Assembly: GCF_900090315.1 (NCBI RefSeq)
Contig: NZ_FMHZ01000002.1
Span: 2,148,501-2,212,500 of the forward strand
Length of the DNA stretch: 64,000 bases
Source of the DNA: Micromonospora citrea
GTDB taxonomy: Bacteria; Actinomycetota; Actinomycetes; Mycobacteriales; Micromonosporaceae
Direction: 5' to 3'
Notes under the pieces: generated by a model
Databases searched by the model: none
Seen by the model: only the letters and a program-made list of their open reading frames with translations
Told to the model about the DNA's origin: nothing
In this document: positions 1 to 64,000 of the stretch, piece after piece
How the letters are laid out: every line of letters begins with the position of its first letter
How positions within the stretch are numbered: the stretch's first letter is position 1
Program-made: the position numbers and the translations under genes

Positions 1-191
1 CTTCCGGCCGCCCGCAGGCTGGCCGGGCGCATGTCCGTCCACACGTTCTCGATGTGGGTCAGGCACTCCTCGCGCGAGCCGCGGACGTCCATCGTCCGCC
101 ACCCCTGCGGGACCGGCCGGTCCCCCGGCCAGATCGAGTACTGCTCCTCCGCGTTGCGGACGACGACGTACTGCTCCGCCTCGAAACTCAT
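1..191 (-). CDS. MbtH-like protein (3' end outside window)
   Basis: Small NRPS accessory protein that binds adenylation domains and supports their folding or activity. Translating the minus strand from an ATG at 191-189 gives about 63 residues with the family hallmarks: an N-E-x-Q-Y-S-I-W-P block near residues 13-21, a P-x-G-W pair near residue 29, and the C-terminal run W-T-D-M-R-P-x-S-L. MbtH proteins are usually 65-75 residues, so only a few residues are lost at the window edge; no stop codon is present before base 1. Its presence fits the adenylation domains encoded at 3.9-33.4 kb and marks this end as still part of the biosynthetic cluster. Recognised from sequence signature; which A domains it serves is unknown. 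Confidence 0.9.
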   Translation of the reverse strand, partial: MSFEAEQYVVVRNAEEQYSIWPGDRPVPQGWRTMDVRGSREECLTHIENVWTDMRPASLRAAG

Positions 192-303
192 CCCGCGTCT
201 CCCCGTCACGAACCCGTCGATGAGATCACTGGTACCGGACGACCCTATGCCAGCCGACGCGACCGGGGCAACGACGTCCTTCACTCGATGCCGGTGCGGG
301 CGG

Positions 304-375
304 GCGGCCCGGCCCCCGCGCCGGCGGCAGCTCGCTCCCGGGCGCGGGCGAGCGGCCCGGCCCCCGCGCCGGCGG
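304..375. repeat. Two 24-bp direct repeats flanking a palindromic spacer
   Basis: An identical 24-bp GC-only sequence occurs at 304-327 and 352-375. The spacer can form a hairpin with arms GCTCGC (330-335) and GCGAGC (348-353). It lies just past the stop codon of the TetR gene and before the MbtH gene, both on the minus strand, so it could act as a transcription terminator, although there is no T-tract. The remaining bases between the two genes (192-303) show nothing recognisable. Confidence 0.4.
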
Positions 376-378
376 TGC

Positions 379-1005
379 TCAGTCACCGGCGCCGTCGGGC
401 CGCTGCGCGTCCTCGGACAGCGGCCGGACGAGCAGCTCGAACGCCTCGGCGTACCAGGTCTCCGGCACCGACTCGGGGTCGACCAGGCGCTGGATGCTCA
501 GCCCGATGTCCAGCCCCAGCAGCAGCGTCGCCGTACGCGCCACCAGCGCCGGATCCGGCCCGTCGGCCCGGGCGGCCAGGTGGGCGGCGATGCCGGCGCG
601 GGTGCGGCGCAGCGCCTCGATGTAGCGCGGGCGCACCCTCGGGTTGCGCATGGCCGCGATCCAGAACTCCATCATGAGCAGCGCGAAGTCGGCGTTCTCC
701 CCGGCCCGGTCGCCGGTGGAGTTGGCCGAGCTGAGGGCGGCGAACGCCTGCACCATGTCGGTCTCGCCCGCGGTGACCTCGGTCAGGTCGGTGCCGATGA
801 TGTCGAGCTGCCGGTCCAGCAGGGCGAGGATGATGTCCTCCTTGTTGCGGAAGCTGGAGTACACCGCCCCCTTGGTCAGGCCGGCCGCCGCGGCGATGTC
901 GTCCAGTGAGGCCGCCGGTCCCCGCTCCGCGAGCAGCCGCTGCGCCGCGTCGAGCAGGCGATTGCGGTTCTGCCGTTGCCGCTCCTGGCGCCCCATCCGT
1001 TCCAT
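379..1005 (-). CDS. TetR/AcrR-family transcriptional regulator
   Basis: DNA-binding repressor of the TetR family, 208 residues, a typical length. The N-terminal helix-turn-helix is clear: a helix with L-L-D-A-A-Q-R-L-L (about residues 17-25), then D-D-I-A-A-A-A-G-L-T-K-G-A-V-Y-S-S-F-R-N-K-E-D (about 35-57), which is the standard TetR recognition helix and Y-x-H/S-F-x-x-K-E/D motif. The C-terminal part is the variable ligand-binding helical domain. The start used is the first ATG (MERMGRQ); a second ATG three codons later is possible. It is divergent from an ABC exporter, with an inverted-repeat operator candidate between them at 1054-1085. Probable role: ligand-responsive repressor of the exporter, and possibly of the biosynthetic operons, since a similar site lies at 37324-37339. 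Confidence 0.93.
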   Translation of the reverse strand: MERMGRQERQRQNRNRLLDAAQRLLAERGPAASLDDIAAAAGLTKGAVYSSFRNKEDIILALLDRQLDIIGTDLTEVTAGETDMVQAFAALSSANSTGDRAGENADFALLMMEFWIAAMRNPRVRPRYIEALRRTRAGIAAHLAARADGPDPALVARTATLLLGLDIGLSIQRLVDPESVPETWYAEAFELLVRPLSEDAQRPDGAGD

Positions 1006-1053
1006 CAGGCGACTCTCCCGTCATTCCGCTTGACCGCAATCTCCACATTCCGC

Positions 1054-1085
1054 ATACTCGGCGGTATCTGAATACCGACCAGTAT
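1054..1085. promoter_or_regulatory. Candidate TetR operator (double palindrome)
   Basis: Two 14-bp half-elements, ATACTCGGCGGTAT at 1054-1067 and ATACCGACCAGTAT at 1072-1085, form an inverted repeat in which 12 of 14 positions match. Each element is also of the form ATAC-N6-GTAT. The site lies between the divergent tetR and ABC genes and ends 10 bp before the ATPase start codon, where repressor binding would block both promoters. A related 16-bp palindrome occurs at 37324-37339. Function is inferred from position and symmetry. Confidence 0.6.
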
Positions 1086-1095
1086 CGGAGATGTC

Positions 1096-2052
1096 ATGGT
1101 GCTGCGTGTGGACCATGTCTGCAAGGAGTATCGCGGAGGGGTGCGGGCCAACGACGACATCAGCATCCGGGTGAACGCCGGCCAGGTCTACGGCCTGCTC
1201 GGCCACAACGGCGCCGGCAAGACCACGCTGGTCAACCAGGTCGCCGGGCTGATCCGCCCGACCAGCGGCACGATCCGCATCGGCGACGGCGACCCGGTCG
1301 CCGACCCCGGGTTCGCCCACCGGGTCTGCTCGGTGCAGCCGCAGGCCCAGGTGCCGCTGATGGGCGTCACGCCCCGCCAGGCCATCACCCTGGTCGCCCG
1401 GATCCGGGGCGCCGGCCGGGCCGAGGCGGCCACCGCCACCCAGCGGCTGCTCGAGGCCCTGGACATCACCGAGTGGGCCGACACCCCGGCCGAGCGCCTC
1501 TCCGGCGGCGTCCGGCGCCTCGCCGCGTACTGCCTCGCCGCCGTGCGGCCGGGCCAGGTGATCGTGCTCGACGAGCCCAGCAACGACGTCGACCCGGTGC
1601 GCCGGCGGCTGCTGTGGCAGCAGGTCCGGTCGCTCGCCGACGACGGGGCGGCCGTCCTGCTGGTCACCCACAACCTCACCGAGGTCGAGCGGATCCTCGA
1701 CCGGCTCTCGGTCCTGGCGCACGGCCGGGTGGTCGCCGAGGGCACCGTCGCCGACCTGCGCGCCGGGGCCGGGCCGGCACTGCGGCTCGACGTCAGCCTG
1801 TCGGCCGGCACCGAGGAGCCCGCCGTGCCGGCGTTCGCCGCGCAGCCGCCGCGCCGCGACCGCCAGCGGCTGGTGTACGCCCTCGACACCGCCGAGGCCG
1901 TGGCCGCCACCGAGTGGGCGGCGCGCATGCAGGCCGCCGGCGCCGTCGAGGACTTCTCGCTCTACCCGATGCGGGTCGAGGACATCTACCTCGCCCTGGA
2001 GGAACACCAGCCGGCGACCGACGAGGAGGTCAACGATGTCGTGGCTCCGTAG
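1096..2052 (+). CDS. ABC transporter ATP-binding protein (drug-export type)
   Basis: ATPase subunit of an ABC-2 type exporter, 318 residues. Visible motifs are the Walker A run G-H-N-G-A-G-K-T-T near residue 35, a Q-loop with V-Q-P-Q near 77, an ABC signature L-S-G-G-V-R-R-L near 136, Walker B V-I-V-L-D-E-P-S near 155, and a switch histidine in V-T-H-N-L near 192. The C-terminal ~100 residues form the extension typical of DrrA/CcmA-like exporters. A GGAG ribosome-binding site lies 5 nt before the ATG. The gene overlaps the permease by 17 nt, so the two are translated together. Likely exports the cluster's product and gives self-resistance by efflux; substrate identity is inferred only from location. 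Confidence 0.93.
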   Translation: MVLRVDHVCKEYRGGVRANDDISIRVNAGQVYGLLGHNGAGKTTLVNQVAGLIRPTSGTIRIGDGDPVADPGFAHRVCSVQPQAQVPLMGVTPRQAITLVARIRGAGRAEAATATQRLLEALDITEWADTPAERLSGGVRRLAAYCLAAVRPGQVIVLDEPSNDVDPVRRRLLWQQVRSLADDGAAVLLVTHNLTEVERILDRLSVLAHGRVVAEGTVADLRAGAGPALRLDVSLSAGTEEPAVPAFAAQPPRRDRQRLVYALDTAEAVAATEWAARMQAAGAVEDFSLYPMRVEDIYLALEEHQPATDEEVNDVVAP

Positions 2053-2761
2053 CTACGCCCTGCTGCTGCGCTGGAACGCGCTGCGGCTGCGCTTCCTGCT
2101 CCCGCTCTTCGCGATCGTCTCCGCCGGGCTCTCCGTCGGCATCATCGTCGGCTTCGCGTACCTGCTGCCCGACGTGGACGCGACAAGCGCCGCGTTCCTC
2201 GCCACCGGCGGCCCGACCATCGGGCTCATCACCGTCGGCCTGGTGATGGCCCCGAACATGGTGGCGCAGAGCAAGTTGCAGGGCAGCTTCGAGTTCGACC
2301 AGACGCTGCCCGTCCCACCGCTGGCCTCCGTCGCCGCCGGAGTCACCGTGTGGATCCTGGGCGCGCTGCCCGGGCTCGTGCTGTCGCTGGTCGTCGCCGC
2401 GTTCCGCTTCGACCTGCGACTGGACCCGAGCCCGCTGGTGATCCCCGCCGCCCTGCTCGTCGCCCTGACCGCCACCACGCTCGGCTACGGGCTGGCCCAC
2501 GCCCTCCCGCCCGCAGCGGTGGGGCTGGTGACCCAGCTCGTCGTCTTCGTCACGCTGATGTTCTCCCCCGTCAACTTCCCCGTCGACCGGCTACCCGGCT
2601 GGTTGCAGGCCGTGCACGTCGTGCTCCCGTTCCAGTACATGGCGCAGAGCGTGCGCGAGTCACTCGTCGGCGGCATCAGCGGCACCCCGTACCTCGTCAT
2701 GGGCGCGTGGTGCCTGGTCGGTCTCGTGGTGACCTACCGGCTGATCGTCCGCCGACCCTGA
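2036..2761 (+). CDS. ABC-2 type transporter permease
   Basis: Membrane subunit partnering the ATPase just upstream, 241 residues. Six hydrophobic stretches are visible, for example around residues 20-42, 55-75, 96-118, 130-155, 163-183 and 215-236, as expected for an ABC-2/DrrB-like permease with an N-terminal cytoplasmic segment. The ATG at 2036 lies inside the end of the ATPase gene (17-nt overlap). The gene ends one base before the stop of the convergent MDR reductase at 2763, so transcripts from the two operons must meet here; no hairpin terminator was seen between them. Function as exporter is well supported, the exported molecule is not. Confidence 0.9.
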   Translation: MSWLRSYALLLRWNALRLRFLLPLFAIVSAGLSVGIIVGFAYLLPDVDATSAAFLATGGPTIGLITVGLVMAPNMVAQSKLQGSFEFDQTLPVPPLASVAAGVTVWILGALPGLVLSLVVAAFRFDLRLDPSPLVIPAALLVALTATTLGYGLAHALPPAAVGLVTQLVVFVTLMFSPVNFPVDRLPGWLQAVHVVLPFQYMAQSVRESLVGGISGTPYLVMGAWCLVGLVVTYRLIVRRP

Positions 2762-2762
2762 C

Positions 2763-3917
2763 TCAGGCCGGCGTCACCTCGTACAGCGGGAAGTAGCTGT
2801 CGAAGGCGTCCCGGGAGTACGCCTCGGCCAGCTGCGGGATGGCGTCGAAGGAGGCCACCGGCTCGTTGATCTCGGGCAACCAGCCGGTGCTCTCCTGCAC
2901 GTCCCGGATCCGCGCGCAGTCCTGGAACCGCCAGGCGTGGGTGTGCACGTGGATGTGCCGGCCGATGCACTCCACCGCCCGCAGGTTCGACAGCCGCATG
3001 CCGTGCTTCCAGCCGACGGTGGCGAGCACGCTCTCGCGGGCCAGCGACTGCAACGTCACCCGGTGCAGCCCACCGCCCATGTTGTCCAGGAAGATCGAGA
3101 CGCCCTGGCCGCCGCTGATCTCCATCACCCGCTCGACGAAGCGCCGCTTGGAATCCCGGTGCCGGTCCATCGCGTCCGGGTCGCCGGAGGCCCTCGCCAC
3201 GTCGTAGTCGAGGTCGGGGAACTCGCGGCGGTCGATCGGGGTGGCGCCGGACGCGGCGATCGCGGCCAGCCGGCTGTCGCGGCCGGAGACCATGGCGGTC
3301 CGGAAGCCGTCCCGCCGGGCCAGCTCCAGCTGCGCCCAGACCACCCCGCCGCCCCAGCCGAGGACCAGCGGCGGCTCGTCCCAGTGGTCGTCGACCTGGG
3401 CCTCCCAGCAGCGCCGGGCCACCCGCCAGTTGTCCCAGGCCGTGAAGTACCGGGCGAACGGCGCCCAGCGCTCGACGGGGTGGCGGCTCTGCTCGGGCAG
3501 CGGCACCAGCAGCCGCGCCTCCGTGACGAACCGGCCGCACAGCAGCCCCGGCGAGCCGGGGGCGTCGTACGCGCAGATGCGCTCGGCGTAGCCGTTGCGG
3601 TCGATCACCCCGAACGGGATCCACAGGCACTGCTGCCCCTCGCGCAGGCCGCGCACCCCCGGCCCGGCCGCGAGCACCCGGACCACCCCGCACGTGCCCA
3701 GCACGATGCGGTCGTCGCCCCGCTGCCGGGCCACGTCCACCGGGTGCCGGGAGATCGCGTGCTCCATGTTGGCCTCCCAGCAGCCCACCAGCGGCTCGAC
3801 GAGGACCTCGCCCTCCCCGGGCCGGCGAACCGGGATCTGCTCCAGCGTCAACTGCCCGCGGGTGAGCTCGCTCCCCGGCTCAGTGGCATGCAGCACCCAC
3901 GCCTTGGTCGTCGCCAT
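2763..3917 (-). CDS. MDR-superfamily zinc-binding-dehydrogenase-like reductase
   Basis: NAD(P)H-dependent oxidoreductase of the medium-chain dehydrogenase/reductase superfamily, about 384 residues. The N-terminal GroES-like half includes the family's gatekeeping stretch (about residues 20-180). The nucleotide-binding half contains L-G-W-G-G-G-V-V-W-A-Q-L-E near residue 195, a Rossmann dinucleotide loop, then D-N-M-G-G-G near 290. The cysteines and histidines of catalytic-zinc ADHs are not evident, so it is more like a quinone oxidoreductase or a crotonyl-CoA-reductase relative. The start is the ATG at 3917 with an AGGAGG site 9 nt upstream; it overlaps the end of the NRPS gene by 38 nt. As the last gene of the operon it could reduce an enoyl or carbonyl intermediate in trans, or take part in chain release. 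Substrate not determinable here. Confidence 0.85.
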   Translation of the reverse strand: MATTKAWVLHATEPGSELTRGQLTLEQIPVRRPGEGEVLVEPLVGCWEANMEHAISRHPVDVARQRGDDRIVLGTCGVVRVLAAGPGVRGLREGQQCLWIPFGVIDRNGYAERICAYDAPGSPGLLCGRFVTEARLLVPLPEQSRHPVERWAPFARYFTAWDNWRVARRCWEAQVDDHWDEPPLVLGWGGGVVWAQLELARRDGFRTAMVSGRDSRLAAIAASGATPIDRREFPDLDYDVARASGDPDAMDRHRDSKRRFVERVMEISGGQGVSIFLDNMGGGLHRVTLQSLARESVLATVGWKHGMRLSNLRAVECIGRHIHVHTHAWRFQDCARIRDVQESTGWLPEINEPVASFDAIPQLAEAYSRDAFDSYFPLYEVTPA

Positions 3918-6900
3918 CCTGCACCTCCTGATCGTCGTCATCCATCTCGGCGGCCAGTGCCTGTTCCACGGCGGCGGCGAACGCCGCCACCGTGCGGTTC
4001 TCGAAGACGCTGCGGATCGGCAGCTCCACCTGCCACGCCCGGCGGGCCCGCGACACCACCTGGGTCGCCTTGATCGAGGTCCCGCCGAGGGCGAAGAAGT
4101 CACCGTCGGGGCCGAGGCCGTCCACCTGGAGCACCTGGCCCCAGAGCGTCGCCACCGCCTGCTCGGTGACCGTCATCTCGGCCTGCGCCGCCCGCTCCCC
4201 GGCCAGGTCGCGCGGCGACGGCAGGGCGCGCACGTCGAGCTTGCCGCTGCTGGTCAGCGGCAGCCGGTCGAGCGGCACGACGGCACCGGGCAGCATGTAC
4301 TCCGGGAGGACCTGCGCGCAGTGCGCGAGCAGCTTCTCCGCGTCCACCCGCGCCGCGCCGGCCGGCACCACGTACGCCACCAGGGTGTCCGGCGTGCCGT
4401 CCGAGCCGTCCGAGGCGCGGGCCACCACCGCGCAGTCGGCCACGTCGTCGTGCCGGCGCAGCACCGCCTCCACCTCGCCGGTCTCGATGCGCAGGCCGCG
4501 CACCTTGACCTGCTGGTCGGTGCGTCCGAGGAAGCGCAGCTCGCCGTCCTCGGTCCAGCGCACCAGGTCGCCGGTGCGGTAGAGGCGGGCGCCGGGCGGG
4601 CCGGACGGGTCCGGCACGAACCGCTGCGTGGTCAGGTCGGGCCGCCCGGCGTACCCCCGGGCCAGCCCGACGCCGCCGACGTGCAGCTCGCCGGGGACGC
4701 CGACGCCGACCGGGCGGCCCGCGGCGTCCAGCACCCGCACCGTGACGTTCGGGATGGGCCGGCCGACGGGCGGCGCCTCGTCCTCGGGGCCGCACTCGTG
4801 CACCGAGACCCAGATCGTCGCCTCGGTCGGGCCGTACGCGTTGAAGACCCGGCGCCCCGGGGCGCGCCACTGCCGCACCAGCGACGCCGGCAGCGCCTCG
4901 CCGGCGAGGACGAGGAGGCGCAGCTCCGGAAGGGTCGCGACCGGCACGGCCGCCAGGGCCGACGGGGTGATGGTCAGCGCGGTGATCCGCTCGGTGGCGA
5001 GCAGGTCCCGCAGGTCGGGGCCCGGCGCCACCCGCTCGGCCGGCGCGAGGTGCAGGGCGGCGCCCGCGCCGAGGGCCATGGCCACGTCGAACACCGACGC
5101 GTCGAACGTCGGCGACGCCCACTGCAGCACCCGGTCGTCCGGGCCCAGCCCGAAGAGCGCGCGCTGGGCCGCGACGACGTTGCACAGCCCCCGGTGCGGC
5201 ACGAGCACGCCCTTCGGCCGCCCGGTCGATCCCGAGGTGTAGATGGAGTAGGCGAGGTCGTCGGGGCCCACGGTCGCAGGCAGCCGGTCGTCGGGCAGGC
5301 CGGCGTACCGGTCCCGGTGCGCGTCCAGCAGCACCGTCTCCACCCCGGCGCGCGGCAGGCCGGCCCGGTGCCGGCGGTCGCTGACCACCACCGCGACGCC
5401 CGCGTCGGCGAGGATGTCGGCCAGCCGGGCCGGCGGGTGGTCGGGGTCCAGCGCGACGAAGTAGCCGCCGGCCTTGAGCACGGCGAGCATCGCCACGACC
5501 AGTTCCGGGGTACGCCCCAGGCACAGCCCGACCGGCGTGCCGGGGCCCACGCCCAGGCCGTGCAGGTGCCGGGCGAGCTGGTTGGCCCGGCGGTCCAGGT
5601 CCCGGTAGGTGACCGACTCGCCGCCGGCGCGCAGGGCGACCCGGTCGCCGCCCAGGTCGGCCTGCTCCTCGACGAGCCCGTGCACGGTCGCCGCGTCCGG
5701 GTACGGCGCGGACGTCCCGCTCCAGCCGGCCACCAGGGCGCGCTCGGCGTCGGTCAGCACGTCCACGTCCCGCACCGGCGTGTCCGGGCGCGTCGCCACC
5801 GTGTCGACCACCGTCGCGAGGTGCCCGAGCAGCCGGGTGACGGCGTCGTCACCGACCCGTCGGGGGTCGTAGCCGACCCGGACGGCGAGCCGGTCCCCCT
5901 CCGGGATCACCAGCACCGACAGCGGGTAGTTGGTCCGGTAGCGGTACTGCCCGTCGCGGATCTCGACCGCGCCGCTGCGCCGGTGCAGCACGCCCACCCC
6001 GGGCAGGTTGAGCACGGTCATGATGGTGTCGAACAGGGGCAGGCCCGGCGGCACGTCGCTCCACCGCTGCACCTGCTCCAGCGGGCTGAAGTCGTAGCGG
6101 CGCAGCGCCGCCTGCTCGTGTTGCAGGGCGACGGCGGTGGCGAGGACCGAGCGGGCCGGGTCGAAGCGGACCCGCACCGGCAGGGTGTTGATGAACAGGC
6201 CGGCGGTCTGCTCCACCCCCGGCACGTCCGACGGGCGGCTGGACAGCGTGCCCCCGAACACGACGTCGTCGCGCCCGCTGTGCGCCCGCAGCACCAGCGC
6301 CCAGCACGTCTGCAGCAGCGAGCCGAGGGTGACCTCGCGGCGCCGGCCCAGCTCCCGCAGGGCCGCCACGGTCTCCGCCGGGACGTGCAGCACCTGCTCC
6401 GGGTTGTCCCGCCCGGACGGCTCCGGCGCGTCGCCCTCGGCGGGACGGATCCACGCCGGGGTGGTCGAGTCGGTGACGCCGCGCAGCGCCTCCCGCCACG
6501 CCTGCCGCGCCGCGTCGAGGTCCTGGGCCCGCACCCATCCGACGTACTCGTGGAAGGAGGTCGCCGGCCCGGTCTCCAGCTCCCGCCCGGCGGCGAGGGT
6601 GTCGTAGTTGGCGAACGCCTCGTCGAGCACCATCAGCGCCGACCACGCGTCCAGCAGCAGGTGGTGGTAGCGCAGGACGAACGTGTGGTCCTCGTCGCCG
6701 GTGCGGATGAGGGTCAGCCGGACCAGCGGCGGCTGCTGGACGTCGAAGCCCTGGAGCCGGTCGGCGCGCAGCCGCTGCTCCAGCCGTGCCGGCAGTTCCG
6801 CCGTCGGCACGTCCCGCCAGTCCAGGATCTCCATGGGCACCTCGACGTGCTCCCGGACCACCTGGACGGGCTGCTTGATGTCCTCCCAGTGGAACGACGT

Positions 6901-7092
6901 GCGCAGCACCGCGTGCCGCCGGGTCAGCGCCTGCCACGCCGCGAGCAGCAGGTCCGGGTCGACGGGCCCGTGCAGCCGGTACTCGACCTGGTCGACGTAG
7001 AAGGCCGCCCGGGGGTCGGCGAGGCTGTGCGACAGCAGCCCTTCCTGCATGTACGACAAGCGGTAGATGTTGTCGACTCCGGGAACGGTCAA
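3880..7092 (-). CDS. Non-ribosomal peptide synthetase, C-A-T module (last module)
   Basis: Single elongation module of about 1070 residues. The condensation domain starts at the N terminus, with a C3 motif reading HHLLLDAW near residue 142 (the usual G of HHxxxDG is A). The adenylation domain has T-S-G-S-T-G-R-P-K-G near 617 and the A10 lysine in S-G-K-L near 951; the carrier-protein serine is in G-G-T-S-I near 1002. Reading pocket positions against PheA gives D-A-F-T-V-A-A-I-W, which suggests an aromatic or bulky hydrophobic amino acid (low confidence). The start is TTG at 7092, overlapping the TGA of the upstream PKS (TTGA) with a GAGGAAGG ribosome-binding site. There is no thioesterase, reductase or terminal C domain after the carrier, although the next gene ends the operon. 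Confidence 0.93.
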   Translation of the reverse strand: MTVPGVDNIYRLSYMQEGLLSHSLADPRAAFYVDQVEYRLHGPVDPDLLLAAWQALTRRHAVLRTSFHWEDIKQPVQVVREHVEVPMEILDWRDVPTAELPARLEQRLRADRLQGFDVQQPPLVRLTLIRTGDEDHTFVLRYHHLLLDAWSALMVLDEAFANYDTLAAGRELETGPATSFHEYVGWVRAQDLDAARQAWREALRGVTDSTTPAWIRPAEGDAPEPSGRDNPEQVLHVPAETVAALRELGRRREVTLGSLLQTCWALVLRAHSGRDDVVFGGTLSSRPSDVPGVEQTAGLFINTLPVRVRFDPARSVLATAVALQHEQAALRRYDFSPLEQVQRWSDVPPGLPLFDTIMTVLNLPGVGVLHRRSGAVEIRDGQYRYRTNYPLSVLVIPEGDRLAVRVGYDPRRVGDDAVTRLLGHLATVVDTVATRPDTPVRDVDVLTDAERALVAGWSGTSAPYPDAATVHGLVEEQADLGGDRVALRAGGESVTYRDLDRRANQLARHLHGLGVGPGTPVGLCLGRTPELVVAMLAVLKAGGYFVALDPDHPPARLADILADAGVAVVVSDRRHRAGLPRAGVETVLLDAHRDRYAGLPDDRLPATVGPDDLAYSIYTSGSTGRPKGVLVPHRGLCNVVAAQRALFGLGPDDRVLQWASPTFDASVFDVAMALGAGAALHLAPAERVAPGPDLRDLLATERITALTITPSALAAVPVATLPELRLLVLAGEALPASLVRQWRAPGRRVFNAYGPTEATIWVSVHECGPEDEAPPVGRPIPNVTVRVLDAAGRPVGVGVPGELHVGGVGLARGYAGRPDLTTQRFVPDPSGPPGARLYRTGDLVRWTEDGELRFLGRTDQQVKVRGLRIETGEVEAVLRRHDDVADCAVVARASDGSDGTPDTLVAYVVPAGAARVDAEKLLAHCAQVLPEYMLPGAVVPLDRLPLTSSGKLDVRALPSPRDLAGERAAQAEMTVTEQAVATLWGQVLQVDGLGPDGDFFALGGTSIKATQVVSRARRAWQVELPIRSVFENRTVAAFAAAVEQALAAEMDDDDQEVQDGDDQGVGAACH

Positions 7093-10000
7093 GGCTTGTC
7101 CTTCCTCAGCGTCTCGGGTGCGATGGGACGTCCGTTGGGCCGGCCGGAGCCCGCCCCGGCCAGTTGCTCGGCCAGCGCGGTCAGGTCGCTCGCGTCCAGC
7201 CCGGCGTCGGCGAAGGCGGCCAGGTCGGCCGGTGCGCGGCGGCTCCCGCCGGCCGGCGCGCGCTCCCCCGTCGGGTGGTCCGGCCCGGGGCCCGTACGCC
7301 CACCGGCTGCCCGGTCGCCGGTCTCCGGACCGGCGTCCTCCCGGTCGTCGGTGGCGACCGCGGCGAGGTCCCGGACGGTCGGGTGGGCGAAGACGTCGGC
7401 CTCGGCGATCCGCAGGCCCGCCCGGCGGGCCGCCCCGACCAGCCGGAGGCTGAGGATCGAGTCGCCGCCGAGGTCGAAGAAGTTGTCGGTGACGCCGACC
7501 CGGTCGACCCGGAAGACCTCCGCCCAGATCTCGGCGAGGATCCGCTCGCGCGGGCTCTGCGGCGGCTGCTGCGTGCGGCCGGATCCCGGCCCGGCGGCCC
7601 GGGCGGCCGGGGCCGCGTCGACGAGTTCGGCGTAGAGGCCCGGTTGCCACCGTCGCGGCAGGTGCCCGGCGAGCCGGGACCAGTCGGCGTCGGCGACCAC
7701 CAGGCACGGCGGCGCGGACGCGGAGCCCGCCAGCACGTCCAGCCCGTCGGCCGGGTCCAGGGGGTGCAGGCCGAACGCGGTCAGCCGCTCCCGCTCACGC
7801 TCGCCCAGCCGGGCCGCCATCCCGGTCCGCGCCCACGGCCCCCAGGCGATGCTGACCGCCGGCAGGCCGACGGCCCGCCGGTGCGCGGCGAGGGCGTCGA
7901 GGAAGGCGTTCCCGGCGGCGTACCCGGCCTGGCCGGCGGTGCCGACGACCCCGGCCAGCGAGGAGAACAGCACGAAGAAGTCGAGCTGGTCGTGCAGGGT
8001 GGCGAGGTGCAACTGCGCTGCGGCCAGCTTCGGCCGCAGCGGGGTGTCGAGGCGGTCGGGCGTCTGCGCCCCGAGCGGGGCGTCGTCGAGGCCGCCGGCG
8101 GCGTGCACCACGCCCCGCAGCGGCGGACCGGCGCGCCGCGCGGCGGCCACCGCCAGTTCCAGCGCGACCGGATCGGTGACGTCGCAGGCGAGGGTGCGGA
8201 CCCGGTCGCCCTCGCCCGCGAAGGGCTCAGCGCCCTCGACGGTCGTGGCGCCCCGGGACAGCAGCCACACCCGCCCCGCGCCGCGGTCCAGCAGCCAGGC
8301 CGCGACCTGCCGGCCGAGGCCGCCGGTGCCGCCGGTGACGAGGTAGCCGCCGTCCGGGCGGACGGGCAGGCTCTCCGGCCGGTCCGCCGGCGCCGGCAGC
8401 AGCCGGGGCACCAGCCTCCCCGCCGGGCGGACGGCCTGCTGCGGCGGCGGGGCGGGGGCGGTGAGCGCGGCGAGCACGGCGGCGGCGTCCGCGTCCGGGT
8501 CGCCGCCGTCGGGCGGCAGGTCGAGCAGGACGACGTCGGCGTCCGGCCGCTCGGTCATCGCCACCCGGCCCAGCCCCCAGACGGCGGCGTGGGTCGGGTC
8601 GACCGGCCCGGCGTCGGTCTGCTGACTGCCGCGGGTGACGAGCACCAGCCGGGCCTCCGGGTGCCGGGCGGCCTGGGCGTGCAGCAGGTGCAGGGCGGCG
8701 TGCGCGCCGTGGGTCTGCCGGTCGTGCAGCGCCGCCGCGCCGCCCGGCACCCCGGGGCCGTCGTCGAGGGGCCACAGCAGGGCGACGCCGCGCAGCGGCT
8801 CCGGCCCCGGATCCGCCAGCAGCGCCGGCAGCCCGCCGGGGTGGTCGGCGACCGCCGCCGGCGCGACCGTCCGGCAGGTCCCGCCCCCGTCGCGTACGGC
8901 CGCCGCGACCCGGTCGGCGACTCCCCCGCCGTCGGCCAGGAGCAGCCAGCCGCCGCTGGTGTCCGACGTCGTCCGTCCTCGGGCCGGCCCGGTGGGACGC
9001 CAGTCGACGCGGTGGCGCAGCCGGTCGCCGGCGTCGCCGTCGCGCAGCAGCGCGGTCCGGCGCACCCGGCGCAGCCGCAGGCCGTCCACGACCAGGCGGA
9101 TCCGGCCGGCGGCCCGCAGGGTGACGTCGAGGACGAGGTCGTCGCCGTCGGGGGTGGCCGACCGGAGCCGGGCCCGGCAGGTGAGGTCGTCGTCGGCGGG
9201 GTCGACCGGCGCGTACCAGGCGAGCCGGTCGACGCCGACCGGAACGGCGAGCCCGCCGCCGTCGGCCGCCAGCGCCTGCGGGGCGAGCGCCAGCACCAGG
9301 CGCAGGCAGGAGTCGAGCAGGCCGGGCTCCGGTCGGGTGGACGGCGGCACGACGCGCGGGCGACGCAGCCGGGCGTCGACCTCGTCGCCGTGCCGTACGA
9401 CCGACTCCAGCCAGTGGTAGCGGGGGCCCAGCCGGTAGCCGGCGTCCCGCATCCGGTCCTCCAGGTCCGCCACCTCGGTGCCGGCGGTGTCGCGGGGGCG
9501 GTCCGCTCCGGCCGGTGCCGGGCCGGCCGGCCGCACGGTGCCGGTGGCGTGCACCCGCCACCGCGCCGGGTCGGTCCCGGCCGCGCTGACCACCTCGGCG
9601 CTCCGCTCGCCGCCGTCCGGGGTGCCCAGCAGCACCTGCACCCGGACCTGTTCGCCTTCGGTCAGGGTGAGCGGTTCGGGGAAGGTCACGTCGCCGACCT
9701 CGACGGTCGGCTCCCCGTCGGCGGCGGCCCCGGCGAGGATCGCGGCGAGATGGTTGGCGGCCGACACGACCGTCGCGCCGAAGAGGCCGTGGTCGGTGAG
9801 CCGCTCCGGCAGCTCGGGGCCGACGACCTGCTCGAAGACGCTGCCGGTCAGTGCGGGCGAGCGCAGCCGCTCCCCGAGCGGGCCGGTGTCGGCGGGCCGG
9901 GCGGCCCCGGCGCGGCTGTCGCGCCAGAAGCGGCGACGCTGGAACGGGTACGTCGGCAGCGGCACCCGCCGGGCGTCCGGGTACACGCGGTCCCAGGCCA

Positions 10001-13000
10001 CCGGCGCGCCCGTGCAGAAGGCGGCGCCGAGCGCGTCCCGGGCGACGGCGTCGTCGCGGCGGCCCCGGCGCATCGTCGGCACCCACCGGGCGCCCGACGG
10101 CACGAGCGCCCCACGCCGGGCGAGCGTGCCGAGCACCGGGTCGGGGCCCAGCTCCAGCACCAGCCCGCAGTCCAGCTCGCCGAGGCGGCCCACCGCCTCG
10201 GCGAAGCGGACCGGCTCGCGGGCGTTGCGCCACCAGTGTTCGGCGTCCATCGGCCCGTCGAGCGGCCGCCCCGTCACGGTGGAGACCAGGTCCACGCGCG
10301 GCTCGGCCGGGCGCAGGCGGGCCGCCTCGGCGGTGAGCCCGGCGCGCACCGGATCCATCAGCGCCGAGTGGAACGCGTGCGACACCCGCAGGTCGCGGTG
10401 CCGGACGCCGGCCCCGGCCAGGGCCCGCGCCACGCCCTCGACGGCGTCGGCCGGGCCGGAGACGACGGTCTCGGCGGGGCCGTTGTACGCCGCCACGGAG
10501 ACCTCGGGGTGCCCGGCCAGCACGGCCTCCGTGGCCGCCCCGTCGGCGGCGACGGCGAGCATCCGGCCGCCGGCGGGCAGCGCGTCCATCAGACGGGCGC
10601 GTACCGCCACCAGCCGGAGCGCCTGGTCGATCGGCAGTACGCCGGCCACGCAGGCCGCCGCGTACTCGCCGACGCTGTGGCCGAGGACGACCGCCGGTTC
10701 CAGGCCCCAGGAGCCCCAGAGCCGGGCGAGGGCGTACTCGACGGCGACCACGGCCGGCTGGGTCCAGCCGGTGCGGTGCAGCAGCTCACCGCCGTCGTGG
10801 AGCACCCGGACCAGGTCGTCGCCCAGGTGCTCGCCGAGGATGTCGGCGCACTCGCGCAGGGCGGCGCGGAACACCGGTTCGGTGTCGTACAGTTCCCGGC
10901 CCATCCCCGGGTACTGGCAGCCCTGCCCGGGGAAGACGAAGGCGATCCGGGGCGCGTCGCGCACCTCGCCGGAGACCGGGCCGTCGGCCTGCCCCCGGGC
11001 GTACCGGTCGAGGTGGTGCCGCAGCTCAGCCCGGTCGGCGGCGGTGACGGCCAGGCGGTGCCGCAGCGGGGCGCGGAACCGGGCCGCGGCGGCGCAGACG
11101 GCCGGCGCGGGCAGTTCCGGGTGCCGGTCGAGGTGGTCGGCGTAGCGCCCGGCGAGGGCCCGCAGCGCGGCGGGCGACCCGGCGGAGAGCGGCAGCAGCA
11201 GGCCGGCGGTCGCGCCGTCGCCCGCCGGCGCGACCGGACGGTCCGGTCCCGCGCCGCCTTCCGCGTCGCCCGGCCCGACCCGGCCCACCGGGCCGCCGGC
11301 CGGAGCCGGCGTCGGGACGGCCGGGGTGGGCGCCGGCCGGTGCTCGGCGAGCAGCACGTGCGCGTTGGTGCCGCCGATGCCGAACGAGCTGACGCCGGCG
11401 ACCCGGGGCCGGCCGTCCGGCCCCTCCGGCCAGGGCCGGCCGGAGGTCGCCACCGAGAGGGGCAGCTCGTCCCAGGGCAGGCGGGGGTTGGGCGTGCGGA
11501 AGTTCAGGTGCGCCGGGATCCACCGGTGTCGCAGCGCCAGCACCGTCTTGATCAGGCCGACCACCCCGGCGGCGGCCTCCAGGTGGCCGATGTTCGTCTT
11601 GACCGACCCGACCAGCAGCGGGTCGCGCCGGTCCCGGCCCAGCACGTCGGCGGCGGCGCGCAGCTCGATCGGGTCGCCGAGCGGGGTGCCGGTGCCGTGT
11701 GCCTCCAGGTAGTCGACGTCGGCCGGGGCGAGGCCGGCGGCGCGCAGCGCGTCGGTCAGCAGCTCCTGCTGCGCGGTGCCGTTCGGCACGGTCAGGCCGC
11801 TGCTGGCGCCGTCGTGGTTGACGGCCGATCCGGCGAGTACGGCGTGGATGTCGTCGCCGTCGGCGATCGCGTCGGAGAGCCGCTTGAGCACCACCATTCC
11901 GGCGCCCTCGCCCCGGGAGTAGCCGTCCGCCGCCGCGTCGAAGGTCTTGCACCTGCCGTCCGGGGCGAGCGCGCCGGCCCGGCAGAGAAAGAGGGTGATG
12001 TCCGGGGCGAGCATCAGGTGCGCTCCGCCGGCCAGCGCCAGGTCGCACTCGCCGGCCCGCAGCGCCTGGGCGGCCAGGTGCACGGTGACCAGCGACGAGG
12101 AGCAGCCGGTGTCGACAGCCATCGACGGCCCGCGCAGCCCGAGCACGTACGACAGCCGGCCGGCGGCCACGCAGAAGAGGTTCCCGGTGCCGGTGTAGCC
12201 GTCGATCCGGGCCGGGTCGGCGATCTGGAGCCCCTTGTAGTCGTCGATGGACAGGCCGGCGAAGACGCCGCTGCGGGTGCCGCGCAGCCGGTCCGCCGGC
12301 ATCCCGGCGTGCTCCAGCGCCTCCCAGGCCACCTCCAGCAGGAGCCGCTGCTGGGGGTCCATGCTCTCCGCCTCCACGGCGGAGATGCCGAAGAAGTCCG
12401 CGTCGAAGGTGTCCACGGTGGGCAGGAAGCCGCCGCGCCGGGCGTAGATGGTGCCCGGTTCGAGGGGGTCGTCGCCGTGCAGCGCGTCGACGTCCCAGCG
12501 GTCGCGGGGCACCGGGCCGGTGGCGTCGACGCCGTCGCGCAGCAGCCGCCAGAACTCGTCCGGGCCGTCGGCGCCGGGCACCCGGCAGGCCATGCCGACC
12601 ACGGCGATCGGCTCGTCGGAGGCGGACGCCCGGCCCGTCCCGGAAGGCGCCGCCGCCCCGGCCGCCGGCCGGTCCGCCTCGCCGCCGAGCCCCGCGGCGA
12701 GGTGGGCGGCGAGGTCGGCGACGGTCGGGTGGTCGAACGCCACCGTGGGCCCGACCGGGACGTGCGGGCGCAGGTCGGCGGCGAGCCGCTCGGCGAGGCG
12801 GACGGCGGTCAGCGAGTCGAAGCCGAGGGCGAACAGGCCCGCGTCGGCGGGGATCTCGGCGCGGTCGCGGCCGAGCACCTCCGCCGCGCGGTCCACCACG
12901 TACTCCCGCACCCGGTGGCCGAGCCCGGCCGGGCTGCCGGCGCGCAGCCGGTCCACGACCGGCGACCCGACGGACACCCGCTCCGGCTCGTCGGCCGCCG

Positions 13001-14237
13001 GGGCGCCGGCGGTCCGGGTCACGGTCGGCAGCGCGTCCCAGGTGACCGGCAGGCCGGCGAGGTAGAGGTCGGCGGCCAGAGCGTGGACCGCCTCGGCGGC
13101 GTCCCGGTCGGGGCGCAGCGAGCCCAGCACGGTGGTGCCGGGTCGCCCGCCCAGGCACTGCAGCAGCGCGGTGCGCAGCACCGGGGTGGGGCTCACCTCC
13201 AGGTGCACGGCCGCGTCGGCGCGGGCCACGGCGTCGAGGAAGCGCACCGGGCGGCGGGACAGCATCCCCCAGTGCTCCGCGCCCAGCCGGTCGCCGCCGA
13301 CCAGGTCGCCGTGGACCGTGGACACCATGTCGGTGGTGGTGGGCCCGTTGCGCAGCAGCGGCCGCAGGTCCGCCACCAGTTCCCCGGTGAACGGCTCCAT
13401 CTGCGGGCTGTGGAAGGCGTAGTTGATGCCGAGGTCGCGGTGGAACACCCGGTCGGCGGCCAGCCGCGCCACGGCGGCGTCCAGGGCGGACCGCTCCCCC
13501 GACAGCACCACGCTGGCCGGGCCGTTCACGGCCGCCAGGGACAGCCCGGCGGGCAGGTCGGCGAGCAGCCGGGTGGCCTGCTCCGCGGAGAGGCCGACGG
13601 CGAGCATCCCGCCGCCGCCGGTGGCCCGCTGCAACATCCGGCCCTGGTGGTAGGCGACCGCCATGGCGTCCTCGACGCCGAGCGCCCCGGCGGCGTACGC
13701 GGCCGTGATCTCGCCGAGGCTGTGCCCGATCACCACGTCGGGTCGCACCCCGAGGCTCTTCAGCAGGGCCAGCAGGCCGATCTCCACCGCGACGATCGCC
13801 GGCTGGGCGACGGCGGTCTCGGCGAGCCGGGTCGACGCCGCCGGTCGCCTGATCTCCTCGGTGACCGACCAGCCGCCCAGCGCCCGTACGGCCGCGTCGC
13901 ACCGGTCCAGGGCGGCCGCGTACGGGGCGCACCCGGACAGCCCGTCGCCCATGCCGGGCCACTGGGTGCCCTCGCCGGAGAACACCAGGGCCAGGCGCGG
14001 GACGTCGGTGCCGGTGGCCGTGCGTACCCCCTCGGGGTGCTCCCCCGCGGCGGCCGAGCGCAGCGCGGCCACCAGCGCCGCCCGGTCCCCGCCGGTGGCG
14101 ACCAGCCGGTGCGCCGCGCCCGCCGGCGCGGCCCGGCCGGTCGGCTCCGCCCCGGCGGCCAGCCGGTCGGCGGCCTCGGCGGCCCGGCGGCGCAGCGCGT
14201 CGGGGTCGGCGGCGCCGATCGGCACCATCCAGGACAT
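7089..14237 (-). CDS. Type I polyketide synthase, AT-ACP-KS-AT-DH*-KR-T
   Basis: Large PKS of about 2382 residues. Domain order: AT1 (GHSLGE near 171, substrate motif YAFH near 272), ACP (G-F-D-S-L near 474), KS (starts near 545; active Cys in DTGCSSSL near 711; H-G-T-G-T near 846; N-I-G-H near 882), AT2 (GHSVGE near 1186, HAFH near 1289, malonyl-like), a double-hotdog DH-like region (about 1450-1712), KR (T-G-G-T-G-G-L-G near 1967, LDD motif near 2048 suggesting B-type, Tyr in G-Y-A-A-G-N near 2107) and a PCP-like carrier (G-G-D-S-I near 2256). The DH has DHGLFG but S for the usual Pro, and D-S-C-L-R where D-x-x-x-Q/H is expected, so activity is doubtful. Starting with AT-ACP downstream of an NRPS protein that ends in a C domain is unusual. 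Start ATG with GGAGG site; 11-nt gap to the upstream gene. Confidence 0.93.
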   Translation of the reverse strand: MSWMVPIGAADPDALRRRAAEAADRLAAGAEPTGRAAPAGAAHRLVATGGDRAALVAALRSAAAGEHPEGVRTATGTDVPRLALVFSGEGTQWPGMGDGLSGCAPYAAALDRCDAAVRALGGWSVTEEIRRPAASTRLAETAVAQPAIVAVEIGLLALLKSLGVRPDVVIGHSLGEITAAYAAGALGVEDAMAVAYHQGRMLQRATGGGGMLAVGLSAEQATRLLADLPAGLSLAAVNGPASVVLSGERSALDAAVARLAADRVFHRDLGINYAFHSPQMEPFTGELVADLRPLLRNGPTTTDMVSTVHGDLVGGDRLGAEHWGMLSRRPVRFLDAVARADAAVHLEVSPTPVLRTALLQCLGGRPGTTVLGSLRPDRDAAEAVHALAADLYLAGLPVTWDALPTVTRTAGAPAADEPERVSVGSPVVDRLRAGSPAGLGHRVREYVVDRAAEVLGRDRAEIPADAGLFALGFDSLTAVRLAERLAADLRPHVPVGPTVAFDHPTVADLAAHLAAGLGGEADRPAAGAAAPSGTGRASASDEPIAVVGMACRVPGADGPDEFWRLLRDGVDATGPVPRDRWDVDALHGDDPLEPGTIYARRGGFLPTVDTFDADFFGISAVEAESMDPQQRLLLEVAWEALEHAGMPADRLRGTRSGVFAGLSIDDYKGLQIADPARIDGYTGTGNLFCVAAGRLSYVLGLRGPSMAVDTGCSSSLVTVHLAAQALRAGECDLALAGGAHLMLAPDITLFLCRAGALAPDGRCKTFDAAADGYSRGEGAGMVVLKRLSDAIADGDDIHAVLAGSAVNHDGASSGLTVPNGTAQQELLTDALRAAGLAPADVDYLEAHGTGTPLGDPIELRAAADVLGRDRRDPLLVGSVKTNIGHLEAAAGVVGLIKTVLALRHRWIPAHLNFRTPNPRLPWDELPLSVATSGRPWPEGPDGRPRVAGVSSFGIGGTNAHVLLAEHRPAPTPAVPTPAPAGGPVGRVGPGDAEGGAGPDRPVAPAGDGATAGLLLPLSAGSPAALRALAGRYADHLDRHPELPAPAVCAAAARFRAPLRHRLAVTAADRAELRHHLDRYARGQADGPVSGEVRDAPRIAFVFPGQGCQYPGMGRELYDTEPVFRAALRECADILGEHLGDDLVRVLHDGGELLHRTGWTQPAVVAVEYALARLWGSWGLEPAVVLGHSVGEYAAACVAGVLPIDQALRLVAVRARLMDALPAGGRMLAVAADGAATEAVLAGHPEVSVAAYNGPAETVVSGPADAVEGVARALAGAGVRHRDLRVSHAFHSALMDPVRAGLTAEAARLRPAEPRVDLVSTVTGRPLDGPMDAEHWWRNAREPVRFAEAVGRLGELDCGLVLELGPDPVLGTLARRGALVPSGARWVPTMRRGRRDDAVARDALGAAFCTGAPVAWDRVYPDARRVPLPTYPFQRRRFWRDSRAGAARPADTGPLGERLRSPALTGSVFEQVVGPELPERLTDHGLFGATVVSAANHLAAILAGAAADGEPTVEVGDVTFPEPLTLTEGEQVRVQVLLGTPDGGERSAEVVSAAGTDPARWRVHATGTVRPAGPAPAGADRPRDTAGTEVADLEDRMRDAGYRLGPRYHWLESVVRHGDEVDARLRRPRVVPPSTRPEPGLLDSCLRLVLALAPQALAADGGGLAVPVGVDRLAWYAPVDPADDDLTCRARLRSATPDGDDLVLDVTLRAAGRIRLVVDGLRLRRVRRTALLRDGDAGDRLRHRVDWRPTGPARGRTTSDTSGGWLLLADGGGVADRVAAAVRDGGGTCRTVAPAAVADHPGGLPALLADPGPEPLRGVALLWPLDDGPGVPGGAAALHDRQTHGAHAALHLLHAQAARHPEARLVLVTRGSQQTDAGPVDPTHAAVWGLGRVAMTERPDADVVLLDLPPDGGDPDADAAAVLAALTAPAPPPQQAVRPAGRLVPRLLPAPADRPESLPVRPDGGYLVTGGTGGLGRQVAAWLLDRGAGRVWLLSRGATTVEGAEPFAGEGDRVRTLACDVTDPVALELAVAAARRAGPPLRGVVHAAGGLDDAPLGAQTPDRLDTPLRPKLAAAQLHLATLHDQLDFFVLFSSLAGVVGTAGQAGYAAGNAFLDALAAHRRAVGLPAVSIAWGPWARTGMAARLGERERERLTAFGLHPLDPADGLDVLAGSASAPPCLVVADADWSRLAGHLPRRWQPGLYAELVDAAPAARAAGPGSGRTQQPPQSPRERILAEIWAEVFRVDRVGVTDNFFDLGGDSILSLRLVGAARRAGLRIAEADVFAHPTVRDLAAVATDDREDAGPETGDRAAGGRTGPGPDHPTGERAPAGGSRRAPADLAAFADAGLDASDLTALAEQLAGAGSGRPNGRPIAPETLRKDKP

Positions 14238-14248
14238 GGGCACCTCCG

Positions 14249-17200
14249 TCACCGTGGTTCCACCGCCGCCGGGACGGGCAACGGCGTGTCCTTGATCTGG
14301 TGGCCGGCCAGCTCGCCCTCCACCAGCAGCACCTTCGCGGCGGCGGGTCGGGCGGGCGGCCGGAGCGCCTCGGCGACCGGCCGGTGCGGGTCGGCCGTGA
14401 TCGCCGCGAGCGTCGCCACGAGGTCGTCGAGCACCCGGCCGGCGGCCTCGTCGGTCAGCAGGTCGCGGTGGTAGGACAGGATCAGTCCCAGCTCCACCCC
14501 CGGCATCACGTCGAGGCGGAACGGCTCGGCCATCCGGCTGAAGAACGTCGGGATCCGCTCGGTGGAGCCGAACAGGTTCGGGTCGAGGTTCTGGAAGACC
14601 AGGTACGCGTCGAACATCGGCCGGTCCGCCGGCCAGCCGGCCCACGCCGCCACCCGTTCCGGCGCGACGTACTGGTGGTGGGCGGCGTCGGCGCCGACGG
14701 TCATGACGTGCGACAGCAGGTCCACGACGGGCCGGTCGGGCCCGGGCAGCCGCACCCGCATCGGCAGCACGTTCATCGTCGGGCCGGTCAGGTCCTCGAC
14801 GCCGGGCAGGTCCGCCGGGCGGCCGTTGAAGAAGACGCCCAGGGTGGCCTCGCCGCGGCCGGCGTACCGGGCGAGCAGCACCGCCCAGGCGGCCTGGACC
14901 AGCGTGTTCGGGGGCATCCGCAGCCGCTGCGCGGTGTCCCGCAGCGCCTCGGTGACGCCCGCGTCCACGTGCAGGTGCTGCCGGGCGTAGCCGCGCTGGG
15001 CGCCGGGCCGGTTGCCGGGCGCGGAGGCGGCCAGCGGGGTCGGCGACCACCCGTCGGCGAACAGGTCCCGCCAGAACCCGGGCGTGTCGGCCGGTACGCC
15101 GCGGCGACGCAGCCAGCCGACGTAGCGGCTGAACGGCACGTCCGTGCCGGCCTGCGGGGTCTCGCCGGCGAGCAGCCGGTGGTACTCCCCGATGACGTCG
15201 CTGAGGAAGACGCTGAGGCTCCACCCCTCCATCCGCAGGTAGCTGAAGCTGAACACCGTCCGGTAGGCGTCCTCGTCCACCTTGCCGAGGAAGAGCCGGA
15301 TGCCGGCCGGGTCGTCGGGGCCGCAGCCGACCGCCTGGTCCTCACGCAGGAAGCGGGCCAGCTCGGCGTCCTGCTCGGCGGCGGTGAGCCCGGTCCAGTC
15401 CTCGTACCGGGAGGGCAGCTCGACGTCGCGCCGCACCACCTGGAGCGGCTCGTCCAGGTCGGTCCAGACGAACATGGTCCGGAGCAGGGCGTACCGGCGG
15501 GCCAGCCCGGCCCAGCACCGGCGCAGCAGGTCCACGTCGATCGGGCCGCGCAGGGTGTCGACGCGCTGCACCAGGTATTCGCCGGGGCGCGGGTCGGCGA
15601 CCAGCCGACGCAGCATGTGCGCCTGGTACGGGGCCAGCGGGAAGACCTCCGTCACGTCGGGGTCGGCCAGCAGCCGCTCCCGGCGGGCCCGGTCGCGTTC
15701 CGACAGCCCCCAGTCCGCCGGCGGCTCCGCCGCGTCGTCGGCGGGCCCGTCGGCGACGCCGCCCTCGGCGAGGCGGGCGTCGGCGACCGCCGCGAGCTCC
15801 GCCACCGTCGGGTGCGCGAACAGGTCGCGGGGCACCAGCGGCAGGCCGGCCTGGTTGGCGCGGGCCATCACCCGGATCCCGCGGATCGAGTCGCCGCCCA
15901 GCTCGAAGTAGTTGGCGGTGGCGCTGACCCGCTCCAGGCCGAGCACGGACGCCCAGATGTCGGCGACGAGCCGCTCGGTGCCGTCGGCCGGCGCGACGTG
16001 CGCGCCCCGGTCCCGGGCCGCCGCCGGCGGCGGCGCCGGCAGGTCCGACCAGGCGACCTTGCCGTTGAGGCTGAGCGGGATGTCGGGCACGGGAACGAAC
16101 ACCGCCGGCACCGCGTAGCGCGGGATCCGGTCCTTCAGGTGGGCCCGCCAGCGGGGGCCGAGTTCGCCCATCAGGCGGGCCTGGCGGGGCCAGTTCGCGG
16201 GCGCGCCGGCGCGAGTCGGGGGCGCCGGGGGCCACGACGGTCGCACGTCGGCGCGGTGGAACAGGGCGTCCATCCGGGTCGGGTCGGCGGGGGACGGGGC
16301 GACGACGACGCGTACGCCCAGTTCGTCGGCGAGCCGGTACAGCGCGTCGGGGTCGACGCCGGCCGGTTCCCGCTCGACGCGGGCGCGCAGCTCGCCGACG
16401 GTCCGGCAGGCCCCGGCGCCGGCCCGCAGCACGGCGATCTCGCGGAGGCGGTCGTTGGGTGTCCCGGTCACGGCGACCGCCGGTTCCTCCCGGAGCCGCT
16501 CGCGCAGCCGGCCGGCCAGGTCGCCGTCCCAGCCGAGCGGGTCGACGGCCGGTTCCGGCCCGGCCGGGCCGTCGGGCGCGGGGTCGGCGGCGACGTGGAC
16601 GACGACGTCGTAGCGGAACCGGCTCAGCTCGTTGTCGTACCCGCCGGGCTTGAGCCGCACCTGCACGGCGGCCACGCCGGGCACGGTCTCGCCGAGGGCG
16701 GTGAACAGCGCCGGGTCGAGCGCCAACTCCTCCTCCTGCCAGGTCCGGGCCGCCGCCCGGGCGAGCACCACCGCCGGGTCGTCGTCGGGGCCCGCCCGGT
16801 GCAGCTCCACCGAGCGGTGGAAGTCGGCCAGCAGGGGCAGGCTGCGGACGTCGCCGACGATCACCCGGCCGCCCGGGGCGACGAGCCGGAGCGCCTGCGC
16901 CAGCACCCGCCGCAGGTAGTCGGCGTCCGGGAAGTACTGCACCACCGAGTTCAGCAGCACGGTGTCGAAGGACCCGGCGGGCAGGTCCGCCAGCTCGTGC
17001 GCGGCCCGCTCGTCGAGGGTCACGCCCGCCAGGCCGCGGGCCCGGACCTCGGCGCGGACCTGGCCGAGCGCGAACCGGGAGATGTCGGTGCCGTGGTACG
17101 AGACGGCGTGCGGCGCGATGCGCAGCAGGAGCAGCCCGAGCCCGCAGCCCACCTCGAGGACCCGACCGGGCGGCGTCGCCAGGGCCAGGGAGACGGTCTC

Positions 17201-20200
17201 GTCGACCCACCGCCGCATCTCGTCGGCCGGGATCGGGGCGCCGGTGTAGCTGCTGTTCCAGCTGGAGAAGTTGCTGTCCGCCGCGTCGGGGGTCTCCGGC
17301 TCGGTGTACGCCTCGTCGAAGACCCGCGCCCACTGGTGCACGGTGCCGTCGGCGTCGCCGGTCGCCGGGGGCTCGTCCGGGGCCGCCGGCGCGGCCGGCT
17401 CCGGTGGCTCCCCGGCGCGGGGCACCACGTACGCCACGAGCTGGCCCTCGTCCCCGGCGTCCCGGCGCACGGTGACCACCGCGTCCCGGACGGTGGGGTG
17501 CTCCCGCAGGGCCGCCTCGATCTCGCCGAGTTCGAAGCGGATGCCCCCGAGCTTGACCTGGAGGTCCTCGCGACCGAGGTAGGACAGGGTGCCCCCGGGC
17601 CGCCACCGGACGATGTCGCCGGTGCGGTACATCCGGGCGCCGGGGCGGTCGGTGAACGGGTCGGGGACGAACCGCTCGGCGGTCAGCGCCGGCCGGCCCT
17701 GGTAGCCCCGGGCCACCTGGATGCCGCCGATGCACAGCTCGCCGGGCACCCCGACCGGCACCGGCCGCCCGGCCGGGTCCAGCACGTAGATGCTGGTGTT
17801 GTCGACCGGCGCGCCGATCGACACGTCGGCGTTGGGCTCCTCCCCGGGCAGGCACCGGTGGGCGGTGACGTCCACGGCGGCCTCGGTCGGGCCGTAGAGG
17901 TTGTCCAGCCGCGCGGGCAGCCGCTCCTGGAGCCGGCGGACCAGGTCGCGGGGCAGCGCCTCGCCGCTGCACACCACCCGGCGCAGCCCGGTGCAGGTGG
18001 CCGAACGCGGCTCGTCGAGGAAGAGCCGGAGCATCGAGGGCACGAAGTGGACGGTGGTGATCCGCTGGTCGTTGATCAGGTCGACCAGGTAGCCGGGGTC
18101 GCGGTGCCCGTCGGGGCGGGCCATGGTGACGGTCGCGCCGACCAGCAACGGCCAGAAGAACTCCCACACCGAGACGTCGAAGCTGGCGGGCGTCTTCTGC
18201 AGCACCGCCTCCCCGGCGGTCAGCCCGAAGCGGCGCTGCATCCAGCGCAGCCGGTTCACCACCGCGCGGTGGCTGTTCATCACCCCCTTCGGCATGCCGG
18301 TCGAGCCGGAGGTGTGGATGACGTACGTCAGGTCGTCCTCGGTGACCCCGCTCGCCGGGGCCCGCTCGGACTCGTCGGCGCAGTCGTCGCGGTGCAGGTC
18401 GATCGCCGGCGGGGCGTCGGCGGGCAGCACGTCCCGCCCGCCGTCGCCGGTCAGCACGATCCGCGCGCCGCAGTCGGCGAGCAGGTACGCCAGCCGCGCG
18501 GGCGGGTGGTCCGGGTCCAGCGGCACGTAGCAGCCGCCGGCCTTGAGCACGCCCAGCAGCGCCACCAGCAGCTCGGGTGACCGGTCGAGGCAGACCGCTA
18601 CCCGGCTGTCGGGGCGTACGCCGTGCCGCCGCAGCCGGTTGGCCAGCCGGTTGGCGCGCCGGTCCAGCTCGGCGTAGGTCAGCGACCGGTCGTCGAGCCG
18701 CACGGCGACGTGCTCCGGGGTCCGCCGGACCTGCTCGGCGATCAACTCGTGCAGGACGCGCGGCGCGGGCTCCGGGGCGGCGGTGTCGTTCCACACCCGC
18801 AGGACGCGGTCGCGCTCCTCGGCGTCGACGAGTTCCAGCCGCGACAGCGGGGCGTCGGGGTCGGCGCAGACCTGGTCGAGCAGGCGCAGCAAGCTGGCCA
18901 GGATCCGCTCGACGGTGTCCCGGTCGAACAGGTCGGTCGCGTACTCCAGCCCGCCGGGCAGCGTGTCCCCGGCGTCGGCCAGCGACAGCCACAGGTCGAA
19001 CTTCGCCGACCCGGTGTCGCCCTCGACGAGCCCGACGAGCTGGGTGTCGGCGGTCAGGTCGACCCGGGGCGGCGGGGTGTTGTTCAGCGCCAGCATCACC
19101 TGGAACACCGGGTTGTGGCTGGTGCTGCGCTCGGGTTGCAGCTCGTCGACGAGCTTCTCGAACGGCAGGTCCTGGTGGGCGAAGTCGGCCGACACGTCGG
19201 CGCCGACCCGGGCCAGCAACTGCCGGAACGTCGGGTCGCCGGTCACCGTGGTGCGCAGCGCGAGGGTGTTGGCGAAGAAGCCGAACAGGTCCTCCAGCTC
19301 GGGCCGGTTGCGGTTGGCCACCGGCGTGCCGACGACCACGTCGGGCTGCCCCGACCAGCGGGAGAGCACGACCGTGAAGGCGGCGAGCAGCACCATGAAC
19401 AGGGTGCTGTCGGTGCCGGCGCACAGCGCGCGCAGCCGCCCGGTGAGCCGCTCGTCGACGGTGAACCGGAGGGTGTCGCCGCGGAAGCTCTGCACGGTGG
19501 GCCGGGGCCGGTCGGTCGGCAGCTCCAGCAGCGCGGGGATGCCGTCGAGGCGTTCCCGCCAGTAGCGCACCTGCCGGGCCAGCGCGGGGCCGGACATCTG
19601 CGCCCGCTGCCAGACCGCGTAGTCGGCGTACTGGAGCTTCAGCTCGGGCAGCCGGGGCGTGCCGCCGGTGACCAGCGCGGAGTAGCACTCGGCCAACTCC
19701 CGGGAGAACACCCGGCCCGACCAGCCGTCGGCGATCAGGTGGCTCCAGTTGACCAGGAAGACGTGCCGCTCCGGGGCGAGCCGGAACAGCCCGAACCGGA
19801 CCAGCGGACCGACCGCCAGCACGAAGGTGCGCCGGGCCTCCTCCTGGAGGGCCTGCCGCACCCGTTCCTCGCGTTCGGCCTCGTCGAGGCCGGTCAGGTC
19901 GGTCACCGGCAGGTCGACGGTCGCCGGCGGCGAGACCACCTGCACCGGCTCGCCGTCGGCCTCCCGGATGGTGGTGCGCAGCGCCTCGTGCCGGTCGACG
20001 ATGCGCTGCACGCTGTCGCGCAGCGCCGCCACGTCCAGCGGCCCGCGCAGCTCCACCGCCATCGGCGTGTTGTACGCCGGGCTGTCCGGCACCATCCGCT
20101 CGAGGAACCACAGGCGCTGCTGGGAGAAGGACAGCGGCGCCGGGCCGTCGTCGCCCCGGCGGGGGATCTCGTCGCGGTTGCCGCGCCGCCCCCTGGACCA

Positions 20201-20275
20201 GGCCGCCAGCAGCGCCTGCTTGGCCGGGGACAACGCCTGGGCGGGGCGGGCCCCGCGCTGCTCGTCGACGGTCAT
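14249..20275 (-). CDS. Non-ribosomal peptide synthetase, C-A(nMT)-T-C*
   Basis: About 2008 residues. The first C domain has S-H-L-I-A-D-G-W near 180 (first His of HHxxxDG replaced by Ser, catalytic His kept). The A domain (core H-T-S-G-S-T-G near 655) gives pocket residues D-V-W-H-V-S-L-V-D, the standard serine code. An N-methyltransferase is inserted before the A10 motif: SAM motif V-L-E-V-G-C-G near 1037, A10 N-G-K-V near 1405. Expected building block: N-methylserine. The carrier Ser is in G-G-D-S-I-R near 1462. A second condensation-type domain occupies about 1540-1990, but its C3 motif reads S-Y-L-R-M-E-G-W near 1680, lacking both His and Asp. It faces the AT-ACP start of the next protein. 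ATGA overlap with the upstream PKS fixes the start at 20275. Confidence 0.94.
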   Translation of the reverse strand: MTVDEQRGARPAQALSPAKQALLAAWSRGRRGNRDEIPRRGDDGPAPLSFSQQRLWFLERMVPDSPAYNTPMAVELRGPLDVAALRDSVQRIVDRHEALRTTIREADGEPVQVVSPPATVDLPVTDLTGLDEAEREERVRQALQEEARRTFVLAVGPLVRFGLFRLAPERHVFLVNWSHLIADGWSGRVFSRELAECYSALVTGGTPRLPELKLQYADYAVWQRAQMSGPALARQVRYWRERLDGIPALLELPTDRPRPTVQSFRGDTLRFTVDERLTGRLRALCAGTDSTLFMVLLAAFTVVLSRWSGQPDVVVGTPVANRNRPELEDLFGFFANTLALRTTVTGDPTFRQLLARVGADVSADFAHQDLPFEKLVDELQPERSTSHNPVFQVMLALNNTPPPRVDLTADTQLVGLVEGDTGSAKFDLWLSLADAGDTLPGGLEYATDLFDRDTVERILASLLRLLDQVCADPDAPLSRLELVDAEERDRVLRVWNDTAAPEPAPRVLHELIAEQVRRTPEHVAVRLDDRSLTYAELDRRANRLANRLRRHGVRPDSRVAVCLDRSPELLVALLGVLKAGGCYVPLDPDHPPARLAYLLADCGARIVLTGDGGRDVLPADAPPAIDLHRDDCADESERAPASGVTEDDLTYVIHTSGSTGMPKGVMNSHRAVVNRLRWMQRRFGLTAGEAVLQKTPASFDVSVWEFFWPLLVGATVTMARPDGHRDPGYLVDLINDQRITTVHFVPSMLRLFLDEPRSATCTGLRRVVCSGEALPRDLVRRLQERLPARLDNLYGPTEAAVDVTAHRCLPGEEPNADVSIGAPVDNTSIYVLDPAGRPVPVGVPGELCIGGIQVARGYQGRPALTAERFVPDPFTDRPGARMYRTGDIVRWRPGGTLSYLGREDLQVKLGGIRFELGEIEAALREHPTVRDAVVTVRRDAGDEGQLVAYVVPRAGEPPEPAAPAAPDEPPATGDADGTVHQWARVFDEAYTEPETPDAADSNFSSWNSSYTGAPIPADEMRRWVDETVSLALATPPGRVLEVGCGLGLLLLRIAPHAVSYHGTDISRFALGQVRAEVRARGLAGVTLDERAAHELADLPAGSFDTVLLNSVVQYFPDADYLRRVLAQALRLVAPGGRVIVGDVRSLPLLADFHRSVELHRAGPDDDPAVVLARAAARTWQEEELALDPALFTALGETVPGVAAVQVRLKPGGYDNELSRFRYDVVVHVAADPAPDGPAGPEPAVDPLGWDGDLAGRLRERLREEPAVAVTGTPNDRLREIAVLRAGAGACRTVGELRARVEREPAGVDPDALYRLADELGVRVVVAPSPADPTRMDALFHRADVRPSWPPAPPTRAGAPANWPRQARLMGELGPRWRAHLKDRIPRYAVPAVFVPVPDIPLSLNGKVAWSDLPAPPPAAARDRGAHVAPADGTERLVADIWASVLGLERVSATANYFELGGDSIRGIRVMARANQAGLPLVPRDLFAHPTVAELAAVADARLAEGGVADGPADDAAEPPADWGLSERDRARRERLLADPDVTEVFPLAPYQAHMLRRLVADPRPGEYLVQRVDTLRGPIDVDLLRRCWAGLARRYALLRTMFVWTDLDEPLQVVRRDVELPSRYEDWTGLTAAEQDAELARFLREDQAVGCGPDDPAGIRLFLGKVDEDAYRTVFSFSYLRMEGWSLSVFLSDVIGEYHRLLAGETPQAGTDVPFSRYVGWLRRRGVPADTPGFWRDLFADGWSPTPLAASAPGNRPGAQRGYARQHLHVDAGVTEALRDTAQRLRMPPNTLVQAAWAVLLARYAGRGEATLGVFFNGRPADLPGVEDLTGPTMNVLPMRVRLPGPDRPVVDLLSHVMTVGADAAHHQYVAPERVAAWAGWPADRPMFDAYLVFQNLDPNLFGSTERIPTFFSRMAEPFRLDVMPGVELGLILSYHRDLLTDEAAGRVLDDLVATLAAITADPHRPVAEALRPPARPAAAKVLLVEGELAGHQIKDTPLPVPAAVEPR

Positions 20276-23200
20276 CGCGCGGCTCCGTCCGACTCGCCGC
20301 CGACCGCCGGCCCGGGGCCGCCCCCCGCCGCCACGGGGCCGCCGTCGACCGCCGGCCCGGGGCCGCCGTCGCTCGCGGCGGCGCCGCCGTCCGCGCCGTC
20401 CGCGCCGGACGCGCCGTCCTGGAGGGCGCGGATGATGGTGGCCTGGGCGGCGATGGTGTGCGCCTTGAACAGCTCCTCCAGCGGCAGGTCCACCGCGAAG
20501 CGTTCCCGCAGCCGGGTGACCAGGCGGGTGGTCAGCAGGGAGCTGCCGCCGAGGGCGAAGAAGTTGTCGTGCACGCCGACGGTCTCGAAGCCGAGCAGCT
20601 CCCGCCAGGCGGCGGCGATCGACTCCTCCAAGTCGTCGCGGGGCGCCACGTACTCCGTGGTCAGGTGGGGGCGCTTGTGCAGGGTGCTGCCGAGGTCCAC
20701 GTCGAGGCTGGTCGGGCCGGCGTCGACCGGCTCCGGCACCCGGCGCGGCGCCACCGAGTCGTCCTGCACCGGGACGGGGCCGTCCTCCGGCGCGTCGATC
20801 CAGTAGCGGCGGCGCTCGAACGGGTAGGTCGGCAGGGACACCCGCCGGCAGGGCTGGCCGGCCGCGAAGGACTCCCAGTCGACGTCCACCCCGGACTCCC
20901 AGAGCCGGGCCAGCGTCGCCAGCAGGAACGCCTGGTCCGGCTGCGAGTCGCGGGGGTGCCGGATCGACGGCAGGACCGGCGGGGCGGCGCCGTCGCCGTT
21001 GGCCCCCACCAGCGCGCCGAGCACCGTGCCGGGGCCGACCTCGACCAGCGTCCGGTCGGTGGCGCCGGCGAGCAGGGTGCGCACCCCGTCGCCGAAGCGG
21101 ACGGTGCCCCGCAGTTGCCGCACCCAGTAGTCGGGGTCGGTGGCCTCGGCCGGGGTGATCCAGGTGCCGGTGACGTTCGAGACGTACGCCAGCGTCGGCT
21201 CGCGCAGGGTGAGGCCGGCGACGTGGGCGCGGAACTCGTCGAGCACCGGCTCCATGGCCACCGAGTGGCCGAGGGTCCGCACGTGCAGCCGGCGGAAGTC
21301 CACCCCGTCGGCGGCGAGCCGGTCGGCCAGCTCCTGCACGGGCTCGACCAGGCCGGAGACGGTGCACTGGCCGGGGGCGTTCACCGCGGCGATGGAGAGT
21401 TCCGGCCCCAGCCGGGCGGCGAGTTCCTCCTCCGGCAGCGACACGGCGAGCATGGCGCCGCCGGGCAGGCGGTCGATGAGCTGGCCGCGCAGGGCGACGG
21501 TGTCGATCGCGTCGGCGAGGTCGAAGACGCCGGCCAGGCAGGCGGCCACATACTCGCCGCCGCTGTGGCCGAGCATCGCCTCCGGGCGCACGCCCCACGA
21601 CTCCCACAGCCTGGCCAGCGCGTACTCGACGGCGAACAGGGCGGTGGTCACCCCGGCGGAGGTGCCGAGGAACTCCTGCACGGCCCGGTCGCCGTCGGGC
21701 GCGCGGACCACGTCGCGCAGGTCGTAGCCGAGCCGGGCGGCGGCCAGGTCGGCGCAGCGGTCCAGATGCTCGGCGAAGACCGGCTCGTCGGCGTAGAGCT
21801 GGCGGCCCATGCCGACGTACTGGCTGCCGCCGCCGGGGAAGAGGAAGGCGACCCTGCGGCCGGGGCGGAAGTCGACGGCCGCGCCCGGCGGCGTGCTCAG
21901 CGCCGCGGCGGCCTGGGTGGCGTCACGACACACCACCGCCCGCCGACGCTCGAAATGCCGCCGACCCACCTGCAACGTGTACGCCACATCCGCCAAACCC
22001 ACCCCACCCGAAGCCAACACCCCACCAACCCGACGCCCCACCTCCACCAGAGCCGACGGCGTCCGCCCCGACACCACCACCACCTGCCAACCCCGCACCC
22101 CACCGCCAACCGAACTCACCGCAGGCGGCTGCTCCAACACCACATGCGCATTCGTCCCACCAACCCCCAACGCCGACACACCAGCCCGCCGCACCCCCAC
22201 CAAAGGCCACGACACCAACTCACCATTCACAAAAAACGGAGACGACTCCAACGCCAACTTCGGATTCGCCTCACGAAAATGCACCGTCGGCGGCACCACA
22301 CCCTCCCGCACCGCCAACACCGCCTTCACAAAACCCGCCACCCCCGCCGCCGCATCCAAATGCCCCACATTCGTCTTCACCGACCCCAACGCACAAAACC
22401 CCACCCCATCCGCATCCACCCGAAACGCCCGCGTCAACCCCGCAACCTCAATCGGATCCCCCAACGGCGTCCCCGTCCCATGCGCCTCCACAAAACCCAC
22501 CGACGACGCCGACACCCCCGCCACCGCCAACGCATCCGCCACCACCTGCGCCTGACCCACCGCCGACGGCGCCGTAAAACCCGCCTTACCACCACCGTCG
22601 TTGTTCACCGCCGAACCCCGCACCACCGCATGCACCACATCCCCCGCCGCCACCGCATCGACCAACCGCCGCAACACCACGACACCCACGCCGCTGCCGC
22701 CGACGATCCCGCTCGCGTTGCGGTCGAACGCGCGGCAGTGGCCGTCCGGGGACAGGCCGGTGCCCTCGCGGTACACGTGGCCGACGTTCTCCGGGATCTT
22801 CACCCCGACGCCGCCGGCCAGCGCCATGTCGCACTCCCCGGCCAGCAGCGACTGGCACGCCTGGTGGATCGCCACCAGCCCGGTCGAGCACGCCGTCTGG
22901 ATGGTCATCGCCGGCCCGTGCAGGTCCAGCTTGTACGCCACCCGGGTGGCCAGGAAGTCGTCGTTGGAGCTGATCATCATGGGCAGGTAGTCCAGGTAGA
23001 ACGCCTGCGCCAGCGCGGGATTGCGCATGATGTTGTAGAGCGAGTACGTGTTCATGGACTGGCCGGCGTAGACGCCGATGCGGCCCGGGAAACGCGCCGG
23101 GTCGTACGCGGCGTCCTCCAGCGCCTCCCACGCGCACTCCAGGAACAGCCGGTGCTGCGGATCCGTCATCTCCGCCTCGTGGGCGTTGAACCCGAAGAAC

Positions 23201-23458
23201 TCCGCGTCGAACAACTCCACGCCGTCCAACCGCGCCTTCGCCGGCACGTAACTCGGATGCGAGTACACCGACTCCGGCACCCCCGCCGCCGCCAACTCCT
23301 CCGGCGAGAAGAACGTCACCGACTCCACCCCGGCACACAGATTCCGCCAGAACTCCGCGACGTTCGACGCCCCCGGGAAACGACCCGCCAGGCCGACCAC
23401 CGCCAGGGCGTTCTCCAGTTCCTCGGGCAGTTCCGCGGTGGTGGTGCCCGGGTTGGTC

Positions 23459-23481
<23 letters not shown>
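20272..23481 (-). CDS. Type I polyketide synthase, KS-AT-T module
   Basis: Minimal extension module, about 1069 residues. The KS has A-L-A-V-V-G-L-A-G near 27, active Cys in T-A-C-S-T-G near 197, H-G-T-G-T-P-L-G-D near 334 and N-V-G-H-L near 370. The AT has GHSGGE near 640; at the usual HAFH/YASH position it reads T-L-G-H near 740, keeping the catalytic His but giving no standard extender prediction. The carrier is PCP-like (G-G-S-S-L-L near 980), followed by a Gly/Ala/Asp/Pro-rich tail of about 55 residues that may be a docking linker. No KR, DH or ER: the beta-keto group should stay unless reduced in trans. The start ATG at 23481 overlaps the NRPS upstream by 23 nt. Positions 21905-22683 are nearly identical to the other KS-AT-T gene. 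Confidence 0.95.
21905..22683. repeat. Gene-conversion tract, copy 1 (779 bp, shared with 28391-29169)
   Basis: Line-by-line comparison with 28391-29169 shows a single difference (A at 22204, C at 28690). The tract covers the C-terminal half of the KS and the start of the KS-AT linker. On the coding strand its third codon positions are mostly G or T, unlike the C/G-ending codons on either side, so the tract looks foreign to both modules. Flanking KS sequence differs clearly at about 22684-23080. Confidence 0.9.
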
Positions 23482-26766
<3,285 letters not shown>

Positions 26767-26770
<4 letters not shown>

Positions 26771-29700
26771 CGCCCCGCCTCCGCCGGATCCGTCCCGCCC
26801 GCCAGCCGTCCAGCCTCGGAGTCGCAGGGCGCGTCCCGGTCCGTCCCGCCCGCCAGCCGTTCCGCGTCGGAGTCGGCGAGCGGCTCGCGGTCCGTCTCGC
26901 CCATCAGCCGTTCCGCGTCGGCGTCGGAGAGCCCCTCCAGCTCGGCCAGGAGCCGGTCCTGGAGCAGGTCGGCCTGCTGGGCGACGGTGCGCCGGGCGAA
27001 GGCCTCCGCGACGGTGATCGGCACCTGGAAGGTGTCCTGGAGGCGGGCGACCAGCCGGCCGGTCAGCAGCGAGTCCCCGCCCAGCAGCAGGAAGTCGTCG
27101 AAGACGCCGATCTCCCGGTAGCCGAGCAGTTCGCGCCACGCCTGCGCGACGGTCTCCTCGATGTCGGTGCGCGGTGGTTCGTACTCCGTGGGCAGGTCGG
27201 GCCGGTCGTGCTTCGGGCCGGCCGCGGCCGGCGCCTCCTGCGGGGCGGGCGCCGACCCGTTGAGCAGGCTGTAGCGGCGACGCTCGAACGGGTAGGTCGG
27301 CAGGGGCACCCGGCGCCGCTGCTCACCGGCGGAGAAGGCGGCCCAGTCGATCGCCGCGCCGGCCAGCCAGAGCCGGGCCAGCGCGCCGAGCAGCGTCTCG
27401 TTCTCGTCCTGCTCGGGCGAGGCGGGCAGGGAGGCCACGATGGACGTGGTGGTCTCGGCGCCGGCCGCCCGGCTCATCGCCAGGGCCATGGTGCCGAGGG
27501 CGTGCCCCGGCCCGACCTCCAGGAAGGCGGCGTCCGGGAGGGCGGCGGCGGTGCGCAGGTTGTCGCCGAATCGGACGGTGGCCCGCAGGTGGCGCACCCA
27601 GTAGCCGGGGTCGGTGGCCTCGGCCGCGGTGAGCCAGCCGCCCGTGACGTTGGAGCCGACCCGCGCCTGCGGGGGCCGCAGCGCGACGGTGGCCATGTGC
27701 GCCGCGAACTCGCCCAGCAGCGGGTCGAGCATCCGGGTGTGCGCGGCCTGGCGTACCCGCACCAGCTTGGCGCGGACCCCGTCGGCGTCCAGCGCGGCCC
27801 GGGCCGCCTCGACGGCGGCGGCCGGTCCGGAGAGCACGGTCTGCTCGGGCCCGTTGACGGCCGCGACGTCGAGGTCGTCGCCCGCGTACCGAGCGGCGTC
27901 GGGCTCGGCGAGGTTGACCGCGAGCATGGCGCCCTCGGGCAGCCGGTCGATGAGCTGGCCGCGCAGGGCGACGGTGTCGATCGCGTCGGCGAGGTCGAAG
28001 ACGCCGGCCAGGCAGGCGGCCACGTACTCGCCGCTGCTGTGGCCGAGCATCGCCTCCGGGCGCACGCCCCACGACTCCCACAGCCTGGCCAGCGCGTACT
28101 CGACGGCGAACAGGGCGGTCAGCCGGCCCGCGGTGGTGTCGAGGATCTCGGCCGCGCGGGGGTCGCCGTCGGCGGCGAGCACCGCGTCGCGCAGGTCGTA
28201 GCCGAGCCGGGCGGCGGCCAGGTCGGCGCAGCGGTCCAGGTGCTCGGCGAAGACCGGCTCGTCGGCGTAGAGCTGGCGGCCCATGCCGACGTACTGGCTG
28301 CCGCCGCCGGGGAAGAGGAACACCAGGGCGGGTGGAAGGTCGCCGGCCCGGCCGGTCAGCAGCCGTTCCGGGTCCGCCCCGGTCAGGGCAGCGGCGGCCT
28401 GGGTGGCGTCACGACACACCACCGCCCGCCGACGCTCGAAATGCCGCCGACCCACCTGCAACGTGTACGCCACATCCGCCAAACCCACCCCACCCGAAGC
28501 CAACACCCCACCAACCCGACGCCCCACCTCCACCAGAGCCGACGGCGTCCGCCCCGACACCACCACCACCTGCCAACCCCGCACCCCACCGCCAACCGAA
28601 CTCACCGCAGGCGGCTGCTCCAACACCACATGCGCATTCGTCCCACCAACCCCCAACGCCGACACACCAGCCCGCCGCACCCCCACCAACGGCCACGACA
28701 CCAACTCACCATTCACAAAAAACGGAGACGACTCCAACGCCAACTTCGGATTCGCCTCACGAAAATGCACCGTCGGCGGCACCACACCCTCCCGCACCGC
28801 CAACACCGCCTTCACAAAACCCGCCACCCCCGCCGCCGCATCCAAATGCCCCACATTCGTCTTCACCGACCCCAACGCACAAAACCCCACCCCATCCGCA
28901 TCCACCCGAAACGCCCGCGTCAACCCCGCAACCTCAATCGGATCCCCCAACGGCGTCCCCGTCCCATGCGCCTCCACAAAACCCACCGACGACGCCGACA
29001 CCCCCGCCACCGCCAACGCATCCGCCACCACCTGCGCCTGACCCACCGCCGACGGCGCCGTAAAACCCGCCTTACCACCACCGTCGTTGTTCACCGCCGA
29101 ACCCCGCACCACCGCATGCACCACATCCCCCGCCGCCACCGCATCGACCAACCGCCGCAACACCACGACGGCCAGTCCGCTGCCGTTGACGGTGCCGGCG
29201 GCCGCCCGGTCGAAGGCGCGGCAGTGGCCGTCCGGGGAGAGGGCCATGCCGTCCTGGTGGCGGTAGCCCTCGGCGTCCTCGGCCCGGACGCCGACGCCGC
29301 CGGCCAGCGCCATGTCGCACTCCCCGGCCAGCAGGGCCTGGCACGCCTGGTGGATCGCCACCAGCGACGTCGAGCAGGCCGACTGGACCGTCATCGCCGG
29401 GCCGCGCAGGTCGAACTTGTACGCCACCCGGGTGGCGAGGAAGTCCTTCTCGTTGGCCATGAGCGCGCTCATGTCGGAGATCAGGGTCGGGTCGGCGGCC
29501 ACCGCGCGGAGCAGATAGGAATTGACCGAGCTGCCGGCGTAGACGCCGATCCGGCCCGGGAAACGCGCCGGGTCGTACGCGGCATCCTCCAGCGCCTCCC
29601 ACGCGCACTCCAGGAACAGCCGGTGCTGCGGATCCGTCAACTCCGCCTCGTGGGCGCTGAACCCGAAGAACTCCGCGTCGAACAACTCCACGCCGTCCAA

Positions 29701-29922
29701 CCGCGCCTTCGCCGGCACGTAACTCGGATGCGAGTACACCGACTCCGGCACCCCCGCCGCCGCCAACTCCTCCGGCGAGAAGAACGTCACCGACTCCACC
29801 CCGGCACACAGATTCCGCCAGAACTCCGCGACGTTCGACGCCCCCGGGAAACGACCCGCCAGGCCGACCACCGCCAGGGCGTTGTCGAACTGCTCGTCGA
29901 GGTGCGCGGGCAACTCGGTCAT
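26767..29922 (-). CDS. Type I polyketide synthase, KS-AT-T module
   Basis: Minimal extension module, about 1051 residues, paralogous to the gene at 20272-23481. The KS has active Cys in S-A-C-S-T-S near 184, H-G-T-G-T-P-L near 317 and N-V-G-H-L near 350. The AT has GHSSGE near 627; the HAFH-equivalent reads Q-A-A-H near 726, so the catalytic His is kept but extender choice is unclear. The carrier has G-G-D-S-L-L-T near 947. The C-terminal tail contains L-S-D-A-D-A-E-R-L followed by further 17-residue repeats, a likely docking element for the next NRPS. No reductive domains. Start in an ATGA overlap with the preceding NRPS. 28391-29169 is shared almost base for base with the other KS-AT-T gene, as are shorter blocks in the KS start and AT. 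Confidence 0.95.
26789..26941 (-). repeat. Three 51-bp tandem repeats in the C-terminal tail of the PKS
   Basis: Imperfect direct repeats with period 51 bp start at 26789, 26840 and 26891. They keep the reading frame and encode three copies of a 17-residue motif of the type D-S/A-D/E-A-E/G-R-L-x-G-x-T-D. The most upstream copy in coding direction resembles the L-S-D-x-E-A-x-x-L docking helix found at the C terminus of many NRPS/PKS proteins. Confidence 0.75.
28391..29169. repeat. Gene-conversion tract, copy 2 (779 bp, shared with 21905-22683)
   Basis: Second copy of the tract at 21905-22683, 6486 bp away, in the same orientation and the same position within the module; one base differs. The G/T-rich third codon positions end abruptly at both borders. 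Additional near-identical blocks occur outside it, for example 29550-29880 against about 23070-23415 and 27950-28130 against about 21470-21650, separated by clearly diverged stretches, giving a mosaic. Confidence 0.9.
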
Positions 29923-32900
29923 CGGTCCGTCCCTTCCGCGAGGCGGCGCTGTTCGTGCGCCTGTCGACGACGTGCCAGGCCGCCGCGCAGCGCGGCGCGG
30001 CGGCGCTGCGCGTAGCCGTCCGGCGCCCCCGGTTCCGGCTTCCCGGCCGGTTCCGGGGTGGCGCGGATGCGGTCCAGGTGGGCCGCGAGCGAGGCCACGG
30101 TCGGGAACTGGAACAGGTCGACCACGTTCAGCTCGACGCCGAGCCGCTCGGCGAGCTGCTGGCGGGCGCGCAGCGCCAGGAACGAGTGGCCCCCGAGGTC
30201 GAAGAAGTTGTCGGTGCGGCCCAGCGGCGGAACGTCGAGCACGAGGGCCCACACCTCGGCGACCGCGCGTTCGGTGGCGCCGACGGGCGGCTCGGCGGTG
30301 CTCTCCTGGCGCAGCGGCCGCCCGTCGCGCCAGGACAGCCGGTCCCGGTCGAGCTTGCCGTTGGTGGTGACGGGCAGGTCGTCCACCACGGCGAGGACCG
30401 CCGGCACCATGTAGCCCGGCAGGTGCCGCCGGGCCACGGCCCGCACCTCCTCGTACGTCGGCGCGGGACCGTCGGCGAGGACGAGCAGCGCGGCGAGGTC
30501 GCGGCGGTCCGCGCCGTCGCCCCGGACCACGACGGCGGCCTCCCGGACGGCGGGATGGGTCACCAACACCGCCTCGATCTCGCTCGGCTCGACCCGGAAC
30601 CCGCGCACCTTGAGCTGGCTGTCGAGCCGGCCGAGGAAGTCCAGCCGCCCGTCAGGCAGCCAGCGGACGAGGTCGCCGGTGCGGTACAACCGGGCGCCCG
30701 GCGTCTCGCCGAAGGGATCCGGGACGAAGCGTTCCGCGGTGCGGCGCGGGTCCCGGAGGTAGCCCCGGGCCACCTGGAGCCCGCCGAGGCAGAGCTCCCC
30801 CGGCACGCCGACCGGCACCGGACGCCCGGCCCCGTCGAGCACGTAGGTGGTGACGTTGGCGATGGCGCGCCCGATCGGGGGCGCGTGCACCACCGGCCCG
30901 GCCTGCGCGGGCACCGGGTCGGCCGTCGCCACCACGGTGTTCTCCGTCGGGCCGTAGTGGTTGACCAGCCGGGCGCCGAGCCCGGGCGGGGGCGTGCGGG
31001 TCAGCGCGTCGCCCCCGGTGAGCAGCAGCCGCAGCGCCGAGCCGGTCACCGCCGGCTCCGCCAGGACCGCCTCGGCGACGGTGGTGGGCAGGAAGGTCAC
31101 CGTGATCGCCTCGTCGACCAGCCACCTGGCCAGCCGGTCCGGCGCGACCCGGACCGGCTCGGGCGGCACGTGCAGCGCCGCACCGCCGGCCAGCGCCGCC
31201 CAGAGCTCCCAGGTGCAGGCGTCGAAGCCGGGGCTGGCGACGAGGGTGGCCCGGTCCCGCGGCCCGACCTGGTAGGCGTCGAGGTGCCAGTGCACCAGGT
31301 TGGCCAGCCCGCCGTGGGTGACCTCGACCCCCTTCGGGCGCCCGCTGGAGCCGGAGGTGTAGATGACGTACGCGATCTCCCGAGGGTCGGGCTCGGCCGC
31401 GGGGGCCACCGCGTCGGCCTCCTCGGCGTCGGCGATGGCGACGGCCACGTCGAGCACCGCCGTGCGGGCCGCCGCGAACCGGCCGGTCAGCTCCTCGCCG
31501 GTCAGCACCGCGCAGGCCGCGCTGTCGGCCAGCGTGAAGGTGAGCCGGTCCGGCGGGTAGCCGGGATCGAGCGGCACGTACGCCGCGCCCGCCTTGAGCA
31601 CGGCGAGGAAGGCGGTCACCAGCTCGGGCCCCCGCTCCAGGCAGACGGCCACCGGCCGGCCGGGCCCCGCGCCGACGGCCCGCAGCCGGGCCGCGAGGAC
31701 GTCGGCGCGACGGTCCAGCTCCCCGTACGTCAGCGTCCGGCCGTCGGCCCGCACGGCGGGCGAGTCCGGCGCGGACCGGGCCCGCCGCGCCACCAGGTGG
31801 TGCACCGGCACGGTCGGGTGGTCGCGGACCCGGCCGCTCCAGCGGCGCACGATCCGGTCCTCCTCGTCGGGGTCGAGCAGCGCCGCCGCCGACAGCCGCC
31901 GGTCCGGGTGACCGCAGAGCGAGCCGAGGACCGCCCGGTACTGCGTCATCAGCTGCGCGATGCGCTCGTCGTCGAACAGCTCGGTGCTGAACTCGAACTC
32001 GCAGTCGATGTGCGTGTCGCCCTCGAACGCCATCACGGAGAGGTCGAACTTCGACACCTCGCCGACCATGTCGAGCAGTTCCACCGTCAGCGCTCCGACG
32101 TGCAGCCGCTCGAACGGGGGAAGGTTCTTCATCGCGAAGACGATCTGGAACAGCGGGTGGCGGGCCGGGTCCCGGACCGGGCGCAGCCGCTCCACCAGCA
32201 GCTCGAACGGGGCCTCGTGGTGCGTCTGGGCGTCCAGCACGACGTCGCGCACCCGGGCCACCAGGTCGGCGAAGGTGGGGTCGCCGGAGACGTCGGTACG
32301 CAGCACGACGGTGTTGACCAGCAGGCTGACCAGCGGCTCCAGCTCCACCCGGTCCCGGCCGGCGACGGGCGTGCCGAGCACCACGTCGGACTGCCCGGTC
32401 TGCCGGTGCAGCAGCGCGACGAAGCCGGCCAGGAGCACCATGAACGGCGAGGCCGCGTACCGCCGGGCGGTGGCCCGGACCTGGTCGGTCAGCCCGGCGT
32501 CGAGGCGCACCGTGCGCCGGCCGCCCCGCCAGCCCAGCACGGCGGGGCGGACCCGGTCGGGGGCGAGTTCGGTGGCCGAGGCGCCGGCGAGCCGCCGCTC
32601 CCACCACGCCAACTGGTCGTCGAGTTCGCCGGCGCGGACGCGGTGGTGCTGCCACCGGGCGTGCCCGGCCGGGTCGACGGGCGGCCGGGCGGGCGCCGTA
32701 CCGTGGCCGGTCGCCGCCGCGTAGCAGCGGACCAGGTCGTTGACCAGGACGCTGAGCGACCAGCCGTCGACGACGATGTGGTGCAGGTCGAGGAAGAGCC
32801 GGTGGTCGTGCTCGCCGAGCCGGAACAGTCGCGTCCGCAGGAGCGGCCCGCGCCGCAGGTCGAACGGGGGCTGGCGCTCGGCGGCGACGGCGTCGCGTAC

Positions 32901-33395
32901 GCGGGCCTCCCGCTGCTCGGCCGGCAGGTCGGTCAGGTCGGTCACGTCGAGCCGGGCGGCGGGCGCGTCGACCACCCGCTGCACCGGTTCGCCGTCGGCG
33001 TCGTCGAACACGGTGCGCAGGGCGGGATGGAGGGCCACCAGCCGGTCCAGGGCGTCCCGCAGGGCGTCCACCGACAGCGGTCCGGTCAGCCGCAGCACCG
33101 CCGGGACGTGGTAGGCGGGGCTGTCCGGCTGGAACTGGTGCAGGAACCACAGTCGGCGCTGCGCGAACGAGACCGGGGCCGGGGCGGCCGGGTCCGGCGG
33201 GGGCGCGGCGGCCGCGAAGCGTCGCGGGCCGTCGGTGGCCGACGTGTCGTCGGAAAGGGCTCCGGAGTCGTCCGTCGGGTCGCTGGCGAGGAACTCGGCC
33301 CCGGCCGCCAGCCGGCTGGCCAGCCGGGCCCGGGCCGCGTCGGAAGGTGATCGGCGCACGGTACCGCTTTCTGCTGGGACGGACGGGACGGTCAC
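29919..33395 (-). CDS. Non-ribosomal peptide synthetase, C-A-T module (first module of operon)
   Basis: About 1158 residues. An N-terminal ~75-residue extension precedes the C domain (S-F-A-Q-R-R-L-W near 78, intact H-H-I-V-V-D-G-W near 205). The A domain has Y-T-S-G-S-S-G-R-P-K-G near 683 and A10 N-G-K-L near 1012; carrier Ser in G-G-H-S-F-L near 1065. Pocket residues D-A-W-F-L-G-H-V-V differ at one position from the known leucine code D-A-W-F-L-G-N-V-V, so leucine or a similar branched residue is likely. Because it begins with a C domain it should receive an acyl group made elsewhere, plausibly by the rightward PUFA-like PKS. The start is GTG in a GTGA overlap with the radical SAM stop codon; a GTG 12 codons later is an alternative since no strong ribosome-binding site is seen. 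Confidence 0.93.
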   Translation of the reverse strand: MTVPSVPAESGTVRRSPSDAARARLASRLAAGAEFLASDPTDDSGALSDDTSATDGPRRFAAAAPPPDPAAPAPVSFAQRRLWFLHQFQPDSPAYHVPAVLRLTGPLSVDALRDALDRLVALHPALRTVFDDADGEPVQRVVDAPAARLDVTDLTDLPAEQREARVRDAVAAERQPPFDLRRGPLLRTRLFRLGEHDHRLFLDLHHIVVDGWSLSVLVNDLVRCYAAATGHGTAPARPPVDPAGHARWQHHRVRAGELDDQLAWWERRLAGASATELAPDRVRPAVLGWRGGRRTVRLDAGLTDQVRATARRYAASPFMVLLAGFVALLHRQTGQSDVVLGTPVAGRDRVELEPLVSLLVNTVVLRTDVSGDPTFADLVARVRDVVLDAQTHHEAPFELLVERLRPVRDPARHPLFQIVFAMKNLPPFERLHVGALTVELLDMVGEVSKFDLSVMAFEGDTHIDCEFEFSTELFDDERIAQLMTQYRAVLGSLCGHPDRRLSAAALLDPDEEDRIVRRWSGRVRDHPTVPVHHLVARRARSAPDSPAVRADGRTLTYGELDRRADVLAARLRAVGAGPGRPVAVCLERGPELVTAFLAVLKAGAAYVPLDPGYPPDRLTFTLADSAACAVLTGEELTGRFAAARTAVLDVAVAIADAEEADAVAPAAEPDPREIAYVIYTSGSSGRPKGVEVTHGGLANLVHWHLDAYQVGPRDRATLVASPGFDACTWELWAALAGGAALHVPPEPVRVAPDRLARWLVDEAITVTFLPTTVAEAVLAEPAVTGSALRLLLTGGDALTRTPPPGLGARLVNHYGPTENTVVATADPVPAQAGPVVHAPPIGRAIANVTTYVLDGAGRPVPVGVPGELCLGGLQVARGYLRDPRRTAERFVPDPFGETPGARLYRTGDLVRWLPDGRLDFLGRLDSQLKVRGFRVEPSEIEAVLVTHPAVREAAVVVRGDGADRRDLAALLVLADGPAPTYEEVRAVARRHLPGYMVPAVLAVVDDLPVTTNGKLDRDRLSWRDGRPLRQESTAEPPVGATERAVAEVWALVLDVPPLGRTDNFFDLGGHSFLALRARQQLAERLGVELNVVDLFQFPTVASLAAHLDRIRATPEPAGKPEPGAPDGYAQRRRAALRGGLARRRQAHEQRRLAEGTDR

Positions 33396-35026
33396 TTCAC
33401 CGGCGACGGCGCCGGGCCCGGCGGGTTCACCGCCTCGAACTGGCTCGCCCGACGCAGCCGGTCGAGCAGCTCCGGCTGGGCGGCACTGCCGCCGGGGTGG
33501 CGCAGCTGGTCGGCCAGGACGCCGTTGAAGGCGCGGACGAAGTCCTTGACCTGCCCGCCGGACATGCCCTTGCGTTGCAGATAGAAGGTGCTCCACTGCT
33601 CGAACCCGAACTGCGGGAGCCAGACGGAGCTGGTCACGTCGACGAAGAGGTCGTCGATGATCTGGGCGGCGGTCGACCAGTCCATCGTGCGGTGGCTCCA
33701 GTTGAACGCCTCGCCCCTGATGCCCAGCTCGTCGCGGCGCTGGTAGATCGGGGTGACCGGGTCGCAGTACCAGAGCTGGGCCCGGAAGTAGTCGGGCCGG
33801 CCCTGGTCGAGCAGGCTGACGGTCTCGGCGACGGTCTCCTCCGTCTCGCCCGGGAACCCGACGATCAGCGAGGCGTACGTCGAGATGCCGTGCTCGTTGA
33901 AGGCCGCCAGCGCGTCGAGGTAGTCGGCCCGGCGGGCGGTCTTGTTCATCTGCTTGAGCAGCACGTCGCTGCCCGACTCGATGCCCAGGAAGACGCCCTC
34001 GCAGCCGGCCTGGCTCATCAGCTCGATGGTCGCCCGGTCGCCGTGGTCACTGCGGTAGAAGCAGTTCCACTTGAAGCCGTAGTCCTTGTCGATCATCATT
34101 CGGAGGATGTCCCGGAACCGGTTCTTGGGGACGTTGAAGGTGTCGTCGATGAACGTCACGGTGTTGACCGACGGCAGCTTGCGGATGTTGTCCAGCTCCC
34201 GCTCGACGTGGGTGACGTCGAGGTAGGTGTACTTGCCGGCACGCTGCGGGAAGCCGCAGAAGGCGCAGGAGAACGGGCAGGACTTCGCCGTCCGCGTGGT
34301 GACGAACTCGTTGAACGCGTCCGGGCCGAAGACCTGGTAGTCGACCAGCTCGGTGAGCGGGTTCGACTCGATCTCGGTGCGGGTGTGGACGAAGTCGCCG
34401 TCCGCGCGGTAGGCCAGGTTCGGCACGTCGCCCGGGTCGGTACCGGAGCGCAGCGCCAGCGCCAGCCGGGCGAGGGCCAGCTCGCCCTCCCGGCCGGTGA
34501 CGTAGTAGTCGGCGCCGAGGTAGTCCATCATCGCGTCAAGGTCGGGGCGCTTCAGCGCGGCCACCTGGTTGGTGATGAACGGCCCACCGACCACGATGGA
34601 CACCGTCGGGTTGTGCCGGCGCACGAACTCGACGATCTCGATGATCGGTTGCGGCGAGACGTACAGCGTGGTGGTGATGGCGACGAGGCGGACGTCGCCC
34701 GCCAGCTTCTCCCGCAACTCCTCGCGCTGGTGCTGGAAGAGGTTGACGAAGTCGACGCTCAGCCCCCGCCGGGCCAGGAAGCTGCCCAGCACCGTGACCA
34801 CCGGCCAGAGGAAGTCGGCGTTGTGGAAGTACGGCTTCGGCGCGCCGGGCGGGCTCTCGCGCAGGTGGCTCAGCGCGTCCAACGCGCGCAGCGGCCGCCC
34901 GTCGAGGTCGATGTACGCCAGGCGCAGGTCGCGGAAGGCGCCGGAGTCGGTTCCCATCAGGCGCACGTCGCTGACGTAGCTGGCGAAGTCGACGTCGTTG
35001 AAGCCGACGATCAGGCAGTCTGTCAT
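33392..35026 (-). CDS. Cobalamin-binding radical SAM protein (putative C- or P-methyltransferase)
   Basis: About 544 residues. The N-terminal part (about 1-210) is a cobalamin-binding-like fold. The radical SAM core follows, with the cluster-binding motif C-P-F-S-C-A-F-C near residue 255 (CxxxCxxC) and downstream G-I-E-S-G-S and G-F-P-G-E-T strands typical of B12-dependent (class B) radical SAM enzymes. Such enzymes methylate unactivated carbon or phosphinate phosphorus; the overall look is reminiscent of the PhpK-like group, but no phosphonate genes are present in the window, so methylation of a carbon in the PKS/NRPS chain is more likely. The ATG at 35026 starts M-T-D-C. The stop overlaps the start of the first NRPS, which places it firmly in the biosynthetic operon. 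Confidence 0.88.
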   Translation of the reverse strand: MTDCLIVGFNDVDFASYVSDVRLMGTDSGAFRDLRLAYIDLDGRPLRALDALSHLRESPPGAPKPYFHNADFLWPVVTVLGSFLARRGLSVDFVNLFQHQREELREKLAGDVRLVAITTTLYVSPQPIIEIVEFVRRHNPTVSIVVGGPFITNQVAALKRPDLDAMMDYLGADYYVTGREGELALARLALALRSGTDPGDVPNLAYRADGDFVHTRTEIESNPLTELVDYQVFGPDAFNEFVTTRTAKSCPFSCAFCGFPQRAGKYTYLDVTHVERELDNIRKLPSVNTVTFIDDTFNVPKNRFRDILRMMIDKDYGFKWNCFYRSDHGDRATIELMSQAGCEGVFLGIESGSDVLLKQMNKTARRADYLDALAAFNEHGISTYASLIVGFPGETEETVAETVSLLDQGRPDYFRAQLWYCDPVTPIYQRRDELGIRGEAFNWSHRTMDWSTAAQIIDDLFVDVTSSVWLPQFGFEQWSTFYLQRKGMSGGQVKDFVRAFNGVLADQLRHPGGSAAQPELLDRLRRASQFEAVNPPGPAPSPVK

Positions 35027-35106
35027 GTGCCGCTCCGTTCCGGGCAGAAAGACCGGGGACCTCGTCGCCCGTTGCCGGGCCGGTCGAGTTGGCGCACCGT
35101 CTGGTG

Positions 35107-35865
35107 CTACCGGGGTTGGGCCGCCAGGTCGGCGGCGATGGCCCGCACCACCCCGGCGGGGTCGGTGACGTGGAAGAAGTGGTCGCCCCGCACGCTGTGG
35201 CCGCGGTAGCCGCGCGTCGTCATCCGCTGCCAGCCGGCCATCGCCGCCGCCGTGGCGATCGGGTCCTCGGTGCCGGCGAAGCCGAGGATCGGCACGTCGA
35301 CCGGGTCGTGCGCGGCGTCGGCGTAGCGGTCGATCCAGCCGAAGTCCGCCCGCAGCACCGGGACGAGCAGGGCGGCCAGCGCCGGGTGGTCCAGGATCTC
35401 GGCCGGCGTGCCGCCCATCCCGACGACCTCGCGCAGGAACTCCTCGTCGTCGAGGCCGAGCAGCCGCCGGGCGAGATCCGGCAGGTCGCCCGGGGGGCGG
35501 GACCCGCCGACGACGAGCCGGCGGGGCAGCGTGGCGCCGCGCCGCTGGAGTTCCGCGACGACTGCGTGCCCGAGGAGGGCGCCGAAGCTGTGGCCGTACA
35601 GCGCGTACGGGCGGGTCTCGTCGGCCAGCACGTCGGCGACCTCGGCGACGTCGAAGGCGGGCGGTTCGTCGACCCGGCTCTCCCGGCCCGGCGGTTGCAG
35701 GGGGCGCACCGCGATGCCCGGCGCCGCGGCGGGGATCCAGGCCCGGTAGGCCGTCGCCCCAGCCCCGGAGTGCGGCAGGCAGTACAGGGCCACCGGCGCC
35801 TCGGGGGCGTCGGGGAAGAGGAACCACCGCTGTCGTCGGTCCGCCGAGTAGTGGACAGTCACCAT
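35107..35865 (-). CDS. Type II thioesterase
   Basis: Stand-alone alpha/beta-hydrolase of 252 residues that removes wrong or stalled acyl groups from carrier proteins. Key residues: L-P-H-S-G-A-G oxyanion region near 31, nucleophile in G-H-S-F-G-A near 93, Asp in G-T-E-D-P-I near 197 and His in G-D-H-F-F-H near 228, the standard layout for NRPS/PKS editing thioesterases (RifR/SrfAD type). A GGAAGG site precedes the ATG at 35865. It lies between the SDR and the radical SAM gene in the same direction. No thioesterase domain is fused to any synthetase in this window, so it could also take part in product release, although editing is the usual role. Confidence 0.93.
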   Translation of the reverse strand: MVTVHYSADRRQRWFLFPDAPEAPVALYCLPHSGAGATAYRAWIPAAAPGIAVRPLQPPGRESRVDEPPAFDVAEVADVLADETRPYALYGHSFGALLGHAVVAELQRRGATLPRRLVVGGSRPPGDLPDLARRLLGLDDEEFLREVVGMGGTPAEILDHPALAALLVPVLRADFGWIDRYADAAHDPVDVPILGFAGTEDPIATAAAMAGWQRMTTRGYRGHSVRGDHFFHVTDPAGVVRAIAADLAAQPR

Positions 35866-35883
35866 TGATCCTTCCGGGGAAGC

Positions 35884-36687
35884 TCAGTTGACGACGGCGA
35901 TCGCGCCACCGTCGACGCGGTGGTTGGCCCCGTTGACGAAGCCCGCGAGAGGGCTGGCGAGGAAGACGACCAGCGCCGCCACGTCGTCGGGTGTGCCGAG
36001 GCGGCCGGTGGGGTTGTCGATCGACCCCGCGAGCACGCGCTGCTCGATGTCGGACCAGTCGGTGCCCCAGCCCTGGTCGGCGGCGAGGCCCCGGACGTAC
36101 GCCTCGACGCGGGGCGTGACGATGACGCCGGGGCTGACGGTGTTGACGGTGATCCCCGTGCGGTCCAGCGCCCGGGCCAGGCCCGTCGTGAGGTTGACCA
36201 GCCCCGCCTTCGTCGTCGAGTACGCCACCGAGCCCGCCTGCGGCTGGGTGGCGGCCCCGCTGGCGATCTGGATGAGGCGGCCCCAGCCCCGGCGCCTCAT
36301 GCCGGGGACCAGGGCCCGGGCGAGGCGCGCCGGCGTCACGACGTTCAGCTCGTGCAGGCGCCGCCAGTCCTCCTCCGTGGTGTCGTCCCACGGCCGGTCC
36401 AGGCCGGTGGCGGCGCAGTTGACCAGGATGTCCACGCCGCCGAGGTAGCGCTCGGCGGCGACCGCCAGCCGCTGCGGGCCGTCCGGGTCGAGCAGGTCCA
36501 CCGTGATCGGTTCCGCGTCGCCGCCCCTGGCCCGGATGCCCTGCACCACGGTCTCCGCGGCCGGGACCGAGCGACCGTGCACGACGACGGTCACGCCCTC
36601 GTCGGCGAGCATCTCGGCGATCCGCGCCCCGATACCGGACGACGATCCGGTGACGAGCGCCCGCCGACCGTCCAATCCGAGATCCAC
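35884..36687 (-). CDS. SDR-family oxidoreductase
   Basis: Short-chain dehydrogenase/reductase of about 267 residues. Cofactor motif T-G-S-S-S-G-I-G near residue 14, N-C-A-A near 90, catalytic Ser in I-A-S-G near 140 and Y-S-T-T-K near 155 are all present, matching classical 3-oxoacyl reductase-like SDRs. I chose the GTG at 36687 because GGGGGGAA lies 3-10 nt upstream of it; an in-frame ATG at 36705 has no visible ribosome-binding site. First gene of the leftward operon, 18 nt before the thioesterase. It may reduce a beta-keto group left by one of the KS-AT-T modules, which have no KR; this is inference from context. Confidence 0.92.
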   Translation of the reverse strand: MDLGLDGRRALVTGSSSGIGARIAEMLADEGVTVVVHGRSVPAAETVVQGIRARGGDAEPITVDLLDPDGPQRLAVAAERYLGGVDILVNCAATGLDRPWDDTTEEDWRRLHELNVVTPARLARALVPGMRRRGWGRLIQIASGAATQPQAGSVAYSTTKAGLVNLTTGLARALDRTGITVNTVSPGVIVTPRVEAYVRGLAADQGWGTDWSDIEQRVLAGSIDNPTGRLGTPDDVAALVVFLASPLAGFVNGANHRVDGGAIAVVN

Positions 36688-37673
36688 TGGTTCCCCCCGT
36701 GACATGGTTCGAACGCCGCACCTCGCGGGGCGGCCCTTCCGGGCCCTGGACGGCCCGAACTGCCGCGACCGGCTCAGCCTGGCCGGCGCCGGCCCGGCGA
36801 CCGGGCGGTCGAGGCGCCACGGCAGGCGGTCGTCCGCCCCCGGCGGTCGTTGTGGTCTCGCGTCCGGTCGACAGCACGGATCAGCACTGGAATGCCCCCG
36901 TTCCCCCAGGTCGCCTTGCCTGCCGCGGCGTCGCCTCGGCGCGGCGTACGACAGCGGCGTCCCGACCCCCCGGCCGGCCGCCGGGGGCACTCCGACGCAT
37001 TTCCGCCAACCCCGTCGGGACCCGGGAAGCACATCACGGAGCCCGGTCGGAGTCAATCCCCACTAATCGGTTAGGAGGCCGCCGGTACAGGTATTCGCGC
37101 GGACGTTTCCGGCAATTAACGAACCCTAGGGAGCCGCCGATTAACGCGGCTAGCTGCAGTTCTGCGACAGATAGTGACGCTCATCACGCCCTCGTTCAGG
37201 GGCCGACGCGACAGGCCCACGGACGGTGGAACTCCCATCCGAGCACTCCATCAAAAGGGCATAAACGGGGCAGCCGGTGCCAAAAACTGGCGGTTCGGGT
37301 GACCAGGTGATCACGGGTGGACACATACCAGGCGGTATGCAAGGATCCAGGAAACGCTTGCTAATCGAACGAGATCATTCGGAGGCAGGCAGGCCACAAC
37401 CGATCTCGCTTGTGCCGACTCTCCCGAGCCCCGCCTCGGGGTTCACGGTTTATAACTGGCAGCAGACCGTCAGCGCCGCCCGTGCGAAGCCACCGCGGCA
37501 GATCGCCGCAGCGCCACTGGCCGCCAACTCTTAAAACGTCCGCCGCAGCACTATGCGCATTGGCGGACGTCGCCGCCGACGGTGCCCTTTTCGAGTACGA
37601 CCGCGCGCCCGTCCACCACGAGTGGGCCGGGCGCGGGACGGGGGACGGGATGAGGAAAGGATCCGGGCATTCC
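36688..37673. other. Divergent intergenic control region between the two biosynthetic operons
   Basis: Nearly 1 kb without a convincing gene; the open frames here lack normal codon bias. It holds locally AT-richer stretches unusual for this genome: a near-palindrome CTAATCGGTTAG at about 37060-37071, repeated ATTAACG words at about 37114-37145, the TetR-like palindrome at 37324-37339, and a TATAAC hexamer at 37451-37456 that could be a -10 element. Promoters for both operons should be here, but no clear -35/-10 pair could be assigned. Confidence 0.6.
37324..37339. promoter_or_regulatory. Second candidate TetR operator
   Basis: CATACCAGGCGGTATG is an inverted repeat with perfect 6-bp arms (CATACC/GGTATG) and a 4-bp centre. 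Its inner 14 bases match the half-element at 1054-1067 in 12 of 14 positions. It lies about 335-350 bp upstream of the rightward PKS and about 640 bp from the leftward SDR, so the TetR protein encoded at 379-1005 could act on both operons. Inference from sequence similarity only. Confidence 0.5.
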
Positions 37674-40600
37674 ATGGACATCGCGATCGTGGGCATGGCC
37701 TGCGCGTTTCCCGGCGCCTCCGACGCGGCCGCCTTCTGGGCCAACGTCGTCGCCGGCACCGACGCCGTGGTGGAGGTCGACCCCGGGCGGTGGGACGTGG
37801 AGCGCTACTACTCGGCGGACGATCCCCGCCCGGGCGAGCGGAGCCCGTCGCGCTGGGGCGGCTTCCTGGCACCCGTGCCGTTCGACCCGGTGGCCCACGG
37901 CGTGCCGCCCGCCGCGCTCGGCAGCATCGATCCTGCCCAGTTGCTCGCCCTCGTCACCGCCGAACGCGCGCTGGCCGACGCCGGATACGCCGACCGTCCG
38001 TTCCCCCGCGCGCAGACCTCGGTGATCTTCGGTGCCGAGCCCGGCGCCGACCTCGCCACGGCGTACGGGATGCGCGCGCTGCTGCCGACCTACTTCGCCG
38101 ACCCGCCGGCCGCGCTCGACGCCCACCTGCCCCGCCTCACCGAGGACTCCTTCCCGGGCATCCTGGGCAACGTCATCGCGGGCCGCATCGCCAACCGGCT
38201 CGACCTCGGCGGGGTCAACTACACGGTCGACGCGGCCTGCGCGTCGTCGCTCGCCGCCGTCGACCTGGCCTGCAAGGAGCTGGCCGCCGGCACGAGCGAC
38301 ATGGTGCTGTGCGGCGCGGTCGACGTCCACAACGGGGTGCACGACTACCTGCTCTTCGGCTCGGTGCAGGCGCTGTCGCCCACCGGCCGGTGCCGCACCT
38401 TCGACGAGTCGGCCGACGGCATCGTGATCAGCGAGGGCGTCGCCTGCCTCGTGCTCAAGCGGCTGGCCGACGCGGAACGCGACGGGGACCGGATCCACGC
38501 GGTCATCGCCGGTGTCGGCGGCGCCAGCGACGGCCGGGGCATGGGCCTCACCGCCCCCCGCGCCCAGGGCCAGCGGCACGCGGTCGAACGGGCGCTGCGG
38601 GCGGCGGGCGTGACGCCCGGCGAGATCGGCCTGGTCGAGGCCCACGGCACGGGCACCGTCGTCGGCGACCGCACCGAGCTGTCCGCCCTGTCCGAGCTGT
38701 TCACGGCCGACGGGGCCGGCCCGGCCACCTGCTCGCTGGGCTCGGTGAAGTCGCTGATCGGGCACACCAAGTGCGCCGCCGGCATGGCCGGCCTGATCAA
38801 GGCCGTGCGGGCGGTGCAGACCGGGGTCCGCCCGCCGACCGGGCACCTGACCCGCCCCAACGCCTACTGGGACGCCACAGCCAGCCCGTTCGCCTTCGAC
38901 GGCGCCGCCCGGCCCTGGCTCGCGCCCCCGGCCCGGCGCGCCGCCGGGGTCAGCGCGTTCGGCTTCGGCGGCACCAACTTCCACGCCGTGGTCCGGGCGC
39001 ATCCCAGCACCGCCGACCCGGACCAGGCGTGGGACCGCTGGCCGGCGGAGCTGTTCCTGCTCCGCGCGGCCGACGAGGCGGCGACCGGGGAGGCGGCGCG
39101 GGCCCTGGCCGCCCTGGCCGCCGAGGCACCGCCCGGGGACGGGGCGCTGCACGCCCTCGCCCTGGACTGGTTCGCCCGCACCCGCGACGACGACCGGCCG
39201 GTCCGCGCCGCCGTCGTGGCGGGCGGCCTCGACGAGCTGCGGGAGCGGTTGCGGCTGGTCGCCGAGGGCAGCGCCGACCCCGGGGCGGGGGTCTACCTGG
39301 CCGGCCCCGGCCCGGTGGAGCCGCCCGTCGTGGCCCTGGTCTTCCCCGGGCAGGGCAGCCAGCGCCCGGGCATGCTGGCCGACCTCTTCGCGGCCTTCCC
39401 CGCGATGCGGGCCGACCTCTACGACGACCCGGCGCTGGCCGCCGCGATGTTCCCACCCACCTCGTTCGACGAGGCGACCGCGGCGGCCCGGGCGGCCACG
39501 CTCGCCGACACGCGCAACGCCCAGCCCGCGCTCGGCGTCGCCGAGGTCGCGCTGCTGGAGCTGCTCGACTCTCTCGGGGTCCGGCCCGACCTGCTCGGCG
39601 GGCACAGCTACGGCGAACTCGTCGCCCTGCACGCCGCCGGCGTCCTGTCCCGGCCCGACCTGCTGCGGCTGACCGCCGCCCGGGCCGCCGCGATGCACGC
39701 GGCCGGCGGGCGGGGCGGCGCCATGGCGGCCGTCTCCGCCGACGCCGACGAGGTCGCCGCGGCCCTCGCCCGGGCCGGGCTCGACGGCACGGTGGTGATC
39801 GCCAACCACAACGCCCCGGAACAGGTGGTGATCGCCGGCCCCGAGGCGGCGGTGGCGAGCGCGGTCACCGGGCTGCGCGCGCAGGGCCGCTCCGCCACCA
39901 CGCTCGGCGTCTCCTGCGCCTTCCACAGCCCGGCGATGGCCGACGCCACCGAGGAGTTCGCCGCCGCCCTCGCCGACTGTCCGGTACGCCCGCCCGCGCG
40001 CCCCGTCTGGGCGAACGCCTCCGGGGGGCGCTACCCCGACGCGCCGGAGGAGATCCGCCGGCTGCTCGGCGGGCAGCTCGCCGCCCCGGTGCGCTTCCTG
40101 ACCCAGATCGAGGACATGTACGCCGCCGGGGCCCGGGTCTTCGTCGAGGTGGGCCCCGGGCGGGTGCTCAGCCGGATGATCGGCCGCATCCTCGGTGACC
40201 GGCCCCACCGGGCGGTCAGCTGCGACGCGCCGAACGAGCCGGGCCTGCCCCGCCTGCTGCACGCCCTCGCGGAGCTGGCCGTCGCCGGTGTGCCGGTGGA
40301 CCCGGCCCGCCTCTTCGCCGGGTCGCGGGCCACCGCGACCGTCGCGCCCGGCGCGACCGGCTGGACCGTCGACGGGCACCTGGTCCGGGGGCCGGACGGC
40401 AACCCGGTGCCCAACGGCCTGCGCCCCGCCCACGAGGCCCCCCGGCTGGCCACGGCGGGCAGCGCCGACGCCGGGCGCCTCCGGGAGGCGGCGGTGCTGG
40501 AGTTCCTGCGCAACAGCCGGGAGCTCGTCGAGGCCCAGCGCGAGATCATGCTCGGCTACCTGGGCCGCGAGTCCGAGCCGCGACGCTCCACGCCCGACCC

Positions 40601-42503
40601 CACGCCGATGCCCACGGCGCCGTCGCCGTCCGTCGCCGCGCCCGCCCGCGCCGAGACGCCCGACCCCGCCCCGACCAGCGTCCTCGGCCTCGCCGTCGAC
40701 CTGCTGAGCGAGCGGACGGGCTACCCCGCGCAGATGCTCGCCCCCACCATCGACCTGGAGGCCGACCTCGGCATCGACTCGATCAAACGGACCGAGCTGG
40801 CTGAGACGCTGCTGCGCCGGTTGGCGGTGCCGCGACCGGAGACGCGCCTGTCCGCCCTCGTCGGCGCCCGTACGATCGCCGACCTGGTGGCGCAGCTCCC
40901 CCCGCTCGACCCCGCCCCGACCGGCGCGAGCACGTCCCCGGCCGACGGCCCGACATTGACCGACAACCCGGCGACCGGCCGGGCCGCGCCCGGCGCCGCG
41001 ACGACCGACGGGGCCGACCCGGGCACCGGGTCCGCCCGGGGCCGCGCGCCCGACCGGTACGTGCCCGCCCTGCTGCCGCTGTCCGCGCCGTCCCGGGGCG
41101 CCGCCGACCTCTCCGGCCGGGCCGCCGCCGTCCTCGGCGGCGTACCCGGGCTCGCGGACGCGCTGCGCGACCGGCTGACCCGCGTCGGGGCGGCCCCGGC
41201 CGACGCGGCCACCCCGCCGGAGCACCTCGACCTGGCGATCCTGCTGCCGGTGACCGACGCCGACGGGGAGCCGGCCCTGCCGGCGGCCTACGACCGGCTC
41301 CGCACGCTGCTCACCGCCGGGGTGCCGGACATCACCGTGGTCACCACCATGGGCGGGCGCTTCGCACCCGTCGACTCCGAGACGGCCCCGGCCGGCCAGC
41401 ACGCCGCGCTGGCCGGGATCGGCTTCGCCGGGCTGGTCCGCACCGTGGCCCACGAGTACCCGCAGGCCCGGGTCCGGCTGCTCGACGTGGACCCGCAGGG
41501 CGGAGCCGAGGCCGTCGCCGGCCGCATCGTCGACGAGGTCGCCGTCGGCACCCGGGGGATCGTCGGCCTGCCCGGCGGCTCCCGGGTGACCCGCCGCCAC
41601 GTCCGGCAGGACCTCCCCGCCGGGCCCGCAACGCTCGACCTGGACGCCGACTCCGTGGTGCTGGTCACCGGCGGCGGGCGGGGCATCACGGCCCGCACGG
41701 CCGTCGCGCTCGCCGAACGGTACGGCTGCCACCTGGAGGTCATCGGTCGCACCGCCCCGCCCGGGGCGGTCGAGGACGCCGCCACGGCCGGGCTGACCGA
41801 CCCGGTCGACCTGCGCCGCGCCCTGCTCGCCGGCGGCGCCGGCACGCCGGCCGAGGTGGAACGCCGGCTGCGCGCCCTGCTCGCCGGGCGCGAGCTGCGC
41901 ACCGTCCTCGACCGGCTCGAGGCGCACGCCGCGTCCCTGCGGTACCACCGCTTCGACATCCGCGACGACGCCCGGCTGGCCGCCACGGTCGACGAGGTCT
42001 ACCGCCGGCACGGCCGCATCGACGTCGTCGTGCACGGCGCCGGGGCGGTCGACGACCGGCTCATCCGGGACAAGGACCAGGCGTCCTTCTCCGCCGTCTA
42101 CGACGCGAAGGTGCGCAGCGCCCGGGTCCTGCTGGACGCGCTGAAGCCGGACCTGCGGCTGCTGCTCTACTTCTCCAGCGTCTCCGGCGTGTTCGGCAAC
42201 CGGGGGCAGGCCGACTACGCGGCGGCGAACGACGCGCTGGACACCCTGGCGCAGGCCGCCGCCGACCGGTTCACCGGCCGCACCCTGGCGGTGGCGTGGG
42301 GTCCTTGGGCCGCCGCCGGCGGCGGCATGGTCTCGGCCGAGCTGGAACGGGAGTACGCGCGCCGCGGCATCGCGGTGATCGACCCCGAGGCCGGCGTCGA
42401 GGCGCTGATGCGCGAGATCGTCGAGGGCCCGCGGGACGTGCACCAGGTGCTGTACGTGGCCGGCGACCCGGCCCCGTTCCAGCCCGCCGGGTTCGATGAC
42501 TGA
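37674..42503 (+). CDS. PUFA-synthase-like type I PKS, KS-AT-ACP-KR
   Basis: About 1609 residues with PfaA-like organisation. The KS (1-440) has Cys in D-A-A-C-A-S-S near 189, H-G-T-G-T-V near 324 and I-G-H-T-K near 360, sequence features of polyunsaturated-fatty-acid and enediyne-type KS domains. The AT has GHSYGE near 643 and C-A-F-H near 749. The single ACP has L-G-I-D-S-I-K-R near 1035, the PUFA-type carrier signature. The KR has T-G-G-G-R-G-I near 1331 and Y-A-A-A-N near 1516. There is no DH or ER. I start at the ATG at 37674 (M-D-I-A-I-V-G); an in-frame ATG at 37650 with a GGGGGA site is possible. It is followed by a PfaB-like AT. Likely makes a hydroxyacyl or other acyl starter, possibly iteratively. 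Confidence 0.92.
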   Translation: MDIAIVGMACAFPGASDAAAFWANVVAGTDAVVEVDPGRWDVERYYSADDPRPGERSPSRWGGFLAPVPFDPVAHGVPPAALGSIDPAQLLALVTAERALADAGYADRPFPRAQTSVIFGAEPGADLATAYGMRALLPTYFADPPAALDAHLPRLTEDSFPGILGNVIAGRIANRLDLGGVNYTVDAACASSLAAVDLACKELAAGTSDMVLCGAVDVHNGVHDYLLFGSVQALSPTGRCRTFDESADGIVISEGVACLVLKRLADAERDGDRIHAVIAGVGGASDGRGMGLTAPRAQGQRHAVERALRAAGVTPGEIGLVEAHGTGTVVGDRTELSALSELFTADGAGPATCSLGSVKSLIGHTKCAAGMAGLIKAVRAVQTGVRPPTGHLTRPNAYWDATASPFAFDGAARPWLAPPARRAAGVSAFGFGGTNFHAVVRAHPSTADPDQAWDRWPAELFLLRAADEAATGEAARALAALAAEAPPGDGALHALALDWFARTRDDDRPVRAAVVAGGLDELRERLRLVAEGSADPGAGVYLAGPGPVEPPVVALVFPGQGSQRPGMLADLFAAFPAMRADLYDDPALAAAMFPPTSFDEATAAARAATLADTRNAQPALGVAEVALLELLDSLGVRPDLLGGHSYGELVALHAAGVLSRPDLLRLTAARAAAMHAAGGRGGAMAAVSADADEVAAALARAGLDGTVVIANHNAPEQVVIAGPEAAVASAVTGLRAQGRSATTLGVSCAFHSPAMADATEEFAAALADCPVRPPARPVWANASGGRYPDAPEEIRRLLGGQLAAPVRFLTQIEDMYAAGARVFVEVGPGRVLSRMIGRILGDRPHRAVSCDAPNEPGLPRLLHALAELAVAGVPVDPARLFAGSRATATVAPGATGWTVDGHLVRGPDGNPVPNGLRPAHEAPRLATAGSADAGRLREAAVLEFLRNSRELVEAQREIMLGYLGRESEPRRSTPDPTPMPTAPSPSVAAPARAETPDPAPTSVLGLAVDLLSERTGYPAQMLAPTIDLEADLGIDSIKRTELAETLLRRLAVPRPETRLSALVGARTIADLVAQLPPLDPAPTGASTSPADGPTLTDNPATGRAAPGAATTDGADPGTGSARGRAPDRYVPALLPLSAPSRGAADLSGRAAAVLGGVPGLADALRDRLTRVGAAPADAATPPEHLDLAILLPVTDADGEPALPAAYDRLRTLLTAGVPDITVVTTMGGRFAPVDSETAPAGQHAALAGIGFAGLVRTVAHEYPQARVRLLDVDPQGGAEAVAGRIVDEVAVGTRGIVGLPGGSRVTRRHVRQDLPAGPATLDLDADSVVLVTGGGRGITARTAVALAERYGCHLEVIGRTAPPGAVEDAATAGLTDPVDLRRALLAGGAGTPAEVERRLRALLAGRELRTVLDRLEAHAASLRYHRFDIRDDARLAATVDEVYRRHGRIDVVVHGAGAVDDRLIRDKDQASFSAVYDAKVRSARVLLDALKPDLRLLLYFSSVSGVFGNRGQADYAAANDALDTLAQAAADRFTGRTLAVAWGPWAAAGGGMVSAELEREYARRGIAVIDPEAGVEALMREIVEGPRDVHQVLYVAGDPAPFQPAGFDD

Positions 42504-43923
42504 GCCGGCCCCGGCGCCGCACCCCCGCCCGTCGGGGCCTGCCGTCCTGCGCCTCGCCGCGTCCTCCCCCGCGCAGCTCGCCGACCGGCTGCGGGATGTC
42601 GCCCGGGGTGGGCCCCGCCCCGCCGACCCGGCCGACGCCGACCTGCCGTGCCGGGTGGCGCTGCTGACGCCGACGGCGGACCGGCTCGCCCTCGCGCAGG
42701 AACTCGTGCTGCGGGAACGGTCCTGGGACGGCCCGGCCGACCTCTGGTACACCGCCGACCCGGTGCTGCGGCCGGGCCGCCCGGGCCAGGTGGCGTTCCT
42801 CTTCCCCGGCCTGTCCGCCCACGACCGGCCGCCGCTCGACGACGTGGCCGGGGCGTTCGACCTGCCCGGCTACGAGCCGGACCGCACCGGGACGGTGGGC
42901 GGCCGGACGTGGGACCTGCTGCACACCGGGCGGCTGCTCGACGGCGCGCTGCGACGGCTGGGCATCCGGCCGGACCTCGTCGCCGGGCACAGCGCCGGCG
43001 AGTGGAGCGCCCTGTTCTCGGCCGGCAGGTGGGCGCCGGAGGCCTTCGACGACTTCGCCCGGGGGATGGGGCCGGACGCCTACCAGCTGCCCGACGTGGC
43101 GTTCGCGGTGGTCGGCTGCCCGGTCGCCGAGGCGAGGCGGCTGATCGACGGGGTCGCCGACGTGGTCATCTCCCACGACAACAGTCCCCGGCAGACGGTG
43201 CTCTGCGGCACCGACGCGGCGATCCACACCGCGTTCGCCCGGATCGCCGACCCGGCGATACCCCGGACCGTGCTGCCGTTCCGGTCCGGATTCCACAGCC
43301 CGATGCTCGCGCCCTACCTCGACCCGGTGGCCGCCGTCCTGCGGGCCGTACCGCTGCGGGCCGCGGCGGTGCCCGTCTGGTCGGCGACCACCGTGGACCG
43401 CTACCCCGACGACGCGCCGGCGCTGGGCCGGCTCCTCGTCCGGCACCTGGTCTCCCCGGTCCGCTTCCGGGAGTTGGTGCAGCGCCTGCACGACGAGGGC
43501 ACCCGGGTCTTCGTGCAGGTCGGCCACGGCAGCCTCGCCGCCTTCGTCCGCGACACGCTGCACGGTCAACGGCACGTCGTGGCCAGCGCCTCGAAGGGCC
43601 GGCCGGACGGGCTGGCGGAACTGGCCCGGCTCGCCGCGGCGCTGTGGGTGCACGGGCTGCGACCCGACTTCGCCGCGCTCCCCGGTGCCGACGACCCGAT
43701 CCGGCGCGACGACACCATCCGGCGCGACGACACCGTCGGGCCCGACCGCACCGCTCGGCCCGACGGCGCCGTGTGGCCCCGCGGCGGTCCATCGGCGTCG
43801 AGGGCGGGCGACGACCCGGTGCTCGCCGCGTTCCAGGCCGTCCTGGACGAGGTCGCCCACGCCAGCCGCGAGGTGCTCGACGGCTGGCAGCGGTGGCACC
43901 GGGATGACAGGGTACGACCATGA
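42496..43923 (+). CDS. Stand-alone acyltransferase, PfaB-like
   Basis: 475 residues with one recognisable acyltransferase domain: L-F-P-G-L-S near residue 98, nucleophile in G-H-S-A-G-E-W near 162, and G-F-H-S-P-M near 268 at the substrate-motif position. In PUFA synthase systems the second protein (PfaB) is a separate AT of this kind acting on the multidomain partner. The C-terminal ~60 residues include short repeats I-R-R-D-D-T. Translation is coupled: its ATG lies 8 nt inside the end of the PKS gene, and its own stop overlaps the next ATG. Probably loads or transfers the acyl group made by the upstream PKS, perhaps to the first NRPS module; that transfer step is inference. Confidence 0.87.
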   Translation: MTEPAPAPHPRPSGPAVLRLAASSPAQLADRLRDVARGGPRPADPADADLPCRVALLTPTADRLALAQELVLRERSWDGPADLWYTADPVLRPGRPGQVAFLFPGLSAHDRPPLDDVAGAFDLPGYEPDRTGTVGGRTWDLLHTGRLLDGALRRLGIRPDLVAGHSAGEWSALFSAGRWAPEAFDDFARGMGPDAYQLPDVAFAVVGCPVAEARRLIDGVADVVISHDNSPRQTVLCGTDAAIHTAFARIADPAIPRTVLPFRSGFHSPMLAPYLDPVAAVLRAVPLRAAAVPVWSATTVDRYPDDAPALGRLLVRHLVSPVRFRELVQRLHDEGTRVFVQVGHGSLAAFVRDTLHGQRHVVASASKGRPDGLAELARLAAALWVHGLRPDFAALPGADDPIRRDDTIRRDDTVGPDRTARPDGAVWPRGGPSASRAGDDPVLAAFQAVLDEVAHASREVLDGWQRWHRDDRVRP

Positions 43924-44219
43924 CGGAACGAGAGCTTCCCGCGCTGACCCGCGCCGAGCAGGAACTCGTGGACCGCTACCTGCGCATCGTCGACCTGGTC
44001 GCCCGCCTCAACCCGGCCCGGGACAGCGGCCACTTCGACGTACGGGGCTGCGTGCTGGCCGCGCAGGCGCTGGCGGCGGAGGCCAAGGCGATCGGCGTGA
44101 CGGCGGAGACGATGCTCGAACGCGGTGAGGACGAACTGCACGTCGCCACGCTGGCCCGCGCGATGCGCGCCCTGGACGGCGAACGGCGCATCGCCCGGCT
44201 CCGGCTGCCCCCGAACTGA
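43920..44219 (+). CDS. Small protein of unknown function (99 aa)
   Basis: Not recognised. 99 residues, strongly helical in appearance, charged, with no membrane segment or signal peptide and one cysteine (about residue 44). Codon usage is normal for the cluster. ATGA overlap with the acyltransferase upstream and a 24-nt gap to the SDR downstream show it belongs to the operon. Its length and helical character would suit a carrier-like or docking/accessory subunit, but there is no D-S-L/D-S-I phosphopantetheine site, so it is not an acyl carrier protein. Confidence 0.75.
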   Translation: MTERELPALTRAEQELVDRYLRIVDLVARLNPARDSGHFDVRGCVLAAQALAAEAKAIGVTAETMLERGEDELHVATLARAMRALDGERRIARLRLPPN

Positions 44220-44243
44220 ACGTCGCACACCAGGGAGGGCAGC

Positions 44244-45059
44244 TTGCACGGGAGTGGGCAGCGGCTGGCCGTGGTCACCGGCGCGGCCAGCGGGATCGGC
44301 GCGGCGGTGGCGCGGCGGCTCGTCGACGACGGGTGGCGCGTGATCGGCTGGGACCGGCGCGGGTGCGACGCGGACGGGGTGGCCGGGCGCCGGGTCGACG
44401 TACGCGACTACGAGCAGGTGGCCGCCGCGGCGGCGGAGGTCGACCGGGCGGACCTGCTGGTCAACAGCGCCGGCATCGGTGGGCGCGGTTTCGCCAGCGA
44501 GCTCGCGCCGGCGGCGTGGGAACGGGTCATCGGGGTCAACCTGACCGGGACGTACTACTGCTGCCGGGCGATGTTCCCCGCCCTGCGGCGGGCGGGCGGG
44601 CTGGTCGTCAACATCGCCTCCGTGGCGGCGCACCTGGCAATGGTGGAGGGGGCCGCGTACTGCTCCTCGAAGGCCGGGGTGGCGATGCTGACCGACGTGC
44701 TCGGGGTGGAGTGGGCCGCGCAGAACATCCGGGTGATCGCGGTCAGCCCGGGTTACGTCCGGACGCCGCTGGTGATGGACGGCATCCACCGGAACCTCCT
44801 CGACGAGGAGACCATCGTGCGGGGCACCCCGCAGCGCCGCCTGGCGGAGCCGGCCGAGGTGGCGGAGCTGATCAGGGCGCTCGCCGCGGACGAGCTGCGC
44901 TACCTGACCGCCACCACGGTGCGCTTCGACGGCGGGTGGACCGCGAGCGGCGGCTACCAGCCGCACCTCGCGGGGGGCCTGCTGCCGGCGGCCGACGACG
45001 CGCGGACGACCCCGGACGCGGCCCGGACGGACCGCGCGGGGCTGACCGTGCCGGACTGA
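44244..45059 (+). CDS. SDR-family oxidoreductase
   Basis: Short-chain dehydrogenase of about 271 residues. T-G-A-A-S-G-I-G near residue 13, N-S-A-G near 75, catalytic Ser in I-A-S-V near 128 and Y-C-S-S-K-A-G near 141 are present. The TTG start at 44244 is supported by GGGAGG five nt upstream; no ATG is available before the cofactor motif. Last gene of the rightward operon, so it presumably acts on the product of the PUFA-like PKS or on the final peptide. The C-terminal ~30 residues (Ala, Asp and Pro rich) extend past the usual SDR end. Distinct from the SDR at 35884; the two share only the family motifs. Confidence 0.92.
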   Translation: MHGSGQRLAVVTGAASGIGAAVARRLVDDGWRVIGWDRRGCDADGVAGRRVDVRDYEQVAAAAAEVDRADLLVNSAGIGGRGFASELAPAAWERVIGVNLTGTYYCCRAMFPALRRAGGLVVNIASVAAHLAMVEGAAYCSSKAGVAMLTDVLGVEWAAQNIRVIAVSPGYVRTPLVMDGIHRNLLDEETIVRGTPQRRLAEPAEVAELIRALAADELRYLTATTVRFDGGWTASGGYQPHLAGGLLPAADDARTTPDAARTDRAGLTVPD

Positions 45060-45158
45060 CCGCACGTCGGCCGTCGCCGGGGTGCCGGCGGGCGCGGCCC
45101 GGGAAGCCGCGGGCGCGACCCGGCACGGCGAGGCCCTCCAAGACGGGCCGTCGGGACA

Positions 45159-45247
45159 CGACGCCCCCGCGAGGCCGACCGGCCGGGACCGCCCGGACGC
45201 GACGCCCCCGCGAGGCCGACCGGCCGGGACCGCCCGGACGCGACGCC
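45159..45247. repeat. 41-bp tandem repeat between SDR and clpP
   Basis: Two exact 41-bp copies (45159-45199 and 45200-45240) followed by the first 7 bases of a third. GC-only except for a few A residues. It lies in the 241-bp spacer between the convergent SDR and clpP genes. No clear hairpin terminator is visible in the spacer; the repeat may be a slippage product or mark a recombination border of the cluster. Confidence 0.85.
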
Positions 45248-45300
45248 GACCGGGCGGGCCGACGGGCCGGGGTGGCGCCGTCGGCCCCGGACGGATCGGC

Positions 45301-45945
45301 TCAGCCCGCCACCATCGCCGCGCTCTTCTTGCGGCTGCGCAGGATCGTGTCGACGAGCCCGTAGGCCACCGCGTCGTCGGCGGTCAGGATCTTGTTGCGC
45401 TCGATGTCGCGGGAGACCTCCTCCTGCGGGCGGCCCGAGTACTGGGCCAGCATCTCCTCCATCTGGGTGCGCATCCGCATGATCTCGCGGGCCTGGATCT
45501 CCAGGTCCGTGCCCTGCCCCTGGACGCCCTCGATGGCGGGCTGGTGGATCAGGATCCGCGAGTGCGGCAGCGCCATCCGCTTGCCCGGAGTGCCCGCCGC
45601 CAGCAGGATGGCGGCGGAGGACGCCGCCTGGCCCAGGCAGACGGTCTGCACGTCCGGCCGGACGTAGCGCATGGTGTCGTTGATCGCCGTCATCGCGGTG
45701 AAGGAGCCGCCCGGCGAGTTGATGTACATGGTGATGTCCCGCTCGGGATCCGTCGCCTCCAACGTGATGAGCTGTGCCATCACGTCGTTGGCCGCGGCGT
45801 CGTCGACCGGCGTGCCGAGGAAGATGATCCGGTCCTCGAACATCTTGCTGTACGGGTTGGTCTCCTTCATGCCGTACGACGTCCGCTCAGCGAACGACGG
45901 CAGGACGTACCTGGCGTCCACGGACAGATTCGGCTTGCGGATCAT
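45301..45945 (-). CDS. clpP: ATP-dependent Clp protease proteolytic subunit (extra ClpP)
   Basis: Serine protease subunit of the Clp machine, 214 residues. The oxyanion strand Y-I-N-S-P-G-G-S near 68, nucleophile in G-Q-A-A-S-S-A-A near 106, and the active-site His in [10 protein letters not shown] near 126-134 are intact; the N terminus ([10 protein letters not shown]) resembles actinobacterial ClpP2. The usual actinobacterial arrangement is tig, clpP1, clpP2, clpX; none of these neighbours is here, so this is an accessory copy. It is convergent with the biosynthetic operon and separated by 241 bp. It could be a general stress ClpP, or a drug-insensitive copy protecting the producer. The start ATG at 45945 has a GAGAGGG-rich upstream stretch. 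Confidence 0.95.
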
Positions 45946-46028
45946 GTTCGCCCTCTCTCCCTCGGAAATTGCTCCCCCGGCAAATTCACCCGTCGACCGG
46001 GCGACGCAGCGGAGATGATCCCTTGTCG

Positions 46029-46057
46029 ACCCTATCGGCTTCCCGAGCGGAATGCCG
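46029..46057 (-). promoter_or_regulatory. Candidate clpP promoter with operator-like inverted repeat
   Basis: On the minus strand a TAGGGT hexamer (46034-46029) fits an actinobacterial -10 element. Directly upstream, 46036-46057 forms an inverted repeat with arms CGGC/GCCG and TTCC/GGAA around a short centre, lying where a -35 box would be. This arrangement suggests a regulator that controls clpP. It lies about 90 bp before the start codon. Inferred from sequence only. Confidence 0.35.
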
Positions 46058-46338
46058 CTCCCAAACAGGGGTGATCGCGCACCGCCCCCGTCACTCCACT
46101 ACGGACGGTGCACGGCGCCGGCGCGGGCGTCTGGGCAACGGATCCGGTGGCGGCCCTGCGATGCCGGGCCGTCGCACCGACGCCCAGCCGGGACCTCGGC
46201 GGGGCACCCGGGGCCGCGTCAGGGCCGGGATCCGCCGCAATTCACGTCACGCGAATCGACGCTTTTCCCGTACGTGGGAATTTCGCCACCAGCAAAATCG
46301 AGAAGCCCCGCACTCCATCGACAGCGACCAAATGCTGC
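46058..46338. other. Intergenic region upstream of clpP
   Basis: With 45946-46057 this makes a stretch of 393 bp without a gene, between clpP (leftward) and the end of the NPCBM-like protein (leftward). Apart from the clpP promoter candidate nothing recognisable was found. A slightly AT-richer segment at about 46240-46300 has no clear promoter or hairpin. Confidence 0.5.
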
Positions 46339-46989
46339 TCACCGACGGACCCGGGGGGCGATCCAGACGCCGATGCTGTCGCCGTGGCACTGGTCGAGGC
46401 TTGTGGTGCCGACCTGGAGCGACACCTGGGTCGCGTCGCCGATGTCCACCTTGACGGGGCGGGTCTTGCCGAGGCCGACCGTCGTGGTGAAGACCGCCTT
46501 GCGGTCGGCCAGCACGGTGAACCGGAGGGGCAGCGCCTTGGGCGAGTCGTCGGCCAGCCCGACGGTCGCCTCGAGGACCTTGAACTGGCGGCTGACCACG
46601 AAGGTCACCGTGAACTTGTCGTTCAACCAGCAGGGGGACGTGGTGAGCACCGTGTCGCGGCGCACGCCGGCGACGACGCGCGGCTCCTGCTCCCAGCCCT
46701 CGAAGTCGCTCACCTCGGGCATCTCGGTCAGCGACCGCACGGCGGCCTCGGCCGGCGGCGACGCGGGCACGTCCCCTGACCCCGTCGCCGCGCCAGGGAC
46801 GGACCCCGTGGCCGCCCCGGTGGGCCGGGCCGGCACGGTGGAGGCGGTGACCTGTGCCACCGGAGTCCCGCCACCCTTGTCGCGGGTGAGTTCCAGCGCG
46901 ACCGGGATGGCCGCCGCGGCCACGGTGGCGACCGCGGCGATGACCGCACCGACGATCGCGGGATGGGACGTCCGACGCCGTCTCTGCAT
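46339..46989 (-). CDS. Membrane-anchored NPCBM/NEW2-like protein
   Basis: 216 residues. A short basic N terminus (M-Q-R-R-R-R) is followed by one membrane segment (about residues 10-33), then a Pro/Ala/Thr/Gly-rich linker to about residue 85. The C-terminal ~130 residues show the beta-rich pattern of the NPCBM/NEW2 carbohydrate-binding-like module: F-x-x-L-E-A-T-V-G-L-x-D-D near 130, V-D-I-x-x-A-x-x-V-x-L-x-V near 180, and a final D-S-I-G-V-W-x-x-P-R. The domain would be outside the membrane. Start chosen at the ATG at 46989, just before the basic run; a GTG two codons earlier is equally possible. No enzymatic residues visible; exact role unknown. Confidence 0.75.
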   Translation of the reverse strand: MQRRRRTSHPAIVGAVIAAVATVAAAAIPVALELTRDKGGGTPVAQVTASTVPARPTGAATGSVPGAATGSGDVPASPPAEAAVRSLTEMPEVSDFEGWEQEPRVVAGVRRDTVLTTSPCWLNDKFTVTFVVSRQFKVLEATVGLADDSPKALPLRFTVLADRKAVFTTTVGLGKTRPVKVDIGDATQVSLQVGTTSLDQCHGDSIGVWIAPRVRR

Positions 46990-47123
46990 AGACACGGCCC
47001 GATTGTGGCAGCCCGCCGCACGACATCGCGGACGGTCGCGGGGCGCGGCGCGCCCTTCCCCGCCCACAGCGACCGTCGCCTCGCGGTCACTCCCGCCCCG
47101 CCCACGGCGACCGCCGCCTCAGG

Positions 47124-47237
47124 TCACCCGAGCCTCGCCCACGGATCCTCGCGGCGCCACAGGGTCGGCAGGTGAAGCGCGATCCGCTCCCGCCGGGCCA
47201 GTTCCACCGAGGACGCGCCCGGCGAGCACCCAGCCAT
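47124..47237 (-). CDS. Possible small protein (37 aa)
   Basis: A short minus-strand frame from ATG at 47237 to TGA at 47124 encodes 37 residues, rich in Arg, Leu and Trp, ending W-R-R-E-D-P-W-A-R-L-G. About 32 of 36 codons end in G or C, like real genes here, but such bias is easily met by chance in this genome. No ribosome-binding site is evident and a terminator hairpin for the tRNA lies just upstream. Not recognised. The rest of the stretch 46990-47250 shows nothing. Confidence 0.22.
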   Translation of the reverse strand: MAGCSPGASSVELARRERIALHLPTLWRREDPWARLG

Positions 47238-47250
47238 CGCCACGTACACG

Positions 47251-47292
47251 AAAAGGCTCCGGCCGGGTGGAAACCACCAGGCCAGAGCCTTT
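47251..47292 (-). terminator. Terminator downstream of tRNA-Lys
   Basis: On the minus strand, immediately after the tRNA, AAAGGCTC and GAGCCTTTT form the ends of a long hairpin with an inner GGCC/GGCC pairing and a run of T at its 3' end. Typical intrinsic terminator for the leftward tRNA gene. Confidence 0.85.
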
Positions 47293-47300
47293 ATTGCTGG

Positions 47301-47373
47301 TGCGCCGCCAGGGACTCGAACCCCGAACCCGCGGATTAAGAGTCCGCTGCTCTGCCAGTTGAGCTAGCGGCGC
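47301..47373 (-). tRNA. tRNA-Lys(CTT), copy 1
   Basis: 73-nt tRNA with encoded CCA at 47298-47300. The acceptor stem GCGCCGC/GCGGCGC, D-arm, anticodon loop CTCTTAA (anticodon CTT), variable region GGGTT and T-loop TTCGAGT are all intact. Identical in sequence to the copy at 49962-50034. A TATCGT hexamer lies about 20 nt upstream of its 5' end and could be the -10 box. Confidence 0.97.
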
Positions 47374-47555
47374 TCGCCGACAACGGAGAAACGATAGCAG
47401 GCCACCACCCGACGGCCACCGTGAGGTGTCGCTGACCCGAACTCCGCTGCGGTCCGCCCCCAGCAGCAGGCCGAGGGCCCGCCACGACAGGGCGCGCCCG
47501 GATGCGGATGCCCCGCCGCGACGTCCCGGAGGCGGGGGATCCCCCGTTTCCAGCG

Positions 47556-49559
47556 CTACTTCTGCAACACGTACACCAGAAGCATCATCAGGACGTGGGC
47601 CGCCACGTAGGAGACGGCGACCCCGGCCAGCAGCCAGAGGCTCCAGGGCATGCGGAAGGGGTAGTGCTCGAATCCTGGCGGCGCCGGTGTGCCGGCCGGC
47701 GCCTCCCACACCGGCGCGTCCGGGGCAACGCGGCGGATGGCGTCGGCGACCTCGCCGACGCCCATCCGGATGTCACCGACGGTGAGCGTGTGTCTGCCCC
47801 ACGTCGCCGCGCGTAGGGACCCGTTGACGTCCAGGGAGCGACGGGTCTCGGGCGGCAGGTCGGCGGGCAGCCCCAGGACCAGCCGGCTGCGGTCCGGCCG
47901 CCCGTCGACCGCCAGCACGCTCACCGTCCACAGCGACGCCCACAGCAACGTCATGGCGGACCGGCGGCGGGCCCGCAGCCAGAGCCCGTCCTCGGCAGCC
48001 AGGACGAGCGTCCACCGCCCGAACCGGCTCAGCGGCCAGCCGAAGCTGAGCATCGCCAGGAGAAAGACCGCCGAGAGGATCACCCCTGACCGGAACAGCA
48101 GCAGCGACGCGAACGCGGCGAACAGGGCCAGCAGGACGACCCCCAGGTAGGCGAGCGCGTTCGCGACCCTGATCGTCGACGGGGCCCGTACCGGTTCGAG
48201 GGTCTCGATCGCCCCGTCGTCGCCCTCCGGGTCGGCCACGAACGAATCGGCCGGATTCGACGGTACGGGTGCCGCGGCACGAAGCGGTCGCGGCCCGGCG
48301 GGCAGGGTGGGCGAACCGGCGAGGGGCGCCGGGCCCAGGGACGGGCCTCGCGCAGCGGGCCCGGCCCCGGGGGCGGCCTCGTCCGTCCTGGTCGGGGCGA
48401 GGGCCGCCGCGCCGCCGTCGACCCGAGTCCGTGCGGGAATCGGCGCACCACCATCGACCCGCGTCGACGCGACGGTGGCCGGGACGTCCGTCCGGGTCTG
48501 CCCGGGGGGTGCCGACGCGCCGTCGGCCCGGGTCGGTGCCGGCGGGAGCACAGGTCGTGTCGGCGACGGCCCGCCCGTCGTCTCGGTCTCGCCGCTGTCG
48601 GCAGGCGACGGCGGGAACTGCGGCGGCGATCCCGTCGTGGCGGGCGAGGGCCGCCCGCCGACGCGTGGCACCAGGAGTTCCGTGGCGGCGGTGTAGGTCA
48701 GCTCGGCGATCCGATGGCGTAGTTCCGTGACGTCCGTTCCGTCCGCACTGGCGACCGCGAGCAGCCGGGTACGGACCGCGGACAGCGACGGTCGGGCCGC
48801 CGGGTCGTGCGCCAGCATGTCCGTGAGGACCGGCGTCAGTTCCGCCGGCACTCCGGTCAGGTCGGGTGCCACCTCAGGGTCGGTGATGCGCAGCAACAAC
48901 GAGTGCACACCGGTCGTGCCCGGATAGAGCTCGTGCCCGGTGGTGGCGTAGACGAGGGTGGCGCCGAGCGCGTAGATGTCGACCGCCGGGGTGAGCAGCC
49001 GCTCGCCCCGCACCTGTTCGGGGGACATGTAGGCCGGAGTGCCGATGAGCAGCCCCGTCTGGGTGTGCCGGCTGCCCTGTTCGGTCAGCACGGCGAGACC
49101 GAAGTCGATCAGCACCGGCCCGTCGGGGCCGAGGATCACGTTCTGCGGCTTGAGGTCCCGGTGCAGCACGCCGGCCTGGTGGACCCGGCCGAGCCCGTCG
49201 GCGAGCATCGCCCCGGCCATCGCGGCCAGCCGGACGGGCAGCGGTCCGCGCGCCCCGACGTACTGGTTGACGGTGGCGCCGGGAACGTACTCGACGGCGA
49301 GCCAGGCAGGGTCGCCCAGCGGGTCGGCGTCCTCCAGTCGGGCCACCCGGGACCCGTAGACGAGCCTCAGGTTCTCGATCTCGGTGGCGAAGCGGCGCCG
49401 CAGGTTGTCGTCGCTGACCAGCTCCTGCCGAATCACCTTGACGGCCGCGCGGTCACCGGTGGAGGACACGCCGAAGTAGACGTTGCCCATTCCGCCCGAC
49501 CCGAGCAGCCGGAGCAGCCGGTAGTCGCCGAGCCGCCCGACCTCACCCGTCACTGTCAC
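47556..49559 (-). CDS. Membrane-associated serine/threonine protein kinase
   Basis: Hanks-type (PknB-like) kinase, about 667 residues. The kinase domain (about 10-275) has the glycine loop G-S-G-G-M-G-N-V-Y, A-V-K lysine near 40, catalytic H-R-D-L-K-P-Q-N near 135, D-F-G-L-A near 154 and the S-P-E-Q motif near 180. A Pro/Thr-rich linker (about 300-470) contains several T-R-x-D-G-type repeats. Four hydrophobic segments follow (about 480-505, 510-530, 550-570, 630-655), with a globular ~60-residue part between the last two. Start taken at GTG 49559, just before the domain; a second GTG two codons on is possible. It lies between two identical tRNA-Lys genes. No extracellular PASTA sensor is present. 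Substrates unknown. Confidence 0.9.
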   Translation of the reverse strand: MTVTGEVGRLGDYRLLRLLGSGGMGNVYFGVSSTGDRAAVKVIRQELVSDDNLRRRFATEIENLRLVYGSRVARLEDADPLGDPAWLAVEYVPGATVNQYVGARGPLPVRLAAMAGAMLADGLGRVHQAGVLHRDLKPQNVILGPDGPVLIDFGLAVLTEQGSRHTQTGLLIGTPAYMSPEQVRGERLLTPAVDIYALGATLVYATTGHELYPGTTGVHSLLLRITDPEVAPDLTGVPAELTPVLTDMLAHDPAARPSLSAVRTRLLAVASADGTDVTELRHRIAELTYTAATELLVPRVGGRPSPATTGSPPQFPPSPADSGETETTGGPSPTRPVLPPAPTRADGASAPPGQTRTDVPATVASTRVDGGAPIPARTRVDGGAAALAPTRTDEAAPGAGPAARGPSLGPAPLAGSPTLPAGPRPLRAAAPVPSNPADSFVADPEGDDGAIETLEPVRAPSTIRVANALAYLGVVLLALFAAFASLLLFRSGVILSAVFLLAMLSFGWPLSRFGRWTLVLAAEDGLWLRARRRSAMTLLWASLWTVSVLAVDGRPDRSRLVLGLPADLPPETRRSLDVNGSLRAATWGRHTLTVGDIRMGVGEVADAIRRVAPDAPVWEAPAGTPAPPGFEHYPFRMPWSLWLLAGVAVSYVAAHVLMMLLVYVLQK

Positions 49560-49623
49560 CCCGTGTTTGTCACCCGGCACCGCGGCACCGCAGCACATCC
49601 TTCCACAACGGATCGCCGCCGTG

Positions 49624-49815
49624 GTGACCGTCACGGTGCCCGTCTTCGCCAGGCGCACCTACGCGTGCATGGGTACTGGTGGTGGGCCTGGACAGCGGCG
49701 AGGCCGATCTCGACGGGGATGGCAGCATCACCCCGGCGCAGACCTCCACCCGGTCGACGTGGACGGCAGAAGATCTTTCCGGATCGCCCGTCGCCGCCCC
49801 GGCACCGTTCCCCGC
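49624..49815 (+). pseudogene. Decayed fragment of a caspase-like (peptidase C14) gene
   Basis: One plus-strand frame here reads T-R-A-W-V-L-V-V-G-L-D-S-G-E-A-D-L-D-G-D-G-S-I-T, which closely follows the conserved stretch F-T-R-A-L-V-x-G-L-x-T-G-E-A-D-L-D-G-D-G-x-V-T near the end of the catalytic domain of actinobacterial caspase-like proteins. The following part (D-G-R-R-S-F-R-I-A-R-R-R-P) is in another frame and resembles the D-L-Y-I-A-R-x-P segment that normally comes next. No start codon or catalytic residues remain. Interpreted as a frameshifted remnant; the rest of 49560-49912 holds nothing recognisable. Confidence 0.5.
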
Positions 49816-49912
49816 CACCTGCCGCCGTCGGCCACGTCCGCCCGTCGGCGCGTAGCGGAGGCGGCGATCACCCGCGTGCGCTAGGTGTGGGTGACCCGGA
49901 CCAGGTGACGCG

Positions 49913-49952
49913 AAAAGGCCCCGACCGTAGAGAACTATCAGGTCAGGGCCTT
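49913..49952 (-). terminator. Terminator downstream of second tRNA-Lys
   Basis: Minus-strand hairpin with AAGGCCC-x-GACC pairing with GGTC-x-GGGCCTT, loop of about 14 nt, ending in four T. It follows directly after the tRNA gene and matches the position of the terminator at the first copy. Confidence 0.85.
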
Positions 49953-49961
49953 GATTGCTGG

Positions 49962-50034
49962 TGCGCCGCCAGGGACTCGAACCCCGAACCCGCGGATTAA
50001 GAGTCCGCTGCTCTGCCAGTTGAGCTAGCGGCGC
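49962..50034 (-). tRNA. tRNA-Lys(CTT), copy 2
   Basis: Identical to the tRNA at 47301-47373 over all 73 nt, with encoded CCA at 49959-49961. The 5' flank is also related over about 30 nt. A TAATGT hexamer about 20 nt upstream of the 5' end fits a -10 box, with TTGGAA further upstream as a possible -35. Confidence 0.97.
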
Positions 50035-50221
50035 TCGCTGACAACGGGAAGAACATTAGCACGCCTCCTGAGCCGGGTTCCAATCCGATCCCCGGCTCCC
50101 CCCTTCGGTCGAGCTTAACGGGCATCGGCGGGCAAAACCCCCAGGTGTACGGCGACAGGGGCCTGACCGGCGGCTTCCATGCGGCACGATGTGCGCCAGG
50201 TACGCGAGAACAGAGGTGGGG

Positions 50222-51478
50222 ATGGGCAGGTTCACGCGGGCCGGGGCGATGGTGGGCGCCCTCGGCCTGGTGGTGTCGCTGGCGCTGACAGCCTGCGGCG
50301 AGGAGAAGAAGAAGGCGGAGTTCGTCGGCGGCACCACCCCCGCCACGGCGAGCGCGGCGGCCGAGCCCGTCACCCCGGCCGCGCCGAGCGGTCCACCGCT
50401 GACGCTGAGCCCGGCCGACGGGGCGAAGAACAGGCCGGTCAGCTCCGAGATCGGCGCGAAGCTGCCCGACGGCGGCAAGGTGTCGAGCGTCACGCTGACG
50501 ACGGCGGACGGCAAGCAGGTCGAGGGGCGCCTGCGCGCCGACGGCTCCTCCTGGGTGCCGTCGAAGCCGCTGAAGTACGGCGCCACCTACACGGCCACCG
50601 TCACCGCCACCGCCGCCGACGGCGGGACCAGCCAGGGCACCAGCACGTTCACGACGATGGCGAAGCCCAAGTCGATGATCAGCTCGGGCCTGTACCTCTT
50701 CGACGACAAGACCTACGGCGTGGCGATGCCGGTGGTCACCGAGTTCCACCCGGGCATCCCGAAGAAGGACCGCGCGGCGGTGCAGAAGCGCATGTTCGTG
50801 CAGACCGACCCGCCGCAGCCGGGCGCCTGGCACTGGGTGGACAACGGCACCCAGGCCTACTACCGCGCGCCGGAGTACTGGAAGCCCGGCACCACGCTCA
50901 CCGTCCGGATCGCGCTGGCGGGCATCCCGCTGAGCAACGGCCGGTACGGCAACGTCGACCGTACGGCCACGGCGAAGATCGGCCGCGCCTTCGAGATGAA
51001 GGTCGACAACGCCACCAAGAAGATGACCGTGTACGAGGACGGCCAGGTGGTCCGCACCCTGCCGGTGAGCCTCGGCAAGAAGAAGACGCCCTCCTCCAGC
51101 GGCACGATGGTGGTGATGGAGAAGAAGGAGTCCACCGTCTTCGACACCCGGGACGACCCGGATCCGGCCAACCGCTACGTCACGGAGATCGACTTCGCCC
51201 AGCGGATCACCTGGGGCGGGGAGTACATCCACGCCGCGCCCTGGTCCGAGCACGTGCAGGGCCGACAGAACGTCTCGCACGGCTGCGTCAACGTCTCCAC
51301 GGCGAACGCCCGGTGGCTGTTCGAGAAGACGAAGGTCGGCGACCCGATCACCATCAAGGGCACCGAGCGCCAACTGGCCGCCGGCAACGGCTGGACGGCG
51401 TGGAGCCTGAGCTGGTCGGAGTTCGTCAAGGGCAGCGCCCTGTCGGTGCCGGAGGGCGGCTCGGGGCCGGCGTTCTGA
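50222..51478 (+). CDS. L,D-transpeptidase lipoprotein (Ldt)
   Basis: Cell-wall enzyme making 3-3 peptidoglycan cross-links, about 418 residues. N-terminal signal peptide with lipobox L-T-A-C near residue 22, so a lipoprotein. After a low-complexity linker come Ig-like domains (about 55-265; G-A-T-Y-T-A-T-V-T-A strand), then the YkuD catalytic domain with H-A-A-P-W-S near 338 and the active-site motif S-H-G-C-V-N near 355. The C-terminal tail has W-S-L-S-W-S-E-F, typical of mycobacterial LdtMt2-type proteins. Start at the ATG at 50222 with AGAGGTGGGG upstream. It is followed by a paralogue at 51756; both lie on the same strand but are separated by a strong terminator. Confidence 0.95.
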   Translation: MGRFTRAGAMVGALGLVVSLALTACGEEKKKAEFVGGTTPATASAAAEPVTPAAPSGPPLTLSPADGAKNRPVSSEIGAKLPDGGKVSSVTLTTADGKQVEGRLRADGSSWVPSKPLKYGATYTATVTATAADGGTSQGTSTFTTMAKPKSMISSGLYLFDDKTYGVAMPVVTEFHPGIPKKDRAAVQKRMFVQTDPPQPGAWHWVDNGTQAYYRAPEYWKPGTTLTVRIALAGIPLSNGRYGNVDRTATAKIGRAFEMKVDNATKKMTVYEDGQVVRTLPVSLGKKKTPSSSGTMVVMEKKESTVFDTRDDPDPANRYVTEIDFAQRITWGGEYIHAAPWSEHVQGRQNVSHGCVNVSTANARWLFEKTKVGDPITIKGTERQLAAGNGWTAWSLSWSEFVKGSALSVPEGGSGPAF

Positions 51479-51500
51479 CGTACGCCCGCCCGACGTTTCG

Positions 51501-51531
51501 GCGACCGGCCCGCGCCTCGCGGGCCGGTCGC
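51501..51531 (+). terminator. Strong hairpin terminator after first Ldt gene
   Basis: Perfect 14-bp stem (51501-51514 with 51518-51531) and a 3-nt loop, starting 22 nt after the stop codon of the first L,D-transpeptidase. No T-tract follows, as is common in high-GC actinomycetes. It should separate the two transpeptidase genes into different transcripts. Confidence 0.85.
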
Positions 51532-51755
51532 CGCGTTTCCGGCGCCGGCACGCAGCGGCGTGGGCCGGGGTGACGTCGCGGGACGGGGCGGGGTGCGGCC
51601 CGGGTGAAGCCGAGGCTCCCTCGCGAAAAGCTGCGATTTTATCAACATTCGGACAGGTTGCCGGGCGTGTTTCGGTTCACCTTGAGGAACGGGTACCTGT
51701 CCCGGTGCGTCAGTGAGGGACGATGGGCAACCGGGACCACGACTGTGAGGGAATC

Positions 51756-53048
51756 ATGCGAGCTGTCCAGGACCAGCTGATCCGGCCCGGGGGCGACCGG
51801 CGGGGTGGGCGACGCCGCGGGTTCGCGGCGGCGGTGCTCGCCGTGACACTCGCCCTGACCGCCGCCTGCACCGACGGGGGCGGGGACGAGCCCTCCGGCT
51901 GGCAGGACGGCGGCCAGTCCGCCGCGCCCAAGGCCGCGGCGACCATCGTCGAGCCCAAGGCCGACGCGAAGGACGTGCCCGCCTCGACCGGCGTCACCTT
52001 CACCACGAAGGACGCCCAGGAGACCACCGTCGAGCTGAAGGACTCGGCCGGCGAGGCCGTCGAGGGCAAGCTGACGGCCGACGGGAAGAGCTGGCTGCCC
52101 ACCGGCGCGCTGGAGTACGGCGAGACGTACACCGCCACCGTCACCGCGACCGGCGACGACGGCCGGCCCGCCACGGCGACCAGCACCTTCACCACCATGG
52201 CGAAGCCCGGCAAGCAGGTGCGGATCAGCAGCTTCCTCGGCGACGACCAGGTGGTCGGCGTCGGCATGCCCCTGATCGTCAAGTTCAGCCGGGCCATCCC
52301 GAAGGACTACCGCGACGACGTCCAGAGCCGGATGACCGTCACCTCCACGCCGGCCCAGGAGGGCATCTGGCACTGGGTCAGCCCGACGGAGATCCGCTAC
52401 CGCCCGAAGGAGTTCTGGCAGGCCGACAGCAAGGTCTCCTACCGCGTCCAGGCGGGCGGCCTGCCGCTGGGCGACGGCTGGTACGGCCGAGCCGACCTCA
52501 GCGTCGACATCAAGGTCGGCGCCGCGCTGATCATGACGGTGGACAACAGCACCAAGCGGATGACCGTCACGAAGAACGGCTCCGTGATCAAGACCATCCC
52601 GGTCAGCCTCGGCAAGAAGAGCACCCCGTCCTCCAGCGGCACGATGGTCGTGATCGAGAAGCTCCGCAAGACGGTCTTCGACACCTTCGAGGAGCTGGGT
52701 CCGGAGGAGGGCTACCGCACCAAGATCGACTACGCGCAGCGGCTCACCTGGGGCGGCGAGTTCATCCACGCGGCACCCTGGTCGGAGGGGCAGCAGGGCC
52801 GGGTGAACGTCTCGCACGGCTGCGTGAACGTCTCGATGGCCAACGGGGCCTGGCTGTTCGCCAACACCCGGATCGGTGACCCGATCACCGTCAAGGGCAC
52901 CGAGCGCAAGCTCCAGAACGGCAACGGCTGGACCGACTGGAACATGAGCTGGGAGGAGTACGTCAAGGGCAGCGCCCTGCCGTACGAGCCGGCGACCGAG
53001 GCGGACCCGGACGTGAGCGCCGAGCCCGGGGCCACCCCCACCGCCTGA
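51756..53048 (+). CDS. L,D-transpeptidase lipoprotein (Ldt), second copy
   Basis: About 430 residues, same layout as the gene upstream: signal peptide with lipobox L-T-A-A-C near 38, Ig-like region, YkuD domain with H-A-A-P-W-S near 338 and S-H-G-C-V-N near 356, and the W-N-M-S-W-E-E-Y tail. The catalytic halves of the two proteins are clearly similar, the N-terminal linkers are not. I chose the ATG at 51756 because GAGGGAA lies just upstream; an ATG at 51723 would add 11 residues before the signal peptide. The C-terminal extension is acidic and proline-rich. Tandem Ldt genes give redundancy in 3-3 cross-linking and can give beta-lactam tolerance. Confidence 0.95.
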   Translation: MRAVQDQLIRPGGDRRGGRRRGFAAAVLAVTLALTAACTDGGGDEPSGWQDGGQSAAPKAAATIVEPKADAKDVPASTGVTFTTKDAQETTVELKDSAGEAVEGKLTADGKSWLPTGALEYGETYTATVTATGDDGRPATATSTFTTMAKPGKQVRISSFLGDDQVVGVGMPLIVKFSRAIPKDYRDDVQSRMTVTSTPAQEGIWHWVSPTEIRYRPKEFWQADSKVSYRVQAGGLPLGDGWYGRADLSVDIKVGAALIMTVDNSTKRMTVTKNGSVIKTIPVSLGKKSTPSSSGTMVVIEKLRKTVFDTFEELGPEEGYRTKIDYAQRLTWGGEFIHAAPWSEGQQGRVNVSHGCVNVSMANGAWLFANTRIGDPITVKGTERKLQNGNGWTDWNMSWEEYVKGSALPYEPATEADPDVSAEPGATPTA

Positions 53049-53060
53049 GCCCGGAACGCC

Positions 53061-53090
53061 GAAGGCCCCCTCCTCGCGGAGGGGGCCTTC
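53061..53090. terminator. Bidirectional terminator between Ldt and tRNA-His
   Basis: Perfect 13-bp stem (GAAGGCCCCCTCC with GGAGGGGGCCTTC) and a 4-nt loop, located 13 nt after the Ldt stop and 9 nt after the 3' end of the convergent tRNA-His gene. It can serve both transcripts. Confidence 0.85.
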
Positions 53091-53098
53091 GTCAACCG

Positions 53099-53172
53099 GG
53101 TGACTGATGGGAATTGAACCCACGACAACCGGGACCACAACCCGGTGCTCTGCCAACTGAGCTACAGCCACC
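53099..53172 (-). tRNA. tRNA-His(GTG)
   Basis: Cloverleaf with acceptor GTGGCTG/CAGTCAC (one G-U pair), extra G at position -1 opposite C73 as expected for tRNA-His, anticodon loop TTGTGGT (anticodon GTG) in a CCGGG/CCCGG stem, and T-loop TTCAATT. The CCA end is not encoded. Confidence 0.96.
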
Positions 53173-53283
53173 ATGCCGTTCACACCCGATGGATCCGCGC
53201 CCGGTCGATCGCCCCGGGCGGGGTGCGGACCAATAATAGCCCCACCCCGACCCGCCGCGTCCAGCGGGTTGTCCCGGGCGGCG

Positions 53284-53874
53284 CTACAACTGCGCGGCGA
53301 TCGCCTTGGCGGTCTCCACGTCGGGCCCGGGCAGCGGCACGAAGACCGTCCGCCGGTAGTACTCCAACTCCCGGATGCTCTCCCGGATGTCGGCCAGCGC
53401 CCGGTGCGCGAGCCCCTTCTGCGGCTGCCCGAAGTACACCCGCGGGTACCAGCGGCGGCACAGTTCCTTGATCGAGGAGACGTCGATCATCCGGTAGTGC
53501 AGGTGCGCGTCGAGGCGCGGCATGTCCCGGCTGATGAAGCCCCGGTCGGTGGCGATCGAGTTGCCGCACAGCGGCGCGGTGCGCGGATCCTTGACGTGAC
53601 CGGTGACGTAGTCGAGGACCATCTCCTCGGCCTGGGCCAGGGTCACCGTCGAGCGCCGCACCTCGTCGGTCAGCCCCGACTTGCCGTGCATCGTCCGGAC
53701 GATCTCCGGCATCGCCTCCAGCGCCGCCTCGTCGGCGTGGATCACCACGTCGACGCCCTCGCCGAGCACGTTGAGATCGGGATCGGTGACGAGCGCGGCG
53801 ACCTCGATCAGCTTGTCCCTGCCGAGGTCCAACCCGGTCATCTCACAGTCGATCCAGACGAGAAGATCAGCCAC
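53284..53874 (-). CDS. orn: Oligoribonuclease
   Basis: 3'-5' exoribonuclease of the DEDDh family that finishes RNA decay by degrading short oligonucleotides and pGpG; 196 residues, normal length. The motifs are complete: W-I-D-C-E-M-T-G-L (first D and E) near 7-15, N-S-I-A-T-D-R-G-F near 104-112, and the H-R-A-L-A-D-I near 156-162 with the catalytic His and final Asp. The [12 protein letters not shown] block near 131 is typical of Orn. Start at the ATG at 53874 (M-A-D-L-L-V-W-I-D). Transcribed alone, convergent neighbours absent; 112 nt from tRNA-His. A housekeeping gene. Confidence 0.97.
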
Positions 53875-53937
53875 CGGCCCAGCCTACGCGCAGCCCCGAC
53901 GGCCGCGCGCCCGCGCACCGTGGCCCGGCCCGACCGT

Positions 53938-53943
53938 TAGGGT
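53938..53943 (+). promoter_or_regulatory. -10 element of a probable leaderless promoter
   Basis: TAGGGT at 53938-53943 matches the actinobacterial TANNNT -10 consensus and ends 6 nt before the GTG start codon at 53950. This spacing puts the transcription start on the first base of the codon, and no ribosome-binding site is present, so the mRNA is probably leaderless. Confidence 0.5.
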
Positions 53944-53949
53944 TTTCCC

Positions 53950-55218
53950 GTGCCAGCCGAACCCGTCGCACCGCCCGCCGTCACCGACGACGACGTCGGC
54001 GGCCGTACGGTCCGCCGGCTCGCCGCCGTCCTGGCGTTGGCCGCCGTGCTGCCGGCGCTCTACCTGCCCGGCCTGGTGCACGACTTCTTCGACCTGAAGA
54101 TCTACATGCGGGCGATGGACTGGTGGGCGGCCGGCAACCCGCTCTACGACTACGTGCAGCCCGACCGGGTCCAGGGCGAGCTCTACTTCACCTACCCGCC
54201 GTTCAGCGCGCTGCTGCTGCGCCCGTTCGCGCTGCTGCCGCTGGGCGCCACCGTGGCGATCTTCACGGCCCTGACCGTACTCGCGGTGGTGGTGACCACC
54301 CGCTGGCTGCTGGCGCCGGTGACCGCCCGGCACGGCCTGCCCCGTGTGTTCACGCTCACGCTCGCCGTCCTGCTGGTGCTGGCGGTGGAGAGCACCCGCG
54401 AGACGATCACCTTCGGTCAGATCAACATGCTGCTGGTCGTGCTGATCCTGGGCGACCTGCTCTTCGCCGTACCCCGGGCGAGCCGCTGGGCCGGGGTGGG
54501 CGTCGGGCTGGCGACGGCGCTCAAGCTCTTCCCGGGCATCTTCATCGTCTACCTGCTCGCCACCCGGCGGTGGCGGGCGGCGGCGGTGGCGAGCGCGACG
54601 GCCGCCGCCGCCACCCTGCTCGCCGCGGCGGTCGCGCCGCGCGACTCGTGGCGGTTCTGGACCCACGAGCTGTGGGCCACCGACCGGGTCGGCCGCACGG
54701 ACTACACCGGCAACCAGTCGCTGTTCGGGCTGCTCAGCCGCATCACCGCGCCGGAGAAGCCGGGCCAGCTGCTCTGGCTGGCGCTGGTGGCGGTCGTCGC
54801 CGGGTACGGGCTGTGGCGGGCGACGCGGGCCGCCCGGGCCGGCGACCCGCTCACCGGGCTCGCCCTCACCGGGCTGGTCGGCGCGCTGGTCAGTCCCATC
54901 ACCTGGACCCACCACATCTACTGGTTCATCCCCGCCGTGGTGGTGCTGGCCGACGCGGCGCTGGGCGCCGACCCCGCCACCGGCGGCGGCGTCCGCCGCC
55001 GCAACGCGCTGGCGGCGCTCGCGATCGGCACGACCGCCCTGATCGTGTACGGCGTGGTGACCTTCTACGACTGGGGGGTCGCCCCGGCGCGCACCGACTC
55101 GCCGGTCGAGTTTCTGACGCGCAACACGTACGTGCTGCTGAGCCTGCTGCTGCTGGCGACGCTGCCGATTCGGCGCGAGCCGGGAAAGTCGCGCCAAATG
55201 GACAGTCTTCCTGAGTAG
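53950..55218 (+). CDS. GT87-family (DUF2029) membrane glycosyltransferase
   Basis: Polytopic membrane protein of about 422 residues with roughly ten hydrophobic segments. The family signature is visible: F-F-D-L-K-I-Y-M-R near residue 48, P-L-Y-D-Y near 64, then F-T-Y-P-P-F-S-A-L near 80, and the later N-Q-S-L-F-G near 257 and W-T-H-H-I-Y-W near 318. These belong to polyprenyl-phosphate-mannose-dependent alpha-(1,2)-mannosyltransferases (GT87), which add mannose to lipid-linked glycans such as PIM/lipomannan on the outer face of the membrane. Acceptor here is unknown. Start at GTG 53950, preceded by a -10 element rather than a ribosome-binding site. Monocistronic; a hairpin terminator lies 72 nt after the stop. 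Confidence 0.9.
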   Translation: MPAEPVAPPAVTDDDVGGRTVRRLAAVLALAAVLPALYLPGLVHDFFDLKIYMRAMDWWAAGNPLYDYVQPDRVQGELYFTYPPFSALLLRPFALLPLGATVAIFTALTVLAVVVTTRWLLAPVTARHGLPRVFTLTLAVLLVLAVESTRETITFGQINMLLVVLILGDLLFAVPRASRWAGVGVGLATALKLFPGIFIVYLLATRRWRAAAVASATAAAATLLAAAVAPRDSWRFWTHELWATDRVGRTDYTGNQSLFGLLSRITAPEKPGQLLWLALVAVVAGYGLWRATRAARAGDPLTGLALTGLVGALVSPITWTHHIYWFIPAVVVLADAALGADPATGGGVRRRNALAALAIGTTALIVYGVVTFYDWGVAPARTDSPVEFLTRNTYVLLSLLLLATLPIRREPGKSRQMDSLPE

Positions 55219-55290
55219 GCCCCTTAACCGTTAATCTGGTCGCAACTACCTCAGATGCATCTCGGGTAGCACCGATCCCCCGGTGAAGGG

Positions 55291-55321
55291 CGGCCCTCCG
55301 CGTCGGCAGCGCGGAGGGCCG
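55291..55321 (+). terminator. Terminator after GT87 gene
   Basis: 12-bp stem CGGCCCTCCGCG/CGCGGAGGGCCG with a 7-nt loop, in the 310-bp spacer between two convergent genes (GT87 and the membrane protein at 55529). The rest of that spacer (55322-55528) has two imperfect copies of a ~25-bp GC-rich sequence near 55457-55525 and otherwise nothing recognisable. Confidence 0.8.
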
Positions 55322-55528
55322 TTCGCCGTCGGTCCTCCCCCGCCCGGCGACCCGACGCGCCGTCAGCGGTAGCCCGGTGCCGGCCGGGCGGCGGAAGCCG
55401 GCGACGCAGGTGTGGCGCCTGGCCTGGCACGCCTGCCCTACGCCGACCACCGAACGCGGTCGGCGCGCGACGTTCGAGGGCTCCGGCACCGCCGCCCGCG
55501 CGAGGCGTTCGAAGGGCTCCGGCCGCGG

Positions 55529-56548
55529 TCAGCGCGGTGCGTCCGGGGACTCCGGGGCGGCGGGGCGGAGCCGACCCTCGGTCGGGACCGGTGGGGCCGT
55601 CTCCGCGGTGGTGACCGGCGGCCACGCCAGGCTGAGGCTCACCCCGGGCGGCCGGAACGCGGGACCGTCGCCGGCGAGGTCGGCCAGCGTCTCGGGCCGG
55701 CGCGCGGGCACCGGCCCGATCGCCGGCAGGGATCCGCCATTGCCGGCGCCGACCGAGGCGAGCTGGCGCCCGACGGTCCGCGACCGGTCGCTGTCGCGGG
55801 TCGGCTGGGCGCCCAGCCCGCTGAGCGAGGTCACACCGAGCCGCCCGGCCAGCACCGGCACCTGGTCCGGTTCGACCACGAAGACCACCTCGCGCGGGCG
55901 CACCGGACGCAGCAGGAGCAGCACGGCGAGCGCCACCGTCAGCACCCCGCCGGCCAGCAGGGCGGCGGTCGCCGGTGCGGTCCACCCGGCGCGCAGCTCC
56001 GCCCGCAGCTCCAGGGTCAGGTCGGCCCGCCCGTCGGGACGCATCACGACCAGGCTCAGCCGCCGGTCGGCCAGGTCCTCCGGGGACCACTCCAGCGCGC
56101 CGATCCCCTCGCGTACCCAGAAGGGCTGGGTGATCGGCGCGACGGCCGGCGCGATCCCGGCGGACGGCGCGGCGGGTCCCAGCCGGACCGGCAGCGGACC
56201 CCGGGCCAGGGCCACCCGGTGGACCTCGGCGTGCGGCACCGGGTCGAGCCAGCGCCGCACCTCGTCGGCGGGGGCCAGCCCGACGAAGGCGGGACCGTCG
56301 GCGGTGCGGGCCTCCAGCCGGAGCCGGGACTGCCCGGCCCTGGTGAACGGCGCCTCCGCGCGCAGCAGCCCGTCGAGGTCCCGGACGACCACCGCGTGCC
56401 CGGGGGTGTGCACGGTCTCGAACCGGGCGCTGAAGGCCCCTGCGGAGTCGGCGTGCCGGGTGAGCATGCCCAGCACCGCGCCGGCGAGCAGCGCCGGAAT
56501 CCCGATGGTCAGCAGCAGCACCCCGCCGAACACCCGCACGATCCGCAT
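55529..56548 (-). CDS. Membrane protein of unknown function (339 aa)
   Basis: Not recognised as a named family. An N-terminal membrane segment (about residues 8-30) and a second one (about 197-217) enclose an extracytoplasmic domain of ~165 residues with beta-strand character and the stretch W-x-R-E-G-I-G-A-L-E-W near 146. The C-terminal ~120 residues are cytoplasmic, rich in Pro, Ala and Arg and probably disordered. No catalytic motif seen. Start at the ATG at 56548 (M-R-I-V-R-V-F). It follows the YcnI gene on the same strand after a 138-bp gap, so it may be transcribed separately. Proteins of this two-membrane-segment layout are common in actinomycetes without known function. Confidence 0.8.
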   Translation of the reverse strand: MRIVRVFGGVLLLTIGIPALLAGAVLGMLTRHADSAGAFSARFETVHTPGHAVVVRDLDGLLRAEAPFTRAGQSRLRLEARTADGPAFVGLAPADEVRRWLDPVPHAEVHRVALARGPLPVRLGPAAPSAGIAPAVAPITQPFWVREGIGALEWSPEDLADRRLSLVVMRPDGRADLTLELRAELRAGWTAPATAALLAGGVLTVALAVLLLLRPVRPREVVFVVEPDQVPVLAGRLGVTSLSGLGAQPTRDSDRSRTVGRQLASVGAGNGGSLPAIGPVPARRPETLADLAGDGPAFRPPGVSLSLAWPPVTTAETAPPVPTEGRLRPAAPESPDAPR

Positions 56549-56686
56549 TCGCCTCGTCCCCCTCCGTAGCCGGATACTCGGCCGACCTTACCGACGCGGG
56601 ACGGCTGATCAGCGGATATCCACGGCACGGGTCCGGAAAGCAGCCGGCCCGCCGGCTGCGCCGACGGGCCGGTGGGCGACGCGGGG

Positions 56687-57421
56687 TCACGCCTTCGGCG
56701 TGGGCTCCCGCCGGGTCCGCGCGAACGCGAGCCCGCCGAGCAGCAGGCCGCCCGCACCGGCGACCAGGCCGGCGACGCCGAGACCGGTGGCCAGGCCGTC
56801 GCCCTCGGCGTCGTCGTCATCGTCGTCGGCCCGGGCCGTGGCGGCGCCGCCGGTCGGGGCGGCCGACGGCGAGGCGGCGGTGAGGGTGAGCACCGGCGCC
56901 GGGCTCTCCGGCTCCTCGCCGCCGGGGGTCGGCGCCTCGATCCAGCGCTGCACGTTGCCGTCGGAGTAGGTCTGCAACGTCTTGAAGACCATCGTGTCGA
57001 CCGTCGGCAGCGGCCCCATCGAGACCGGGAACTCCTGGAACTGGCCGGGCTTGACCCCCGCGTCCCCGGTCGCCGTCCAGGTCAGCTTCGCGACGACCTC
57101 CGTGAGCTGGCTGCCGTGCACCTCGACCGGCGGGTCGACCTTGCGCTTCTCCACCACCACCGTCCAGCCCGGCACCGGCATGGTCGACACGGAGCCGACC
57201 GGCGCGTTCTCCGGCAGCACCACCTCCACCTTGGTCGTGGCGGCCGTGTCGCTCTCGTTCGGCACGCGGAACGCGAACCGGCCGTAGCCGCCCTGCGTCG
57301 CCTCCTGCGGGTCGACCGTGACGTGGGCCGAGGCGGGCGCCGCGAAGCCGAGTACGGCCGTGGCGACGGCGCCGAGCGCCAGGGCGGCAGCGGCGGTTGC
57401 GGTACGCCGGTGACGGATCAT
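56687..57421 (-). CDS. YcnI-like copper-binding protein (DUF1775)
   Basis: Extracytoplasmic protein of 244 residues. Signal peptide ending A-S-A, followed at once by H-V-T-V: the mature N-terminal histidine that binds copper in YcnI proteins. The DUF1775 domain follows (about 33-170; N-E-S-D near 55, P-G-W near 84, F-P-V-S-M near 130), then a linker with six consecutive Asp residues, a C-terminal membrane segment (about 212-232) and a short basic tail, so the protein is anchored to the membrane. Start at the ATG at 57421. It lies 18 nt downstream of the CopC-CopD gene in the same direction, the usual partnership in copper uptake or homeostasis. Confidence 0.92.
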   Translation of the reverse strand: MIRHRRTATAAAALALGAVATAVLGFAAPASAHVTVDPQEATQGGYGRFAFRVPNESDTAATTKVEVVLPENAPVGSVSTMPVPGWTVVVEKRKVDPPVEVHGSQLTEVVAKLTWTATGDAGVKPGQFQEFPVSMGPLPTVDTMVFKTLQTYSDGNVQRWIEAPTPGGEEPESPAPVLTLTAASPSAAPTGGAATARADDDDDDAEGDGLATGLGVAGLVAGAGGLLLGGLAFARTRREPTPKA

Positions 57422-57439
57422 CTGCGTGGAGCCTTCCTC

Positions 57440-59104
57440 TTACCTGATCGGCACGGTGGCGGTCACCGTGGCCTGGTCGATGTCGGACGTGCGGACGGTG
57501 ACGCGCAGCTGCCACTCCCCCGCCGCCGGCAGGTTGATCTCGCCGGTGGCGTGGTTGTCGGTCAGCGGCAGCAGCGGGACCTCGATCGGTTCGATCCCGG
57601 CCGACGGCAGGGCGGCCGTGGCGCGCCACTCCACCACGGGCTGCGGCCGGTTGTCCTTCGTGTACGCGTAGAAGTGCACGGTGTTGTTGCCCCGCTCGGC
57701 CGGGTCCAGCTCCACCTGGAGCGAGTAGATCGGGCTGGTCAGGGTCGTCGAGAAGTAGCCGGGTGACCCGCCGGCCACGTCGGAGCCGGCGGTGCGCGCC
57801 GGGGTGGTCTGCACCAGGGTGGCGGTGAGGCCGAGCACCACGGCCGTGATCGCCAGCTCCGCCCAGACCGCCCGCCGCATCGAGGTCGGCCGGCCGGCCG
57901 CCGTGCGGCGGCGCACCAACTGCCGGGAATACGCGGCCACCGCGATGACGAGCACGAACAGCCCGATCTTGCCGAGCAGCAGGCGGCCGTACGTGGTGTC
58001 GACCAGGGCCGCCGGCGTGGCGACCTCGATCAGGGCCTGGACGGTGCCGGCGAGCAGCAGCGCCGAGACGGCCAGCGCCGCCCAGCGCGACCAGATCGGC
58101 AGGATCGCGTCCAGTTCCCGCTCGTCGGCCCGGCGCAGCAGGAAGCCGGCCAGCATCACCAGCCCACCCAGCCAGACCGCCATGCTGCCCAGGTGGACCG
58201 CGTCGACGACGACGGAGACGGCCGGGGCGGGCGAGGCCGCCGGGTGCCCGGCCAGCGGCCAGGTCAGCAGCGCCGCCGTGCCGAGGATGCCCAGGATCAC
58301 CAGGTCGGCGCGGCCGACCGGCCCCGCCAGCACCGGCCGGAGCAGGAACGCCGCCGCCGCCAGCAGGCCCAGCCGCACCAGGTGCGCCGCGCCGAACGTG
58401 CTGCCCAGCACCGCGCTCAGCCCCTCGCCGGTGACGTCGAACACGCCCCCGCCTGCCGTGTAGGGCACCTGGAGCAGGACGTTCGCGACGGTGGCGAGCG
58501 CCACCAGGCCGAGCCCCGCCCAGGCCAGCCGCGCCGGGCCCCGCCGGGGCAGGCGCCGGGGCCACAGCACGGCGAGGACCATCGCCGGGCCGACGAGCAG
58601 CAGCAGGCCGACGTAGCCGACGTACTTGGCGACCTTGACCGCGTTGCCGACCACCGGGTCGGCCCGGCTGTCGTCCCCGCTGTCCACCGGGGGCGTCGAG
58701 GGCGCGCCGACGGAGTAGGTGAACGCGCCGGAGACCGGGTGGCTGTCGGCGGAGATCACCCGGTAGCTGACCAGGTAGGTGCCCCGCCCGCCGGCCGGGT
58801 CCACCTGGATCGTGACCACGCCGCCGGAGAAGCTCGGTTCGCCCCGGTCGGCGCGGGAGCCGTCCGGGGCGATGACCCGGATCTTGCCCGGCACCTTGCG
58901 GACGGACTCGCTGAAGGTCAGCACCACCTCGGCCGGCCCGCTCGGCACCACGGCCGAGGCGACCGGGCTGCTGCTCACCAGCACCGCGTGGGCGCGGGCG
59001 GGACCGGCGGGAGCGATCAGCAGGGCGACGACGGCGACCAGCAGGCCGGCGGCGACGGTCAGCCGGGTGAACCAGCGGCGGTTGGCGACACTCATGCCGG
59101 TCAT
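57440..59104 (-). CDS. CopC-CopD fusion, copper resistance/uptake protein
   Basis: 554 residues. Signal peptide ending A-R-A, then H-A-V-L-V-S-S-S-P, the mature N-terminal His of a CopC domain (about 38-135, with V-S-A-D-S-H-P-V-S-G near 120 carrying another copper-ligand His). Then a CopD domain of about eight membrane segments (about 150-410) with H-P-A-A-S near 260 and D-A-V-H-L-G near 280. A further extracytoplasmic beta-domain of ~130 residues follows (about 425-554), as in YtkA/FixH-like modules. The start ATG at 59104 overlaps the stop of a possible small ORF (59101-59328). Presumably brings copper across the membrane or buffers it together with YcnI. Confidence 0.92.
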   Translation of the reverse strand: MTGMSVANRRWFTRLTVAAGLLVAVVALLIAPAGPARAHAVLVSSSPVASAVVPSGPAEVVLTFSESVRKVPGKIRVIAPDGSRADRGEPSFSGGVVTIQVDPAGGRGTYLVSYRVISADSHPVSGAFTYSVGAPSTPPVDSGDDSRADPVVGNAVKVAKYVGYVGLLLLVGPAMVLAVLWPRRLPRRGPARLAWAGLGLVALATVANVLLQVPYTAGGGVFDVTGEGLSAVLGSTFGAAHLVRLGLLAAAAFLLRPVLAGPVGRADLVILGILGTAALLTWPLAGHPAASPAPAVSVVVDAVHLGSMAVWLGGLVMLAGFLLRRADERELDAILPIWSRWAALAVSALLLAGTVQALIEVATPAALVDTTYGRLLLGKIGLFVLVIAVAAYSRQLVRRRTAAGRPTSMRRAVWAELAITAVVLGLTATLVQTTPARTAGSDVAGGSPGYFSTTLTSPIYSLQVELDPAERGNNTVHFYAYTKDNRPQPVVEWRATAALPSAGIEPIEVPLLPLTDNHATGEINLPAAGEWQLRVTVRTSDIDQATVTATVPIR

Positions 59105-59328
59105 GCTCTCGGACCCGCCCCCTCGGGCGCGACTCCGGCCCTGCCGAACGCGGCCGAAGGCCGCCCGCCCGACACGAGGCCGGGCTCGACCGGGAGGCGG
59201 CGCGACAGCCCGACCGGAAGGCGGCGCGACAGCCCGACCGGAAGGCGGCGCGACAGCCCGACCGGAAGGCGGCGCGGCAGCGCGACCGGGGGATGGCGCG
59301 ACGGCCCGGTCGGCGCGTGGTCAGCCAT
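59101..59328 (-). CDS. Possible small repeat protein coupled to copC-copD
   Basis: 75-residue frame whose ATG lies 8 nt inside the end of the anti-sigma gene and whose TGA overlaps the ATG of the CopC-CopD gene. The protein contains a run of 8-residue repeats of the type R-R-L-P-V-G-L-S, basic and proline-containing, without membrane segments or known domain. Coupled position on both sides and high G/C at third positions favour translation, for example as a coupling peptide; the low complexity and 24-bp DNA repeat argue that it may be an accidental frame. Not recognised. Confidence 0.35.
   Translation of the reverse strand: MADHAPTGPSRHPPVALPRRLPVGLSRRLPVGLSRRLPVGLSRRLPVEPGLVSGGRPSAAFGRAGVAPEGAGPRA
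59187..59306. repeat. Five 24-bp tandem repeats
   Basis: Units start at 59187, 59211, 59235, 59259 and 59283. Units 2 and 3 are identical, 1 and 4 differ at one to two bases, and 5 is degenerate. The period is a multiple of three, so a reading frame survives any change in copy number. No spacers between the units, so this is not a CRISPR array. Confidence 0.9.
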
Positions 59329-59965
59329 GCCGCGCCCGCAGTGTGGTCGGCACCGGGCGCTGCGGCTCGCCGCTGAGGCGTCCCAGCGCCCACAGCAGCC
59401 CCGCCTGCACCACGGCGGCGAGGTGGCCGACCTCGTGCACCAGGGCGGTGGTCGAGTTGGCGATGTCGACCGCGCTGGTGCCGGCCAGGCAGACCGCCAG
59501 CACCAGCGCCACCGGCACGAACGCGCGGGCCCGCTCCGGACGCCACGCGGCCAGCGCGAAGCCGACCGCCAGGGCCACGTCGAAGGAGGCCATCTCGCGG
59601 CTGGTGTGCGGGTCGACGGTCACGCCGAGCCCGGCCAGCAGCACCGGCAGCGCGATCGCCAACTGCGCGACGGCGGCGACGGCGACGGCCACCCGCAGCA
59701 CCTGGCGGCGCCCCCGCCGGGCAGCCGCCGCCGCGTCCCGGCCCGCCACCCCGTCGGCGGCGACCGCCGCCAGCACCGAGGCCGTCAGGTCGGGCACCGC
59801 GACCGCGCGTACCCGGGCCAGCCGGGTCACCTGCTCGGCCCGGGCCAGCCAGGACCGGCAGCCGGGGCAGCCACCGGTGTGCGCGTCCAGCGCCTCCGGC
59901 GACGCCTGCGGGTCCTCGCCGTCCAGCCGCGCCGACAGCGCCGTACGTACGTCGTCGCATGTCAT
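59321..59965 (-). CDS. Zinc-finger anti-sigma-like membrane protein
   Basis: 214 residues. The N terminus has the anti-sigma zinc-finger pattern: C near 3, then H-T-G-G-C-P-G-C near 29-36 (HxxxCxxC) in a short helical domain. It is followed by a linker and about four hydrophobic segments (about 90-112, 125-145, 150-168, 178-195), so the sensor part is in the membrane. The gene is divergent from the ECF sigma factor at 60073, its likely partner, rather than downstream of it as is more usual. Followed by the small repeat frame and CopC-CopD, which suggests that this regulatory pair answers to copper or envelope redox stress. Start at the ATG at 59965. Confidence 0.82.
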   Translation of the reverse strand: MTCDDVRTALSARLDGEDPQASPEALDAHTGGCPGCRSWLARAEQVTRLARVRAVAVPDLTASVLAAVAADGVAGRDAAAAARRGRRQVLRVAVAVAAVAQLAIALPVLLAGLGVTVDPHTSREMASFDVALAVGFALAAWRPERARAFVPVALVLAVCLAGTSAVDIANSTTALVHEVGHLAAVVQAGLLWALGRLSGEPQRPVPTTLRARHG

Positions 59966-60072
59966 GAGGGGGTAGTCGTCCGGCGGTCCGGAAAAGTTCC
60001 CGGCGTGGCGCAGGCCATGGAAGGGCCGAAGGACCCTGCCCTGCCCCGTCGCTCCGCGTAACCTGGATTGTC

Positions 60073-60663
60073 GTGATCCCCGCCCCGCGCGAGACCCCCG
60101 CAGCCGGTCCGACCGCCGCCGCGGGCCCCGACGCGCGCGAGTCGGCGACCGGGTGGGCGCTGGCCGCCCGCGACGGGGACCCCGTCGCCCAGGCCGCCTT
60201 CGTCCGGCTCACCCAGGCCGAGGTGTGGCGCTTCGCCGCCGCGCTGGTCGACCCGGACAGCGCCGACGACCTCACACAGGAGACCTACCTGCGGGCGTTC
60301 CGGGCGCTGCCGGCCTTCGAGGGGCGTTCCAGCGCCCGGACCTGGCTGCTCGGCATCGCCCGGCGGGCCTGCGCCGACCACCTGCGCACCGTCGTACGCC
60401 GCCGCCGGCTCGCCGAGCGGCTCGCCGCCGACTCCTGGCGCGACCGGTCGCACCCCGACCCCGCCGGTCAGCTCGGGGCCGCCGACCTGGTCCGCCGGCT
60501 TCCCGCCGAACGGCGCGGGGCGTTCGTGCTCACCCAACTGCTCGGCCTGTCGTACGCGGAGGCCGCCGCCGTGGAGGGGGTGCCGGTGGGCACCATCCGG
60601 TCCCGGGTGGCCCGCGCCCGCAACGACCTCGTCGAGGCGGTCGGCGACGCCCTCGCCGGATGA
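60073..60663 (+). CDS. ECF RNA polymerase sigma factor
   Basis: 196 residues. Region 2 (about 40-105) includes D-D-L-T-Q-E-T-Y-L-R-A near 64 and R-T-W-L-L-G-I-A-R-R-A-C near 88-99; region 4 (about 130-190) has the helix-turn-helix L-S-Y-A-E-A-A-A-V-E-G-V-P-V-G-T-I-R-S-R near 156-175. There is no region 1 or 3, as expected for the extracytoplasmic-function group. The GTG start at 60073 has no clear ribosome-binding site; TAACCT at 60059-60064 may be a -10 box, so translation could be leaderless. Heads an operon with the MauE-like, DsbA-like and membrane genes, and is divergent from its probable anti-sigma factor. Confidence 0.93.
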   Translation: MIPAPRETPAAGPTAAAGPDARESATGWALAARDGDPVAQAAFVRLTQAEVWRFAAALVDPDSADDLTQETYLRAFRALPAFEGRSSARTWLLGIARRACADHLRTVVRRRRLAERLAADSWRDRSHPDPAGQLGAADLVRRLPAERRGAFVLTQLLGLSYAEAAAVEGVPVGTIRSRVARARNDLVEAVGDALAG

Positions 60664-60706
60664 GCGGGCACGTGGCCGGGAACTTCCGCGGCGGACGCGA
60701 CGACCA

Positions 60707-61231
60707 ATGAGCGTGACCGCACCCCGCGTCCGGGCCCTCCGCTGGCCCGTCGTCCGCCCCTGGCTCGGCGTCGCCGCCCGGTTGGGCCTGGCCGCCGTGT
60801 GGCTGATCGCCGGCGGCAGCAAGGTCGGCGACCTGGCGGCCTCCGGTCGCGCCGTCAACGCGTACCAGGTGATGCCGTACGACGTCGCCACGGTGATCGG
60901 CGCGGCGCTGCCCTTCGTGGAACTGGCGCTGGGCGTGCTGCTGCTCCTCGGGCTGGCCACCCGGTTGTCCGCCGGGGTCTCCGCGGCGCTGCTGGTGGTC
61001 TTCGTCGCGGGCATCGCCTCGGCCTGGAGCCGGGGCCTGGCGATCGACTGCGGCTGCTTCGGCAGCGGCGGGCAGCTCGCGGAGGGGCAGGCACCGAGCT
61101 ACCTCCCGGAGATCCTCCGGGACCTGGGTTTCCTGGCGCTGGCCGGATTCCTGCTGATCTGGCCCCGCACCCCCGTCTCCGTGGACGGCTGGCTGGCGGG
61201 GGACGCACCCGTGGAGGACGAGGATGAGTAG
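60707..61231 (+). CDS. MauE/DoxX-like membrane protein
   Basis: 174 residues with four membrane segments (about 22-40, 62-82, 86-108, 140-158). The pattern, including A-G-x-x-K near 38 and the cytosol- or periplasm-facing C-G-C-F-G motif near 110, matches the MauE/DoxX-like group, which works with thioredoxin-fold proteins in disulfide chemistry. The last 8 nt overlap the start of the DsbA-like gene, a strong sign of a joint function: the MauE-like protein may reoxidise or reduce the DsbA-like partner, in the way DsbB or VKOR does elsewhere. Start at the ATG at 60707, 43 nt after the sigma gene. Confidence 0.87.
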   Translation: MSVTAPRVRALRWPVVRPWLGVAARLGLAAVWLIAGGSKVGDLAASGRAVNAYQVMPYDVATVIGAALPFVELALGVLLLLGLATRLSAGVSAALLVVFVAGIASAWSRGLAIDCGCFGSGGQLAEGQAPSYLPEILRDLGFLALAGFLLIWPRTPVSVDGWLAGDAPVEDEDE

Positions 61232-61940
61232 TCGCAAGGGGCAGAAGGCCGCCGCGCGGGTGGTCCGCGAGCAGCTCGCCCGGGAGCAGCGGCGCAAGCG
61301 GACGCTGTGGGTCTCCGCCGCGGCGGTCGCCGTCCTGGTGGTCGCGGGCCTCATCGGCTGGAGCGTCTACTCCAGCCAGCGCTCCGACGACTTCACCCCG
61401 CCCACGGGCGCGAACGAGGCCGGCACCGGCGTCGTCGCGGGGTCGGGGCCGGTCACCGTCGACATCTACGAGGACTTCCTCTGCCCGGCCTGCAAGCAGT
61501 TCGAGCAGACCAGCGGCCCGACCATCGACCAGCTCATCAGCGAGGGCAAGGTGCGGGTCGTCTACCACCCGGTGGCCTACCTCAACCGCTTCTCCACCAC
61601 CCAGTACTCGACCCGTTCCTCGGCGGCCTCCGGCTGCGCGGCCGAGGCCGGCCGTTACCGCGAGTACGCCAAGGCGCTCTTCGACCGGCAGCCGCCGGAG
61701 GGCGGCGCGGGGCTCAGCGACGACGAGCTGGTCGACATCGCGGCGGGCGCCGGCCTCGACCGGGACGGCTTCGCCTCCTGCCTGCGGGAGGGCACCTTCA
61801 AGCCGTGGACCGAGCACGTGACCGAGGAGGCCAGCAAGGCCGGCATCACCGGCACCCCGACCATCCTGGTCGACGGCGAGGAGGTGGCCGACCGCAGCCC
61901 GGAGGGGATCAAGGCGGCGGTGGAGGCGGCCGGCCGGTGA
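61224..61940 (+). CDS. Membrane-anchored DsbA-family thiol oxidoreductase
   Basis: 238 residues. A basic N terminus and one membrane anchor (about 29-50) are followed by a DsbA-like thioredoxin fold: active-site C-P-A-C near 89-92 after the D-I-Y-E-D-F-L strand, helical insertion, and the cis-proline loop T-G-T-P-T near 210. It resembles actinobacterial DsbA/MdbA-type proteins that form disulfide bonds in secreted proteins. Extra cysteines near 132 and 178 may form a structural disulfide. Translational overlap of 8 nt with the MauE-like gene before it and a GTGA overlap with the membrane protein after it place it in one operon with the ECF sigma factor. Confidence 0.92.
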   Translation: MSSRKGQKAAARVVREQLAREQRRKRTLWVSAAAVAVLVVAGLIGWSVYSSQRSDDFTPPTGANEAGTGVVAGSGPVTVDIYEDFLCPACKQFEQTSGPTIDQLISEGKVRVVYHPVAYLNRFSTTQYSTRSSAASGCAAEAGRYREYAKALFDRQPPEGGAGLSDDELVDIAAGAGLDRDGFASCLREGTFKPWTEHVTEEASKAGITGTPTILVDGEEVADRSPEGIKAAVEAAGR

Positions 61941-63028
61941 TCCGCGACCTGCTGGCCCGCGCCGGCCTGGTGCTCACCGCCGCGCTGGCCGCGACGCTCG
62001 CGCCCGCCGGGCCGGCCGCCGCGCACGGTGCGGACGCCCCCGACGGCACCGACTACCGGACCGAGGTGACGGCGGTCACCCCCGCCCGGCCCGGGTTGAG
62101 CGTACGGGCGGTCGAGGCGGGCGCCCGGCTGGAGCTGACCAACACCGGCGACCGCGCCGTCGAGGTGCTCGGCTACTCCGGCGAGCCGTACCTGCGGGTC
62201 GGCCCCGACGGGGTGTACGAGAACGTCCGCTCCCCCGCGACGTACCTGAACCGGACCATCGCCGGGGACACGAGGCTGCCGGCCGAGGCGGATCCGGCCG
62301 CCGCGCCGCAGTGGCGACGGGTCGACGACTCGTCCACCGTGCGCTGGCACGACCAGCGGGTGCTCTGGCGGGAGTCGGCGCCGCCGCCGCAGGTGCGGGC
62401 CGCCCCCGACCGGGAGCACCGGGTGCGGGACTGGGTGGTGCCGCTGCGCGCCGACGCAGACCCGATGGAGATCCGCGGCACGCTCGACTGGGTGCCGCCG
62501 CCGGACGCGTACGCCTGGTGGGTGGCCGCCACGCTCGGGCTGCTCGCGGTGGGCGCGCTGGGGCTGCTGCCGGCCGGGTCCGGGCCGGGCCGGCGGGCGC
62601 TGGCCGGGATCGGCGGGCTGCTGGTGCTCGGCGGGCTGGCGGCGGTGGCGTTCACCGTGGGCCGGGAGCTCGACGCGGGCGCGCGGGGCGTCGGCGGGCT
62701 GCTGGCCGGCCTGCTCGGCGGGCAGGTGTGGGCGCTGCTGACCGGGCTCGGCGCGATCGCCGCCGGGGTCTTCGCGATGGCCCGCCGGCCGGCCGCCGAC
62801 TTCGCGGTGGCGCTGGCCGGGGCCTGCCTGGCGCTCTTCGCCGGGGCGGCCAACGCCGCCGTCTTCGCCCGCGCCGTCGCCCCCGTGCCCTGGTCGGCGA
62901 CGACGGCCCGGATCCTGATCGCCGTCGTCCTCGTCGCCGGGGCCGGCGCCACCGCCGCCGGCGCCCTCCGCCTCCACGCCACCTCCCGCCACCCCACCCC
63001 CACCCCCGAACCCCTCCCCCACCCCTGA
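61937..63028 (+). CDS. Exported membrane protein of unknown function
   Basis: 363 residues. Signal peptide ending A-A-A before H-G-A-D, an extracytoplasmic beta-rich domain (about 35-185; Y-S-G-E-P-Y-L-R-V near 78), then about five membrane segments (about 190-350) and a Pro/Thr tail. The mature N-terminal His followed by a beta domain recalls the copper proteins encoded nearby, but no CopC or YcnI motif is seen. Proteins of this layout occur next to DsbA or copper genes in actinomycetes. The start is GTG at 61937, overlapping the TGA of the DsbA-like gene (GTGA). Function unknown; likely part of the same envelope response. Confidence 0.82.
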   Translation: MIRDLLARAGLVLTAALAATLAPAGPAAAHGADAPDGTDYRTEVTAVTPARPGLSVRAVEAGARLELTNTGDRAVEVLGYSGEPYLRVGPDGVYENVRSPATYLNRTIAGDTRLPAEADPAAAPQWRRVDDSSTVRWHDQRVLWRESAPPPQVRAAPDREHRVRDWVVPLRADADPMEIRGTLDWVPPPDAYAWWVAATLGLLAVGALGLLPAGSGPGRRALAGIGGLLVLGGLAAVAFTVGRELDAGARGVGGLLAGLLGGQVWALLTGLGAIAAGVFAMARRPAADFAVALAGACLALFAGAANAAVFARAVAPVPWSATTARILIAVVLVAGAGATAAGALRLHATSRHPTPTPEPLPHP

Positions 63029-63048
63029 CCCCCTCCCCGCCCCGCCCT

Positions 63049-63123
63049 CGGCGATCTTGCACTTTCGGCCCTCGAGATGAGGGATGTGCGGCTTTTGTCG
63101 GGGCAGTAAGCGCAAGATCGCCG
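63049..63123. repeat. 75-bp palindromic intergenic element (12-bp terminal inverted repeats)
   Basis: CGGCGATCTTGC at 63049-63060 and GCAAGATCGCCG at 63112-63123 are perfect inverted repeats. Between them is a small second hairpin (CCCTC/GAGGG near 63069-63083). It sits between two convergent genes and is less GC-rich than its surroundings. It could be a shared terminator or a copy of a small dispersed repeat (REP- or MITE-like). Confidence 0.8.
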
Positions 63124-63193
63124 AATGCGCGCGGGACGGCGCGGCGGGGGTGGGGGTGGGGTGAGGGGTGGGGGTGAGGGGTGGCGGGGAGGG

Positions 63194-63955
63194 TCAGCGG
63201 GGGGTGGGGGTGAAGCCGTAGGGCAGTTCGAGGCGGTGCCGGGACAGGAGGTCGGCGTCCGCCAGCAGGTCGGCGGTGGGGGCGTCGGCGACGATCCGGC
63301 CGGCGTCCAGGATCACCGACCGGTCGCAGAGCTCCAGCGCGTACGGCAGGTCGTGGGTGACCATCAGCAGCGTCACGGGCAGCCCGCGCAGGATCTCGGC
63401 CAGCTCGCGGCGGGCCGCCGGGTCGAGGTTCGACGACGGCTCGTCGAGGACCAGGATCTCCGGGTGCATGGCGAGCACGGTGGCCACCGCCACCCGCCGG
63501 CGCTGGCCGAAGGAGAGGTGGTGCGGGGCCCGGTCCCGGTGCTCGCCCATCCCGACCGCGGCGAGCGCCTCGTCCACCCGGGCGGCCAGTTCCGCGCCGC
63601 GCAGCCCCAGGTTGGCCGGCCCGAACGCCACGTCCTCGGCGACCGTGGGCAGGAAGAGCTGGTCGTCCGGGTCCTGGAAGACGATGCCCACCCGACGGCG
63701 CACCTCGGCGAGCGTGGCCCGGTCCTGGCTGACGGTCAGGCCGCCGACGGTCACGCTCCCCTCGGTCGGGGTGAGGATGCCGTTGAGGTGCAGCACCAGC
63801 GTGGTCTTGCCGGCGCCGTTCGGGCCGAGCAGCGCCACCCGGTCGCCGCGCGGCACGGTCAGGTTGACCCCGTGCAGGGCGACGTGCCCGTCGGGATAGG
63901 CGTACCGGACGCCGCGGACGTCCAGGGAGGCAGCGGTCTGCACGCCTGCGATCAT
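63194..63955 (-). CDS. cbiO: Energy-coupling-factor (cobalt-type) transporter ATP-binding protein
   Basis: 253 residues. Walker A G-P-N-G-A-G-K-T-T near 43, Q-loop F-Q-D-P-D-D-Q-L-F near 93 (the D-P-D-D-Q-L motif is typical of CbiO/EcfA), signature L-S-F-G-Q-R-R-R-V near 148 and Walker B I-L-V-L-D-E-P-S near 168, switch His in M-V-T-H-D near 200. Together this indicates the ATPase of an ECF transporter for cobalt or nickel. The ATG at 63955 overlaps the stop codon of the preceding gene (ATGA). With the B12-dependent radical SAM enzyme in this cluster a cobalt supply is relevant, but the genes are 28 kb apart and there is no direct link. Confidence 0.92.
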   Translation of the reverse strand: MIAGVQTAASLDVRGVRYAYPDGHVALHGVNLTVPRGDRVALLGPNGAGKTTLVLHLNGILTPTEGSVTVGGLTVSQDRATLAEVRRRVGIVFQDPDDQLFLPTVAEDVAFGPANLGLRGAELAARVDEALAAVGMGEHRDRAPHHLSFGQRRRVAVATVLAMHPEILVLDEPSSNLDPAARRELAEILRGLPVTLLMVTHDLPYALELCDRSVILDAGRIVADAPTADLLADADLLSRHRLELPYGFTPTPR

Positions 63956-64000
63956 GTCAGCACGACGGCGGCGGCGGCGATGGTGGCCGCCAGAGCCGGC
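63952..64000 (-). CDS. C terminus of a membrane protein, probably the CbiQ-type subunit (cut by window edge)
   Basis: Only the last 15 codons are inside the window, reading A-L-A-A-T-I-A-A-A-A-V-V-L-T before a TGA that overlaps the start of the ATPase gene. The hydrophobic content and the position upstream of cbiO fit the transmembrane subunit (CbiQ) of the same ECF transporter, but the fragment is too short to be sure; CbiN/CbiM-type ends are possible. Confidence 0.4.
   Translation of the reverse strand, partial: PALAATIAAAAVVLT

Follow-up and report, generated by a model that had tools for sequence, protein, structure and literature searches.

A His-to-Tyr terminal condensation domain as a candidate for ring closure and release at the end of a peptide-polyketide assembly line in Micromonospora citrea

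The stretch of DNA analyzed here (the window; 64,000 nucleotides of Micromonospora citrea contig NZ_FMHZ01000002.1, positions 2,148,501 to 2,212,500) carries seven megasynthases, A to G, and a stand-alone thioesterase (TE), arranged as follows:

3880..7080, minus strand: NRPS-G, C-A-PCP, 5' end approximate; proposed partner after PKS-F
7089..14237, minus strand: PKS-F, AT-ACP-KS-AT-DH-KR-PCP, 2382 aa, from domain matches; proposed first protein of the line
14249..20275, minus strand: NRPS-E, C-A(Ser)-MT-PCP-C*, 2008 aa, from domain matches; proposed terminal module of the line
20272..23481, minus strand: PKS-D, KS-AT-ACP, no KR or DH match
23459..26770, minus strand: NRPS-C, C-A-PCP
26767..29976, minus strand: PKS-B, KS-AT-ACP, 5' end approximate
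29919..33329, minus strand: NRPS-A, C-A-PCP, 5' end approximate
35107..35865, minus strand: stand-alone thioesterase

At the N-terminus, a condensation (C) domain stands in A, C, E and G and a KS in B and D, with an AT-ACP found in F only. At the C-terminus, a carrier stands in A, B, C, D, F and G, and a C domain in E alone. None of the seven megasynthases has a TE match. Four KS matches occur in the window, in PKS-B, PKS-D, PKS-F and a plus-strand PKS, and none is stand-alone. The A-domain codes read DAWFLGHVV in NRPS-A, presumably Leu-like, DIYDVTMVW in NRPS-C, and DAFTVAAIW in NRPS-G, which we take to be Phe-like. With no KR or DH match, PKS-D should leave its beta-ketone unreduced, directly ahead of the Ser module in NRPS-E.

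NRPS-E and PKS-F meet at 14.2 kb, and the domains on the two sides of this junction are:

17408..18739, minus strand: A domain of NRPS-E, code DVWHVSLVD, which we take to be a Ser code
16841..17194, minus strand: methyltransferase (MT) domain after the A domain core of NRPS-E; putative N-methylation
15788..15970, minus strand: PCP of NRPS-E
14363..15646, minus strand: C*, Tyr-type terminal condensation domain, from domain match, motif and clade, with a condensation-domain fold in the model
15221..15244, minus strand: C3 motif SYLRMEGW, where HHxxxDGW is expected
14252..14335, minus strand: tail that follows C* at the C-terminus (LLVEGELAGHQIKD...), with similar tails in most of the window's group
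13029..13994, minus strand: AT1 of PKS-F, loading type, Gln198 at the extender Arg position, from DEBS alignment and AT scan
12690..12926, minus strand: ACP1 of PKS-F, Ser475
11499..12614, minus strand: KS of PKS-F, directly after ACP1

A terminal C-type domain with an altered C3 motif, followed by a protein that opens with AT-ACP, had been reported in the preliminary description of this DNA, and domain matches, motif alignment and homologues confirm this arrangement. A frameshift or sequencing error hiding a KS had been named as what would overturn it, and this was not borne out. The stop codon of NRPS-E (14251-14249) is overlapped by a GTG at 14252, and with an ATG as near as 14237 no room is left for a hidden KS. 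Moreover, the C-terminal end of NRPS-E is repeated in protein clusters P0004-P0007 (2007-2029 aa; 93-97% identical across the C* region) and the AT-ACP start of PKS-F in P0125-P0127 (2358-2379 aa; 91-95%). Because these clusters repeat both protein ends, a frameshift or sequencing error at 14.2 kb appears very unlikely, and on the codon layout and the shared ends this explanation was discarded.

The Arg found in many AT domains binds the carboxylate of malonyl-type units. In AT1, Gln198, at GHS+27, aligns to the Arg position of DEBS. Proteins from a search with the AT-ACP of PKS-F were scanned at this position, and Arg was present in 239 of the 242 ATs located behind a KS. The 35 N-terminal ATs had 20 Arg, 10 Trp, 4 Gln and 1 Gly (15/35 non-Arg), several of those with Arg possibly being cut-off fragments missing their KS; 49 ATs fitting neither group (47 Arg, 1 Trp, 1 Met) were left out of the scan. 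The four N-terminal ATs with Gln are the window's own group (P0124-P0127), and the other ATs of the minus-strand line (those of PKS-B and PKS-D, and AT2 of PKS-F) all have Arg. With an N-terminal AT-ACP, a KS behind it and the carboxylate-binding Arg absent, AT1-ACP1 looks like a starter didomain. The earlier suggestion of a loading point is thus supported by the starter-type AT1 and the N-terminal didomain, except that it had been called a second one; it looks like the sole loading point of the line. Since only PKS-F has a loading didomain, only NRPS-E ends without a carrier, and AT1 is of the starter type, the junction is most likely the last protein of the line lying beside the first, with no reaction step. 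A chain starting on PKS-F and ending on NRPS-E can thus be built without an unusual hand-over at 14.2 kb, and the build order predicted for the cluster is corrected to a line that runs from PKS-F to NRPS-E.

In the HMMER alignment to McyB (8hlk), S, Y and E of C* sit at H, H and D of HHxxxDG, and Tyr thus occupies the place of the second His, by which a canonical amide-forming condensation domain is recognized. The catalytic His and Asp had both been described as missing. This holds for His, which is replaced by Tyr, whereas Glu stands for Asp in only 6 of the 286 C domains scanned, those of the window and of its five closest relatives, and other Tyr-type members keep Asp. Across the window and 15 homologues the C3 motif reads [STH]YLR[MLV][DE]GW. 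The predicted structure of C*, a check that had also been proposed, has a condensation-domain fold with a mean pLDDT of 85.8; it can be superposed on a wide range of C domains, CT domains included, and structure comparison singles out no subtype. A decaying pseudo-domain was ruled out, since the motif and the full domain are kept in members at 36-54% identity and the structure is predicted with confidence. Replacement of the second His by Tyr might leave a domain non-catalytic, and a non-canonical catalyst, which the preliminary description had offered as one option, is plausible.

Searches with C* itself yielded the sample of 286 C domains, each matching 380 or more model positions; it covers the window, 120 database proteins and 15 selected loci and is no census. 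Within it, Tyr stands at the second His in 22 domains. These are the window's own, 15 database homologues, those of four Laj10-type loci, and P0062 and P0068. The Tyr-type domain ends the protein in 21 of the 22, and in the remaining one, P0068, a TE follows it. Once the motif columns are masked, Tyr-type domains form one clade (18 of the 22 in an 81-row tree; SH-aLRT 99), and the window group joins the Laj10-type loci with an SH-aLRT of 96, in a tree from a quick search without bootstrap. The C-domain phylogeny proposed earlier as a check therefore places C* in a Tyr clade together with Laj10-type C domains. Among the 137 C domains with a readable A domain, the four Laj10-type loci left out, a Ser code lies upstream of 17/17 Tyr-type and 7/120 other C domains (Fisher p 1.6e-16, an overstatement, as the sequences are related). 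Two Laj10-type loci read separately, L038 and L039, have the codes DMWSVGMVH and DFWNIGMVH, which are presumably Ser/Thr-like. The protein P0062 carries KS-AT-ACP-C-A(Ser)-PCP-C(Tyr) on a single chain. Because no MT match was found in P0062 or P0068, N-methylation appears to be outside the common core of the clade. Similarly, because P0068 has a TE after its Tyr-type domain, C* is not necessarily the releasing domain everywhere, and release in P0068 may be by the TE. The literature searched, whose scope excluded most subscription papers and the oxazolomycin cluster paper (PMC2888422), held no account of a Tyr-type C clade and assigned no domain to spiro-beta-lactone-gamma-lactam closure or release in the oxazolomycin family.

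Relatives of C* were also sought in genome sets. A first scan of genome contigs with an alignment matched the pattern 8 times but confirmed no relative. In searches of the genus (160 genomes, E up to 1e-40), the family (354, 1e-75), the class (394, 1e-75) and the G442 genus (392, 1e-70), which are overlapping sets with cut-offs at which weaker relatives would be missed, no close orthologue turned up outside the genome of the window itself. The next genus matches are 28-36% identical, and the Tyr motif is absent in the 29 of them that were read (L004-L032). A plasmid tblastn gave 505 records, each with its best place below 60% identity, the 25 listed being at 30-34%. A Laj10-type relative was found in four genomes, G442 and G722 in the class set and G442, G874 and G910 in the G442-genus set. 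A lajollamycin-type cluster would be expected to include a nitric oxide synthase gene; G442 has one ~67 kb away from its C domain, and G910 lacks it.

Scanning with the G442 locus led to a region of Streptomyces qinglanensis CGMCC 4.6825 that matches it at 97% (NZ_FOGO01000010.1:39106-60470; L044). Because L044 overlaps the lajollamycin cluster, placed at 38,930-122,339 of NZ_FOGO01000010.1 in the available part of PMC10831120, its C domain is assigned to Laj10. The same part of that paper describes Laj10 as a 2004-aa NRPS and an OzmL homologue at 49%, gives Laj11 a table length of 1224 aa, and attributes chain release, as a proposal, to Laj10 as a whole, naming no domain for the step (PMC10831120). 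In L044 the C domain ends the NRPS, reads SLSYLCLDGWS, and is followed in the 10 kb read downstream by an AT protein of ~1223 aa, which matches Laj11, and by a second AT protein, not by an AT-ACP neighbour. Laj10 and NRPS-E align end to end with 40% identity over 2005 aligned positions, and Laj9, just upstream of Laj10, has KS, MT and ACP matches and no KR match. Lajollamycin is a spiro-beta-lactone-gamma-lactam, and the last domain of its Laj10 falls in the Tyr clade. The tail after C* is absent in P0031 and has the counterpart GFREGRFVIKD in Laj10; it might dock a partner.

Altogether, we propose, with a probability of roughly 0.68, that the line runs from PKS-F to NRPS-E and that C* offloads a beta-ketoacyl-N-methylseryl thioester by intramolecular cyclization, most likely to a gamma-lactam with a spiro-beta-lactone. 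AT1-ACP1 would load a neutral acyl starter, which the KS-AT-DH-KR-PCP part of PKS-F would extend. The chain would then pass through NRPS-G, NRPS-A, PKS-B, NRPS-C and PKS-D, a middle order that we infer by keeping the order of the genes and placing F and G first. NRPS-E would add serine and probably N-methylate it, and a beta-ketoacyl-N-methylseryl thioester would thus be presented next to C*. The end-of-line position of C* is well supported; the release chemistry is what we infer. In the cyclization that C* would catalyze, the serine alpha-carbon would close on the beta-ketone and the serine hydroxyl on the thioester. An N-methyl gamma-lactam with a spiro-beta-lactone is the likeliest head group because C* is kin to Laj10 of lajollamycin. 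More tentatively, and at somewhat less than even odds, the Tyr-type clade as a whole could be a separate functional class that forms a C-C bond, with Tyr in place of the amide-forming His, intramolecular aldol closure of the beta-ketoacyl-seryl thioester and subsequent beta-lactone release.

Other roles can be considered for C*. The preliminary description named in its heading a split step, with C* joining the N-methylseryl chain to the acyl group on ACP1 of PKS-F, and the adjacency of the two genes, the GTG overlapping the stop at 14252 and the tail after C* would agree with it. However, AT1 is of the starter type with its Gln, ACP1 has its own KS next to it, the clade sits at protein ends, and relatives of C* occur where no AT-ACP neighbour was seen, so that such a coupling is highly improbable. 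An obligate pairing of C* with AT-ACP was ruled out, as the next genes in the laj cluster are two AT proteins and close AT-ACP hits are missing: among the best 120 of 2537, within the length limit and many without a name, the AT-ACP of PKS-F had no hit between 91% and 47% identity, yet an Actinoplanes C* exists at 76%. For the Actinoplanes and Streptomyces homologues (P0008, P0017, P0019 and P0021), the apparent lack of an AT-ACP partner is judged from these 120 listed proteins. It is also quite unlikely that C* joins the chain, as an ester or amide, to a second molecule or to one of its own upstream nucleophiles. Fungal terminal C (CT) domains release by macrocyclization, as outlined in the available part of PMC11546977, and CT domains are among the many kinds on which the C* model superposes, but the same text gives CT domains a canonical HxxxDxxS motif, and C* has Tyr for that His.

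Two further readings seem unlikely, though less so. In one, C* would not be catalytic itself and would serve as a platform, as the X domain does in glycopeptide synthetases, recruiting a releasing enzyme that acts in trans. The loss of the catalytic His, the tail after C*, the TE after the Tyr-type domain in P0068 and the motif of X domains, likewise altered (HRxxxDD; available part of PMC11546977), are consistent with such a platform, whereas the Tyr kept across the clade found, with D/E beside it, suggests a catalytic or binding role. The nearest P450 match lies more than 480 kb away, and recruitment of a P450 by an X-like C* was ruled out, no P450 match being found in the window. In the other, C* would release by a Dieckmann reaction, the malonyl-derived carbon of the beta-ketoamide attacking the seryl thioester to give an N-methyl-5-hydroxymethyl tetramate. 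This is a variant of the best explanation, with the same place and substrate and another ring, and the odds of the two overlap. A beta-ketoacyl-N-methylseryl-S-PCP could cyclize in this way, the megasynthases have no TE match, and PKS-D, unlike Laj9, has no MT match. A tetramate is doubtful nonetheless: the steady Ser/Thr coding would not be needed for it, and the closest relative with a known product sits in a spiro-beta-lactone-gamma-lactam pathway.

Offloading by C* through closure to a gamma-lactam and spiro-beta-lactone would matter beyond this cluster. With its link to Ser/Thr modules and, in the cases with a readable upstream PKS, to PKS modules lacking KR, the His-to-Tyr terminal C clade offers a concrete candidate for how the ring is closed and the chain released, down to a single residue. 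It also links this cluster to the lajollamycin/oxazolomycin family, and its sequence signature could find strained-ring products in genomes. If the clade were indeed a C-C bond-forming class, the product encoded in the window would be an undescribed peptide-polyketide bearing a gamma-lactam/beta-lactone warhead, and YLR[x][DE]G would be a hook for genome mining.

Among known systems, the loading AT-ACP of the DEBS1 type has the same N-terminal AT-ACP followed by a KS and no Arg in its AT; AT1 differs in having Gln, Trp being the commonest substitute in the scanned N-terminal ATs (10/15 non-Arg). SalC of salinosporamide is a stand-alone KS-like enzyme that makes a gamma-lactam-beta-lactone from a beta-ketoacyl-aminoacyl thioester. 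It resembles the proposed C* in product and substrate type and is unlike it in being stand-alone and KS-like; no SalC-like stand-alone KS is among the four KS matches of the window. Fungal CT domains (TqaA) have a C-type fold at the end of a line and release without a TE, as proposed for C*, but they keep the His motif (HxxxDxxS) and make macrocycles (PMC11546977, part available), and C* has Tyr. The X domain combines a C-type fold with an altered motif, as C* does, but has Arg in that motif and recruits P450s (PMC11546977, part available), whereas C* reads SYLRME, not an HRxxxDD-type motif, with Tyr and no P450 match within 480 kb. OzmL of oxazolomycin enters this comparison by its name and its 49% identity to Laj10 (PMC10831120, part available). 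Laj10 itself differs from NRPS-E in several respects: its motif SYLCLDGW keeps Asp vs SYLRMEGW in C*, the A codes of its kin L038/L039 (DMWSVGMVH and DFWNIGMVH) stand against DVWHVSLVD, the C domains of its kin L033, L034 and L036 are 35-36% identical to C*, Laj9 has an MT match and PKS-D has none, and the upstream PKS is trans-AT for Laj10 (PMC10831120, part available) vs cis-AT for NRPS-E. However, Laj10 and NRPS-E share the C-A-MT-PCP-C order, Tyr for the catalytic His, a C domain at the protein end and the absence of a TE match, and neither Laj9 nor PKS-D has a KR match. C* is thus of the Laj10 kind in its Tyr at the second His, in its clade with the motif masked, and in its Ser/Thr module behind a PKS module without KR.

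The Tyr-type terminal C domain (C*) of NRPS-E, the proposed terminal protein, in which Tyr takes the place of the catalytic second His of HHxxxDG, is followed by a C-terminal tail:

14335-14252, minus strand, C-terminal tail of NRPS-E after C*, sequence LLVEGELAGHQIKD

Sequence comparison found this tail to be alike across most members of the window's group, the Streptomyces members carrying LIVEGxLxxxQ[IL]DESP where the window has LLVEGELAGHQIKD. It is absent from the compared sequences of P0031 and P0062, two other database protein clusters with a Tyr-type domain, and Laj10, the lajollamycin terminal NRPS (locus L044), ends with GFREGRFVIKD... behind its terminal C domain. The tail may serve as a docking element, or it may form part of the active site.

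As for release, in P0068 (Micromonospora sp. NBC_01412; order C-A-PCP-C-TE) the Tyr-type domain sits between the Ser module and a TE, a placement which means that release need not fall to the Tyr-type domain. Two other domains of the assembly line depart from their usual motifs:

20140-18809, minus strand, first C domain of NRPS-E, motif SHLIADGW
9878-9048, minus strand, DH domain of PKS-F, the proposed first protein, motif HGLFGATVVS

In the C domain, Ser replaces the first His and the catalytic second His is retained. The DH motif is HxxxGxxxxP, and PKS-F has Ser at the Pro position; judged from this motif, its dehydration activity is uncertain.

The KS-AT-ACP proteins PKS-B and PKS-D appear by eye to be identical over long protein stretches, and in their KS regions (28001-30000 and 22001-24000, respectively) both GC skew and GC are lowered, the skew to about -0.20 and the GC fraction to about 0.71. 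This pattern may reflect recent duplication or gene conversion. PKS-B ends in acidic repeats, maybe a docking tail:

about 26950-26770, minus strand, imperfect repeats of an acidic motif at the PKS-B C-terminus, seen by eye, motif like SDAERLAGGTDR

Two further features might contribute to the pathway:

about 34972-33395, minus strand, radical SAM-match protein, B12-binding match below the curated cut-off
37410-45059, plus strand, KS-AT-ACP-KR protein, separate AT, 99-aa protein and SDR, forming one unit

The former is a possible C-methylating or rearranging pathway enzyme. The latter could be the source of the starter acyl group, and is reminiscent of iterative PUFA-type synthases.
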